Shown: positions 1 through 64,000 of the stretch, piece by piece
Layout: the number at the start of each line of letters is the position of its first letter
How positions within the stretch are numbered: the first letter of the stretch is position 1
Assembly (NCBI RefSeq): GCF_030704535.1
Contig: NC_081813.1
Coordinates: 2,442,001 to 2,506,000, forward strand
Origin: Vitis vinifera
Taxonomy: Eukaryota; Streptophyta; Magnoliopsida; Vitales; Vitaceae
Reading direction: 5' to 3'
Length of the DNA: 64,000 nt
Made by a program: the position numbers and the translations under genes
The notes under the pieces: generated by a model
Seen by the model: only the letters and a program-made list of their open reading frames with translations
Told to the model about the DNA's origin: nothing
The model's database searches: none

Positions 1-1232
1 TGCAAGTTCTAAAATGTGTTCTTGTAGATTTCTGGGCAAGTAAATATTTTTGTCTTGTATAATCCACCGTCTTCTGTAACTTTCAGAGTCTTTCATATAT
101 TATAATATTTCTGGGACTTCCACAAACTTTAGATACAGGCCGCCACATTCCACATTTCTCTTGCAAATTCTAGAAAGTGTTTTGAACTCTCCAGTTCCTT
201 AGCCTTTGGGTTTCCTTATATATGCCTATGGGTTGGATGAACTTCTGAAGGATTTGACAGTCTTATTTGAAGGCAATATTTAACTGAAAATCAGTTAAAA
301 TTGGGCAGATTTTAGCTTAGAAAGATAAAACATAAACTTGTGGTTCTAAATATGAACACACAACCATGTGACAGATTGGGTTACAGTTTCTATCTCAATC
401 CCATATCTGCTATTGGGGTCCACAAAAAGTGGCTTCAATATGGCCCTCCAGTGGTGTTGGTGGGTCACAGTGACCTTTGGAGTAGTGGATGGGGAAGGGG
501 ATAGGTACAAGATCGCTATGCCCTCAACACCTTCAAAGTTCTATCCATTTGGGCCCTACACTAAACTCCACTTTTCCCTTTTATATTATATGTTCTTTTT
601 CCTTCTAATTTTTATTCTGGTTTTTTGGGTTACAGATCCTGTGTGAATACTAAACTGAATGCAACCCTGATTTCTGGTGAATTTATTTTATCATACTTTT
701 CGTGTCTTTTGCTCCTGAGTAGGCAGTTTTGGTCAGATTACTTCATTTGTTGCTTTTCTTTGTGGCTTAGATCTTGGCATTAAGTTTGAGTAGGTCGGTT
801 GATTTTGGATTCTTGGTGTTTTCTCTGGTTCTTTTGGTTTTTTCCTCAAAAATTTGATTTCTGAGTTGGGTTTTTGGTACTCAAAAGTTTTACAGTTACA
901 TGTGTTCTTGGTGTGGGGTTTCAAATTTCAGCCAAAGGATTTGCATTTTTGAGGTGGGTTAAATTTGGTTACTTGTAAATTTTTTTCCCTTCACATAATC
1001 AATTTTGTTGTAGGGAGTTTGCTGGGTTGAGCTAAAAACTCTGTTTATGAAATGGGGTGATTTGAGGTAATCCTGAAATTATATTGTCTTTGAATTCCAT
1101 TGGATGAGGGAGGACTGGATATCTTAATTTGTGTTAGTGGAGTTGGTTGGAAAGAATTTGAAGATACCATTCTTCAGTGAGTTTGGTGTAGTATTTTCTT
1201 TCTAGAGGTGGGTATAGGTGTGGAAAGGAAAG
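1..1232. other. 5' flank and probable leader of ELF3
   Basis: There is no convincing coding region here. The stretch is T-rich on the + strand, especially from 560 to 1080, which is typical of a plant promoter and leader with possible 5' UTR introns. The longest open frame (368-646) matches nothing I recognise and lacks a plausible exon context. The transcription start cannot be placed from sequence alone. Confidence 0.5.
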
Positions 1233-4200
1233 ATGAAAAAAGGAAAAGATGAGGGAAAGGTGATGAGTCCATTGTTCCCTAGGCTTCATGTTAATGATGC
1301 AGAGAAAGGAGGGCCAAGGGCACCTCCAAGGAACAAGATGGCTCTCTATGAACAACTTTCAGTTCCGAAGGTTCCTTCAAGATCAACAGTCATCTTACCT
1401 CTTCTACCCAATAACAGCGGCAGCTTGGTGCCTTCAGCCCCATCCACCCAGGTGAATTGAAGAATTCATTTTTTGCTCATAAAGGTGTTTGATTAGTATA
1501 TATGCAATGACTATGGCTTCTGTTCCAACTCCATGATTTATAACTATATTTTTCTATGGTCTAGGATTTAGATATATATCTCACATTTATGTTGGTTAAC
1601 TGCCTGAGTGCCTGTACAAGAATGGCACCTAGACAATGGATGGCTTCAGTTTGCCTGGTTCTTTGCAAATAAGATTTGGGATGGTTAATCTTCCTATTCC
1701 TTTATAATCAATTTATTACCAAGGTTTTTCTTTTGCTTCTTCTTGTTCCTTATTTGTAACTTAGACACTTAGTTTATAGCCGGCAAGTTTCACTGCTTCA
1801 GTGTTTTGCAGTTTCAATGGATTATGTTGTTTCTTTCCTTAGTTTCTGTCATGGACTGTTGTGAGTGGCCATTGTTCAGGGTGCAACCAAATGGAAATTT
1901 TTTTGTCATGGCACCCTTTTTTTTATTGCCTTTTCTTTACCATATGGTATGACAGTTGACATAGTGTTGCATGAGTAATGCCAAGATAGGGTGGTAATTT
2001 GTAAAGGACCTTCATAACATGATATTTGTTTATAGTTTCTTGCCTTTCTGAAACTTTTGAGGTCTTGTAGAAAAATTTGGTGGAGGTTTCATTACTCTGC
2101 AAGCATATCAATTTCATTAAGTATGTTTATATTATTTTTGAAGTTCAGGAAATGTTGATTTTTGTGATGTTTTCTTTGTAATTTGGATTGTAGGGTAGTG
2201 GGCATGAGAGAAATGTGGTTACTCCATTTTGCTACACCCCTACAAGTGCTCATTCGGATGAGAATCATCATTTTCATTCTTCAAGTGGAGTAAATATGAG
2301 CTTTGAGTTGACTAATCTTGAACAGAAATCTGGGACATTCTATCATATTCCAAATGTCACAGGGCAGTTACCATTACAAGCCAATTGCAGTTATTCTCAA
2401 CCACATTCACTCTCCAAACTGAAAAATCACAGAGGTGAGGATGATTCTGAAGTTCCAACCTTTTGCCAATCAGGTATAATTCCAGATTATTATAATGCTC
2501 CTCAGAATATGAATAAGGAAAGAGCCACCTGCTTAGACCTAAACTCTTCAGTGCAACTTGAATCTGCTTGTGGAAAGCATCAGAGAAACCTAAATGTGTC
2601 TCATTCTAGAGAGAGTATTTCAGCAACCGCATCTTCAGGTTTGTTAACTAGAGATGAGATTTTTGAACCATCGAAGCGAGCACGGACATCTTTAACCAAA
2701 GAAAATAAGAGGAATGTGGTGGTCGATACAAACAGATTGGAGGATATTCATGATTCACTTCATCAAGGATCTATGACTCTTCCAGAAAATACTGATTTGC
2801 CAAATCCTTCCAAGGCTGTAGGAGGTGGATACGTTTCCACATCTCCCAAACCATCACTTTTAGATGGTCATAGAAGAAGTGGTGGGCTTGAACATGAACT
2901 TGAAGAACAAAAAGAATCTGAGTCTTTACAAATGGGAAGCATTGACAGGAATTGTCATGTCTCTAATGCCAACATGGTGGGATCTATGTTGGGTTTTGAC
3001 ATTTCCCCTGATGATGTTGTAGGAATTATTGGTCACAAACATTTCTGGAAAACAAGGAATGCAATTGTCAAGTAAGTATCTGTGTGGTTATTCTAATGTA
3101 TATTTGCTATCCCTATATCTGCCTTTATAACAGATATTAGATATTTTATTTTGTTTGTTTGTTTGTCTGAAAATATCTTGAATTTTGGTTGTCTGTAGAA
3201 AAGTTTAATACTTTTTTATGCTTGTTGCTATTGACAATTACAATAGCCTGATGGATCTTATGAGAAAAAAATATCAAGCTTTTCAAATATATTTCATATT
3301 GCTGTAAAAACTGAATAAAAGATTTGAGTGAGCGTTTCTTTTCTGCATAACTTTTTTTTTGATAGGCAAATAAGAATCAGTATTTAAAGCATGTAATAGG
3401 AGACACACCACAAAGTGCACACGATGCATACCATATACACCTAATCTATGTGAGAAGAGAATAAACAAAAAGGCACCTTCTCTAGTAGTAGACACCCCTC
3501 AAAAAGAAAAAAAGAAAATGGTATCTCTAGTAGTAGCTTTGCTCCTTTAAAATTATGTTAGTCTTTGATCCAAGTCCCATGTTGCTATTTCAGTCAACAA
3601 AGAGTATTTGCAGTTCAAGTATTCGAGTTGCATAGACTAATAAAGGTATGCCGGTTTACCTAGTTAAGTTGCTTTGTCGTTTTTGAAGAGGAGATTTTTT
3701 ACTTATTTTTATTCTGTTCCTTTTTCTTCCTTTAATAATGCTTGTGGAAAGAGAATTACATCACTTGATAATGAAACAGGTGCAAAGATTAATTGCTGGA
3801 TCGCCAGAAGGGCAGCTTGATAATAACCTTTATCTAGCCGAACCTGCATCTTCTACAAAGAAATTGCCTTCAGAATCCCCCACAAAGAAATTGCCTTCAG
3901 AAAGTGTTCAACAACTACCATCCCAGATTGCTGATCCAAAAAATGGTTCTCAGAAGCAAGACTCTAACAATGAAGGTGCAGTCAAGGATGCAGTTGGGAA
4001 CCCTCCTTTTGCTTCTCCAGTGGATGTCGACAAAATCTATGCTGCTCAACAAACAAATCAGAGGCCTCTTGAAAACCAGCCACCAGTATCTATGGCTACT
4101 GATACACAACCAACTTCGTGGTGTTTCCACCCATCACAGGGAAATCAGTGGTTAGTTCCAGTGATGTCTCCATCAGAAGGACTTATTTACAAGCCCTATG

Positions 4201-4835
4201 CAGGTCAATGCTCTCCAACTCCAAGGTTAATGTCTCCCTTTTATGGCAACTATAGGCCAGTAAACTTAACTGTAATGGGGGGAGACTTTTTTAACACAAC
4301 CTATGGTATTCCAATCTCTCTTCAACAAGGAATTGAGATTGTTCCCAGTAATCCTTTTCTGGGTCAGACCTACTTTCCACCATATGGCAAGCCACTTGTG
4401 AACCCATCTACTTCTGGTTCTGCTGTTGAACAGATGAACCTATCTGTTGGAGATCAATCAAGCAGGCCGAACAATCATGTATCAGTAGGGGATATTAATG
4501 CCACTGTACAGTCTGTGCATTATCAAAGCTTAGGTAACATGCCAAGCCAAAAGAGTGGAGGGATCTTAGGTTGTTTTGGGAAGTTTCAGGCCTCCAAAAG
4601 TAGTGAGTTACAGGTTAGTACAGCCAGTACTCCCTCAAAGAGAGCACAAGCAGATGCACTTCCTCTTTTTCCTGTGGCACCAAAAATTCAGGAATCTGAT
4701 CAACTTGACCAAATTCATGGAAATGAGAAGCAAACACGGGCAATCAAAGTAGTACCACACAAGCATAAATCAGCTAGTGAATCAGCAGCCCGGATTTTTC
4801 GCTCTATACAAGAAGAAAGAAATCAGTATGATTAG
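1233..4835 (+). CDS. ELF3: EARLY FLOWERING 3-like circadian clock protein, 4 exons
   Basis: Exons by splice sites and frame are 1233-1451, 2194-3071, 3594-3645 and 3780-4835; phases join cleanly to 734 residues, close to Arabidopsis ELF3 (695). Diagnostic blocks are the N-terminus MKKGKDEGK followed by [19 protein letters not shown] and NKMALYEQL, the short exon 3 block [17 protein letters not shown], and the C-terminal [17 protein letters not shown]. The start ATG at 1233 gives the family N-terminus; an upstream in-frame ATG at 1218 would add five residues and is less likely. Between roughly residues 430 and 490 lies an aromatic, Pro/Asn/Gly-rich stretch comparable to the prion-like region of ELF3. 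No long polyglutamine tract is present. In Arabidopsis ELF3 bridges ELF4 and LUX in the evening complex, a nuclear repressor of clock and growth genes; the same role is inferred here. Confidence 0.93.
3351..3530 (-). repeat. Possible LINE 3'-tail fragment in ELF3 intron 2
   Basis: A run of T followed by GATAGGCAAATAAGA opens this stretch. That is the reverse complement of the TTACTTATC-polyA ending common on plant L1-type LINEs, and it resembles the better-supported tail at 10041. A direct repeat TCTCTAGTAGTAG lies near 3479 and 3521. I could not define a flanking duplication, so this is tentative. Confidence 0.35.
3855..3908 (+). repeat. 27-bp in-frame tandem duplication in ELF3 exon 4
   Basis: Two adjacent 27-bp units encode TKKLPSESP followed by TKKLPSES plus V, at about residues 336-353. 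The units are almost identical at DNA level, suggesting a recent duplication or length polymorphism. The reading frame is kept, and the segment lies in a poorly conserved linker. Confidence 0.8.
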
Positions 4836-7797
4836 TTTACCCTATCTAAATTAACTTGTTTTCAGTGAGACGACAAGTGGAAAACAACCATATTTTTGAA
4901 CATTATTAGATGCTTGATGTTTGATGTTTTAGAGTTTGCATCCAACTGTTCTGATCACATTTTACATCTTAATATATTTCTATAACTTCAAGAAATTGAA
5001 TGTTTTTCCTTGTTATTTTATTCACCTTTCTTTCATTTATATTATACACTTGATGCACCTCTTTGCTGATTTTTCTTTTAAGAAATACTAAAAGGTTTTG
5101 ATACACAATGCAGGAGAAGTACTCAAGGTGACAACTACTAAAACATGACCAGTATTGTGGACGAGCAATGCAGAAGGCACATGTAAGTTAGTCTAACTTG
5201 TCTATGGATATTGAGGAGAATAGCAAGGGGTGAAAAGAGGGATAGAAGCCGTGTGTTTTGTAGTCATTGTCCTTTTCGTTCGTAACTGTGCCTCTGCCCT
5301 CTTTTTTCAAAATAAAAGCTGAAAGGAAAGAACATGCGACAACTAAAATGCTGTAAATATGCTGAAATGCTTGTGCAACCTTCCAATATGCTGCTCAATG
5401 ACGTTCACTGGACCACAAGACGTTGTGGCAGTACTATGTAAAAAGAGTTTTGATTGTACATTTTGTTGTAGCATAAGTATGAATAATTGTACAGATTCCC
5501 CCTCTAGCAAACATTTCAGAAGTTAACAAACCCGACAAAGGAAATTTTCACCATGTAAAATGTAAATGAGAAGTTGTTTTCACTGTTCATTCACACGTAT
5601 GTCTTTCTCCAATTTCCTTTTGATGATGTTCACTCACCTAAATACAGCAGTTTTGTCTGCCAAACCTGTGAATATAGAGCATTGGAAGTATCTTGGTAAC
5701 TTATTCACCTGTTTGCTCTTCTTGTCCTGAAAGTTCTCTTCCCTTGTTCCATATCATTGTTACCTTCTTTATACTTGCAAATGGATTCAATACAGTGATG
5801 GGAAATAAAACATTGGTGAGGGAATATGGGTAAATCCTACTTGCAGATGGAGGAATTAGTAAATGGGATGTCTGTTCAAAGATTTGCCTAAATTAGACAA
5901 AAACAGCTCATGGTAAACTCTCTTTGCATTAGCAGGTGTTATCTTGTAGACAGAGCTCAATAAGTCATAAAAGCAAATATTGGTGAGATTTGAAGTGATG
6001 ACTTCCTAGGTCATGGGCAATTTTCTTTAGATTTGGAGATGTTTTCCTTGTAGATGAGCTTAATAAATGGGAAAAAATAAATATTGGTGAGGTTCCAAAT
6101 CATGATTTCTTCTTATCTTACTAAAGGTGGTACCTAGCTCATTGATAAATTTGTTTACTCTTATAAATGTTCTTCTTAGTGAGGTTGGAAGTCATGACTT
6201 CCTAGCTTATTAGAAGTACCTAGCTTATTGATAACCCTTTTTATTAAAAATAAATAACATTTGGCTAGAATTAATGAGATTCTCCTAATTCGACCAGATC
6301 ATTATGAGTAGGACTTTAACCATAACATAGCCGACAAATCCAAGATGTTTTCTTACAAGTAAAAGGGGAACTCATAATTTCTTAGCTCACTCAAAGTAAT
6401 TTTACATGAAGAACATTTAAGTTGGTGAGTTCGCTAGAGGTACCTAGCCCTAGCCCATGGATAACTTTTTTTACATTTGTGGATGTTGTCGATGTATGCA
6501 AACTACCAAAACAAAAAAAGTTTCATGAGGCTTCTTTAGGTTGTTAGTTGTTATCCTTAGGCCATGTTTGGAATGTTAAAATAGGGGATGAGAGTGAAAA
6601 GTCAATTTCATTCTTATTTATCAATGTGTTTGAATTATTTTTTAGAATGTGAATAAGAATAAAAAATTCTTCGCAATGGAAATCAAATCCTAATTTTACT
6701 TACATTTTGATTATTCCCTCCAACATGAAACTATAATTCACCTCAAATACATCTTAAAGATGAAATTAATAAATAAAAAAAGTAAATATTAGTGAATATT
6801 GATGGATAACCTTTTTCAATATAAAGAATATTAGTCATAATTTTAAACTTCATCAATAATATTGGAATGATTTAAACTCAAGATTTTCTACTGATTAGAT
6901 AATACACAAAATTACTAACTTGATCCAAAAGCTTAAAACTATCACACCTTAATCATGAGTTCTTAACAAAAAAGTACTATCACGAGGATGGTGGAATATT
7001 CCAACAAAAATTAAAAAATAAAAAAACAAACAATTTATACTATTTTAATTCAAGTTGCATTATGAATTCAACTAATTTTGTCCTATTCCATCCTCATACC
7101 CTTCTCTATCACCAAAAGAAGCTATGATTCAACTTGATCAAATTTTCACATTTTCTTTTCCTTAATTTATTAACAATAAAATAATAAAAACGATTTGTAT
7201 AATTTTATTTGATAATAAAGTAATCAAACATTCAATGTACCCTGTTATCATCTTTGATGTCCACTCCAAAAATTTACTCCACTTGCTAGGTTTTTTCACA
7301 AATATGATTAAAACAAAATATTAAAATTAATACATTTTTTCCATTTATTGATTTTACTTTTTTTTTTCCATTTATTTCAAATTATTTTCCTTTTAAATAT
7401 TTTCATTCAATTATTGATTTCACTATAAAATAAATTTTTTTCCATTTATTTCAAATTATTTTCCTTTTTTAAAATTTTCATTAAATTGCTAATTTCACTG
7501 AAATTTCATTATCATTTGCATTAACTCACCTCTTTCAATGGTTTGCATATTTTATTTTTAATTAATAATTGTAATTAACATTTCTTAAATTTGCTTTTTT
7601 TTAAAAAAAATTTCATTGTATTTTTTTTAATACTTTCATTAAATTATTAGCTTTATTAAGAATATAATAATAAAATGTATAAGTTTTTTTTTTTTTTTTT
7701 CTTTTTTTCCCATTTTTTTGAGGTGAAATTAATGCATGGCTAAAAAACATAAAACCGACACGTGAGACAACACAAATTTCTGAACAGCCAAACGCTC
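4836..7797. other. Intergenic region between ELF3 and the exonuclease gene
   Basis: No gene is seen. The first ~700 bases are probably ELF3 3' UTR and downstream sequence. From about 5930 to 6550 there are degenerate repeats built on a GGTGAGGTTGGAAGTCATGA-like unit followed by a CCTAGCTCATTGATAA-like unit. At 6552 a sequence GGCCATGTTTGGAATG resembles a MITE end, with no partner end identified. From 7320 to 7700 the DNA is very AT-rich, with two copies of a roughly 80-bp segment containing CCATTTATTTCAAATTATTT. Confidence 0.5.
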
Positions 7798-7805
7798 TAT
7801 AAATA
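7759..7805 (+). promoter_or_regulatory. G-box and TATA box of the exonuclease-KH gene
   Basis: A perfect CACGTG G-box sits at 7759-7764 and TATAAATA at 7798-7805, about 180 bases before the start codon at 7983. This spacing fits transcription starting near 7830 and a leader of about 150 bases. The G-box suggests control by bHLH or bZIP factors; that is inference. Confidence 0.6.
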
Positions 7806-7982
7806 CAGAGGAAAAAGCGCGAGAAAGTAGAGGCATGGCCTGAGAAAGAACCAGACCGGTAACTTCTTCACACCTTCAAACTCTGAATTCAAATAAGAAT
7901 TGAAATTTTTTTCAGAAAGAACATGCATTTTTTATGTCTCATTTGATCTGTGTGTTGTGTCAGTGTGGGGGGTTTTGGTCTC

Positions 7983-10900
7983 ATGGCGTTTGCTTCACCC
8001 CATCAGACGTACATTCCTCTGCCGTCTGACTCGGGTAATTTCACCACTCTTTGGTTCTAAATCTTGATTTTATTTTTCTTTTTGGGGATTTTTGCTTCGT
8101 GGGTTTTGCTCATTTCCAGTTTCTGAATGTGGGTTCTCTGGTTTAGTAGCTGTTTTGTTTTTTAATTTCCCCTTAATTTTGTGCAATTTTTTTGCTTTCT
8201 GGGTTTTTATGGCTGCTGGCGTCTGCATGTGGGTTTTATCATTTGGATGTACCTGAGTGTTGTATGTGTTCTTTTCAATTAGATTTTTTGGGGGGGCTAT
8301 ATGCTCTCTGGGTTTTGCAGCTTGTGGGTTTATAGTTTAATTGTTAAATTTTGCTTCTTTGGAATTTTTATTTTAGGGTTTTGATCATTGTCAGTTCTTG
8401 AATGTGGGTCTGGATTTTGATATTAGGTAATCTTATTTTTGCCTTAATTTATTTTTTCAAAAATTTTCCGGGGCATTGTTTTATTGGTATTAGAGTGGGG
8501 TCATTTCATCTTTTGAGTTTCTTTAATGTATTTTCTATTTGGAGTATTTTTTATGACTGCATTGTCTGGTCTGTGGGTTTTGTTTTTGACAGTGGGTATG
8601 ATTTTCTGCTTAAACCTTTGATTTTTCTTTGTGGGATTTCATATTGGTTTTCATGGTTTTGTATTATATAATTTTATTTTATTTTTTTTCCTTACTTTAT
8701 TAATTTCAGTTTTTGAGTCAATTATTTTGATAGTATGTTGATTAAGGAACTTCCATATTGATTTAAGGAACTTCCATTTTATTGCTTGGTTTTTTCTACT
8801 TTACAATTACTATGATTGTTTGTAGCCAGATGCTAACAAACTGATTTTGGTAACATTTGGTTGCTAAGTTTTCCATAATTCCCTGTTTGGCGGCCGAGTA
8901 ACCAAAGAGAAAAAAAACAAAAAGGCAAATTGGAACCTCATATATTTATATTTATCTTGATTCCAGAAGGGGCGAAATAAATCTGTTTTGAACAATTAAA
9001 TGGCTACATCAAGTTTGAGTTTTTTTTGGTTATTGGAGAGTAAGCAAAAATAAGTGGAAAGACTAAATTTTCTTTCCTTTTCTTTCTTTGGTTTTCTTAA
9101 TAACCAAACAAAAAGCATAGTTTTTCTTTAGGAATAGCACAGTTAATTGTTGGGCTTCATCTATTTGAGGTTTGGGAAACCATAAAATTTTATGCTATTT
9201 TGTTTAGGTCTTTTGACCTGTTGTTTGATTGAAAATATGGCCATAAATAGAATCAAATAGTGAAGCAAAATCATGTAGGTGTCATCAAATACTTAGATTG
9301 AGGCTTTGCTGGATTACTAATTTCTCTTTTGCTTGTTTGTTTCATTTTTCCCTTCCTCAATAAATTGGTTGGAGAATCATTCATTTACTCATGATCATTG
9401 TTTTAAAAGCTATTGAGGCTTACACCTGGGGGCTCGCTCTACGAACTGGCCTTGAGCCTATAGCCTCATTTCAGTGTAAATGAGGCATAATTCTTACCCT
9501 ATTGAGGCTTATAGCTTTGCGGTTGTAGCTTCTAGGTTGTTGAGGCTTAAGCCTCAAATATCCAAAGGGTTATAATGGGTTTCTATACTTTGTGGATTTT
9601 TTTATATATTTCATAAGAGGCTTAAGTCTTAATATTCAATGAATTTTAATGGGTTGTATGCTTGGTGGGCTTTTGGTATGGAGTTTAAAATTTTTTATTA
9701 GGTCCTGATTTGGGTTAAAACTTTTTACAAAACAAAGGCTCAATTGACTTCCAATGAATCCTTTAAATAAAGAGGAAACCAAAGGATTGAAAAGAAGGAA
9801 TAGGGGAATTGTTGTTACCCTTTGCCAAGTTTATATATAATCATTATCTTATTATTGATAGAGAAGGAAAAATAGGATTGCAATTGATGGATAAAGAATA
9901 ATAATGGGTGGATATCAACACTAATGGGGAAGATAATATAGCAATTTGATATGATTATATTTCTTGAAGGATCCTACTAGTGATAGTGATAGTAGTGTTG
10001 ACAATTATTTGATGAGCCCATGAGATAAAGCTAAATTTTTTTGATAAGTAAAAGAGATAAAATTGTATTGAAAAGAGCCACCAAAACGGGACTCAAAGTA
10101 TACAAAGAAGATACACCTCCCCCATCAAACATGGAGGAGCAAGAAAAACCCCACCCTCAACGAGAACCCACCCAATCAATGAAACCAACTAAAGTCAAAG
10201 GACCATCTTTTATGATATAAAGCTAAATTTTTAAAGAGAGGAAAATAAACTAAAATTAGAAACTATTAAAAATGACAAAATTAGTTTTATTATTATGAAG
10301 TTTATGTTTTTTTTATTATTCAATTTTCTTGTGATGTTATTAGTATTTTTTATTTTTATTTTTTTATTGTTTATTTATTGAGGTTTAGGTTTACACCTTG
10401 TTCTACCTTAAGGCTTACTCCTCGCCTCATTTGGGCAAAACACTTCAAGACCATCATTACTTGTGTACTTACATATCTTTTGCAATTTTTTTTTCTTAGT
10501 TGTGGTTAATTTCTTCCCATCTCTCCTCTCCACCCATTGTCTACCTTCTCACCCACCAATAAGAAAAAACCTGAATCATTCTACATCAATTCTCATCTGT
10601 TATTTCTATGGATGTGGTCTCTGGATCATTTTTTTGTTAATGCACTCAACAACATTACTTATTCTCTCATGTCTTGTGATCATCAGCCTTATCTTGTTCC
10701 TCATGTTTAGAGGAATAAAATAAAATGTGTCATGATTTTGTAACTTGTCATGGTTCTTGCTTACTACAGTGCACCAGAGTGAAATAGGCGTCTGTTAAGT
10801 GTAAATTGTAAGGAATAGCAGGTTGTGCATCCAGGACCGTTGTTATTGAAGAGAAGTTAAGGATTAGGTCCTTTATTAGGACAGGGAGTACATTTAATCT

Positions 10901-13900
10901 GTATAATTTTGCTATATTTGTTGCACTTGAATTTTTTGTTTTTTATTTCTGTAAAACTTGATGCCATCTGTTGGTCTTGATCTTTGTTCTTTTCTATATT
11001 ATAAATGTTTTCCAGGTGGCCAACACCCAGATCATGCAGCTCTTTTATCACTAGTTCCAATATATATAGTTACCCATGCATCTCAGCTGCCGAAAGACTT
11101 TCTTGTTCCATCCCCTGTAAGGCAATTGGTTATTGGATTTGATTGTGAGGGTGTTGACCTTTGTCGTCATGGAAGTCTTTGCATCATGCAGGTGATTATT
11201 CATTCTTATGCCATGTTAGCTATGATAGCAAACTTCTGCTTCATAAGCTGGAGAATTCCCTAACTTCAATCTCATGAGGATAATTTAAGCCAGTCAAATT
11301 GCCAACATCACTAATGTGATTATATATTTTAGAAATGCATATGAATACTGCTTATAAATATCATGACTCATACCATAATGCGTGCTGTAAGACATGTATT
11401 AAGACTGATTACAGATATGTCTTAGAACATACAGGAGTAATACTTTGAACCTTGGAATTCTACTATTTTGTTTGTTATAGTCTTAATAGCTGTACCATTT
11501 GAGAGATTGTTGTTTTATTTGTGTATCTAGTTGAAGGATTTGAACTTACTGAATTATATCCTAATCTAGTATGATTATTAGTCCTATTTTTTGGAAATAG
11601 AGGGAAGATCCATGTAGTGAAACTAAACCTCAGGTGTTGGAAGTGTGCTTTCCTCAATTAGAAATGAATAGCATATCTCATAGATTGTAAACATAGTCTT
11701 ATAGATTACGGAAGTGATATAAATCTTGAGAGAAATATCTATGTACTATGAGCATCATTTGAGGCTGAGAGCCTGTGGTGCTCATATTTGATTCAATGCT
11801 GTGAAGATTTACCACTCAGACATGACTTTCTTCTTGTGAGGAACTACTGTTTAAGAATGGCATTCATTCTATTGATTTTTAGTTGGCAGAACCTAGCGGA
11901 TATGTGTTTGACTTTTGGGTTCTTATTATGATATTATGTTGCATATATATTTGCCTATACAATTCTCCATTCTGTGTTTGTTGTCATAAGGATATTATTC
12001 TGTGAAGTGTGAACTGATAAAAAAATGTCCTTTGTTCTTTTCAGCTTGCCTTTCCAGATGCTATATATTTGGTTGATGCTATTCAGGGAGGGGAGAAGCT
12101 AATGAAAGCTTGTAAGCCTGCTCTAGAGTCCAGCTATATAACTAAAGTTATTCATGACTGCAAACGAGATAGTGAGGTCTCACAAAATAGTTGGTTACTT
12201 TATGTGTTCTAGATAACATGTTCTCACATTTTCTGCTTATCTTTAGCTATTTTCCCTATTGTGCAGGCACTGTATTTTCAGTTTGGCATCAAGTTGCATA
12301 ATGTTGTGGATTCTCAGGTAAGTTTAATAAATATTACTACTCTGTTTTTGGACAAATTTGCTGCAAGTATTTACTGTCATATGCTTTCCTGGTGCATTGG
12401 AAGTTTGGAACTTCTAAATATCCCCTTATCTTGAAGTCATTAAACTGAGACTGGCTGGTTCATCAAGCCTAAAGGACTGCACTTGACAGTGGGGGCAGGG
12501 GGAATGGGTGGATATTATTTGGCATCGGTTTGGGATGCTGGTTGCTCAATCCCAGCCAGACCATGTGGCCTGGTCATGGCAGTAAGACTACTGGGGATAC
12601 ATTTTTTGCTTATGCCATCAGTTTCCTTTTGCTTTTTGTTGACAAGTCATGAGTCCAATGCTGCTATCAGAAAAAAGTTGTCTTTTGGCCATGTCAGGCT
12701 GCCTTTCTAACCCTCAAATAAGTGGTCACTGTTTGTGTCTGTATTTTGTCTTAGCTGATAAATGAGATAACCAATGTTAACCGTGGTTATACTGTGCGAT
12801 TCAATATTAGGGTATTTTCGGGTTTCAAAGGAGGGACCCCTGCTTTTACATTCATAATAAAATTCTACATCAAGCTTTCCTCGTGTTTCTTTTTTCCTTA
12901 AATCAAAACGTCAACAAATTTTATGTAGCAGTAAACCTAATAGTATTTTTTCATGTTTGTGCGGTCCTCTATTGGTTTAAGTTATCACGTTTACAGTAGT
13001 AAATGCTTTTTCTTTTTTCTTTTTTCTTGATTCACAGTCAATTGCATCATGAGTGATCAATAGGAGACAGTTTTTGCCTGACATTTCCACTTGCATGTCC
13101 AAACAGATAGCATATTCTCTAATAGAGGAACAACAAGGACGAAGAAGATCACCTGACGACTACATTTCTTTTGTTGGCCTCCTTGCAGATCCACGCTATT
13201 GTGGTACTAAATTGAGACTGTTCCATTTTCATCATCAATTTCTTGTCATGTAACTACTATTCTTTTTTTAATGGAAAAAATTTCTAAATTCAATAAGTAA
13301 ATATTACATGTTTTTTGAGGTTACATCCAAGCCATTCTTCTCTTTCTTCTTTCTGCCTCATATGTGTATTTAATTGTTTTAAATATTTCTGTTTTGTTAT
13401 TGTAATGATACACTCTTGATAGGTATATATGAGTCATTGTCTCACCTGTCCTTAATGCAATACATGGACTTCTTTTTACCTCGAGGAGTCAAAAAAACAG
13501 AACCTATGGTATCATGTGGAATAAACTAAACAACGACCACAATTATGTAGTGAAGCATGGATTGCCATTGTGATGTATCATGACTTCATGTAGACATATG
13601 GCTGGAGAAACAGCAGAGTAGTATTATGAAATCCTGGGAAAGAGTACCCTTACAACATTACATTTTTCCTTTATTGTCTCCTAGTCAATGCTCAAAGCAT
13701 TTTTTTCAGGTTTTGCTATTAGAGTACTACTATTTGTATTCTTGATTTTGCCATTTAGCAAACAGGAAAGATGTGAGGTTTAAGTATTTATGTTACTTTA
13801 AGATACAAGTTCGTTGGAGTTGGAACTGCGCAACTGCAAGTTTTTTATTTATCAAATGGAAAAGTGGTCCTAATCGTATATGCAAGAACCTCTTCTATGA

Positions 13901-15935
13901 TATAATCAACTAATCATTAAGTTCCATGATATGAACTTACGATTTGAACATTTTCCTTGTCTTGTGTAGTTACATATGTACATGGTTCTCTTTTAACACT
14001 TTTTGGTTTAGAATCAGTTACTAGATATATAAAAGCATGGAATTAGCATCTATATAAATTCATATCCAGTTGTTTTGAGTTTCACTCTTTAGGATCTGGG
14101 TGCAGGTATCTCCTACCTTGAGAAGAAGGAAGTCCGTGTCCTTCTGAAACAGGTCAGTATCAGCAGCCTTGGTACTAGTTTGGAAGTAATGGTGGTATTG
14201 TGATTACTTTTAAACTGACTTGCAGCTGCCTCCTTATAGCTATCACATGACAAAAGTTTACAAATTATGAAATATTGAAAAAGGATTTCCGCATAAGCAA
14301 AAGTTTTGTGTAATCCATTTGCACTTTCCTTGTTTTATCTTTTGTGTTTCTAGTTCTGAAAATGTTTTCTTTACTATGGTATTTTGTATTAATGTAAATG
14401 CCTTACTGTTAGACTTGTATTCTAGAATGATATGCATTTCAATCTTCATCTCCAGGATCCAAAATTTTGGACATACCGGCCCTTGTCAGAATTAATGGTC
14501 CGTGCTGCAGCTGATGATGTCCGCTTTCTCCCATACATCTACTACAAAATGATGGAGGAACTCAATGAACACTCCTTATGGAAACTTGCAGTTCGTGGGG
14601 CGCTGTATTGTAGATGTTTCTGCGTGAATGACAACGAATATGCAGATTGGCCATCTCTTCCCAATATGCCAGGTCTTTTATACACACACAAGAAGCTCAT
14701 GTATTCATGTTAGAATCTAGGAATATATATTTATATTTTGTAATTTCAAGTTATGTGGCACATAATGTTTACGGTTCCATGGTTCCATGGTGCTGACTGG
14801 TGAGACTAGACTGGCTGAGTGTAAATTAAGAAAATGAGACTTGGTGCTTTTGAATCCATTGCTTGGGAATCGATCAAGAACATGTAGTGCAACTCTAGAT
14901 ATACACAATATGCATGGCAGAAGATCAACAAAAGTTGAACTTTTGGAATTATCTTATTTTGACTCCTATGTTGAAGCTCTTTCTCATGTGCTACAACTTT
15001 TATTTGGTAGGATTGGAAGATAAGTTCCGGGACTTCGCTTAATTTTATCTTTGAATACTGAAGTTTGTTTTTCCCTCCAGAAAATCTAATGGTGGATGGA
15101 AAGGCTCCTGAGGAGGAGATACTATCAGTGCTGGAGATTCCTCAGGGGAAAATGGGATGTGTGATTGGGAGGAAAGGGGCTTCCATCCTTTCCATAAAAC
15201 AATGTTGCAAGTAAGCTTCTCCCTCTGGGTTTTCTTCCAAAATAATATTTTCCAAGAAAAAAATTGAAAATTTGATAGAAACCCATAATAGTGTAGTAAA
15301 AAATGATGGCCCACAAGGTAGGCCGGCTATTTTTTTTTTCTTTCTCTGATTAAGAACCGTGTTCAATGAATGCGGTTTTCTTGAAATCAGAGAAACCCAA
15401 AATAGTGTAGTAAAAAATGATGAACCGATTTCTTTGACTTTCCTCTAAAACCGCATTCACAAAATGTGATGTTGAGAGGTTGTTAAAGTAGACTCAAACT
15501 CATGCCCTGTTATTCTTTTCCTTACCAGTTGGGAGATAAAATTATCCACTTAATTTTTCCTCCTTTTTATTTTTATTTATTTATTTATTTTTTAAAATTC
15601 TTAAAAATTAGATGAGGGTAAAGTTGATATTTTGAATGCCGTTATTTTTAATTTAAATTTGAAATGTATATTGCAGAGCTGAGATCCTTATTGGAGGAGC
15701 CAAGGGACCACCTGACATGGTTCGTTCATAACCTTTGTCAAATACCTCTGGTTTCACACTAAATTTTCCATGCAAATTTATCGTACTTTGATATCATGTT
15801 ACACTACCAATTCACCTGGGTTTATAATTTGTTCTGAGCTAATTACGGTTCACACGTATCATTGTGCAGGTGTTTATAATTGGACCGGTGAAGGAAGTGA
15901 GGAAGGCGGAGGCCATTCTGAGGGGGAGGATATAG
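7983..15935 (+). CDS. 3'-5' exonuclease (DEDD) with C-terminal KH domain, 10 exons
   Basis: Exons are 7983-8034, 11016-11191, 12045-12176, 12267-12317, 13107-13203, 14106-14152, 14456-14672, 15081-15210, 15677-15719 and 15870-15935. All phases agree and give 336 residues. Exonuclease motif I is FDCEGVDL (D60, E62), motif II is VIHDCKRDSEAL (about 112-122, acidic residue D114 or D118), and motif III is AAADDVRFLP (about 202-211). The C-terminal KH domain carries CVIGRKGASI with the GXXG loop at 287-290. The architecture and length match the Arabidopsis At2g25910 family, an RNase D-like exonuclease joined to a KH domain; substrates are not known to me. The start follows a TATA box and gives a short N-terminus, MAFASPHQTYIPLP. 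Intron 1 is about 3 kb and holds mobile DNA. Membership of the DEDD family is clear; action on RNA is inferred from the KH domain. Confidence 0.92.
9397..10458. mobile_element. Candidate non-autonomous element with GAGGCTTA-type ends in intron 1
   Basis: The left part (9397-9560) is full of GAGGCTTA, GCCTCA and AGGCTTAAGCCTC motifs. The right part (10378-10450) carries AGGTTTAGGTTTACACC and AAGGCTTACTCCTCGCCTC, partly the inverse of the left. The pattern resembles the plant repeats with AGGCGAGGCG-type subterminal motifs that are usually assigned to hAT-like elements. A six-base ATCATT flanks both sides, shorter than the eight bases expected. The LINE tail at 10041-10216 is inserted inside it. 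Confidence 0.4.
10041..10216 (-). mobile_element. 5'-truncated LINE 3' tail with 16-bp target duplication
   Basis: The insert begins TTGATAAGTAAAAGAG, the reverse complement of a LINE 3' end reading CTTTTACTTATCAA. It is flanked by an exact 16-bp direct repeat, ATAAAGCTAAATTTTT, at 10025-10040 and 10217-10232. Such long duplications are the mark of target-primed reverse transcription. Only about 176 bp of the LINE remain and no coding sequence is left. Confidence 0.75.
15270..15461. repeat. Direct and inverted repeats in intron 8 of the exonuclease gene
   Basis: The segment GTGTAGTAAAAAATGATG occurs at about 15292 and again at about 15404, each preceded by GAAACCCA(A/T)AATA. Between and after them lie GAATGCGGTTTT (about 15369) and its near-inverse AAAACCGCATTC (about 15448). 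The arrangement looks like the remains of a small repeat or hairpin-capable element. I do not recognise its family. Confidence 0.5.
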
Positions 15936-18085
15936 CAGAGAGCTCTTTGCTGAAGATGGCGCTAACTTATCCCAAAAGCATGCATGAGTTTGGCCTTTCT
16001 CTAAGTATTTACCATCTTATGTAATGAACTTAAACCCCCCCACCTACCCATCTTTGATGTACAAAGATGATGGGTTAGTTAATAAAACGCCATCCTTGTG
16101 CCAAAATCTCTTTGTTGTTTCAAAACCTTGCTGCCCACATCCCACATTGGCCTCCCAGTGAGCCTGGCTCTCCTGGGTTTTCCTTTAGAAGGTAGAGCAA
16201 ATGCATGGGCTGCTTCTTGAGGTGCTCGGCTTTGAATAACGGTATTAGTCCCGGCCCCTGGGCGCATCTGGGTTGTTGATAGAGATGACAAAGTTTGATA
16301 TAATTAGCCAATACGATTCAAGATTGAGTATAATCGAGATTGGATCAAATTCGACCTATAAAACCTCTTTACTAAGGAGGTTGTTTTTAGACTAATGTGC
16401 ATAGCATGAATTTATTTGAAGTTTGGTTTAGAATACGACGCGAGCCTAATTGTTTGCGAATCATTGAGTTGATTTGGGCTGGATGGATCGGGTACTGCTG
16501 CAATGATGAATGGTGGTCTCAAGACAGATATTATTATGCGGATTTTGTTTGGTGGGGCATGAGTCTGGCACACGTGGGAGTGGAGATGATGGAGGTGCTG
16601 GGCTTAGCCAGCTTGGGGATTCTAGGATGAGTACGAGTTCTAGAAAATATGGGGAAAGCGACCGCTCAGGGTGAAAGGGATAATGGACCCCTCAATGTGG
16701 GGGGAGTGTATTGGGTTGTTGTGAGTAAGGCCATTGAATGTGACAAAACCACTGTTCATGCATGTACATGAAAACCTCGCTGCCACATGTCGCACCAACG
16801 GCCCCTATTCATCTCGACATGTCCCTGTCACTGTAAATTCTATTTCGTCCGGTTCGGTGGTGGTGGTCGCATTCCTCTCCTTATCTTCTTCCATGCCGAC
16901 ATACTTGTCCATTCTCTCTGACCTTGGACCCGACTTTGTTTACTCCGGATTCATCCAACTCATCAATCCAAAATTTCAATCTCCCAATCAACTCAAATAA
17001 TTCAATTCTGGTCAAATTCCGGTCTCGTTTTGAATAGTTGAAATCAAAATCATAATTTTTTTTAAAATAAGATCGATATCATAAAATTTTTATTAAATAT
17101 AAAAGAACTTCTTAAATAAATCAAAATAATTTTTTTTTTAAATAATATTTTTTACAAAATATATTTTTCTTCATTTGATCCTAATTATGGGACAAGTACC
17201 TTTTAAATTAGCAAAATATTTTACTATAAAAGGACAGAGTTTTCTTGGGTAAGTAACTTTTGTCATGAAAAAAAAATCAGAGAGTTAGAAAGTTAGGTGG
17301 GCCCTGAATTTGATGACTTTTGGAGGGTGGAAAAGCTCCAAACATATGAGGCCAAAAGTCCATCAACTACGGCCCATAACCCTCCAATGGCTAACAACAT
17401 TAATGGCCCAAATCCACTTCCCTGTGCGTGACCTGCACGTGACGTGACCTCACAAAACCCCGCAAAACCCCAAAAGAAAGAGAGAAATGGGGGAAAAAAA
17501 AAATATTAATCCAGTGCGGCACATTCACATCAAAGGCGATATGGATCTCCATTAAAATTCCAGAAGATAATGTTAATTAAGAGAGATTCGGACTCAATCA
17601 GATGGTCCCGGTTCCAGCTCTACTGTTTTCATTTCCCATGTGCTTTATACCTATCCCCTCAGCTCTCCCCCCAATCACCTACCGCCACGTGTGAATAAGA
17701 GCGTTGAGTTCACGTGTAAGCCGTAATAATACAATCGAACCCCCTGGCCCCCCACTCTCTCCCGGCTCGGGACCACCAGCCACCCCCCCGGCGCCTAGCC
17801 GCGCCGGCTTCCCCCCTTGAAAGTGATGGCGTCACCCGAGCCGACAAATCACGTCCCATTACCAGAAATAACGCGGGAAAGGGCGGAGGGGCATTAATTG
17901 AGATTTTGACATTCTTCCCCTCAATCACGACCGTCAATCAGGGCTCCGGATCATTAACCAACGGCTCAGATTCAGTGGTCAATCGTAGAACAGACTAAAA
18001 TATCAATTAAGACCCTTTCTATATATATCAATTAATTCTCGGTTGAAGACCCGAAACATCGATTAGTTTTCTTTGATTTTCCGAA

Positions 18086-18386
18086 ATGGGTATTTCTAGA
18101 ACCCACTCTTTCTCTCTGGTTTGATCTCTCTTGAGTTTTTAATGGGTTTGATTTTCTTACCTTTTTTTTTTTTTTTATAAATTTTTTTTGGCTCTGTGTG
18201 TGTGCAGACTGCAGAGAAGTGAAGAAAAACATGAGAGTTGACAAATATAAGGGGGTGAGAAAGGGGAGGAAATGCAATGGGAACCCATTCACTGAGCTGT
18301 GTAATGATGGGAAGCATGTGGGTAGGACTCAGAACCCAGATTTATACTCTCTTTCTCTCTCCAAAAAATATATTACAAGACTGTGA
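18086..18386 (+). other. Possible spliced short transcript, function unknown
   Basis: After a GC-rich stretch there is ATGGGTATTTCTAGAACC at 18086, a potential donor in CTCTCTGGTTTG, a pyrimidine tract and an acceptor GTGTGCAG at about 18207. An open stretch follows, containing KNMRVDKYKGVRKGRKCNGN and ending at 18386. I recognise no family, and splicing from the first ATG would stop within a few codons. It may be a non-coding transcript or chance. Confidence 0.2.
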
Positions 18387-19068
18387 AGAGACAAAATTCC
18401 TGTAACAACTTGCTTGGGCTATCTTTTCTCATGTTCCAAACACCTCCCACTACCTGTTTTTCTGTTCAAAATTCGAGTCCTAAGAAACCATTCTCTGCAT
18501 ATCCGTATACCTGTGTATCTCTTTCTGATTTCTCGTTTTGATTCCTTACTGTTTGTTAGAATGTACTTCCATTATTATATATATATAATGTGTGAGATGA
18601 TCATGTGTATATGTATATAATAGTCCACCATGATTTTCAGGGAAAGCCCACGAATTAGTAAATATATATAGTTGCCACACTTGTAATAGGAACATGGTCT
18701 CTGGTTTTTTCCCGAGTGGGGTTGGAAATAATCCTATGATCAGATGCTCAATATTACAAGTTCACCATGAAGAAGGTGGAGTATAATCTTCAACCAAAGA
18801 AGTCGTTGAAGGGGATTGGCAGGTGACAAGCAAGATAAGATGGTTTAGATGGATTGGGTGGGATAGTCAAAAGGAGGATGGGATTGTCAACATCAGGCTA
18901 TCCTTGGGGGAGTTGTAACTTGTAGTTGGAATCATCTGTCTCTCTCTCTCTCTCTCTTTCTTTCTATATATATATAGTGTTTTCACCAAGTAAAGGCACT
19001 GTTAATAGAAAGTGAAAACAAAAATGGTGATGATTAAGACTATGATTAATAGATATCTTTTAGGAAGC

Positions 19069-19070
<2 letters not shown>

Positions 19071-19102
<32 letters not shown>
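19071..19102. repeat. (GA)n microsatellite upstream of bHLH87
   Basis: An uninterrupted AG/GA dinucleotide run of about 32 bp ends in GGAGGG. It lies about 400 bp upstream of the putative TATA box of the bHLH gene. GA tracts in plant promoters can bind BPC-type GAGA factors; whether this one does is not shown. Confidence 0.85.
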
Positions 19103-19105
<3 letters not shown>

Positions 19106-19490
19106 GGTACTGCTGAAGATGCTCACTTTAACTGCAGTTTACTGAAACTTTTACAGGACGCATGGAATAGAAGGAGGTCAGAGCTTTTCCCCCACTTAAC
19201 AACTTAGAAATATTAAAAAAAGTGGCAACAGATAGAAAAATAATTAAGATTCAAAATGCTTCTCTGAAATCTCATGCTCCCCATCTGCAAAAATATACTC
19301 TTACAGCAGCCCCCCACCAAAACTGACCCAGAAGCCTTATCTTTTTTCACACCCATTACACCTCCTTCAACTCTTGAAGCTATATTTTATTGGATCCACC
19401 CTTTTTAATCTCATATTTTATACGTTCAAGTACACTACCATACCAGTATTTGTTCTGTTATAACACATTGGACCATCTCTTCCCCCATTC

Positions 19491-19498
19491 TATATAAG
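19491..19498 (+). promoter_or_regulatory. TATA box of the bHLH87-like gene
   Basis: TATATAAG lies after a C-rich stretch and would set transcription near 19520, leaving a leader of about 740 bases before the ATG at 20263. Within this leader a short ATGGCTGTTCAAG followed by GTAGAA at about 19556 could be an upstream start or a small exon before a leader intron. Confidence 0.5.
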
Positions 19499-20262
19499 CA
19501 TATTTTTCAACATTGCACAGATACAATCACAAATAGTACTACTCTATAGCTCCAATGGCTGTTCAAGGTAGAAAAGTGTTACTACTGCTTCTTCAATAAC
19601 TCTCTACTTTATACTCTTCAATTTTTGAATCAATAAGAATCAAAAACCAAACTAAACTTTGTTCTATACGTCTCTTCTTTCCTTATGTTCATGTTTGGTT
19701 GTTTGAGTCATATGGGCTGTAGTTTTGAGATTCTATGGGCTGTCTCTCCATTACAATTTGCGGACAAAACGTAGTTTGCTAAGACTGACGTTAGCACTTG
19801 CTGCTTTGTTTGCTCACTGCAGTTTTCTTGATGTGGAATTAAAGAGGGCGGTTAGTGCCAGTACCAGTACCAGATTGTACAAAAGGAGACTCCAAACTGA
19901 GGTTTGATCCAACTTTGCTTCTGTTAATCGCAATAAAAGGGCTCGAAAAAACCGAACTTCCTCGGTCTCTTGGCTCTTTGTATGATTTTCAAACTTTGGG
20001 AAAGTAGCAGCTGGATCTGGAATTGGTACACACCTATATCTATATCTATCTATGTATATGTATTTCTCAATCTCTTGATCTAGTTTCCCTTTTACTTGCT
20101 CTTCTTCCATGTTTGATATATCACCTATTGATTCATGGGCTTTCAGCCCATCGTTTTTGCTTAATTTGCTGAGACTGTTCTTGTTCTTCTTCCAAATTTG
20201 GATTTTCAGGGATTTGTCTAAGGCTTATACGGTTTCTTGGTATCGAAAATTTAGAACAGGCG

Positions 20263-21678
20263 ATGGATAGTTTGGGTTGGGATGGCTCACCAGTGGTTGC
20301 GAACGCATCGTCCTTGTGGAGCAATCAGCAAAGTGGGGTCGAGCAAAGCTTGATGGTGACCAACTTGAACTGCTGCGGTTATGGGGGAAGGATGCATCTG
20401 GCGGAAGACATGTTTGATCCAATTCAAGAGCTCCAAAAAGCTCAACCTTCACATGGGACTTCAAGTTCTAATAAAGTAAGTGAAATGGCTCAGCAATTGG
20501 CCCCGGCTTTTGCTTCGGATTCCATACATGTTGTTTCAAACTTGAATTTAGCAGCAGATACCGGGCTTGCTAAGTCGGTGGCTGGAACCAATTGGGAAGA
20601 AGCCTTGAGAGCTGAATTGGGGTCTTCCCCTTTGATCAACAGGCCTTATATCATGAACCCATTAGGCAGTTTAATGGCTGGTTTTGGAAAAACCCAGCAA
20701 TTTCAGGTTGTTAATGGCTTCCAAGATGGCACAGCTGGTGTTTCTGCGACGGGCTCTCTTGAGTCTCTTGACTGCTTGCTGTCAGCAACTAACAGTAACA
20801 CTGAAACATCTATTGAAGATGATGGAATTTCTGTGATCTTCTCTGATTGCAGAAACTTATGGAACTTTGGTTCTGGCAGTGCAGTTTCATCTGGAGATTC
20901 TGAGAACAATGGCTTCAATACAAGAAAGAAGGAGATGCGTTGCGCGGTAAATGAGCTTGATGAAACAGTCTCTCAGGGTGCCTCAGACCGACTTGCTAAC
21001 CCTGGAATATGTTCAGAAACCAAGCCTAATTCTACGAAGAGAAGCTGTGATCAAAATGAACTCAAAGTTAGTCCAAATTATCATTGCTTTGATCTTCTCC
21101 AGTCTGATGCTTGCACCCCAGATGGCGGTTTCCGACTCATTTCTGAGAATTCACCGAAACCAAAGAAGCCGAGAGCGGAAAAGCGGCCGCCAAGTTCATC
21201 AAACATCAACTTCCAGCAGCCGAGTTCATCGGCGTCCTCAGTGGAGGAACCTGATTCTGAGGCCATTGCACAAATGAAGGAGATTATTTACCGGGCTGCA
21301 GCTTTCAGGCCGGTGAATTTTGGAATGGATGCGGTGGAGAAGCCCAAGAGGAAGAATGTTAGGATATCAACTGATCCACAAACAGTGGCTGCAAGGCAAA
21401 GGAGGGAGAGAATCAGTGAAAGAATTAGGGTTTTGCAGAGGCTGGTTCCTGGTGGAAACAAGATGGATACTGCATCAATGCTTGATGAGGCTGCTAATTA
21501 TCTCAAGTTCCTCAGGTCACAAGTCAAAGCTCTAGAAACCCTAGGCCACAAGCTTGATTCAGTGAATTGTGTCCATACAAACCTTCCCTTCTCTGCATTG
21601 CCCTTCAACCACTCATTTCCCATGCAAACCCATCTTCCACTCCAAAACCCTAGCCCAATCCACCAACCCAGGAGTTGA
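20263..21678 (+). CDS. bHLH transcription factor, bHLH87/HECATE-like, intronless
   Basis: One 471-residue frame carries a C-terminal basic helix-loop-helix region. The basic part [20 protein letters not shown] lies at about residues 366-385, and the helices include [20 protein letters not shown] and [18 protein letters not shown] up to about 424. The wording is that of the plant group with HECATE, INDEHISCENT and bHLH87. Glutamine stands in AARQRRERI where many plant bHLHs have histidine, as in bHLH87 itself. The conserved block [20 protein letters not shown] precedes the domain. The N-terminal 300 residues are Ser/Asn-rich and poorly conserved; [13 protein letters not shown] may be a nuclear signal. 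These factors act in the nucleus, often as heterodimers, in organ and meristem development. The specific assignment to bHLH87 rests on length and flanking blocks and is likely but not proven. Confidence 0.9.
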
Positions 21679-22477
21679 AAAAAAAAAAAAACAAGAGATT
21701 ACCCAGAGGGAAAAAAATTAAGTTAATCTAGAATCATTCCCTCAAACCCAGTTTAAAAAATCCTAACTCTAGACCCTAATCATACTCATCATCATATCAT
21801 TTTCTAGCCCACCAAACAGAGAAAAAAAAAACCCTAATCTAGGACCCATCATAATTTTCATCATTACGACGTTCTATGATAACATCTGGTAATTATCAGC
21901 AGCATGAGGACACCCACCATCCAAGGGCACAAAATATTAGACTGTTGGGCAGACCCATCTCCACTGCTGTTTTTGCTGCTTCCACTATCATTTTGTCCAG
22001 ACTCCAGACTTCGCCAAATAAGATAGATAGTGGAAGTAGCAAAAGGACTTGGCTTTGATGCATGACTTTCTTTTTGTGGTACTAAAAAGCCTCCTCTGCA
22101 ATTATAGCACTATGATTAAGATGAGGGGCTAGAAAGTGATTATCACTTTATCTTGTTTAATAATTCTTTTTTATGTCATCCTATGTACTTAAAGCTCACT
22201 TTTATTGGAGATCTTTATGGGGTTTTTTTAATGTACTATTTTAGCTAAAACCAATGCAAGAGACATTCTCTTAAGAATTGTGAGCCTGAGTCAGTGGTCC
22301 TGTCTCCTTGATTCAATCCAAAGCGTGCCCTTGGAAAGCACCCCAACCTTATTGCTCAGCACATGTTCTGATGTCCATGTCTTCTCTTTTGGCAGTTTGG
22401 GTTTTTTTTTTCTTAATATTATTGTGAGCCCACCATGCAATTTTATGGCTTTGTTATTGTAGCTGAGTTGATGATGT

Positions 22478-22745
22478 TGCAGATGATGAAAGGAGGGTTG
22501 ATTTCTGGGTCTTGTTTGGCTTTTGCTGTGGAAAAATGGAAAAATATATGGCCTTGTTTTTCATGGGTCTTTTCTAGTTGATGATGAAATGGGTTTGTTC
22601 TTGAATTTTGATTTCTGGGTCCTGTTTGGCTTCAGTTGTGAAAATTTTCTGACCCTCAAATAATGCAAGCAGATGATGATGAAATGGGCTAGCTAGCTGT
22701 TCATGGCTTTTGATTTCTGGGTCATTCCATATTTGGTTTCTTTTT
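22478..22745 (+). repeat. Three imperfect ~105-bp direct repeats
   Basis: The phrase GATTTCTGGGTC recurs at 22500, 22610 and 22712, each time preceded within about 60 bp by GATGATGAAA-like sequence. In two of the units it is followed by TGTTTGGCTT. Spacing is 110 and 102 bp. This is a degenerate tandem array in the 3' flank of the bHLH gene. Confidence 0.65.
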
Positions 22746-24667
22746 TGTCTGGTAAAGATTGCAAAAGTGGTTTTGTTTGGATCAAAGAGGGTTTTTGTGG
22801 CTAGGATCTTGTTTCCTAAATTTAGAAAATCTGTTGTGAAAAAGCAACCAGGATCTCAGGCTTGGCTTTTGCCTTTTTGTTTTTGTTTTTTGTTTTCAGT
22901 TTTGACAACATGTTGTTGCCCAAGAGAAAAAAAAAACAAGGCAGTTTGAAAACATTTAACAAACAGAATGCGTGTGTGTACCAAGTCCATGTTCACAAGC
23001 ATAAGATTTGACTCTGTTGAACGGTTGTGATATGGCTGTTGTGTGGTTGTGAACAGACTAGCATGAAGGCAGTCATAGTTGACTTCTCAACCCTACTTTC
23101 CCTGTACATTTTTTGACCTTTTAATGTTTGTTTTAAAGACGGTGTTGATTCCCAAAGGTTGAAAACAAAAAAACACAATTCTATCCGTTCACTTCAAGAA
23201 ATTGTCTAAATGCTTCTTTTTCAAATGTTTCTAGTGAAAATATATTGGGAGAAAAGAAAGTTGCTAACGCTTTAAGTTCGGTGCGTGCAATATCTTCACG
23301 ATTGAAAATGAATTATTATATTTTCTAAAAATGCTATCAAACAAACTTTAAAATGGATTTTGATTCTGAATGTGATGCTTAGAACTTACAATTTGGTGGA
23401 ATTGACCGAGGAGCACATTCATAGGTTCTTATTTTTCAAAAGTTATATAATACTTAAATTGCCATTAGAAATAGAATAATATTTATTTCGTGAAAGTTAG
23501 TTATGTTCGTAGTTCTTATCATGAGAGTCAAAATAGGGAGGTTTGGCACATTCATGTCATGAGAGAGTCAACATAAGCATGAGTTGGAGAAATACTTAAT
23601 GGAATTGGATTGGGCTTGACTCACAATGGGCCTTAATCACTAAGTTGGATTGGGCTAAAGTTGGCTGGGCTCTAAGAGCACCACTCAAAGTATCAGTCAA
23701 ATCATTCAATTTAGATTTCATCGCATATTTTCAATGATTAGAATTGTTTTTAATATAAAATTTTCCATAATTTGTCCAATATAATGTATCAACCTACTTC
23801 GACTTCATTGGGCCAATGTCCAATATAACTCTATCAAGTCATATCGAAAACTATAATTTGAGATCTGATAAATATATTTTAGTGTTAGTGATTAGTTAGC
23901 ACAAACTATACAATAAGTCATGATTGCTTCGTGATTATCGACTTATGACCAAAACAATTGTAGTTTTTTTTAAGTCAAATTATATTCACATTAGTTGTAT
24001 TTCATTGTTGCCTATTTCTATAGTTATTTTAGCAATGTTAAATATGATATATGAATTTATTTATTTATTAAAATTTATCTAAATATAATTATTTCTTTTT
24101 GAAAAATTTATTTTATTTTTAAAATTTTTCTTCTTTTTAACTTCGAATTTCTTCAGCCTATTGGGATCTAGACGAAGGGGAAGAATGCATGTGAAACTTA
24201 ATACGACGTCGTTTACATGAACGGAAAATGCAATGGGCTGTAGTGCCCCACTGAGAGATTCAAACGGTGTCGTCGAAGCTAACGGAGAAACTAATCCAGC
24301 AGGGCTGAAATGCAGGACTTCCTTATTCCCAAATCCTTCCATTTCACTTCATTGAGAAGAGTTTGTTTCTCCGTTTGTTTCTGCATTTATCTTTCTTCAT
24401 GTTTCATTCTGTATGATTTACTCAAGCTTTTGATTTTAATATGACCAATTGTGTTTGTGTCTGTTGGGTCATCTGCAAAAAGCCTTCTCATGATCATCAG
24501 TTGTTTGTAAAATTTCCTTTGTGAAAATTGTAGCCTCTTTATAATTGATTTGTCCATATGGGTTGTGCTCATATTGTCAAAATTTCACTTGCTCTTGCAG
24601 TTTTTTGGGCATTTTGAATGCAGATGTGTGGTGGGTTCTGTTGGCTATTTGGCTTAGAATTCTTTAG

Positions 24668-24889
24668 GGTGTGTTTGGTACTTGGGAATATGAATGGAAA
24701 TGGGATGGGCATGAAGGTCAATCATAATATCATGTAGAGAAGGGGAATCAAAATCCTCGTTTGAGTGGATTTGGTTTTCATAACAATGAATTTCTGATTT
24801 CTGTTCTCATTCTTAAAAACATTAATGAATGGGAATGGAATTGATTTCCAATTTTCATCCTCTAGTCCAACTTTATAAACATGGCCATT
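24668..24889. mobile_element. MITE-like element (TAGGGTGTGTTTGG start)
   Basis: The left edge TAGGGTGTGTTTGGTAC has the style of many plant MITE ends, and the right edge reads AAACATGGCC, an imperfect inverse. ATTCTT flanks both sides. The interior contains GAATGGAAATGGGATGGG and its rough inverse. The ends match poorly, so boundaries and class are uncertain. Confidence 0.4.
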
Positions 24890-25358
24890 CTTGGACTGTA
24901 GCTTTTCACTCTTCCATTTTCTGCTTGTGTATGGTCCTCATATAGTTGCTACAAGAAAATGCTGAAATTTCTTAATCTCATCCTCCCAACAATTTTCAAT
25001 CACACCATTGGTATCCATTATAACAAATTCCAAGATCATTGTTCTTATAAGACAAGAAGACCAGCGATTGTCTGTGTTGTTTAAGTCTGGTTCTAAATTC
25101 TCTCTCACCAAGAAGCCAAGAACTGTTTTAAGATTTAAGTCGTCTTACATTTTTCCGTTGTTGTTCATTATTGTTGACAATATATTCCAAATTTTGTACA
25201 ATCAGTCTGATATGAAGTTCATAATATTACTTACAGACCAATAATCCAATAAGATCATGGGAGTCAAAGGCTTCTAGATGCTAACATGGCTTAGTGAAGG
25301 ACAATACTTTAAGTAGAACCAGCTTGGAAACCAACAAAGTGATACATATGCAAGATTG

Positions 25359-28300
25359 CTACCGTGCTAGGGGGATAATTTCAGTGCTCTGATCCTCAGT
25401 GGTTATTCCAATTGAATCTTTTGATTCAGGCTCATGACCCTCCTTCTGAGATGCCTCCATTTCCAAACACTGCTTTAGTTCCATCACTACATAGTGCATG
25501 GCTGGCCTTTCTGTTGAAGTGGGAGACACGCAACACATGGCCACTTCCACAGCTTTCCAGGCAGAATTGATGTCAAATTCTCCCTGTAACCTTGGATCAA
25601 CAGTATTCTTAATATCCCCATTTGCAAGCATGCAACTAACCCATTCAATTATGTGAGTCTTCTCACGGTCCTTTGAAATTGCAGGTTGGCTTGTGATAAT
25701 CTCCAAGAGAACAACTCCAAAGCTAAAAACATCACTCTTCTCCGTCAACCTGATTGCATTATATACTTTTCAATAGGAATATGATTTTTTTCAATGTACT
25801 GATTGAGGTATGGGTGGAGACTTTATACCTACAGCCGCCGCTGTTGAAGGGAAAAAAGTTGAATTACTAAAGAATTATGGCATCCCTAACCAAATATCTA
25901 TTGAAAATTCCTTCTTTTTCCTGCTTTAACTTAACTTTAATTTTATTAGGCCAGTTCTTCTAATAATGTCAGTTTGTGCAAAAAATTGAACTCGAGTGTA
26001 TATATAGTGAGAATAAATATACTTACTCAGGATCAAGGTAGCCAGGGGTGCCAACAACGGCTGTTGACACGTGACTGCTACCTTCAATTGGAAAAGCTCT
26101 GGACAGCCCAAAATCAGCTAGTTTGGCCTGGAATCTTTCATTCAATAAGATGTTGGTAGACTTTATATCTCTATGGATGATGGATGGCTTACAACCATCA
26201 TGCAGATAGTCCAGTCCTGCAATTGACTTGCACTTATACTCGTTGATTACAACCACAGAGAAAGCTTCAAAAGATAAAAGAAAAAAGGGTTGTGCACTTC
26301 ATGTGCTTTCTGACCTTGTGCTGCATCTGTTGCTATTCGTAGTCTCTCTTCCCAACTCAAGACACTTGGCATCATAAAGTAATTATCTAAACTGTACAAT
26401 TTTATCAAGAAAAGGAACCTCATCAAAGTAGTGAAAGAAGAAAGTCTAAAATTTTGAAACCGAGAGCTACAGAAAAAACTCAAGTCTTCAGACTTAAAAT
26501 TTGAAGGAATTCACAGGTTCTTGCAGTGAAAATTTTGAAGTGTGATTACCCGATAGATGCCTTTTTAAGTCTCCATTAACCATGTACTCATATATGAGCC
26601 CCATGTGATAGCCATCATTGCAATATCCAATAAGAGAAGTCACATTTCTGTGATGAACTCTCATAAGATGTTTTGCCATAAATTTAAAGCCACATCTTAA
26701 TTCAGAATTTATGAATTCAAATTTTCAGTAGAACATTCTCTTGGACAAGTAGACCCTTTGATGTATTCATTCCTATTATTGTGATTCTGTACTGTTGTAA
26801 TTTACCTCAGCCTGAAATTGCTTATATCCTTGAATTGATGATTGAGAGAGCATCTTCACAGCAACTTGAATTCCATCTAGATGACCATAGTAAACAGTTC
26901 CAAATCCTCCTTTTCCAACAACCTTCTCAAGGTTGTTGGTAATAGTCAGGACCTCAGAATATGTAAACTGGCGTTTGTTTGAGTCCATCTCAGCATCCAT
27001 CTCCTCTACCTTCCCAACTAATATGATCATCACTTAGTGAGCCTTCTGCTCTAATTAATTGGCATGTAAAAGGACATTTGCATCTTTTGTGATCTAAAAT
27101 TTCCATCCTTTGATTATGAGAATAATGATTATGTTATACCTTCTTGTCTTCCTCTTCTAATCCACCAGAAGGTAGCCAGTGTAGTTAAGAAAATGAATGC
27201 TGCAGTAACTGATACCACTACTGGAACAACAAACTTGTTCTTCTTTTTGCATGAGCCTGGCCAACAAAGTTCTGGATTGCTCTTCACACTTGCATTCACA
27301 AGAGGATGACAATGAATGTTAGTCTATAGCTGTATTAGTCTATAGCTGTAAATACCAATCCTCTCCTATATTGGAGTTACATTTACCAACCATCTACTAT
27401 GTAATATCTCTCATAATTTGATGATTTAGCTATTTAGGGGATATTTCATAATATTCTGGTTTCAGGTAAAGTCAAACTGACTTGTCATAAAAGAATAATG
27501 ATGATCCTGTTCAGGGTTTTTTGACAAGAATCAGACCTCAACAACAGTGATCCATTCTTATATCTTTCAATGAGTTCAACGGGAACTGATCCTGTGAGCT
27601 TGTTTCCTGTTAAGTTTCTTCAAGGGCAGAGCAAATATGATCAGATCCCTCATATCCCTACCAAATAAATTAAAATGTTTGCTTCTAGACCTAAGTCACT
27701 TACAGGGACCTCAAGAGTGGCAGTTGAGATAGAAAATCAGGTATTGGTCCATTCAAGCCATTTTGTGATAAGTCCCTGAAATGAATAAATATTTCAGTTA
27801 ATATTTACCTTTTTCTGATAGATGGACCCTGTTTTTTTTGTGCCATCATTAACAATTGAATGCCTTAGGCATGTGAGATTAAGATATACTTACAAAGACT
27901 GTAAGAGTGTGAGGTTAGATATATAAGGAGTTATGTTCCCAGTCAATCTGCTTGAGGACAAGTTCCTGATGACATGTAAAAAATACTTTCTCAAGAGGGA
28001 GTTGGGATTAAGATCAAAATATAGTATGCTTATTTGAAGGCATAAACTTACAAGGATATGATCCTGGGGGGATTGTAGTCATTGTAGCTGCAGTTAAGGC
28101 CCTCCCATGAGTAATTTTCAGGCGCACAAGGATCTCCCTGCCAGTTTTTCTTCACTCCATACAATGATTTGATATTCATGATGGCATCAACTAATATCTC
28201 CAAGAAATTGATGCATCAGTGTATAAATAGTTAAGAAACAGCTTGTATGGAAAGAATGAGGTAAAGCATGCATATTTGGTAGAGATCTCACTATCCAAAT

Positions 28301-29608
28301 GAAAACCAAATTTTAGTTAGAACATACCATCTTTTTGGTCTGTTTGTGATTGCAGGAGTTGTTTTACTAGATAAACTTCGAGAGCATTGATGATGGGGGG
28401 AAGTGTTGAACTATTGGTTTTATAGATTGAAAACTCAAACTTTTCACTGATGCTGGATGAAATTCTGTACATTGCAGTTGCTTCAAAACTTTCAGGAGTA
28501 AGTGGTCCATGCCATAAATTTCCATTCAGAAAGATGTTAAACTCTCTGGACTCATTTAATTGGAGTTCCTCCACTTCAGCAAAGTACAAATAGATGTAAA
28601 ATTTAGAAGTCGGATCAGTGGACTCCCAGGAGAACTTCAAAGGTTCCATCGTGTTTAGTGGTTTGACGGCAGTGCTCATGACAATAGATGTTAGTTGAAG
28701 TTTGTTGTCATCATCAGTGTCAATAGTACGCGAGGTATTTAACATTTTCCATTCACCCGAGTTGTATGGGAACCAAAAGCGATCACAGTTATCATCTTTA
28801 AACCTAAAACAAGATATTTATACCTCGTTGGGAGACCAAATATTTACTTATAGTAATTAAATAAAGAGAATGTTCACTTGATTCTTCCTACAAAATGCTT
28901 ACCTTATTAATTCATAGGGTGAACCAAAATCCCACCTTGCATAGCGTACTAGTGATCCTGATTGAGTTTCATACATGGAATTATCCAATAACCTTAACTC
29001 TAATGCTGATATAAAAGGTATTCCAGAGTCAGTATTTACAAGACATACATAGATATAATCTGATGACAAGACATGTATGATCTCCTTGCTTATGACACTG
29101 GATGCATTATCCAATTGCACTGACTCCAACATATTTACTCCAAGAATCAGATCAAATTCTGGTAGCTGATTTTTGGCATCGTAATTTCCATACATGAACT
29201 GTGCTCTGATCAAATATTTATTACCTCTGCCTCTTGCAGGTCTTAGGGTGTAACAGTTATTAATTCCTTCAGGGAAGCTTCTGACATTCCAAAGCTGCTG
29301 TGGAAGGCTATTGGTCTTGAATTCAGGTGATATACTGTTACTTATACCAGTATCAATGAAGGTTGCATCTGAAGTGTAATATATACCAGTCACCTGATCG
29401 GTATAGCTGGAATCTTCTGATATCCCACAATCTATGCTTATAAAGCCTGAGAGAAAGAGAGTCATTAGCACCATGCATAGCAAACAAGAGCTGATGTAGT
29501 TATTTTAAAGATTGTGAGTTTCAAACCTGATTGATCCTGGGCATGAACGAGAAATATAAGAGCAAAAGTACCAAGTAATTCAAATAGAGAGCCTTTTAAC
29601 ATGTCCAT
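25359..29608 (-). pseudogene. Malectin-like LRR receptor kinase, copy 1, damaged kinase exons
   Basis: This is a 13-exon SIRK/FRK1-type gene. Exon 1 (29527-29608) encodes MDMLKGSLFELLGTFALIFL, a signal peptide. Exons 2 (28903-29446) and 3 (28328-28803) encode the malectin-like domain from GFISIDCG. Exon 4 is 28052-28190; small LRR exons lie near 27896-27967, 27707-27778 and 27535-27621. Exon 8 (about 27141-27285) has the membrane span in KFVVPVVVSVTAAFIFL. Kinase exons follow: glycine loop [11 protein letters not shown] (26806-27017), [10 protein letters not shown] and LADFGLSR (26027-26216), and the last exon ending at 25359. Compared with copy 2, the exon 10 acceptor near 26682 reads TTATG instead of TTCAG. 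Exon 11 has lost about 12 bp at its 5' end near 26376. The last exon's acceptor has eroded, so that the nearest in-phase AG would delete YHASNR. The ectodomain looks open, but a full kinase is unlikely. A secreted or kinase-less product is possible. Confidence 0.8.
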
Positions 29609-29658
29609 CACCTTCTTCAGATTCTTTTTGCAATGGGGCACAGCAGCTCTGTGGTCTT

Positions 29659-29667
29659 CTTATAAAT
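29659..29667 (-). promoter_or_regulatory. TATA box of receptor kinase copy 1
   Basis: On the minus strand TTTATAAGA lies about 50 bases upstream of the ATG at 29608. The same element, TGATTTATAAGATGAA, is kept about 55 bases upstream of copy 2, and a slightly altered one is upstream of the remnant near 33220. Conservation across the tandem copies supports a core promoter with a very short leader. Confidence 0.6.
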
Positions 29668-29669
29668 CA

Positions 29670-32059
29670 CTTACCTACTTGCATGTCGTCACAGTACTAT
29701 TTGAGCAACCCAGTCAATTCTCCCTGTAGCTATGGATGATAATGACCAAAGGCTTAAATCTATTGGTAAATCATATTGTTTAATCTGGTATTCTAACCTG
29801 TTGTCCTACTGCCATCAGAGGAACTTCTGGGTGGATCTCAGCTGGCAGTAGACGACCTTGAAATTTTCTTGGAGCAACCTTTGCACCTTTTTGTAATTAG
29901 GTTTTATTTATTTATTTTTTATTTCTCTCCCTTTCTTGTAACTATTTGCATTTAGACTTTATTTTCACTTCATTAATTATTCCCTCACTGTCTGGAGTTT
30001 ACTACCTCTATTTGTGTCTCACTAACTGTTGACTAATGCTGCACCTAACTTACAATACACCCCCTTGAAGTTTCAAGTCCCATCATTGAAACAAATGCTT
30101 TCCTCCCCTAATAGAGGAAATCCCAGCTTGGCATTGGAGGGTGATAACCTCCTTGGCTTGGAAAACTGGTTCTTGAGACAAATGGTGCTTGAGCCGGTTG
30201 TTTTGCTTATAGCAGTCTAGTCAGCATGTCTTACATGCCAAGTTTAAGGAAAATTTCTTGTCCACATACAACCTCTATGATGTATAGACTGAAAAATGAT
30301 TACTCTTTTATGTTGTTGACATCCCACCAACTCTATGCAACAAGAAGCAGTCACACCTGACTAGTTAAATCTTAAATGAAAATTTACTCATCTCCTTTGA
30401 GTTGAATCATTCAAGGATATGTTAAAAATTACAAGAGATCATTTGAAAGTGTAAAGAAAAACATTATGTTTAAGATTTTATAGATTGGGGACTTTGTCAA
30501 GTTCTCTCAGATTGGATTGCAAACTTGACTAATCTGTGATCAAACTGTCTGCTTCTTAATTGTCATGAAAAAAAAGAAGAAATAGCACTCCTGTATCATT
30601 GCATGCAAATTGTCCTAGGAGTCACATCTGACAGGGAAAGGCCTGCAAATTCAGTAAATGCAACAGTTTTACTGGCAGGCCATTGTTTGTGACAGTTCAC
30701 CAATTGCAATGGCTGCTGGTGTTTTGATTGCAAAGAGATGAACTAACCAATAGACCATTTCTTTCTCCTGTTTGGCTTTTGATCTTGTAAACAAATGAGG
30801 TGGACAGGAATGTATATTTACCCTTCCCATTTTTGTTTTCACAATTCTAGGCATTATCATATCAGTCATATGATGCATTGACACAGTAGTTGATGTTGGG
30901 AAATGCTAATTTCAAAGTTCTGTTCCTCCAACACCTACCTGAGTTTCAGCCTCTTTCGTAATTCATATGCTTACTGACTCCAGGTTGAAAAAACTCAAAC
31001 TGGTGCATTTGGTGTTCTTGTATGGATAATCTATCAGAGTGCTAACTTGAGTTCAAAGCTCACTTTTTTCAGGCTTATCCAAAAGTACTTCTAGAAGAAG
31101 CAAAACTGTTCCTAATTTTCTCAAGATATATTTGCAGTCCATTCTTGGAAACTCGAACTTCACAATATGGGCTGTTCTGCAATGACACTTCAAAATGTTT
31201 GTAATTGCACTGCACACTTTCTGATATATAATTCTGTTAAGAAAATGTTTAAGAGTCTGACGGGATAAATTTATCAAGATAGATGAGTTGAAACAGGTGG
31301 GAAATGGAATTATGGTGCAAAGTGGAAATGTCCCCCACAGGTCAGCTGGAATTAGATGATGTTTCAACAGCTAGAGAAAATATACTTTGCATAAATTGCA
31401 ACATTTGCAAACAAATGTAGAAAAACATAGTTGATGTATACTTTCAATGGCGTTTACTCATGCCTGTGGAATAGGCACAGAGCTTTTTGGCAGTAAATGG
31501 ACTGTTTTAGACACATTGGAAACTCTAGTGAGGTGGCTAATTGGGAAGTACGGTAAATAGATTCAACCAAATTTTTGCCTGATCCAATAGTCTTCCATTA
31601 GTGCAGGAAGCATGTATGACATTTGAATTTTGGGCATTACCTCTAGTCTTTTTGCCAATGATTTCCAAATCAACTTGCTTTAACATTACACTGGTGATTT
31701 AGGATCGAGTATGAACTCAACTTTTCTCTCCCCTTTTTTTATCATCCTCTTGAACCTCCCCTGGAAGTTTAAATATTGGTAGTAGCGCTCATGCATTTAT
31801 CCATTCTCTTTGTCATGATTTTATGTCCTTTTCCTCCCCATTTTCTTATGTCTCCCTCTCTGGCACTATGCAATTTCAACTACTTTTTGAAAGATGAACA
31901 GATCAAAGGGTGAAACAAAGATTCACAGTCCTTTTTAAGCATAACTGTACTACAAGCTACTGACCACTATGCCACAACTTTTCGTGTGCACTGACATGAT
32001 TAATTGAATTATTAACATTAGGAAGAAAAAAGGTTTGGAACCCAACTGAGAGTCATGTA
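29670..32059. other. Spacer of the receptor kinase tandem array
   Basis: No gene is seen. The stretch 30655-30790 is similar to 40585-40765 (shared CCAATAGACCATTTCTTTCT), showing that intergenic DNA was duplicated together with the kinase genes. The stretch 30030-30220 has counterparts in the other spacers (around 33870-34000 and 40100). Short open frames here are chance. Confidence 0.6.
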
Positions 32060-33180
32060 AACTGTACTACTGAGCCAGGGGAGTAGTTCCAGTATGTGGA
32101 TCCAGCTATTTCTGTTAACTGCTGTAATTCCATCACTACATGGTTCATGCTTAGCCTTTTACTGGAAGAGGGAGATACATAAGCCATTGCTACTCCCACG
32201 CCTTTCCAGATAGGATACAGAAAACTGCAACTTTCCTCTCCTCTATACCTATAGCATCAGATGAATCAAGTTTGGCCCACACATAATCTAAATTGTGAGT
32301 GCTGTCCTATAGTCCTATCTGTCAGCTTGTTGTAACAATCAGCAACGGTAAGCTAGGTACTTAACGTAGCCCAGTTAGGCCAATAGTGTGAGAACTAGAA
32401 ATTATCATAGATATTGTCTCCCAACCTAAGAGAGATATTTGTGCCTAAGTGAAAAATCAGATGCTTAGTAATTAAATAAAGAGAATTTTACAAAAATGCT
32501 TATCTAACTAAGCCATAGAGGTGAGCCAAGACACCCTCAAGTAGTGAACCAGTGATGCAGATTCAGTTGGATTATAGAATTATTCATGCCTTAGTTCTAA
32601 TGCTGATGTAGAAGGCTTTCTGAAGCCTGAATTTACAAGGCAGGCATATAATTTGATGAAAGATTATGCATGATCTCCCTTGATTATCGCACTGGATGCA
32701 TCATTGGATTTTGCTGAATCCTGTTTATGATTTATCAAGTCCGAGATGTGAATAGAAATTCTGGTATTTGACCTTCAGCATCATGATTCCAATGCATGGA
32801 CCATGCCCTCATTAAGCATTTATTGCCTTTGTCTCTTGCAGGTCTCAGGGTGTAATAGTTTTTGTACTCCTTCAGGGGAGCTTCTGAAGTTCCAAGATTG
32901 CTGTAGAAGGCTATTGATTCCAAATTCAGGTGATGCACTCTCACTTCTCCAGTGTCAATGAAGATTACATCTGAACAATAATATATGTGAATTACCTTGT
33001 TAGTATATATAGCTGGAATCTTGTGATGTGTCACCTCATTGGTAGTTCTGATTCTTGAGATAGCAAACAGTGGTTGATATGGTTATTCAAAGATTCTGAT
33101 TTTCAATCCTGATCGATTCCTGGAAATAACCAGAAATTTCAGAACAGAGCTAGCAAGTCCATCACAATCTTTGGATCCTT
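32060..33180 (-). pseudogene. Decayed receptor kinase remnant between copies 1 and 2
   Basis: The segment 32060-32220 matches the last part of the kinase C-terminus of copies 1 and 2, with recognisable PAMxxVVMEL-like wording. From 32470 to 33060 it matches the malectin-like exon 2, including NYYTLRPARDKGNKCLMRA at about 32805-32865. A trace of the signal-peptide exon reaches about 33180. LRR, membrane and most kinase exons are missing, so an internal deletion of about 3 kb fused the two ends. Many substitutions and several frame breaks show this copy is older in its decay than the others. It lies in the same orientation as its neighbours. Confidence 0.8.
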
Positions 33181-35272
33181 CTTGCAGACAAAGATGCAGA
33201 GAGGTTTTGTGAATTTCATCTTATAGATCATACCCACCAACCTGCATGTTTCCAAAGGACTATAATGGAATGAATTCTGATAAGCCATTGCAAAGGGTTA
33301 AAAGTTAGTTGGGAAGTCATATTGTTTAATCCAGATATTCTCACTGAAATTTTGGCTTATTGCCATCTGATGAACTTCTCTAGTTGACCTTAATGAGGAT
33401 CCAAGTCCTAGTCAATCATCAAACCTTCTAGGTGCAATTTTTGTAACTTTTTGTGGTTAGACTTTTCATAGGTAAATTACAATTGAATTCTCTCTCACCT
33501 CATTCTTCCTTTTCCCCATTTCTCCTATGAGCTACAGAGGCACTACCTATATTTTTTTCTCTGAACAGACACTGCCTAATGATAAATAAATGTTTTTTTT
33601 TATAGGAGATTAAGCACCTTGGTCGGTTTGCTTGTAGGGCCAACTTTCATGCACCAGAACATGAATAATGGGTTCCAAAAATGTGTATTAGAAGTGTCAA
33701 AGGACAAAATTTTCTAGCTAAGGCATAGAATGCCTAAATAGGCACTCCACCATAGGCATGTTCTCCAAATCCTATCTTGAACCGACTATCTTTCCTTTCA
33801 TTTCTAACTGTTATCTGGTACCATACCCAAATCATAGAAAAATCATCAAAATCTGAAGTAGAGTCAATGAAAACAGATACTTTCCTCCTCTGATATAGGA
33901 CAAACCCAATTGGTACTGGGAAGGCTTAACCTAGTATGGGATGCAAGAAACTGTTTGGCTTTACGAGTGCAATCAATGGGGCTGGAGCACATTGGTCCCT
34001 TTACACCACTCTGACTAGCTTGTCCTCCTTGTCAGTGGGAGGGTGTGCATTTTTTCTACTTTCAAGCTTGAGCTCATTGACTGGAATATGTTTAAAAGAA
34101 AATTTCTTGAGAGTAAGTAAATGTCAACATACAAGATATGTGATCTATATAGGATAAAAAATGAGTACTCTTCATGGTATGGACAACCCACAAACTCTTT
34201 GGTAGAAGAATTATTCTTACCAGAGTAGTTAAAACCTAAAACAAAAATCTAACAATCCTTTTTAAATGAATCATTCCAAGGGTATTTAAAAAATTATAAC
34301 AGATCATTCAACAATGTAAAAAAGAACACTATATTTGACATAGTATAGGTTGGGGAATTTGTCAATTTCCTTTAGATTGAATGACAACTAGACTCTTCTG
34401 AGTTTGAAATGTCTGCTTCATAGTTATTTTACCTTCATGATAATTGCCAAATGTGATACCTATAGCAGCAGATGAATTCAGTTTGGCACAAACATCATCT
34501 AGAATGAAGGGGATTGTCCTGTAATCCTTTTTCTACACGTGGCAACCTTGTTTTCCAGATTCGAGTTTTAATTGCAATATTTCTGCAAGTAATCCTCAAA
34601 TCCTGTTGAAATCTGCAGTTTGACTCAACTCCATTCCTCAACCTGCTTGCAAATTTTATCTAAACTAAAATAGTCTTGTCTAAACCACCTTACTATCATC
34701 CTTCAATGCCTCAAAAACTTCTGCAATCCATTTCTATAGATTGAGAAGCTACAAAATCTCCTACACGGTAAATCTAAGTGTATGGACTATCAAATTTGTC
34801 TTCTCTGTGGAGCTTGATTATTTCCAGTGCCTTCTTTTTTGACTTCCTACTTATTTTTTGCTGTTAATTACAAATTAGGACATAGCCCATTAAATGTTTC
34901 AGCCTTTGATTTCATCCATCCTTGCAATCTAACTCTTTGGAAAACTACTAAAATCATGCTAGTGGTTTGGGAAGTCTATATAAAATTAGGTAATTTTGGT
35001 TTTGCTTATATCACCAGGACCTGGTTTAAGATTAAGTAACTGACATACATATATATATATTTCATTTGCTTTTCGTTTATTGCTGAAAAGATAGATTCCA
35101 AATTTTCTTTCGTATGATTCATTTAACATACATTCATAAGCAACTTAAAAAGCTAGTCCAAGGAATGAAGAAGCCAGGAGTTTTACATGCTAACCCAATT
35201 TCTGGAGAAAACTAAAAAGAGTTTCACATGTACAGGTGTGGCAACCAACAGACCAATGTACAATTTACATTA
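33181..35272. other. Spacer between remnant and receptor kinase copy 2
   Basis: No gene is seen. Parts around 33870-34360 resemble the spacer after copy 1 (30050-30530) and that after copy 2 (40090-40500), again showing duplication of intergenic sequence. Around 34460-34790 there is unfamiliar unique sequence. Confidence 0.5.
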
Positions 35273-38200
35273 TTACTGTGCCAGGGGAGTTGTTCCAGTG
35301 TGCAGCTTCATAGAAACCATATCAGTTGAATCTTTTGATTCAGTCCCTTGATTCCTGGATGCCTCCATTTCCAAACACTGATTTAGTTCCATAACTACAT
35401 AGTTCATAGCTGGCCTTTCAGTTGAAGTGGAAGCTACACAAGACATTGCTACTTCTACAGCTTTCCAGGCAGAATTGATGTCAAAGTCTCCCTGTAGCCT
35501 GGGGTCAACAATATTCTTAATATCCCCATTTGCTAGCATGGAACTAACCCATTGAATTATGTGAGTCTCCTCATGATTTCCAGGAACTGGGGACTGGCTT
35601 GTGATGATCTCTAAAAGAACAACCCCAAAGCTAAAAACATCGCTTTTCTCAGTCAACCTGTTTGATGCATGGTACCTGCAATTCAAAAGATGTAATTAAC
35701 TGAATACATCATATATTCTTCTGTGGGAGCATTATTTTACTACATATATTTCACTTAAACTGAATGAGCTAGGTCCAGGTCAAGTTTCAACAGACAGCGG
35801 ATGTTCTCAAAAGAAACTGAAGAATTAAAAATTTGTAACCTCTCTGACGAAATGTCTATCTACAGTTCTTTCTTTTTATTCAATTAAACAAAGTTTGCTT
35901 TTATTAGGCAGGTTCTAGTAACAATGTCATAACCTTGTTTAGAAATTGAACTCTTCCGCACATAGGGTACAATGAGCATAGATATACTTACTCAGGATCA
36001 AGGTAGCCACGGGTGCCAGCAACTATTGTTGACACATGAGTGCTGCCTTCATTTGGAAAAGCTCTGGACAGCCTAAAATCAGCTAGTTTGGCCTGGAATT
36101 TTTCATTCAATAAGATGTTGGTAGACTTTATGTCTCTGTGGATTATAGGTGGCTTACAACCATTGTGCAAATACTCCAATCCTGCAATTGAATTCCACAT
36201 ATGCTCGTTCATTTAAACCAAAGACAAAGGTTAAAGGAAATGGTTGTACACTCCATTTGCTTTCTGACCTTGTGCTGTCTCCACTGCTATTCTTAGTCTC
36301 TCTTCCCAACTCAGAACATTTGTATTTCTCTCTGCATCCATAAAGAATGATCTAAACCCTATGATTTTATCCAGAAAAGAGGACCTTATCCAAGTGGTGA
36401 ACACAAAAAAGTTAAAAATTTAAAACCATGAACAGCAGCAAAAATTAAAGTTAATGGGTTAAAAATTTATAACCATTACCAGATGGATGCCTCTGTAAGT
36501 CTCCATTGGCCATGTACTCATAGATGAGCCCCATGTTGTTGCCTTCCTTGCAATAGCCAATAAGAGAAGTAATGTTTCTGTGGTGAACTCTCATAAGAAG
36601 TTTTGCCTGAAATTTGTCTCACCATTTCAGTATGAGATTATATTAAAACATAGACTAAATGCATTCATTCCTGCTCTTGTGATTGTGCAGATTTATAAAT
36701 TACCTCTGCCTGAAACTGCTTATATCCTTGAATTGATGATGGAGAGAACATCTTCACAGCAACTTGAGTGTCATCTAGATGGCCATGGTAAACTGTTCCA
36801 AATCCACCTTTCCCCACTTCCTTCTCAAAGTTGTTGGTGATAGTGATGACCTCAGAATATGTAAATTGCTGTTTTTTTGACACCAAAGACCCTTCATCTC
36901 TGTTGGATTCGGAAACCATTTCCTGATCCTTACTAACTGATGATCATCACTAGTTTAATTAGTATATTTCTACTGAAAACCCCTCTTCATGTACAAGGAA
37001 ATTGCATCTTATATGGTCCATATTTAAGTATGAGCATAATGGTTATTTAATACCTTGTTTTCCCCCCCTTCTATGCTTCCAGAAGATAGCCAGTGCAGTT
37101 AAGAGAATGAATAGTGCAGCAACTGATGCCACTATTGGAACAACAAACTTCTTTTTCTTTTTGCATGAACCCGACCAACAAAGATTTGGATTTTCATTCA
37201 CACTTGCATCAACACAATGATGACCATAAATGTAAGTCTTAGAGTTTAGATACTGATATCTTGTAGGTGATATCATCTCATAAGCTGATGATTTGTCTAT
37301 TTTGGGAATATTTCATATTTTTCTATTTTTAACAAAAAGCTTTGGCATAGATGGGTAAAATGAAAACTGAAAAGTGAAAAATAGCACTTGATGGAAAAGA
37401 ATAATGATGATCTTGGTTCATGGTTTTTGACAAAAGGCAGACCTCAATAGCAGTGATCCATTCTCTGATCTTTCAATGAGTTCAACTGGAATAGATCCTG
37501 TCAGCTTGTTTCCTGTCAAGTTTCTTGAAATTCATAGAAATTAACTATAATTAGATCCCCTGTATTCTTACCAAAAAACTTAAAATGTTAGTTTCTACCC
37601 CTAAATAACTTACTGGGCCCTCAACAATGGAAGTTGAGAAAGAAAATCAGGTACTGGTCCAGTTAAGCCATTGTTTGATAAATCCCTGAAATGAGTAAAT
37701 ATTTCAATCATTATTTTCTTCTGAAGACAGGTCAATGTTGTGGTGCCTATCTATAATTAGTGAGTCAATGTCTTCTTCTTTCATGAGAGATTAAGGTACT
37801 TACAGATATTGTACCAACGTTAGATTTGATATAGAAGGAGCTATTTCCCCAGTCAATCCACTTGAGGACAAGTTCCTGAATGTATGTGCAATAATTTGAT
37901 CAAGGGGAAGTTGGGAATATTAAGATGAAAAGTTAGAAGACTTTAACAGGTGTAGAAGGAATTGCAGACTTACAAGGATATGATCCTGGGGGGTTCATGA
38001 CCATCATAGCTGCAGTTAAGACTGTCCCACATGTAAGTTTTAGGGGCACAAGGATCTCCCTGCCAGTTCTTCACTTCTTCTTCACTCCATACATGGATTT
38101 GATGTTCATGATATCATCAACTGTTATCTCCAAAGGTATAGACGCACACATACTTGTATTAATGCATGTATATTTAGTATGGAGCACAACTGATACTGAA

Positions 38201-39513
38201 AAATTGATGATTATAACGACATACCATCTTTTTGGTCTGTCTGTGGTTGCAGGAGCCTTTTTACTCTGTAAGCCTCGAGAGCGTTGATGATGGGAGGATG
38301 TGTTGAATTACTCATTTGGGAGATTGAAAACTGAAACTTTGCTGCACTCTCAGGAACTAGGTCGCGTATTGTGGTTGTGTATAAGTAACGAGGAGTGACA
38401 GGTCCATACCAAAGGGTTCCATTCAGAAAGATGTTAAATTCTCTGGACTGGTTCACTTTGAGCTCCTCAACTTCAGCAAAGTGCATGTAGACATAGAATT
38501 GGGTGGTGGGATCACTGGGCTCCCAGGAGAACTCCAAATGTTCACCTGCATTTAATGGTGTGGCTGCAGTCCTCATGACAATGGATGGTGGTTGATATCT
38601 ATTGTGAGAATTAGCATCAATGGTAAGTGAGGTACTTAACACTGCCCATTTACTCGAATTGTAAGGGAACCAGAAGCGGTTGAAAGCATCATCATCAAAC
38701 CTAAGCAAGATATTTGTGCCCAAATAAAATACCAGATATTTACTTATAAGTATCTAGATAAAAGGAATATTGATTTCATTCTTCCTACAAAGGTGCTTAC
38801 CTGATAAATCCCTTGGGTGAACCAAAATCTGGCCTCCAGTAGGGAACCAAAGATCCGGATGCAGTTGTGTAAATGGTATTATTCAGAAGCCTTAGTTATA
38901 GTACTGATATAAATGGTGTTCCGAAGCCTGTATTTACGAGACAGACATATATATAATCTGATGAAAGCTCATGTATGATCTCCTTGCTTGTAATACTGGA
39001 TGCATCATCCAATACCACTGTATCCCATGTATTAACTCCAAGGTGCAGATCAAATTCTGGTAGTTGATCTTTGTCATCATAATTCCCATACAAGAACTCT
39101 GCTCTGATCAAATATTTATTACCTTTTCCTCTTGCAGGTCTTAGGGTGTAACAGTTCTTTATTCCGTCAGGGAAGCTTCTGACATTCACAAACTGCTTTA
39201 GAAAGTTGCTGGTCTTGAATTCAGGTGCGATATTCTTACTGACACCAGTGTCTATGAAGTTTGCATCTGAAGTATAATATATGTGAGTTTCCTCATCATA
39301 ATCGCTGGAATCTTCTGCTAGCCCACAGTCTATGCTTATAAAGCCTGGAAAAGAGAGAGAGAGAGGAGCTTTAGTACTATCCATAGAAAGCAATTGTTGG
39401 CATAGCTAGTTAAAGATTTTGAATTTCAGACCTGATTGATCCTGGGCATGAGCCAGCAGTATAAGAATGAAGATACCCAACAATGCAAAGGGGAAACCTT
39501 CGAACTTGTCCAT
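35273..39513 (-). pseudogene. Malectin-like LRR receptor kinase, copy 2, several inactivating lesions
   Basis: It has the same exon plan as copy 1. Exon 1 (39432-39513) encodes a signal peptide starting MDKFEGFPFALLGIFILILL. Exon 2 is 38801-39344, exon 3 38225-38700 and exon 4 37974-38120. The membrane span VVPIVASVAALFILLTALAI lies near 37085-37165, and kinase exons continue to 35273. Exon 2 contains an in-frame TAA near 38898-38900, where copy 1 reads ALELRLL. Exon 4 is 147 bp against 139 bp in copy 1: an 8-bp insertion inside GVKKNW near 38070 shifts the frame and brings an immediate TGA. In the kinase, LADFRLSR stands where LADFGLSR is expected, so the metal-binding DFG glycine is arginine. 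The [10 protein letters not shown] loop and [11 protein letters not shown] are intact. Translation would end within the malectin-like domain. The loss of function is seen in sequence; the timing is inferred. Confidence 0.85.
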
Positions 39514-39564
39514 TAACCCTTCACGTTCTTCTTGCATAGAAACATGGTGGCTTGGTTGATTTCA

Positions 39565-39576
39565 TCTTATAAATCA
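39565..39576 (-). promoter_or_regulatory. TATA box of receptor kinase copy 2
   Basis: TGATTTATAAGA on the minus strand lies about 55 bases before the start codon at 39513, at the same place as in copy 1. Confidence 0.55.
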
Positions 39577-40893
39577 TGCCTGCCAACTTGCATGTTCCCA
39601 GGAGTATTACAATGACATAAAATTATCCAAGCATGCAAGTCAATTGTTGCTGTGGATATGGATGACTATAACTCATGACAAAGGGGTAAGTCTTTAATAG
39701 AAATGCTTGAGCTGACTTGGTCTATTGTCATCTGGTAACTTTGCTATTGACCTTGCCCTGCATGCTGGGTCAAGAAGGCTTTCAAACTTAATTGCTAGGA
39801 TCAGCCTTTGGACATTTCATAACTAGATCCCAAACTCAGAATAACACTCACCTCACTATTCCCCACATCTCATCTCCCGCATGAGCTATAGAGGCAATAA
39901 CTAATCCTTTTCTCTAAATAGACACTACCTATTCGAAGATAAGCGCCTTTGTAGGAGATTGAACTCCTTGGTCTGCCAATTTGCCTATAGGGTTATAGAA
40001 ACATTGACTAGCAATGTTAAAGAGTGGAACTGGACATAGTTTTTCTAGCTAATATCATCACTAAGTAAAATCATTAAAGTCTGAAGTCAAACCAATGGGA
40101 GCAAATATCTTCCTTCCCTAACAAATCGAACTGCATAGTAAACATTACTTGAGCTCATTGACTTGCAAATATGTAAAGAAAATTTCTCAGAAGTAAAATG
40201 TCTGCATACAAGAGATGTGATGTATAGACTATAAAATGAATACCCTTCATGGAATGACAGCATACCTGCTCTTAGCAGAAGAATCGTTCATAGCTGAGCA
40301 GTAAGACAAAGTTCTAATAATCTGCTATAAACCAGTGATCCAATGGAATAAGTTTAAAAATTACAACAGGTCATTCAACAATATAATCAAACAATAACAT
40401 ATCTTTCAACAATGTGAATGAAAAACAATATCTTTGACTATTTGATGATATGTTGGGGATTTTGCCAAGTTGAATCTTCTGCAACTGAAATGTCTGCTTC
40501 ATGATTACTAATGGAAATATGGTTGCTATCTCAGTGAAGTCACTGAAATGTACAACATTTTGTATCAGGTACGGGAGGCCTATAAGTCAATGAAAGCAAC
40601 AGCTTTTCTTGCTGACGGGCCATTGTTATTGGTGGCTCATCAACTGCAATGGCTTCCTCGCAGAAAATATAAACCAACCAATAGACCATTTCTTTCTCCT
40701 GGTTGGCTTTCCGGTCTACTCAAAAAAGAAGCAGCTACTTGCAGAGTGACATGGTGGACAGTAACGTATCTCTACCATTATATTTCTTTTTATATAATCT
40801 ATGCATTTTTAAGTCTATTAATCCCACGTAATGACATGGTGGTTTTATATTGGAAAATTCTAGTCTAATGAGAAAATTCATTTCATTGCCTAT
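39577..40893. other. Duplicated spacer upstream of copy 2
   Basis: No gene. The frame at 40548-40868 is open but its sequence is a duplicate of spacer DNA at 30655-30790, where it is not open, so it is not a gene. The LTR-type element is inserted at the right edge of this spacer. Confidence 0.6.
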
Positions 40894-42042
40894 TGTAGAC
40901 CCCCATTTTGGGAGTCATTCTGCAGCTTGCTTTTAGCCAGGTGTCGCGCTCCTAAGCACCCACGTGTCAATCCCTGATTGGCCATCATGGAATCAGAGTA
41001 GTGCTTTTGAAGGCCAATCCGGGGTCGACACGTGTCATCATGGAATCAGACAAAAATCATTTTGGCTGTTATTTGAGGGAGAAAAGCCAGCTGCATGGAG
41101 AGGTCGTCTGGCCGTTGGAGGAGTGCTTTTTGGAAGGCTGCAGAGTAGTGGGGGCTGCGGGCAGGAGCTCTGAGCAGGCGGTTAGAGATATTTTGGAGGA
41201 GAAAAAGCTGGTTTTGGCTGGAGAGGGGGAGATTGACATTTAGAGAGACGTTTTTCTTGCCTGAGGGTCAAGTTTTTTTGCGGCTGGAGGATTTTTTTTG
41301 AGAGGAGCCGTTAGAGACATTTTCGGGGAGAGCAAGCTGCCAGGAGCTGAGGGGAAGACATCTAGTGCACTTTCAGGTAAGCTCACGAGGAACCATACAA
41401 TATTTCCTTTGATTCTGGGTATCATTTCACTGGGTGTCTTAGATGATTTATTTGTCGGTTTTCCACCTGTGTTGCTGATTCTTCCCCTGTTTCTTTGATT
41501 TGACTCGAAAAAAATTGGTGAACTTCTTGTTATCTTATTAATTGTGAGGTGTTTAAAGTTATTGTTTTCACTTCTACTTTGGATCTGCTTGAGATTTTCC
41601 CACCCACTTCCTGCTCATTGCTCATCATGAAATGAAGCTATATTTACATCATGTTTTTGTCTCTCTTATATGCATGCTCTGTTTTTCTTCTCCCTCTCCT
41701 CTGTTTCTGGTAATTTTCTCGAAAGTTGGGTATCATGTTTGGTCTGGTTGTGTTGATCGGAGTGTTTCTAAGAGAACTCAGATGAAGAGGATGATGGTCA
41801 TTAGTATATGAACTGTAGCAGCATCTGACCTATCAGCCGCAGTCATCCACCGGGCTATGTGTCTGCTTCAAAAAGGATTCAGCAATCATGATACGGCCTA
41901 CTGGGCATGCAGCTTTATGCATGATCTTGTTAGGGCATGCCAGGATCATTATGGCAAACGGTGTTGGGGAATCGGTCTGAGACTTGGATTTCAGAGCTGT
42001 GTCTTTTTCCCCAAGTTTCAAGAATTTGTCTATTGACCGTAT

Positions 42043-42440
42043 GGTTCCAGCTTGTAAAATGACTCTGGCAAGGCTGCTCCGGTCTGTCATTTTCCGTGTT
42101 CGTCAAACAGCAGAGAGGTCAGGACGTCGGTCCGATCAATTCCGCGTTATGGCTGTCTCAAGAACTAAGCCAGTCTCTCACATCTGACAAGTCCGCGACG
42201 TCGGTCAGCTTTGTTTTGGCGAAAGCTACGTTCAGGAGATGAATGAAAGAGCACCACAGCTTCCAAAAGACATTGAATGGTATTTTATTGAGCAGTTGTA
42301 GAGTAATAAGATGACACAGCTCCTGGCTACAATCCTCAATCTGGCCATGGTTGAAGGTGTAATTAATGAGAAGAAAGCATTTGAAGGTTTTGGTTCAAGT
42401 GGATAATAGTGGAGAGTTGTCCAGATGTGGTAGGTGACGC
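42043..42440 (+). pseudogene. Captured fragment of a PLP homeostasis protein gene (YggS/PLPBP type)
   Basis: Inside the LTR-type fossil. Wording such as RSVIFRVRQTAERSGRRSDQ and, in another part, NERAPQLPKDIEWYFIEQL matches the N-terminal part of the plant pyridoxal-phosphate-binding YggS/PROSC family. Sequence from separate parts of the domain runs on without an obvious intron, which is compatible with capture from a spliced transcript. The piece is decayed and cannot give the family protein. Confidence 0.75.
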
Positions 42441-42639
42441 CATCATTGGGTAGAGATACCGGGAAATCTCAGGAACAGTTCCGAACATTGAGATGAAATG
42501 GGCTCCCCTATGCAGGGCCGTGCATGTCTAGACATGCCTTCACGAACTTTTCCATCCAAAATTCATTCCATCAAATTTGAGTACCAGGCCAAACCATTCT
42601 TCAGGCTCAGATGTTACCTGTGTCAATCCATTCTGCTGT

Positions 42640-42930
42640 TGTTGGAAGGAGGTTATTCAATCTGGCGTTGCTCCCCATTTTGTTGGGGTTTTTGAGAGGA
42701 AAGCTTCCCACATTTTCAATTTGAAGCAGCATGGGCTCTCACAAACATTGCTTTTGAGACATCTGATAATACTAATGTGGTAATTGATCGAGAGGCTATC
42801 CCGGTGTTTGTGAAACTCCTTGATCCTCCAAGTGAGGATATTCGTGAACAGGTCGTGGGGCCCTAAGAAATGTTGCTAGTGATTTCCCCAGAGGCCATGA
42901 TATTATCTTTGGTCATGAGGCTCAGTTTCT
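42640..42930 (+). pseudogene. Captured fragment of an importin alpha gene
   Basis: Inside the LTR-type fossil. Stretches reading EVIQSGVAPHFVG, and further on [20 protein letters not shown], match two neighbouring armadillo repeats of plant importin alpha, the nuclear import adaptor. Only about two of the ten repeats are present. The fragment is decayed and non-functional as importin. Confidence 0.8.
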
Positions 42931-44079
42931 TTGCTAGTGCAGTGGGAAGAACTCGTCAAGCTACCTATGCATGAATGCGTGGTGTCCAAAGTTCTCCATC
43001 AGCTACAAAAGCGAACAGAAAGTGGTGATTATGTTCTCGTCTTTGAGGATACTAAAATAAGCAAGGGTACCTTTCATGATGTTGTTCCTGTAAGTGAGTC
43101 TGCCAGAATTCCCAAGGCGTAGGGGATATTAAAATATCCTTACTGGACCCCACCACTAAAGAGGAAGCACGATGATAACTCATCCTTGCAGCAATGAATA
43201 TCTCCTCTCTAATTCAATGTTATGCAATGAAGGTTCACTATGGCAGACGCAATCATTACCTCTGAGAATCTATCCCTTTCGTCGCCATTGAATCCCTCGG
43301 ACCCTATAATCCGCTGATGCACTCTTTAGATCTCTGCTTCTCAGAGATTATGTAGCCATGCAATCAGGCGAAGGTGAGAACTGAATGCTGTTTCCCCCAG
43401 CACCAATGTAGCAGATGCAAATCTTATAAGAAAGCCAAAAAGAAGTTGTCCTCGAACCACGCCGGCGGCTTGCCGCCGTCAGCGAAGCCTTCTGCCAGTC
43501 CACTCATTACCCAACCTTAATCCTTTCTGAACCCATTCATACCCATCACCCTCTGTTCGTTTCCTACACCCTGTATAACCGCCAAAATCCATCCAAAGTC
43601 TTCATCAAAGTTCCAAGTTCACCCATCCAGGTGCATGAGAACCCCGCACGTCACTCACCTATATCCTTCATACCCATCTTCTTCTCTCCCATACCCATTT
43701 TCCATTATCTCCACACCCGTTCTCTAAACCCGTTAAACCCATTCCATGTCTATCTACACCACCACCCTACCCAAGACTACACCTATCAACCCATGGCCCG
43801 TCTTTGGCATCACACATGGTTGCCTAAAGCTCCTCCAAATCATTCACTCATATGCTTGGACACCATGCAAACCAAACCACCTAACCACCCTACCCATTTC
43901 TCTCTCTATGCTTCCACATCATTTACCCACCACCGTTAATTCCCTATTCACCAGTTATTCATCCTCTTACATGCATGCAGTTCACGCATTCTCCCCCATG
44001 ACATATCCTTGCCCGTTCTGCCATGTATTCTTTCCTCACAGCTCATCTCATACCCTCATGCACACCACCACTCTCATGC
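42931..44079 (+). other. Unassigned interior of the LTR-type fossil
   Basis: Between the importin alpha and NDPK pieces lies sequence with short gene-like stretches (42931-43125 and 43370-43500, the latter GC-rich with CGGCGGCTTGCCGCCG). I could not assign these to a family. They may be further captured fragments. The part 43500-44075 is strongly C/T/A-rich on this strand and resembles a gene leader. Confidence 0.4.
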
Positions 44080-44440
44080 ATGGCTCTCCAAATCGCTCCT
44101 CGAGTTTCAAGGTTTCTGGTTTTGTTGCTTCTGGTTTCTGTCTCTTTTATTGGCAGATCTTCAAGCAGTGGAAGTGCTGAAAAAGAGCAAACATTTGCAA
44201 TGATAAGACCGGATAGGCTGTCTGGGAACTATACTGATGAGATAAAGAACGCTATTCTGGAGTCTGGTTTTATCATTCTCAGGGAAATGACAGTCCGGCT
44301 TGATGAGGATACTGCTAGAAAATTTTATGCCGAACACTCTTCGAGAAGTTTCTTTCCTGCCCTTGTCAAATACACGGCCAGTGGTCCAGTTTTGGTTATA
44401 GTCCTGGAGAAGGTAAATACTGTTACTGACTGGCGTGCTA
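44080..44440 (+). pseudogene. Captured fragment of a nucleoside diphosphate kinase gene
   Basis: Inside the LTR-type fossil. The piece includes the original start and a hydrophobic leader (MALQIAPRVSRFLVLLLLV), then wording such as EQTFAMIRPDRLSGNYTDEI and YAEHSSRSFFPALVKY. This matches the leader-bearing plant NDPK of the At1g17410 type. It covers about the N-terminal half of the enzyme and ends before the catalytic-histidine region, so it is a fragment only. A C-rich stretch (43500-44075) precedes it and may be the captured 5' leader of the same gene. Confidence 0.85.
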
Positions 44441-47249
44441 ATTGCGTCCACTTTGAGGCTTAGAGTCATGGCTTTTGGCATTTGACTCCTATCCCAGCTA
44501 TGTCTAGTGGGACCAGGGAATTTGGCAAGGTCAGCTTAATGGGATGCATGTATGAAATTCATTGCTAAGTGCGCCTCGACAGTAGCTCTTGGTTTAGTCA
44601 TTTGCCACGTGATGAGATGCATCACGAGATTGGGCCGCGTGTCCCATGTTGACGATTGAAGGGATCTTTTCTGTCTCCAACTGCAGTGAAGGTGGCATGG
44701 ATGAATGACCAAGTTATGACCACTTTTTGGGCCACGTGCCACCCCCTCAAAATTCTCTCTCCCTTTGATTTCAAAAATAATTTCTTAACCTCGTTTTCAA
44801 ATGTTTTTCCGACTTTTGTTTTCTTTTAACGATTTCAAATCATCTAATCTTTCATCCTTAGAGTTTTTAGATACCAACATCCCATTTTCAATAAAATTTG
44901 GTTGCCATTTTCTCTCTAGCAAGCCACTTTACAATTTTTCAGGATTTTAAAATGATTTAAAGTAAACATGAATTTAATTTCCGTAATTCCGAGTGATGGA
45001 ATTTATGGAATTAGTTCATGCAGAAATAAACCGGGCTTTGGTGGGGGCCCTACATATGTGATTTCATGATTGATTTACTAATTAGTTGATTGGCTTTCCA
45101 GACATGATTGATTTGCTATATTCTTGATATGCGCTTAATTATATCTGTTTATTGTTCACTAACCATGTTTCATGATAGCGCATTCGTGATTGCTGCCCAG
45201 GTATGCATCTATTCATATTTTGCTCATTCTTTATATATGTTTTGCCTCTCATATTGTGCATGATCGATTTGAGTATTCATCGATTTTCCTATTGATTGCC
45301 ATGTCAGTTTCATCTCATTAGTAGAGACCCGACTTTAGGGACTTAGAGGGGTGCTACGGTCTTTACCGTACCTTCCCGATAAGTAACCTGACCCCCGAAC
45401 CCGATCCGGTTTTTCACAGACCGCCTTTTCCAAAATAAGGAGTCACACTTAGGGTTTTTCTTTCTTATTTTGTTTACCCTTTAAAAATAAAACAAAAATA
45501 AGTGGCGACTCCAAGTCAATTTTTAATGAATAAAAATCATTTTTTCTAAAATAAAATCGAGCTCGCCATCGAGTGGGAAACGCATTGAGCGAGTCGAAAT
45601 GCGGGGTCCACACCTATTTTCCATACATCTTGAAGAAAAAGTGTTGGAAAAAGGGGATGAATGAAATTAAGTAAATCCATTGAATTAAGTAAATTCATTC
45701 ATTTTTCCATAATTCTAAGAGTCTCAAGAAGCCAAATTCATTTTGGCTTTCTGAACCTGTCTGTGTTCTTCCCTCCTTGAAGTCTATAAATAGTGGTAGA
45801 CTTTCTTTCAAAAAAGTACAGAAAAACTTTGGAGTATTGTCAGAGTGTTTAAGAGTTCCTTCCTTCCGTGTCCGTGATAGAGTTGAACAATTTCCAGTTC
45901 GCCGGAGTGGCTGCAGAGTGCTGTTGCTGCCATTCGAAGATAATTTTATCCTAGGAGACAGACGCCTTGCGATTCTCAAAGCACCTGTGGAGAAGGCGAA
46001 TCTGTTTTAAGGAGATTGTGTTTTCCACAAGACTCGGTCTAATCTTCTTCCTTAATTCTCTGTTTTTTTTTTTCAGTTTTCTTTTATTTTCTTATGAACT
46101 AACCAGTGTGTGCAGTGTGGTTGTCTAACAAAAAGAACATAGAAAATCATAAATGCCCCTTCTTGAGTAGAAAAACTTCTCTTAAACAAGAGCCTTTTGG
46201 CATTCTTGTTTGGAAGATCCGCGTTGGTGTATAAGGTTAGTTGGCAATTTTGGTCTCTTACTTACTAGGATGGGACTTACTTCCTTGGGTCTGATTGGTC
46301 TCAAGACAACTTTCGACTTCATCAAATTTGGATTTGAGTTGGTTTAGAGTTAATAATTTTGAGCGAAGTATGTATTTAAGGATTGGTAAAGTTTTTGGAA
46401 TGGTTAATACAAGAAATTCCCAAGTGTTTAAATACTCTTGCAGGGTATTCAAATGTTGTCTTTTTTTCTTAAAGTTAGTGGATTATATCACAATCAAGAG
46501 ACCATCGATGTTTTTTTTATACTTGGTGGTTTGTTAGATGGTTTTTTCACGTTATATCTTGTGTCATCGTGTATGATTGAAATTCTTTGTATATGTGTGG
46601 TATTGATGAACTTTATAATAAATTAAAGAAGTAAACTTAAAAATAATTGGGAATTAAATTTGAACTTGGGATGATTTTTCATATATCAAGACTTGAAAAT
46701 TTCATATATCAAGAATATATCATGGTGATTGGACTTGAAGTTTGTTGGGCTAGGCCCATAGGGGTTCTAGCCTATAAAAGGCCCTTTTCAAGCCCACATG
46801 TTGGGTTGCTCTTTTGGGTGTATCTGAGCCCAACCATAGGTGGCATCCGGGGCTTCTTTTGGTGAAGCTGAAGAACAAAAATTGGGAGGCCGTCCAAAAG
46901 AGAAAAGAGGGAAAACAGGTGTTGTTTATTCTAGGGCTCAAGGATACAAATCAAGTTGTGTATCTTATGTGGGTGATCTCTTCAACTTTGCATGTTGATA
47001 TGTTCTTGGATTATTGTTATTGTCCTCTCTTGCTTGGAGGATGGCTATCATCCCCAACAACTTCACCATCCCCTGCAGGTGTAAATCACTGATGCGTTCC
47101 AGGGAATTCTAACAACTATAAAGAATCATTTCATAAGGGCAAAAGTTGTTCTTAGTTTATGATCTTAGGGACGTTGTTAATGATAGTTCTTCAGCATCAT
47201 CTTAGGGCTACGCCCACAGAGTTGCTGGCTCTGTCGTTAAATTTTGCAC

Positions 47250-47445
47250 TAGCAATCATTCTTCAAAAATTGTTTTTTAAAATAGTTTTAATCGTTTTCA
47301 AAAATCAAAGTTCTAAAAATAACCCAAAAAAATTGAAAACATAAATTCTAAGAAAACTGGTTTTTAAAAAATCTAATAAACGTGTTTCTAAATTAGAAAC
47401 TGTTTTCTGTTCTTAAGAACAATATCCAAACAACCAAACAACCCA
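47250..47445. mobile_element. MITE-like fragment related to the 48350 element
   Basis: The right edge GTTCTTAAGAACAATATCC with CAAACAACC is close in style to the right edge of the 48350-48712 MITE, and the left part CATTCTTCAAAAATTGTTTT resembles its left arm. No target duplication was found, so this is a tentative relative. Confidence 0.35.
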
Positions 47446-47947
47446 TCCGCATCGGAAACAGATAGGCTGGTAATGTCTTTCCAAGCAACTGCTGCAACAC
47501 ATGAGGAAAATCATCCACCCAATTCAATAAAGATTAGCTTGGCTAAGATTAAACTATAAATTTACAGTGCTGATAATATTAAAATTCAGTCGAGAAATGG
47601 TTCCATTCTAAAGCCTGAACTAATTATTTGTTAGGTGGCAATTACAAGCATTATAGAGAAAAAGTAACAATAGCAAATCGGTATTGAAAGCTACGGGATG
47701 TAGCTATAATTTTTGAGAGTGATGTCTATCTTGTTATTCTGCATATACATTATCTTCTTACCAGCAAGTCCATGATTAGAAGTTTTAACCTGTTGATGGA
47801 ATTACAACCTCAGAGAAGGCTTCTAGTAATGGTTAATCTTGATGTTGTCACCTTTACTCCATGAAAGGAACCTGTGGAAAAAAACCGAAAAGAAAATCAA
47901 AATCACCAAATTAGTTGCCTCAAAACATGAATATGGCAAAAATAACA

Positions 47948-48050
47948 CCCCTTGAGGCCTGGCTCGAGTGGTAAAGGTTTGAGAAATGTTTGTGAGAGGT
48001 TTACGATAGAGGGGGCAAAAATTTATTCATAACAAAAAATGAAATAGCAG
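47948..48050 (+). mobile_element. Possible tRNA-derived SINE head
   Basis: GAGGCCTGGCTCGAGTGGTA resembles the A-box part of tRNA-related SINEs, and about 45 bp later GAGAGGTTTACGATAGAGGG stands where a B box would be, though it departs from GGTTCGAATCC. There is no clear tail or target duplication. Confidence 0.4.
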
Positions 48051-48349
48051 AAGTAACTCCTTAGGTGAGATTTCTATGAAATGCTCAAGACTTAAAGAGT
48101 AGACGAATATTTGGGCATCTTGTGGAAATGGAAATATTTCTTTTCTGTTCACATTGCACTGAAAATGAATCCTTTATGTTTCTCATGGAATTTGCCAATC
48201 AGCTTATTATTTCAAGCCATAAAAAATTTTATCCACATTTGGAGCCTAGAGAATGTCTTGAATTCCTGAAATCTTTTGAAGGAGAATATGTAGTGATCTA
48301 AGTGCCACTTCAACAGCCCTTTAGTACAAAAAAGGCCATACTGCCTTAG

Positions 48350-48712
48350 CTGTTTGATAATTGTTCTTGAAAACAATTTCCTAACTTAGAAAACATGTTT
48401 GGTAAACTTTTGGGAAAAATTTGTCTTTTGACAAAAAACAATTTTTCCCGGAATTTGTTTTGAAAACTGCTTTTTTTTTTTAAACAAATTTGAGATGTTT
48501 TCAATTGTCTTTTGAGTAACAATTAAAAAAAAAAGAGAGTACTTCAAAAACTTTTATATTATACATAAGTATATGGTAGTTTCATTAAAAATAAGTCAGG
48601 AAAAGCGTTTTTTATATCTGAGTTCTTAAACATAATTTCATTCTTGAAAACAGTTGAAAATTCTTAAAAACCATTTTTTGAGAATTGTTTTTAAGAACAT
48701 TGCCAAACAAGC
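48350..48712. mobile_element. 363-bp MITE with inverted ends and CCTTAG flanks
   Basis: The left end CTGTTTGATAATTGTTCTTG and the right end, read inverted, GCTTGTTTGGCAATGTTCTT are alike over about 35 bp including AAAACAATT. CCTTAG occurs directly outside both ends (48344-48349 and 48713-48718). The interior is AT-rich and non-coding. The class is unclear; hAT-like MITEs usually have 8-bp duplications. Confidence 0.65.
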
Positions 48713-49111
48713 CCTTAGTTCTTTAATATTTTGGTTGGAGGCTTCCTAAGCTTTTCTTGTCATTTGGTTTCTATTTTTCTATACTTTTCTCCATTTGATG
48801 GTCATCTTTTTAATTCAAAAGAGCTCATGATTTTCAGAAACTCAATTTTACTTTCATGATTCCAAGCATGAGTTTTTTAAAGTTTTATGATATAATGATG
48901 GGGAATTTAGTCAGCTAAAATGCTCCCAATAAACTAATCTACCAATTACTAGTTTGTTAAAGACAGAAAAACAGGTGCTAGACAATTGTTCCCAAGTATC
49001 AATACAGTACAGAAACATCAATAAAAACATTCGAAAACTGCATTAACCAAAGGTTGAAGTGCAATAAAAGGTTAATTTGAATATTTTTTTGTCAGAAAAA
49101 GAATTACCTCT

Positions 49112-51062
49112 TTAAAGTGCCAATTCTGCCTGTAATGCAGCGAGCTCATCATCCTCAGCTGTGCTCTTCTGAGGAGCAGGACGTGCTGGCTGCCTAGCAG
49201 CTGGAATACTAACTGGAGCTGCAGGAGCTGTGGTAGTTGGCTGAAGAAGCTGTTCCTCTAATTCGGCCCCTTCCAGTTCCTCAAGCTCCGCTTCCAACTC
49301 ATCCTAAAATTGTGGATATTTTAATGAGTAATGAAGAAATACATCAAACGAAACATCAATAAAGAAGATCTAGTTATTACCTCATCAAAATCAGCTGCTG
49401 AACCAATAGGAGTTGACAGTGCTTCCTGAATCTGTTTCATGTTTTCAGTTTGCTCATTGATTTCATCCATCGTCTTGTCCAAGTCATCAATGTTTCTGTA
49501 AAATAAAATGTCCTTTTTGAGTTATCACTGCTCATGATATTGCTCTCTGTTATTTGTTTAGCTGGTCTTGTTTTATGGGTTGATGAAGGGCACAGTGCAC
49601 CTTCCATTTAGCAGACACTGTAGTCATTGTAAGGTTAACGAAAAACTGGAGGCTATGAGAATCTTTTTCCAAAGCTACCCAGAGAAGAAAATTCTTTCAC
49701 ATGTGAATTGAGAGAAAAAGAAAACGGAATCAAGTTCATCAGAAACTGTATGGTAGATGTTACACTTCCAAGAGTAAATCAACAATCCAACAAATCGCCC
49801 AAAACAATAATCAACACAGTAAAGGCATATCCACAACAATTAAATTCATGAGAACTTTCTTTTGAAAACAATTTCAAAAAGTTCGGGGAATCATAGAATG
49901 CTGTAACAGTGGAGGGCAGGTAGAGTAAAAGAAGAAAGCTACACCTCATCGGAGATTAAATAGAGTGTGCTCTCACTTACGTTGTTTTGTGCATGGTCTT
50001 CATTGCAGCTGCTCCAGTTCTCAATGCATCAACAGTCTCAGTTGTGGCTTTCGCTCCTTCTAGCAGGATCATCTGAAATGCCAAATAAAACCAAATTTAG
50101 CCAACAGTCCCAAAGCATTGTTTGGAAACACAGAAAACATAAAGATTACAACTGCATCAGGCCCATGAAGCAAAAATTAAAATAAAACCATTGCAACTGA
50201 ACCTGATCATGAATGCGCAATTGGAAATTTCCAAGCTGCTCAATTTGCTGTTCATACAGCCTCTTCCTCTTCAAACATTGTATAGCAGCTACATAACAAA
50301 ATCAAAATGAAAAATATCATCAACAAACGTTCAATCAATATAAGAACCTTTTTAATGGATTCCTGAAGGCCCCAGGAGATACAAATGAAAATTCCTACAC
50401 TCCAGAAGCATACCCCTTTTGTTCTTTGCTTTAGTATATTCCTTAGCCTTTTCAACCTCAGCGGAGGCTTTCTTTATGAGAACTCTCTCTTTTTTCTCAA
50501 GCATTTCAAGTGTCTGAACAATAAATCAATAAATCAATAAATTTTATCAGAGAAAACTTTGCCCTTCAATAGAAGCATAAAAGAAAACAGAAGCAACACT
50601 TCCCTGTTTGGTTACATATCATGATGTAGGAAAAGAAAATACAATAACTAGAATCTTTAGTGTTTCCCTAATTTGCTACCCATTACATAAACTCCACTAA
50701 GCCCAAAACAATTAGCGGGCTTAATTGACGTGAATTTCACACTATTCTAAAACAAAACCAAGCTAAACACACAATTCAAATTCTAATTTTCTTTCCTTTT
50801 CCTTCAATTTTTCCGGAAACCAAACAGAGGGTAAATCCAAAGAGGTCCAAACAAAAAAAAAAAAAAAATCTAAACGAACGCCAACAGTCATCCATAAACA
50901 GTCGGATGAAAAGGTAAGAACAAAATTTAAATTCAAGATATGAAAAAGAAAAAAAAAAAGAACTGAATCTAATCGAAATCGAACCTCGTTTAGCTTGTCC
51001 AGAGTTGCGACTGCATTTGTTTGACTTTGCTCTTTACCTTTCCTGAACACTCGGCTGAACAT
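49112..51062 (-). CDS. ESCRT-III subunit VPS32/SNF7 (CHMP4 family), 6 exons
   Basis: Exons on the minus strand are 50985-51062, 50414-50513, 50203-50288, 49981-50072, 49381-49495 and 49112-49303. Phases agree and give 220 residues, the usual SNF7 length. The N-terminus MFSRVFRKGKEQ is basic and membrane-binding, and alpha-helical coiled coil follows (TLEMLEKKERVLIKKASAEV, then QCLKRKRLYEQQIEQLGNFQ). The acidic linker NIDDLDKTMDEINEQTENMK and the C-terminal ELAALQAELAL, a MIT-interacting motif for VPS4, complete the family pattern. The protein polymerises on endosomal membranes to form intralumenal vesicles. The ATG at 51062 is chosen because it gives the family start; an upstream in-frame ATG at 51083 would add seven residues. 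No lesion is seen. The exact paralogue (VPS32.1 or VPS32.2) cannot be told. Confidence 0.93.
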
Positions 51063-52139
51063 TTTTGACCGATCACCGACCACCCCTCAGAAATTCCTTA
51101 CAACTACAAAGGCTCTGTTTCAATAAAGCAACAAACGTAATTGTTTGGATGACAGATTCGGCAATTTTCCCGGGAAAAAACAAGCGAAAGGAAGGACGTG
51201 AAAAATGGATTAAACTGGGTTTTAGGCATTTCTATTTTTCCTTCGCTTTCCCTCAAAATTACCCGGAAACCAAACAGCAAGAGATGAAACTGAAATTGCA
51301 ATTGAAGCTCAACTGATTGTTACTTACAGACCTGCAGCGTGGCAACGAGAGGAATTGGAATTGAAATTTTGGAAAACGGAAGGAGCTGATATGAAAGAGG
51401 AAAGTTTGAGTTGTCTCCTATGCTCGGTTGATCTCGCCACGTCTGAACGTGCTGACGTGGCCAGATCAAAATTCACCTACTACAAATATTAAAATAAATA
51501 ACGAAAGTATTTGTACACGTGTATACCAAAAATTCTATTGCTAGGTATACGTCATACCGAGTGTAAAAATCATAAAAATAATCAAATTTATGAGTTACCA
51601 TTGTTTAACTCACTCAAAACTTTAAATTTACATAAATTATAAATTAAATTATTTTTAAAATGATCATAAATTATAAATTAGTTTATTTTTCAAATGATTT
51701 ACAAAAAATAAAATAAAAATTATTGTAAATTATTAATAGCATTATTATTCTTTTAAAAAGAAAAATCTTACTACTAAGTATGTGGTTTATGTATGGATAG
51801 ATGAGAAAGTGAGAAGTCACCTTGTACCAATTCTATCATGTTTATTTATATCTATTTTCAATTCTATTCTCTTAATCTTTTTTATTTTATTTTATTTTAT
51901 TATTTTTAAAATTTTAAATTGTATTAAAAATAAATATAATATATAAATTAATAAGCATTATAAATATTTATAAAATATATATTTTTAAAATTAATATTTT
52001 ATATATATTTAAAAAGTTAAAAAAACAATTAAAATAATTTTTTATTTTATATTGTATACAATTGAGGGAGGGTAGAATAGGATAATATTGACTTGTCCTA
52101 TTAGCAGAGGACATTCCTGATTGTTCATTGATCACCATA
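51063..52139. other. Promoter side of VPS32 and AT-rich spacer
   Basis: 51063-51420 is likely the 5' leader of the VPS32 gene with a possible leader intron (about 51085-51335). The rest is very AT-rich spacer with no gene. Confidence 0.45.
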
Positions 52140-52156
52140 GTGGCAATCAAGGATGA

Positions 52157-52262
52157 AAATATCGGTAATCACGGATATATCGGTAATTCGATTTTACGGA
52201 TATATCGGATATATCGGAGATATTTTTGGATATATCGGAGATATATCGGTGGATATTATTGG
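52157..52262. repeat. Left subterminal ATATCGG array of the hAT element
   Basis: About eight occurrences of TATCGG or its variants (ATATCGGT, GATATATCGG, GGAGATATATCGG) are packed into about 100 bp next to the terminal repeat. Arrays of short motifs next to hAT ends are known binding sites for the transposase. Confidence 0.75.
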
Positions 52263-52524
52263 TAGGCTTAAAATTGTTAAAAACTCATGGAAATGTAAGA
52301 AAAACCTCATAATAATATAATTAGAAGTATAATAGACATTTTAAAATTGTTTTATTGAAAAATTTGATATATATATATGATATAATTTGCGATATTAGAT
52401 GTAATTATATCATGTCGATCTATAAGAAATGTTAATTTCGTAATTGTTCTCATTATAAAGTCACATCAAATACTTCATTTCATTAAATAACAATAATTTG
52501 TACACATTACATTGCAATGTCCCT

Positions 52525-55500
52525 TTAGTACCAAAATGAGTTTTGATGTGGTTCAATGGGATTGATAGATGAAGGAACCCCGGCTTGCTGTTGGAGACAA
52601 TATTGGTACCAAGTCAATGAGCCTCGATAATATTGGTTATAAATTCTAACATGCCATGCATATATCTCTTGAGTCCTGCCTACTGCTTCTACATGGATAG
52701 GATACTCAAAGTTCACCCATGTGTTAACGCCAAATCCTTCTTCCATCTGATATGGAATTTGGTATGACATTTGTCTGGAAGGGGAATAATGTGACATACC
52801 ATACTCTTCATCTGTTGAACTTGAAGGTTGACCATAACTCATCACATGAGGAGGGTAGACGTTAGCCTCATTCGAGGAGTCACTAAATTGAGTCCCTATA
52901 CTCATAGATTCAAAACTCCCTGAAAGTAACTCCTCGTTATATGGTTCCATCATTCGTTCTCTTCCTCTATAAGGCCTCCCAATAGCTCCTATGCCTGGAC
53001 CAGCTCTTCTAGAGCCATGGTCTTCATCCTGTGTGCAGTGTGTGAAATCATTTTCACAAGTAAATTGGTTGATTGGATATTGACTATGTCGACGTTCATC
53101 AATATCTCCTCTCCCATTATCACCTCCATCATCAGTTCCACCTCTTGAACCATCGTAACCAGAAGCAGAAGTACCTGCAGCACTAGGTCTACTACTATGG
53201 CCAGCACTTGTGGAGTCAATCTCTTGCTGGGAATATGTCGCATGAAGAGAATCATCAGTATCTTTACTAAAACTTTCAGAGTGAACTTCTTCGGACAACA
53301 CACGTTCAACATTAACTCCAAATTCTCGAGCATGAGCGGCAATTCGTGGATCAGGATTTCCAACTTCGTCATCCAAGTGTATAGGCCTAACCCACTGGAA
53401 CAACTGATTATCTTCTTCTTCACCCACCTCGGCTGAAATGTCAAGGAGATCAAGGTAATCTTTTTCAGCAACTCGATCATTTTCTGCCTCCATATCGCGT
53501 AACTTTAGCCTCATATTATAGTAACAAAACACTAATTGCTCCAATCGAGAGTAAGCCAAACGATTTCGTTGCTTTGTGTGGATGAGAGCAAACGTGCTCC
53601 AATTTCTCTCACATGCAGAAGATGACGCGGTTTGTGAGAGAACTTTGATGGCTAACTTTCTCAATGTAGGTGTTTGATTCCCATACATAAACCACCATTC
53701 AGCTGCAACGAATTTGATAATCATATAAATACTTATGTGGTGAACTTACAATAATAATAATCAATTTTTTCCTATAAAGACTCACCAGGCACCATGGTTG
53801 ACCTTGATGCAATTGCCGCTCGATCACCGAATCCTCTTTTTGCATCTCGAAAAAGTACAAGCTATGTATTCAACATTTAATTTGTTAGTAAACGTTCAAA
53901 TAAATTGATGAATGAAATTATTGTTTTATTGACAAAAATAACAATTTTTTATTCACCTCATTTCCAAATTGACCAAGCGATTCAGTAGTTGGATCTAATT
54001 TTGCAAAAACATCATGGACAGCTTGAAGTAGTTCCGGATCACTACCAACTCCACGCCTATATTGAAATCTTGGATTCAAGAAGTATGCTAGAATAAAATT
54101 TAGTAGAGTTAGTATTTTTTTTTTAAAGAAACTTAAATACAAAGTAAAAACTTATAAAGATATATAGTATTTAAGTACCTGCTGCATGAAGTGGATGTTT
54201 TAGTGTTTTCTGTCAACGATCTTGTATTATTTTGAACATCCAATCTCCAGCTCCTTGACGAATAAGGTTCTCTTTCATCACTTGCATAAGCTCGTACACA
54301 AATGGCATTGTGGGAACAATTTCAGAATCCACAAGTCGAAGCACCACGTATAATGGCTCATATAATGAAACTATATTTGTCAATCTGTCCCAATACGTAT
54401 GGTCAAACAATAATTGCTCCAATTCTCGTCCAAGTTTTGTTCGACTGAGTTTGTGTTGTGCCCATTCATCACTCATAAACAATTTTTTCAAATCAGCCCT
54501 TTTTTTTAGAAGACTGTCAAGAGCAATATAATTGGTAGCAAACCTTGTAGCTCCTGGTCGAACAATGTCTCCACCACAATACTTTCTCATTTGTGCTAGT
54601 AACCAACCATGATTGTAAATGAAGTTAGTTATCTTGCGAGCATTGTTTATCACCTCGATAACATTGGGTCTTTTACCGATGTCTTCAAAGATTAAGTCGA
54701 TGCAGTGTGCCGCACACGGAGTCCAATATAAGTTATACTTCTTCATCAATTGTTTCCCTGCTTTCATGAATGCCGACCCATTATCTGTGACAATTTGGAC
54801 CACATTTTCCTTACCGACTTCTTTGATAATAGTCTTCAAAAACTCATATATATACTTGTAGTCTTTGATATAGTTCGATGCATCGACTGACTTAAGGAAC
54901 ACCGTGGTCCCTTTAGAATAAACCATGAAATTAATAATACTTAATTTCGTGGGCCCTGTCCATCCATCTGACATTATTGTGCACCCATATGTCTTCCATT
55001 TTTCCCTTTGTTGGTTCACATAAGCTTCCATTTCTTTGTACTCCATTTCCAAGTATTTGTTCTTTATTTCATATGGAGATGGAGGTTCGATTCCCATTCC
55101 TACACTTCATATGTAAAACATGTCACAAAATACTATACTTACTAAAAGTATAACACAATATAACATTTGATAAATTAGTAATTACCTGCTTGTTGTGCAC
55201 CAATAATCATATTCTTGAAGTGATGAGACTTTGCTTTTCCGGGTGCGACACTCTCATAAATGAAGAATTTGCTGATTAAGCGTCCCATCGTTTCTTTAAT
55301 TGCACCACCCTTGAATATATCTTTGATATTTTTTTGTTTTGCTGCAGAAGACTTGTAAAGCGAAGGGGCAATAGGGGGTGAATGATGCGAATGTCGCATA
55401 CTCTGTGATTTTCGCATCGTCGACGGTATACCAGTAGAAGACTCTCCCGATTTGCGTTTGCTTCCTACAATATTCTCATGTTGTTCACGTTCCCAATTAG

Positions 55501-55949
55501 ATGCTTTCGAGGCACGAACTGCAGATCGATATGCATCTCGCTCATCTGGGTGCATATCTGTCGGATACATATACACATCTTCTTCCTCAGCATCTTCATC
55601 ATCATCATCTTCGTTTACCAAATGTGTATGATGCGTCCCCATTGTGCCACGTAATTGACTACGAATTTCTTCAATATCAGCATTTTTTTTTTGCTTTTGC
55701 TTTTTGTTTGTCATGCACCAACAATCGTATCTCTTCTTTCACTTCGGGCGGCACTCTTGGACACTTTTTGGTGTTGTTATGCGGGTCCTTATGCATTAAA
55801 TGAGACTTGAATCGTGTGATGCCTCCACTTTTCATTACCAACCCACAAAAATTACAAATTGTTGCATTTCGATTACCCTCAATTGGTGAACAATACTTCC
55901 AAGCCGGATCTCGCCCTGGCATGGCAGAACCACCTTCACTAGCCATGCT
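52525..55949 (-). pseudogene. hAT transposase gene (BED, DUF659, hAT dimerisation), two lesions
   Basis: The gene starts with MASEGGSAMPGRDPAWKYCS at 55949. The BED finger is CNFCGLVMKSGGITRFKSHL with a following MH. A splice donor lies at 55195, followed by exons 55099 to about 54184, 54087-53957, about 53863-53785 and 53702-52525. DUF659 shows TIMSDGWTG and IVTDNGSAFMKAG, the first two catalytic aspartates, and the dimerisation part has SSSACERNWSTFALIHTKQR, with the glutamate. Two lesions are seen. A run of ten A near 55683-55692 breaks the frame between AKAKKK and NADIEEIR, where nine would keep it. A TGA at about 54211 stands where relatives have W after IIQDR. The long acidic, Ser/Gly-rich C-terminal tail is open to 52525. 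An autonomous transposase is therefore not encoded as it stands. Confidence 0.85.
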
Positions 55950-55974
55950 AAATCTATTGCAAGAAAAATACACT

Positions 55975-56640
55975 TAAATTTAAATCTATGTTAATTTAAC
56001 TAATTAAATAAATTACCTAAGTTAATTTTCAAAATCTAAATGTAATTTTATGACAAATTTACTAAATATTGAAATTAATCATAATTGAATATGAAAAAAA
56101 ATCGCGATAATATAAAAAATTGAGCATATTTAATATTCCATATATAGTAGTTCATGTTAATTTAGCTAATTAAATAAATTACCTAAGTTAATTTTTAAAA
56201 TCTAAATGTAATTTTATGACAAATTTACTAAATTTTGAAATTAATTATAATTGAATATGAAAAAAAAATCGCGATAATATAAAAAATTGAGCATATTTAA
56301 TATTCCATATATAGTAGTTCATGTTAATTTAGCTAATTAAATAAATTACCTAAGTTAATTTTTAAAATCTAAATGTAATTTTATGACAAATTTACTAAAT
56401 TTTGAAATTAATTATAATTGAATATGAAAAAAAAATCGCGATAATATAAAAAATTGAGCATATTTAATATTCCATATATAGTAGTTCATGTTAATTTAGC
56501 TAATTAAATAAATTACCTAAGTTAATTTTTAAAATCTAAATGTAATTTTATGACAAATTTACTAAATTTTGAAATTAATTATAATTGAATATGAAAAAAA
56601 AATCGCGATAATATAAAAAATTGATCATATTTAATATTCC
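55975..56640. repeat. Four tandem copies of a ~167-bp AT-rich unit
   Basis: The marker AATTACCTAA recurs at 56011, 56177, 56344 and 56511, giving periods of 166, 167 and 167 bp. Each unit contains AAATCGCGATAATATAAAAAA. The units are nearly identical and lie just upstream of the transposase start codon within the hAT element. Confidence 0.9.
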
Positions 56641-57189
56641 ATAATTAACCATGTTAATTAAATTAATTACATAATTTACTATGTTAATTAAATTAATTAA
56701 ACAATTTAGCTAAGTTAATTAGTTTAATGTAATTCTAAATACGAATTTAAATCACAAATAATCATCTAAAATAAATATATCATAACCTAAATTAATTCAA
56801 TAAAAATACACAAAATAATTACAATTAAATGTAAACATACTAATTAATTAAAAATACATGAATTAATTATTGCAAACAAAATTAATTATAATTTCAAACA
56901 AACATACCTTAAAATGATTGAATAATTGAGCAATCTTGGAAAAAATTGGAGTAGTAAGAGAGGAAATGAAGAATCAAAGTAAAGATGGATGAAATTGATG
57001 CAAAATTGGCTATTTATAGATGAAATTTGGGCCAAAATAGCCGTTGGAACCTTAAGTTACCGTTTAAAATTAATTTTGGCCGTTGGATCACAATTTGGAA
57101 GCAATCTGGCCGTTGGATCTCTTTGTTAACGTTGGGATTCAAATCTGGGCGTTGGATCAACACGGGCGTGATCTGGGCCGTCAGATCAC

Positions 57190-57460
57190 GCTGGAGAGAG
57201 AGGGCCGATTTTCTCAAAAAATCGCCAAAAAATCGGCGATAAATCGCCGATAAATCGGCGATACACGGGATTAATTGGCGATTTTATCAAAAAATCGGCG
57301 ATTTTTCCTGTGTCGCCGATATATCGGCGATTTATCGCCGATTTTTTGGCGATTTTTTGAGAAATATCGGCCGGCCGACTTATCTCCTCCATTTGTCGTG
57401 TCGCCACCCGCTGACACGCGATATATCGGCGATATTTCGCCGATTTTTGCCGATTTTTTC
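57190..57460. repeat. Right subterminal palindromic ATCGGCGAT array of the hAT element
   Basis: More than fifteen half-sites of the type AATCGGCGAT or ATCGCCGAT alternate in both orientations, making nested palindromes such as TCGGCGATTTATCGCCGA. The motif core TCGG is shared with the left array, but the right array is denser, GC-richer and palindromic. Several short open frames on both strands here are by-products of the repeats. Confidence 0.8.
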
Positions 57461-57563
57461 CTCCTTGGTGGCAATCAATAATGACAAAGGATGGTAAGCC
57501 CAAGTGCTATTTTATAGATTAGAGTTAATTGACCAATGATGTGTAGACTCTATAATTCAGTTA

Positions 57564-58277
57564 TAGGAATGGCAATGGGACAGGTTTTTTTGGGTACCCG
57601 CCCCACCCCTAATAGGACAGGATTTAAATTTAATAACTGGGTTTGGGATAAATATAAGTGATATTTGTTTTTTTGGCTTTTTGCTAAAAGTAATTTAGTT
57701 TTAGAATTTAGGTTGTTTGTTTTTCTACTTTTTTATGACTTATTATAAACTTTTTACTAAATAGAAAAAGCCAAAATATGTAGCTTTTTTTAAATAGAAA
57801 AAATAACATATTAGTTTTTTTTTTACTTTTTAATACTTAATAGAAATAAAATACTACAAAAACAAACAACCTAATATTTAACACTATTAAGTATTAAGGT
57901 TCTATTTAGAATTAAGTAAAAAAACAAATACCACCTAAGATTTTTTTTAAACTCGGGGCGGGTTCGGGTATTGCCCCATCCTGCCCCGCCCCGCCCGGCC
58001 GGTTTACATATAAAATTAATTTTAAAATTTAAAATTAATTTAATTCAAAATTTTATTTTACTATTTTTAATATATAGATAATAATAAATTTTTTTAATAA
58101 AATAAGTTATAAAAAATATAATAATTTTATTATTTATAAAATATATATATTTTAATGTAATTAAAAAATTTAAAAGTAATTTTTAAAAAAAATTAAAAAA
58201 AAAAAAAAAAAAAACTAAACGGGGCGGGGCGGGTATGGAAAGGTGACCCGTCCCGAACCCGCCCCTTACCATTCCTA
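57564..58277. mobile_element. Element with GC-rich inverted ends (GGGGCGGG type), host of a nested MITE
   Basis: The left end TAGGAATGGCAATGGGACAG and the right end, inverted, TAGGAATGGTAAGGGGCGGG match at the tips. Both arms carry CCCGCCCC or GGGGCGGG runs on an otherwise AT-rich background, as in a common plant repeat family with GGCGGGTTCGGG arms. No target duplication was recognised. The MITE at 57658-57935 is inserted within it. Confidence 0.55.
57658..57935 (+). mobile_element. Tourist-like MITE, copy A, nested
   Basis: Starts GTGATATTTGTTTTTTTGG and ends, inverted, GGTGGTATTTGTTTTTTTAC, flanked by TAA on both sides (57655-57657 and 57936-57938). Three-base TAA duplications fit PIF/Harbinger (Tourist) elements. 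It is non-coding and 278 bp long. Confidence 0.6.
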
Positions 58278-58654
58278 GGTAGTTAAGCGTCCGTTGCCTC
58301 ACCATAGCCAACCAAACATGGTTAGGTTGATGGAGACTTTATGAGGGCATTTGAGCCCTGAGAGAGGGCAATCTTGTTCACCTCCCTACTAGCTCTAATC
58401 CATCTCCCATGGTTAACCTTGAACTTCACACTTGGAGCAAAGGTTGAACCCTTGGCCTTGGACCAATCATTTCACATAAGTCTTATTGAGTGACCTTGAA
58501 CTAATTCAATATTTAAAAGAGCATAGTTAAGGAGCCTCCCGATTTAGGACAAAAAATACAGTAGGACCATAATTAATATTGCTCAGGTTGAGAAAGCTTC
58601 AATTGATTGAGAATCGATTGGGGCTGCTTAACCTTAATTGATTGAGTTGACTTA

Positions 58655-58917
58655 GGTGGTATTTATTTTTTTTACTTAACTCTAAATAGAACTTTAATAC
58701 TTAATAGTATTAAATATTAAGTTGTTTATTTTTGTAATATTTTATTTTTATTAAGTATTAAAAAATGAGGAAAAATCAAAATCTTGCTTTTTCTATTTAG
58801 AAAAAACCAAATATTTCGACTTTTTCTATTTAGTAAAAAGTTTATAATAAGTTATAAAAATGTAAAAAAAACAAATAACTTAAAGTCTGAAAGCAAAAAA
58901 CTAAAAAACAAACATCC
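58655..58917 (-). mobile_element. Tourist-like MITE, copy B, inverted relative to copy A
   Basis: Starts GGTGGTATTTATTTTTTTTA, the inverse of the right end of copy A, and runs through CTATTTAGTAAAAAGTTTAT in reverse order to an end reading AAACATCC. The two copies are clearly the same family about 0.7 kb apart in opposite orientation. The flanking TTA is clear only on the left. Confidence 0.6.
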
Positions 58918-61089
58918 TTTTAATATTTTCCTCTTGTAGTAGTATGTGGTTGAGAGGTAGTTGAGATCAGTCGAGCACTAATCCATTGATTGAGAATCAA
59001 TGGAGATTTTTGTGGCCTAATGATCACCTACAATTGTACTATTTTTCCGATGACCAGCTCATTAATCAACTAACTAGTTATCAAGTTAATTAAAACCATG
59101 TCTAATGACTAATTTCACCCAAAAACTCCAATTTAAACCTTTACCAAGTATATTTATGTTTACAAAAACCTTGAGCAAATCATTGTAGCAAACTATTAAA
59201 GAGCTTTAAATATTTTTCTTGAGTACACCGACCATCATTTTATTTTCTAATCATCATGGAGTGTACACACCTTAATTTTAGTTTCCATTGTACTTGAGCC
59301 AAAATTACAAACTTCGAATGTTATCTTGTGAGGTTTTTAAACTTGTAAAATTATGAGAGTTGTTTTCAAGTGTGAGATATTACTTAAAAGAAATCATAAG
59401 GGTCTATTGGAGCATTGAATCCAAGTGTCAAATTTTGAAGATTTTCAATTAAAAAAAACCTTGAAATTAGTGGAAAAACCTCAAGCTCAAATTGAAGTAA
59501 GACAGAATGGATATAGATAATTTTTAAACTATTATAAAAACTATGTTTATATGTCTCTATATCTTTCTCTTTTAACTTACAATTAATTTAATTCTTTACT
59601 AAAAAGTATAAAAAAAGATCAATTATCAATTTGCTGTCCTCGGATGTATACGATAAGATTATTTAGCTTGACTTCACATAGTTGAAGCATAAGAAATGAA
59701 ATTTATATTACCCCTTTGATCCACAAACTTTAATATAATGAATATTCTATATGATTACTCACTTTTGCTTGTAATTAATTCTAAAATAATATTGTATAAG
59801 TACTTTGAAATTCAACCATCATGTGGGTATTGAAGAACTGCTTTGTATGATTAGTTGTGTTAGGTTGAACCTATAAAATAATATTATGTAGATACTGAAA
59901 TTCAAAGATCAATGAATCCACTATAGTTAGTATAAATAATTTAACATTGAGCCACACAATAGAAATGATGTGGGAAAGGGAAATGGGGGAGTAGGCAGTG
60001 GTAGGGTATGAGAATTCTTTGGATTGGATGTGGATGGAGGTTGAAGAATATGACAAGAGTGTTATTTCACCTGCTCTTTCCTATTTGGCTTTATTTGACC
60101 AGAATTTGGATCCAAATAAAATTTCCCATTTATTTATTTATTTTTAAATTTATAATAATGTTTAGAGAAAAATAATATTTATAACCCTTATAAAATAACA
60201 AAATTGCCCATTTAGTTATAAAATTTTTGTTAATGTAAGAGGCTAATTAATTTAAGTTGATAATATTTTTAGTTCATCATTTTCCTATTTGTTTTTATAT
60301 TAAAATTGAATAAAAGATTAATCTTAAATAATTAAATAAAAATAGTAGAAATAAAAAATCTAAAATTAAAATTGTAAAAGCAAAATATTTGTGCCCTGAA
60401 GATAAAACAACTAAGATTAATAATTAGCAGTTTTTCTTCAAATCTCTTGATAGATCATGGATATTTTGCTTGTGCTTTTGGTTGTTTAAGCCTTTCTCTT
60501 CCTCTCTTTTTCTTATAGATGAACTAAGGATCTTTCTGTTGATTGTTCTAAAAAAAAATAGTTTTGATTTTTTAGAATAAAAAATGAAACAGCATGTTTG
60601 ATAACTAAAAAACAAAAAATAATTTTTATAAATTTTTTAATTATTTTTACTTATTTTTTAAAGACTAGAATGATTAAAAATAAAGTATTATAAATAAAAT
60701 TCATTTTAAAAAAATATTTTAAAACATAGAAAACAAACTAAAAATGTTTCAAGTTTTCAATTAAATTTTTGTTTTATAAAATATAATATAACAGTTTTTA
60801 AAATTTATTTTTAAAACAATTTTTGAAAATATTTTTCAAATTGAGTCTAATTACGCTATCTAATTTGTACTTTTTTTTTTTTGGTAATACCGAACTCATC
60901 TTTCCAAAAATAGCTAGGTTTTACATAAAATCATAAAGTGTTACAGTTTACCATTATTTTTGGGAGAATGGACTTTTAAAAAATATGTTTTAAAATTATG
61001 GTACATATGCAAAAAACCTCATCATTCCTATTGAACTTTCTTTCAATGTGAAATTTCTCAGCTAACATGTGAGAAAAAACTACACCAAA
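58918..61089. other. AT-rich intergenic region
   Basis: No gene is seen. The stretch 60550-60860 is a low-complexity A/T region with MITE-like wording (GCATGTTTGATAACTAAAAA). At 60453-60490 a short copy of the receptor kinase signal-peptide exon occurs, listed separately. Confidence 0.5.
60453..60490 (+). pseudogene. Stray copy of the receptor kinase signal-peptide exon start
   Basis: GATCATGGATATTTTGCTTG followed by TGCTTTTGGTTGTTTA closely matches the start of exon 1 of the + strand receptor kinase at 63091-63127. Here it reads MDILLVLLVV and then stops. Only about 38 bp match, so it is either a small duplication or a remnant of a longer one. Confidence 0.5.
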
Positions 61090-61136
61090 GTTATGTTTGG
61101 TTTTTGAAAATTACCAAGGAAAGAAAAAAATATTAA

Positions 61137-62239
61137 GGCTATGTTTGGTTCCCGAAAAATGCGAGAGAAAGAAAATTGGAAGGAAAAATGGAAGGAAAGA
61201 AAAAGGTAAGGAAAGTAATATAAATTTTTTCACTTGTTTGGTTATCCATGAAAAAATTCAAGGGAAAAAAAAATTATTTTCTTTTGTTTGCTTAACTATG
61301 AAAAATAAGTCAAGAAAAAATGAAAGGAAAATAAATTCAATAATTTGTCTAATGATTATCAATTTATAGAAAATAAAATAAATTTTATATTCGTATTTTC
61401 TAAAAATCAGAGGAAGACCCAATTTTCCAATCTTCCAAGATGGATTCTAGATGGACCAAATCGAAGATCCTTCACAATTGAAGGGTCTCGAATAAAGCAA
61501 AGCACCAAGCCTGGGAGAGCTGGACGCCGCGGACGACGGGGAGGGGGATGAAGCGATAGAGGAGGGACATGAGATTGGTGGCGCCGAAGATGAAGAGGGT
61601 GGCGGCAGTGGAGAGACTCGCGACAACGATTTGGGGGAGGGAGAGGAGGGGGTCAGAGATGGCGACGACAGCGATGGACTTCATGGGCTGGACAGGCATT
61701 GGGATGCTGAAGAGAAAGCCGATGGAGATGTTGTAGAGAGCCGTGAAGATGAGGGTTGTGGAGAGGTCCAGGTGGTTGACCAGTGTGAGAGTTAGGACGA
61801 TGGGTATGTAGGTGCCCAGGTCACCCACAGAGCCCCCGAGCTCGACTGAGAGAGTGGTTTTGAGACGGAAGGAGCTGAACCACCGCCGGCTGGGGCGGAT
61901 GAGAGGGGTGGTGGTGGTGGTGGTGGAAGGTGTGTCGTGGGCCATGAAGGCAGCACAGTCAAAGGGCTGAGTTTGTGAATTCAGTTTTGCGGTGAGAGAG
62001 AGAGATGGGGGTCAGGGGGAGGGGGGCCATAGCAACCGGTGAAGAGCCCGATAAATTTTCCTTCCTCTTTTTCTCTTATTTTCCTCATTATCTTTAAGGA
62101 AAATAGTAAGAAAAATATTATAATATTTTCCATCGTATTTTTCTTTATATTTTTTTTCCATGTAATCCAAACTAAATAAAATAATTTTCCACATGATTTT
62201 TTTCCTTTTCTTAGCATTTTCCAGGAAGCAAACATAGCC
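61137..62239 (-). mobile_element. Pack-type Tourist/PIF-like element carrying a host transporter fragment
   Basis: The ends GGCTATGTTTGGTTCC (left) and GGCTATGTTTGCTTCC (right, inverted) are followed by similar GAAAAATGC or GGAAAATGC, so about 26 bp of inverted repeat are visible. TAA flanks each side at 61134-61136 and 62240-62242. TAA duplication and a GG(C)nTGTTTGG-type end point to the PIF/Harbinger (Tourist) superfamily. No transposase is present. Its 1.1 kb is AT-rich at both arms and GC-rich in the middle, where a molybdate transporter fragment lies. Confidence 0.75.
61472..61945 (-). pseudogene. Captured N-terminal fragment of a MOT1-type molybdate transporter
   Basis: An open frame of 157 codons from ATG at 61945 encodes the N-terminal third of the MOT1 (SULTR5) family. 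It shows ELGGSVGDLGTYIPIVLTLT, then IFTALYNISIGFLFSIPMPV with QPMKSIAVVAISDP, then LYRFIPLPVVRGVQLSQAW. Similarity ends there, and the last residues AWCFALFETLQL are element-derived. Full MOT1 proteins have about 450 residues and around ten membrane spans; this piece holds perhaps three. The frame is uninterrupted, which suggests either recent capture or chance preservation. It lies wholly inside the Tourist-like element. It could not work as a transporter; a truncated membrane peptide or regulatory RNA is conceivable, but is inference. Confidence 0.8.
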
Positions 62240-62495
62240 TAAGAAAAGTGATTTTCTCTTTTTTTATTGTCTCAAAGAAAATATAAAAAAAATATGAATA
62301 TAATCAAAATTAATTAGAAATTTATACATTTTCAAATTATTTAATCTTTATATCGAATAACTAAAATAAGTGAAATGATTTTGAAGTAGCATATAAAATA
62401 ATTTATTGACTTTTACTTTATTTTTATTTTATTTTATTGTTTTTTCTTCTACATTTCCTCCCAACTTGCTTTCCCTTTCCCGGACCAAACATAAC

Positions 62496-63093
62496 TAAAA
62501 TCTCTATCAGCCTCCTAACAAAAAAAATTTTCAAATTAAGGAAAAGAAAGTAAACAAACAAAATATGAATGCATTAGACTGACTCAAAATTGTTTTTAGT
62601 GGGTTACTTGGAAGCATCCGAGTCTCCATTTCAGATGGAAATTCACTGAAGACATGGGGAACGGAGACAATACTCCAGTGGCCTTTAGGAAGGTCAGGAC
62701 CGCGTTTTCAATGTCCATACAGCTAATGGGGAAAAGGATTGGTGCTGTATATTCCTATCATGAATTAGTCAAAGTCTTCTTTTCTGTAGACTAAATATTA
62801 CAAGCAAAGACTCAGAAAGTTCATGCAACTGGAGCTGGGAGAGAAAGTTCAATTCCAAGACAGTATGAGCTTCAGAAATGGCACAAATACCCTTAACAGG
62901 TGTATTAATATCATAGATACAAGGGCTATTCAAGTAAAATGATGAAAATGTTATTATCAAGATTGGAAATGGAACTTGGTCATGGAGATGGAACAGGTCT
63001 TTTGAGAGCTTAAGCTTAAACATATGAGCAGCAGTTAAATACCGTTGCAGGGGCCTGGCCTTCTTCTTCTGTGAGAGGTGAACTGAATAGACC
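62496..63093. promoter_or_regulatory. Upstream region of the + strand receptor kinase
   Basis: About 600 bp of unique sequence between the MITE and the start codon at 63094. No clear TATA box was recognised close to the start. The open frame on the opposite strand (62769-63095) overlaps the start and is not considered a gene. Confidence 0.4.
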
Positions 63094-63173
63094 ATGGATA
63101 TTTTTCTTGTGCTTTTTGGTTGTTTAGCTCTTGTAATGCTGGTGCATGGGAAGACTCAACCAGGTGTGTATCA

Positions 63174-63205
<32 letters not shown>

Positions 63206-63651
63206 TTATATATATATATTATGCATAAGGTTACTCTCTCTCTCTCTATATGTATATTATGCATAAGGCTACAACTTGGAGACATTAGTTGTGTTAATGG
63301 CTAACTTGAACCAAACCCCAATCAATCCTAGTCCAATCCAACCTAATCTCCAACCTTAGTTACCCAATTCAATCTCAATTCAATCTCATTTCTTTAAGTT
63401 TGGGTTAAGTGGGGGTTGGTTGGATTAAATTTGGACCGGTCGAATTAGATTTAGGTTAATCGGATTGTACAATTCAAAATTTATTTATAACGTTTTTTTT
63501 TAATTTTTATATATATTTAAGTAGTAATTAAGACAAAATTTCAATAGCAACAAAAAATACAAATAAATTTATATTTTTTAAAAAAAACAAAGAAAAAGTA
63601 TATTACATCATACAATATCTTAAAACTAAAAAAATAATAATGTTAAATAGG

Positions 63652-63707
<56 letters not shown>

Positions 63708-64000
63708 ATATTATTAAAACATTAAATCGGATTACCCTAGGTTGTTCAAATATTGACGGAACACTATTCAATATTGAGTTTGAGTTGAAAAAACTTAATT
63801 GAAACCCAACTTGAATATTGAAAGGGTTGGTTTTGGGATAGGTTGGGCCAAGGTGGCCAAATTGCATCCCTAATTATGCACTTGCTAAATAAATTGAATA
63901 TTTTGTAGGTTTCATAAGCATCGATTGTGGGTTAGCTCCAGGTTCTGAGTACACTGATATTGAAACCCAGATAAGTTACTCATCGGATGCAGAATACATA
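63094..64000 (+). CDS. Malectin-like LRR receptor kinase, 5' end only (runs off window)
   Basis: Exon 1 (63094-63163) encodes a signal peptide beginning MDIFLVLFGCLALVMLVHGK, ending in phase 1 at a GT donor. After a 745-bp intron, exon 2 starts at 63909 behind TTTTGTAG and reads GFISIDCGLAPGSEYTDIET and on to the window edge. That is the start of a malectin-like domain with the same intron position as copies 1 and 2 on the minus strand. No lesion is visible in the part shown. It is the only array member here in + orientation, and its leader differs from the other two, so it belongs to another branch of the family. Such kinases sit in the plasma membrane and often respond to pathogen or senescence signals; the role of this one is unknown. 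Confidence 0.85.
63174..63252. repeat. CT/TA microsatellites in intron 1 of the + strand kinase
   Basis: A CT run at about 63174-63204 is followed by a short TA run, then GCATAAGGTTA, a second CT run, a second TA-like run and GCATAAGGCTA. The compound unit is thus duplicated in tandem. Confidence 0.8.
63654..63702. repeat. (AT)n microsatellite
   Basis: An AT dinucleotide run of about 49 bp, in the same intron. It probably varies in length between individuals. Confidence 0.9.

Follow-up and report, generated by a model that had tools for sequence, protein, structure and literature searches.

Pack-MULEs and Pack-CACTA elements carry gene fragments between the inverted ends of a cut-and-paste element, and the grapevine locus described here has the same anatomy. 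For PIF transposons, gene capture is also in print, in grapevine (2008, PMC2528002) and in maize (2022, PMC8903248), and the original prediction's view that capture by elements of this type is less well described has been overtaken by the Pifvine-3 and Pack-PIF elements reported in the relevant parts of these two papers. According to the passages on Pifvine-3 in PMC2528002, these grapevine PIF elements often hold near-identical copies of sequences found elsewhere in grapevine, among them exons and introns, and some of the transduplicated sequences are common to multiple Pifvine-3 copies. Pack-PIF elements are annotated in the corresponding parts of PMC8903248, in greater number in maize than in rice, and that paper also supports a model in which insertions lying next to each other fuse into one element when their ends are compatible. 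Pack-Type capture is also the subject of passages on inverted-repeat elements in a 2026 review (PMC13317346), which do not mention PIF transposons by name.

We analysed a 64,000-nucleotide stretch of Vitis vinifera DNA, referred to below as the window, in which positions 61137-62239 very probably represent a non-autonomous PIF/Harbinger transposon that holds a captured, internally deleted piece of a molybdate transporter (MOT1) gene and that was inserted into an older MITE. A Tourist/PIF-type element with captured MOT1 DNA had been proposed in the original prediction, and the ends, the TAA on both sides, a scan of the window, the fit to a published end consensus and a match to PF16983 all support that proposal.

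Element ends, target site and enclosing repeat

The element, assigned to the Tourist/PIF-like non-autonomous (Pack-PIF) type by its ends, its TAA flanks and the window scan, spans positions 61137-62239 (1103 bp). Its left terminal inverted repeat (61137-61175, plus strand) begins with GGCTATGTTTGG and its right one (62201-62239, minus strand) with GGCTATGTTTGC, both being delimited by 40-nt pairing: an inverted-repeat comparison gave 80% complementarity over 40 nt between 61136-61175 and 62201-62240, in agreement with the matching ends noticed at the outset. At the borders, ATATTAA is followed by GGCTATG on the left and CATAGCC by TAAGAAA on the right. The TAA direct repeat is therefore perfect, with copies at 61134-61136 and 62240-62242, which bears out the earlier observation of TAA on both sides and corresponds to the 3-bp TAA/TTA duplication of PIF/Harbinger (Tourist-type) elements. 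When compared by eye with the PIF/Harbinger ends given in the passages concerned of PMC2213677, the left end GGCTATGTTTGG matches the MtPH-D end consensus GGCTWTGTTTGG, the right end GGCTATGTTTGC has 11 of the 12 letters of that consensus (again counted by eye), and GGCTATGTT fits the end motif G(N)5GTT. The element has A+T-rich arms, at 61137-61417 on the left (plus strand) and at 62046-62239 on the right (minus strand), with approximate inner limits. Their G+C content is 0.245 with the inner limit of the left arm set at 61404, and portions of the two arms match each other inverted at 74-82%.

The window was scanned for pairs of 14-nt ends flanked by matching TAA/TTA, with 5-10 G+C in the left end and a spacing of 80-2500 bp. 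With at most one mismatch, the pair at 61137-62239 was the sole pair in the window, and 20 Markov-1 simulations produced none. Two mismatches gave 2 pairs against a simulated mean of 1, and three mismatches gave 3 against a mean of 7.8; as these counts are at or below chance, the scan speaks for the 61137-62239 pair alone.

The unit and both copies of its TAA are enclosed by a second pair of ends, at 61089-61101 and 62484-62496, which form an exact 13-nt inverted pair (AGTTATGTTTGGT). That the outer ends belong to a single, older MITE from a related family (61089-62496, probable), and that this MITE received the Pack insertion, is a supported but weaker conclusion. Excision of the inner unit together with one TAA leaves about 302 bp. 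The outer flanks are CAA and AAA, so the target site duplication of the outer element is not intact, and the likeness between the outer MITE and the inner arms is slight, the best piece reaching 76% over 59 columns. The likely order of events is the old MITE first and the Pack element later. It seems quite unlikely that the locus represents an intermediate of cargo growth, in which the inner and outer ends would be similar enough for one transposase to use the outer pair and the gene fragment would move in a new, larger element bearing the ends of another family; if this were so, the model of Pack-TYPE growth by neighbouring insertions would also cover nested ones.

Two separate truncated MITEs could instead flank a MOT1 pseudogene fragment by chance, in which case the whole would never have been mobile as a unit. 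This reading, which we regard as quite unlikely, would accommodate the presence of four related ends inside 1.4 kb, and it gains from the facts that no second copy of the element is known and that A+T-rich DNA of this kind often contains MITE arms. However, each arm has an outer end only, the ends match over 40 nt, the TAA is perfect exactly at these ends, and what remains after excising the unit with one TAA is a single short sequence with matching inverted ends.

The captured MOT1 fragment

The core of the element (61405-62045) has a G+C content of 0.568, against 0.245 in the arms, and is thus GC-rich as originally described. A minus-strand open reading frame at 61945-61472 encodes 157 aa, of which residues 35-147 match PF16983 (MFS_MOT1) with an E value of 4.3e-21, and host-gene DNA, the mark of a Pack-TYPE element, is accordingly found within 61137-62239. 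A complete transporter ORF of family length was not found there, as the 157-aa ORF spans only positions 22-135 of the 388 of the profile.

A set of homologs was assembled from the best 80 of 384 relatives and three plasmid loci (of seven matches), and 82 of these 83 loci gave an ORF of at least 250 aa matching at E 1e-5 (L050 dropped out). Piece 1 of the cargo, consisting of the ATG and the first 145 codons (61511-61945, minus strand), is MOT1 sequence: in addition to the PF16983 match, its frame scores 135.7 bits with a profile built from the 82 prokaryotic homologs, and its G+C content by codon position 1/2/3 is 0.538/0.462/0.821 over the 145 codons, as in coding sequence. The ORF at 61945-61472 was the sole MOT1-profile match (E<=1) among 2850 six-frame segments of at least 15 aa from the window, and by the same search the parental MOT1 gene is not in the window. 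The stretch from the ATG to the right arm (61946-62045, minus strand) is probably the leader, that is, the 5' untranslated part, of the captured gene.

Beyond piece 1, translation and homolog alignment point to a second piece (61437-61511, minus strand) that reads GLVLCFIRDPSIVKDLRFGPSRIHL in another frame and would come from further downstream in MOT1, followed by a short and tentative third piece (61418-61435, minus strand), recognized by its translation EDWKIG in the first frame again. Piece 2 alone was not reported by the prokaryotic profile (-5.0 bits, with the best spot at model positions 190-200), and alignment controls were therefore used. In 21 of the 82 homologs, the best local alignment puts the 25-residue peptide of piece 2 at one and the same position, 50 residues downstream of the conserved anchor at the end of piece 1; the commonest placement drew at least 21 homologs in 4 of 300 shuffles. 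Downstream stretches resembling piece 2 are found in homologs L083 (GFIALIFKSPAFLEQLRFGMEWKLPVLADIHDWEIG) and L020 (GLVVLLVSRPSLLAETRVGCSWHLPELLRWADWRVG), each beginning 50 residues past this anchor, and the counterparts of EDWKIG in the alignment are DWEIG (L083) and DWRVG (L020). The best score of piece 2 (43) was equalled by 6 of 1000 shuffles and by 6 of 1000 window decoys, from which piece 2 itself had not been removed, and the best score of pieces 2 and 3 together (56) was reached by none of 1000 shuffles and none of 1000 decoys, from which it had been removed. The controls came closer by mean score over the 82 homologs than by best score: the mean of piece 2 was reached by 29 of 500 shuffles and, in sets of 1000 each, by 47 shuffles and 25 decoys, and that of pieces 2 and 3 by 4 of 500 shuffles and, again in sets of 1000 each, by 22 shuffles and 18 decoys. 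Translations in the two remaining frames gave no signal (286 and 444 of 500 shuffles). In addition, 20 of the 25 residues of piece 2 are like those of a sequence taken to be Arabidopsis At1g80310, a likeness that counts as a lead only.

The MOT1 origin of pieces 2 and 3 thus appears supported, if more weakly than that of piece 1. Since they follow residue 145 in shifted frames, the cargo appears to contain internal deletions, and the last ~12 residues of the ORF would be frameshift products. The prediction that the first ~145 residues run uninterrupted from the ATG therefore stands for the open MOT1 piece and has to be revised for the cargo as a whole, which, judged from its translations, appears to be a rearranged MOT1 fragment with internal deletions and not a clean N-terminal fragment. 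We conclude that the captured DNA would have lost about 50 codons, by prokaryotic spacing, between the first two pieces and a shorter segment between the last two; by the spacing in plants, the first of these losses would be larger. The sequence at the first junction (CAGGCTTGG) would be compatible with loss of the DNA between two GGCTTG copies, one per Gly-Leu codon pair.

Piece 1 together with the junction residue keeps 25 of 32 conserved columns (those shared by at least 80% of homologs), and one of the 7 changes is at the junction. Over all conserved columns the proportion kept by the cargo is 0.72; when each homolog is compared with the rest, the median is 0.92 and the lowest value 0.62. 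This comparison is biased by its prokaryotic yardstick, and as some changes may be old plant differences, the value is a hint of relaxed constraint only. No stop occurs within the 145 codons of piece 1 and its profile alignment is continuous in one frame, so that decay is mild. We infer that the cargo is carried along passively, is decaying and has no function as a protein. It is very unlikely that the captured fragment is functional, be it as a truncated N-terminal transporter or as a source of antisense or small RNA directed at the host MOT1 gene. A functional role would be in keeping with the 145 open codons, with their coding-type base composition and with the predicted ability of the strand to fold back through the arms (one predicted structure, no shuffle control), but it is opposed by the apparent internal deletions and frame changes and, within the limits of the prokaryotic yardstick, by the altered conserved columns. 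It is extremely unlikely that the element never captured MOT1 and instead landed in or next to a MOT1 pseudogene, or that its ends resemble each other by chance. A perfect 3-bp repeat alone is common, but the sole MOT1 profile match of the window falls between these ends (short or divergent pieces would escape the profile) and such an end pair arose in none of the 20 simulations.

Altogether, the anatomy of this one place suggests capture of a MOT1 fragment by a transposition-associated process. A transposase supplied in trans would move a non-autonomous PIF/Harbinger (Tourist-type) unit, and this unit would capture plant MOT1 DNA, probably comprising the leader, the start codon with 145 codons and two shorter downstream stretches. 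Internal deletions, possibly at a short repeat, would join the MOT1 stretches and shift the reading frame, and the Pack unit would then insert into an older MITE whose ends are related to its own, duplicating TAA at the target.

Related ends and neighbouring sequences

With up to 3 mismatches allowed, the 14-nt end has 16 matches in the window against 6.84 expected, and no shuffle reached 16 or more. At 0-1 mismatch the end sequence occurs solely at the element's own two ends. The 14 further matches all have 2-3 mismatches and include both ends of the outer element; the inner and outer ends make up 4 of the 16, and the remaining 12 are at 2-3 mismatches. The match at 50089 has 2 mismatches, as few as the outer left end. 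The 9-mer TATGTTTGG occurs exactly at four places, namely three of the four inner and outer ends and position 17338. This extra exact copy at 17338 (CCAAACATA, the core of the element end) is without a paired end in the scan, and a TAA-flanked pair of 14-nt ends at 15843-17726 (TTACGGTTCACACG, 2 mismatches) is at chance level. Around two weak arm matches, at 51500-52150 and 57950-58500, reading of the sequence revealed no element with such ends.

The 16-mer end has exact matches in two viral contigs (L084 and L085). These were rejected as related elements and taken as chance, because neither contig matches the window anywhere else by blastn (E 1e-3), their ORFs are phage-like by eye and an inverted-repeat search of L085 found nothing. 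In the viral contigs there was likewise no match to a 27-mer of the cargo and no relative of the ORF. A single match in the PDB (E 0.44) was taken as chance, Rfam gave no matches, and short MOT1-type peptide strings had none in the text of papers.

Among nine window ORFs scanned with Pfam, three have transposon-type domains, at 52.5-56.0 kb, and none encodes a PIF transposase. On the minus strand at 52525-55973, BED zinc finger, DUF659 and hAT dimerisation domains lie in separate ORFs, which we take as the remains of one hAT transposon. Many exact inverted 12-mers around AAAAATCGGCGATAAATCGCC form a short palindromic repeat array at 57213-57448, and G+C-rich inverted ends (GGGGCGGGTTCGG and CCGAACCCGCCCC) around an A+T-rich middle at 57955-58265 look like another small inverted-repeat element. 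By Pfam, the minus strand at 25359-39393 has one ORF of malectin-like type and one encoding a protein kinase; together with look-alike ORFs recognized by eye at 35273-39393, these are probably tandem receptor-kinase genes.

Comparison with described Pack-type elements

The present element resembles Pifvine-3, as described in the relevant passages of PMC2528002, in that both are PIF elements carrying host sequences, the target site duplications of Pifvine-3 being mostly TAA or TTA. In contrast, Pifvine-3 elements are 5.8-6.7 kb long with a transposase, whereas the present element measures 1.1 kb and no transposon coding part was seen in it. Its ends are also like the Medicago PIF/Harbinger end consensus sequences of MtPH-D (GGCTWTGTTTGG) and MtPH-A6-2 (GGCTMTGTTTGGATT) in the parts concerned of PMC2213677, where a composite of two related elements is described as well; the word stem 'captur' is absent from the main text of that paper. 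With the Pack-PIF elements of maize and rice, as presented in the passages concerned of PMC8903248, it shares non-autonomous PIF ends, a duplication of the kind that is mostly TAA/TTA in those elements, gene-derived DNA and local insertions of related elements, and we count maize cluster #18 of that paper, whose small elements had acquired 163 bp of gene sequence internally, as a like case. It differs from the maize and rice elements in its longer cargo of about 0.6 kb, in the apparent internal deletions and in its dicot host.

Because PIF gene capture is already in print for grapevine and maize, the event is of an already known kind, a Pack-PIF element with decaying cargo. It is a further clear example of a host gene fragment borne by a PIF-type element, in which the order of events can be read (the old MITE first and the Pack insertion after it, with deletions in the cargo), and it carries a warning for annotation, as the 157-aa MOT1 ORF is transposon cargo and not a gene. 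Greater importance would follow only from copies with different cargo, from transcripts or from use of the outer ends. MULE and CACTA elements have longer duplications and ends of their own, whereas the present element has a 3-bp TAA duplication and PIF-type ends.
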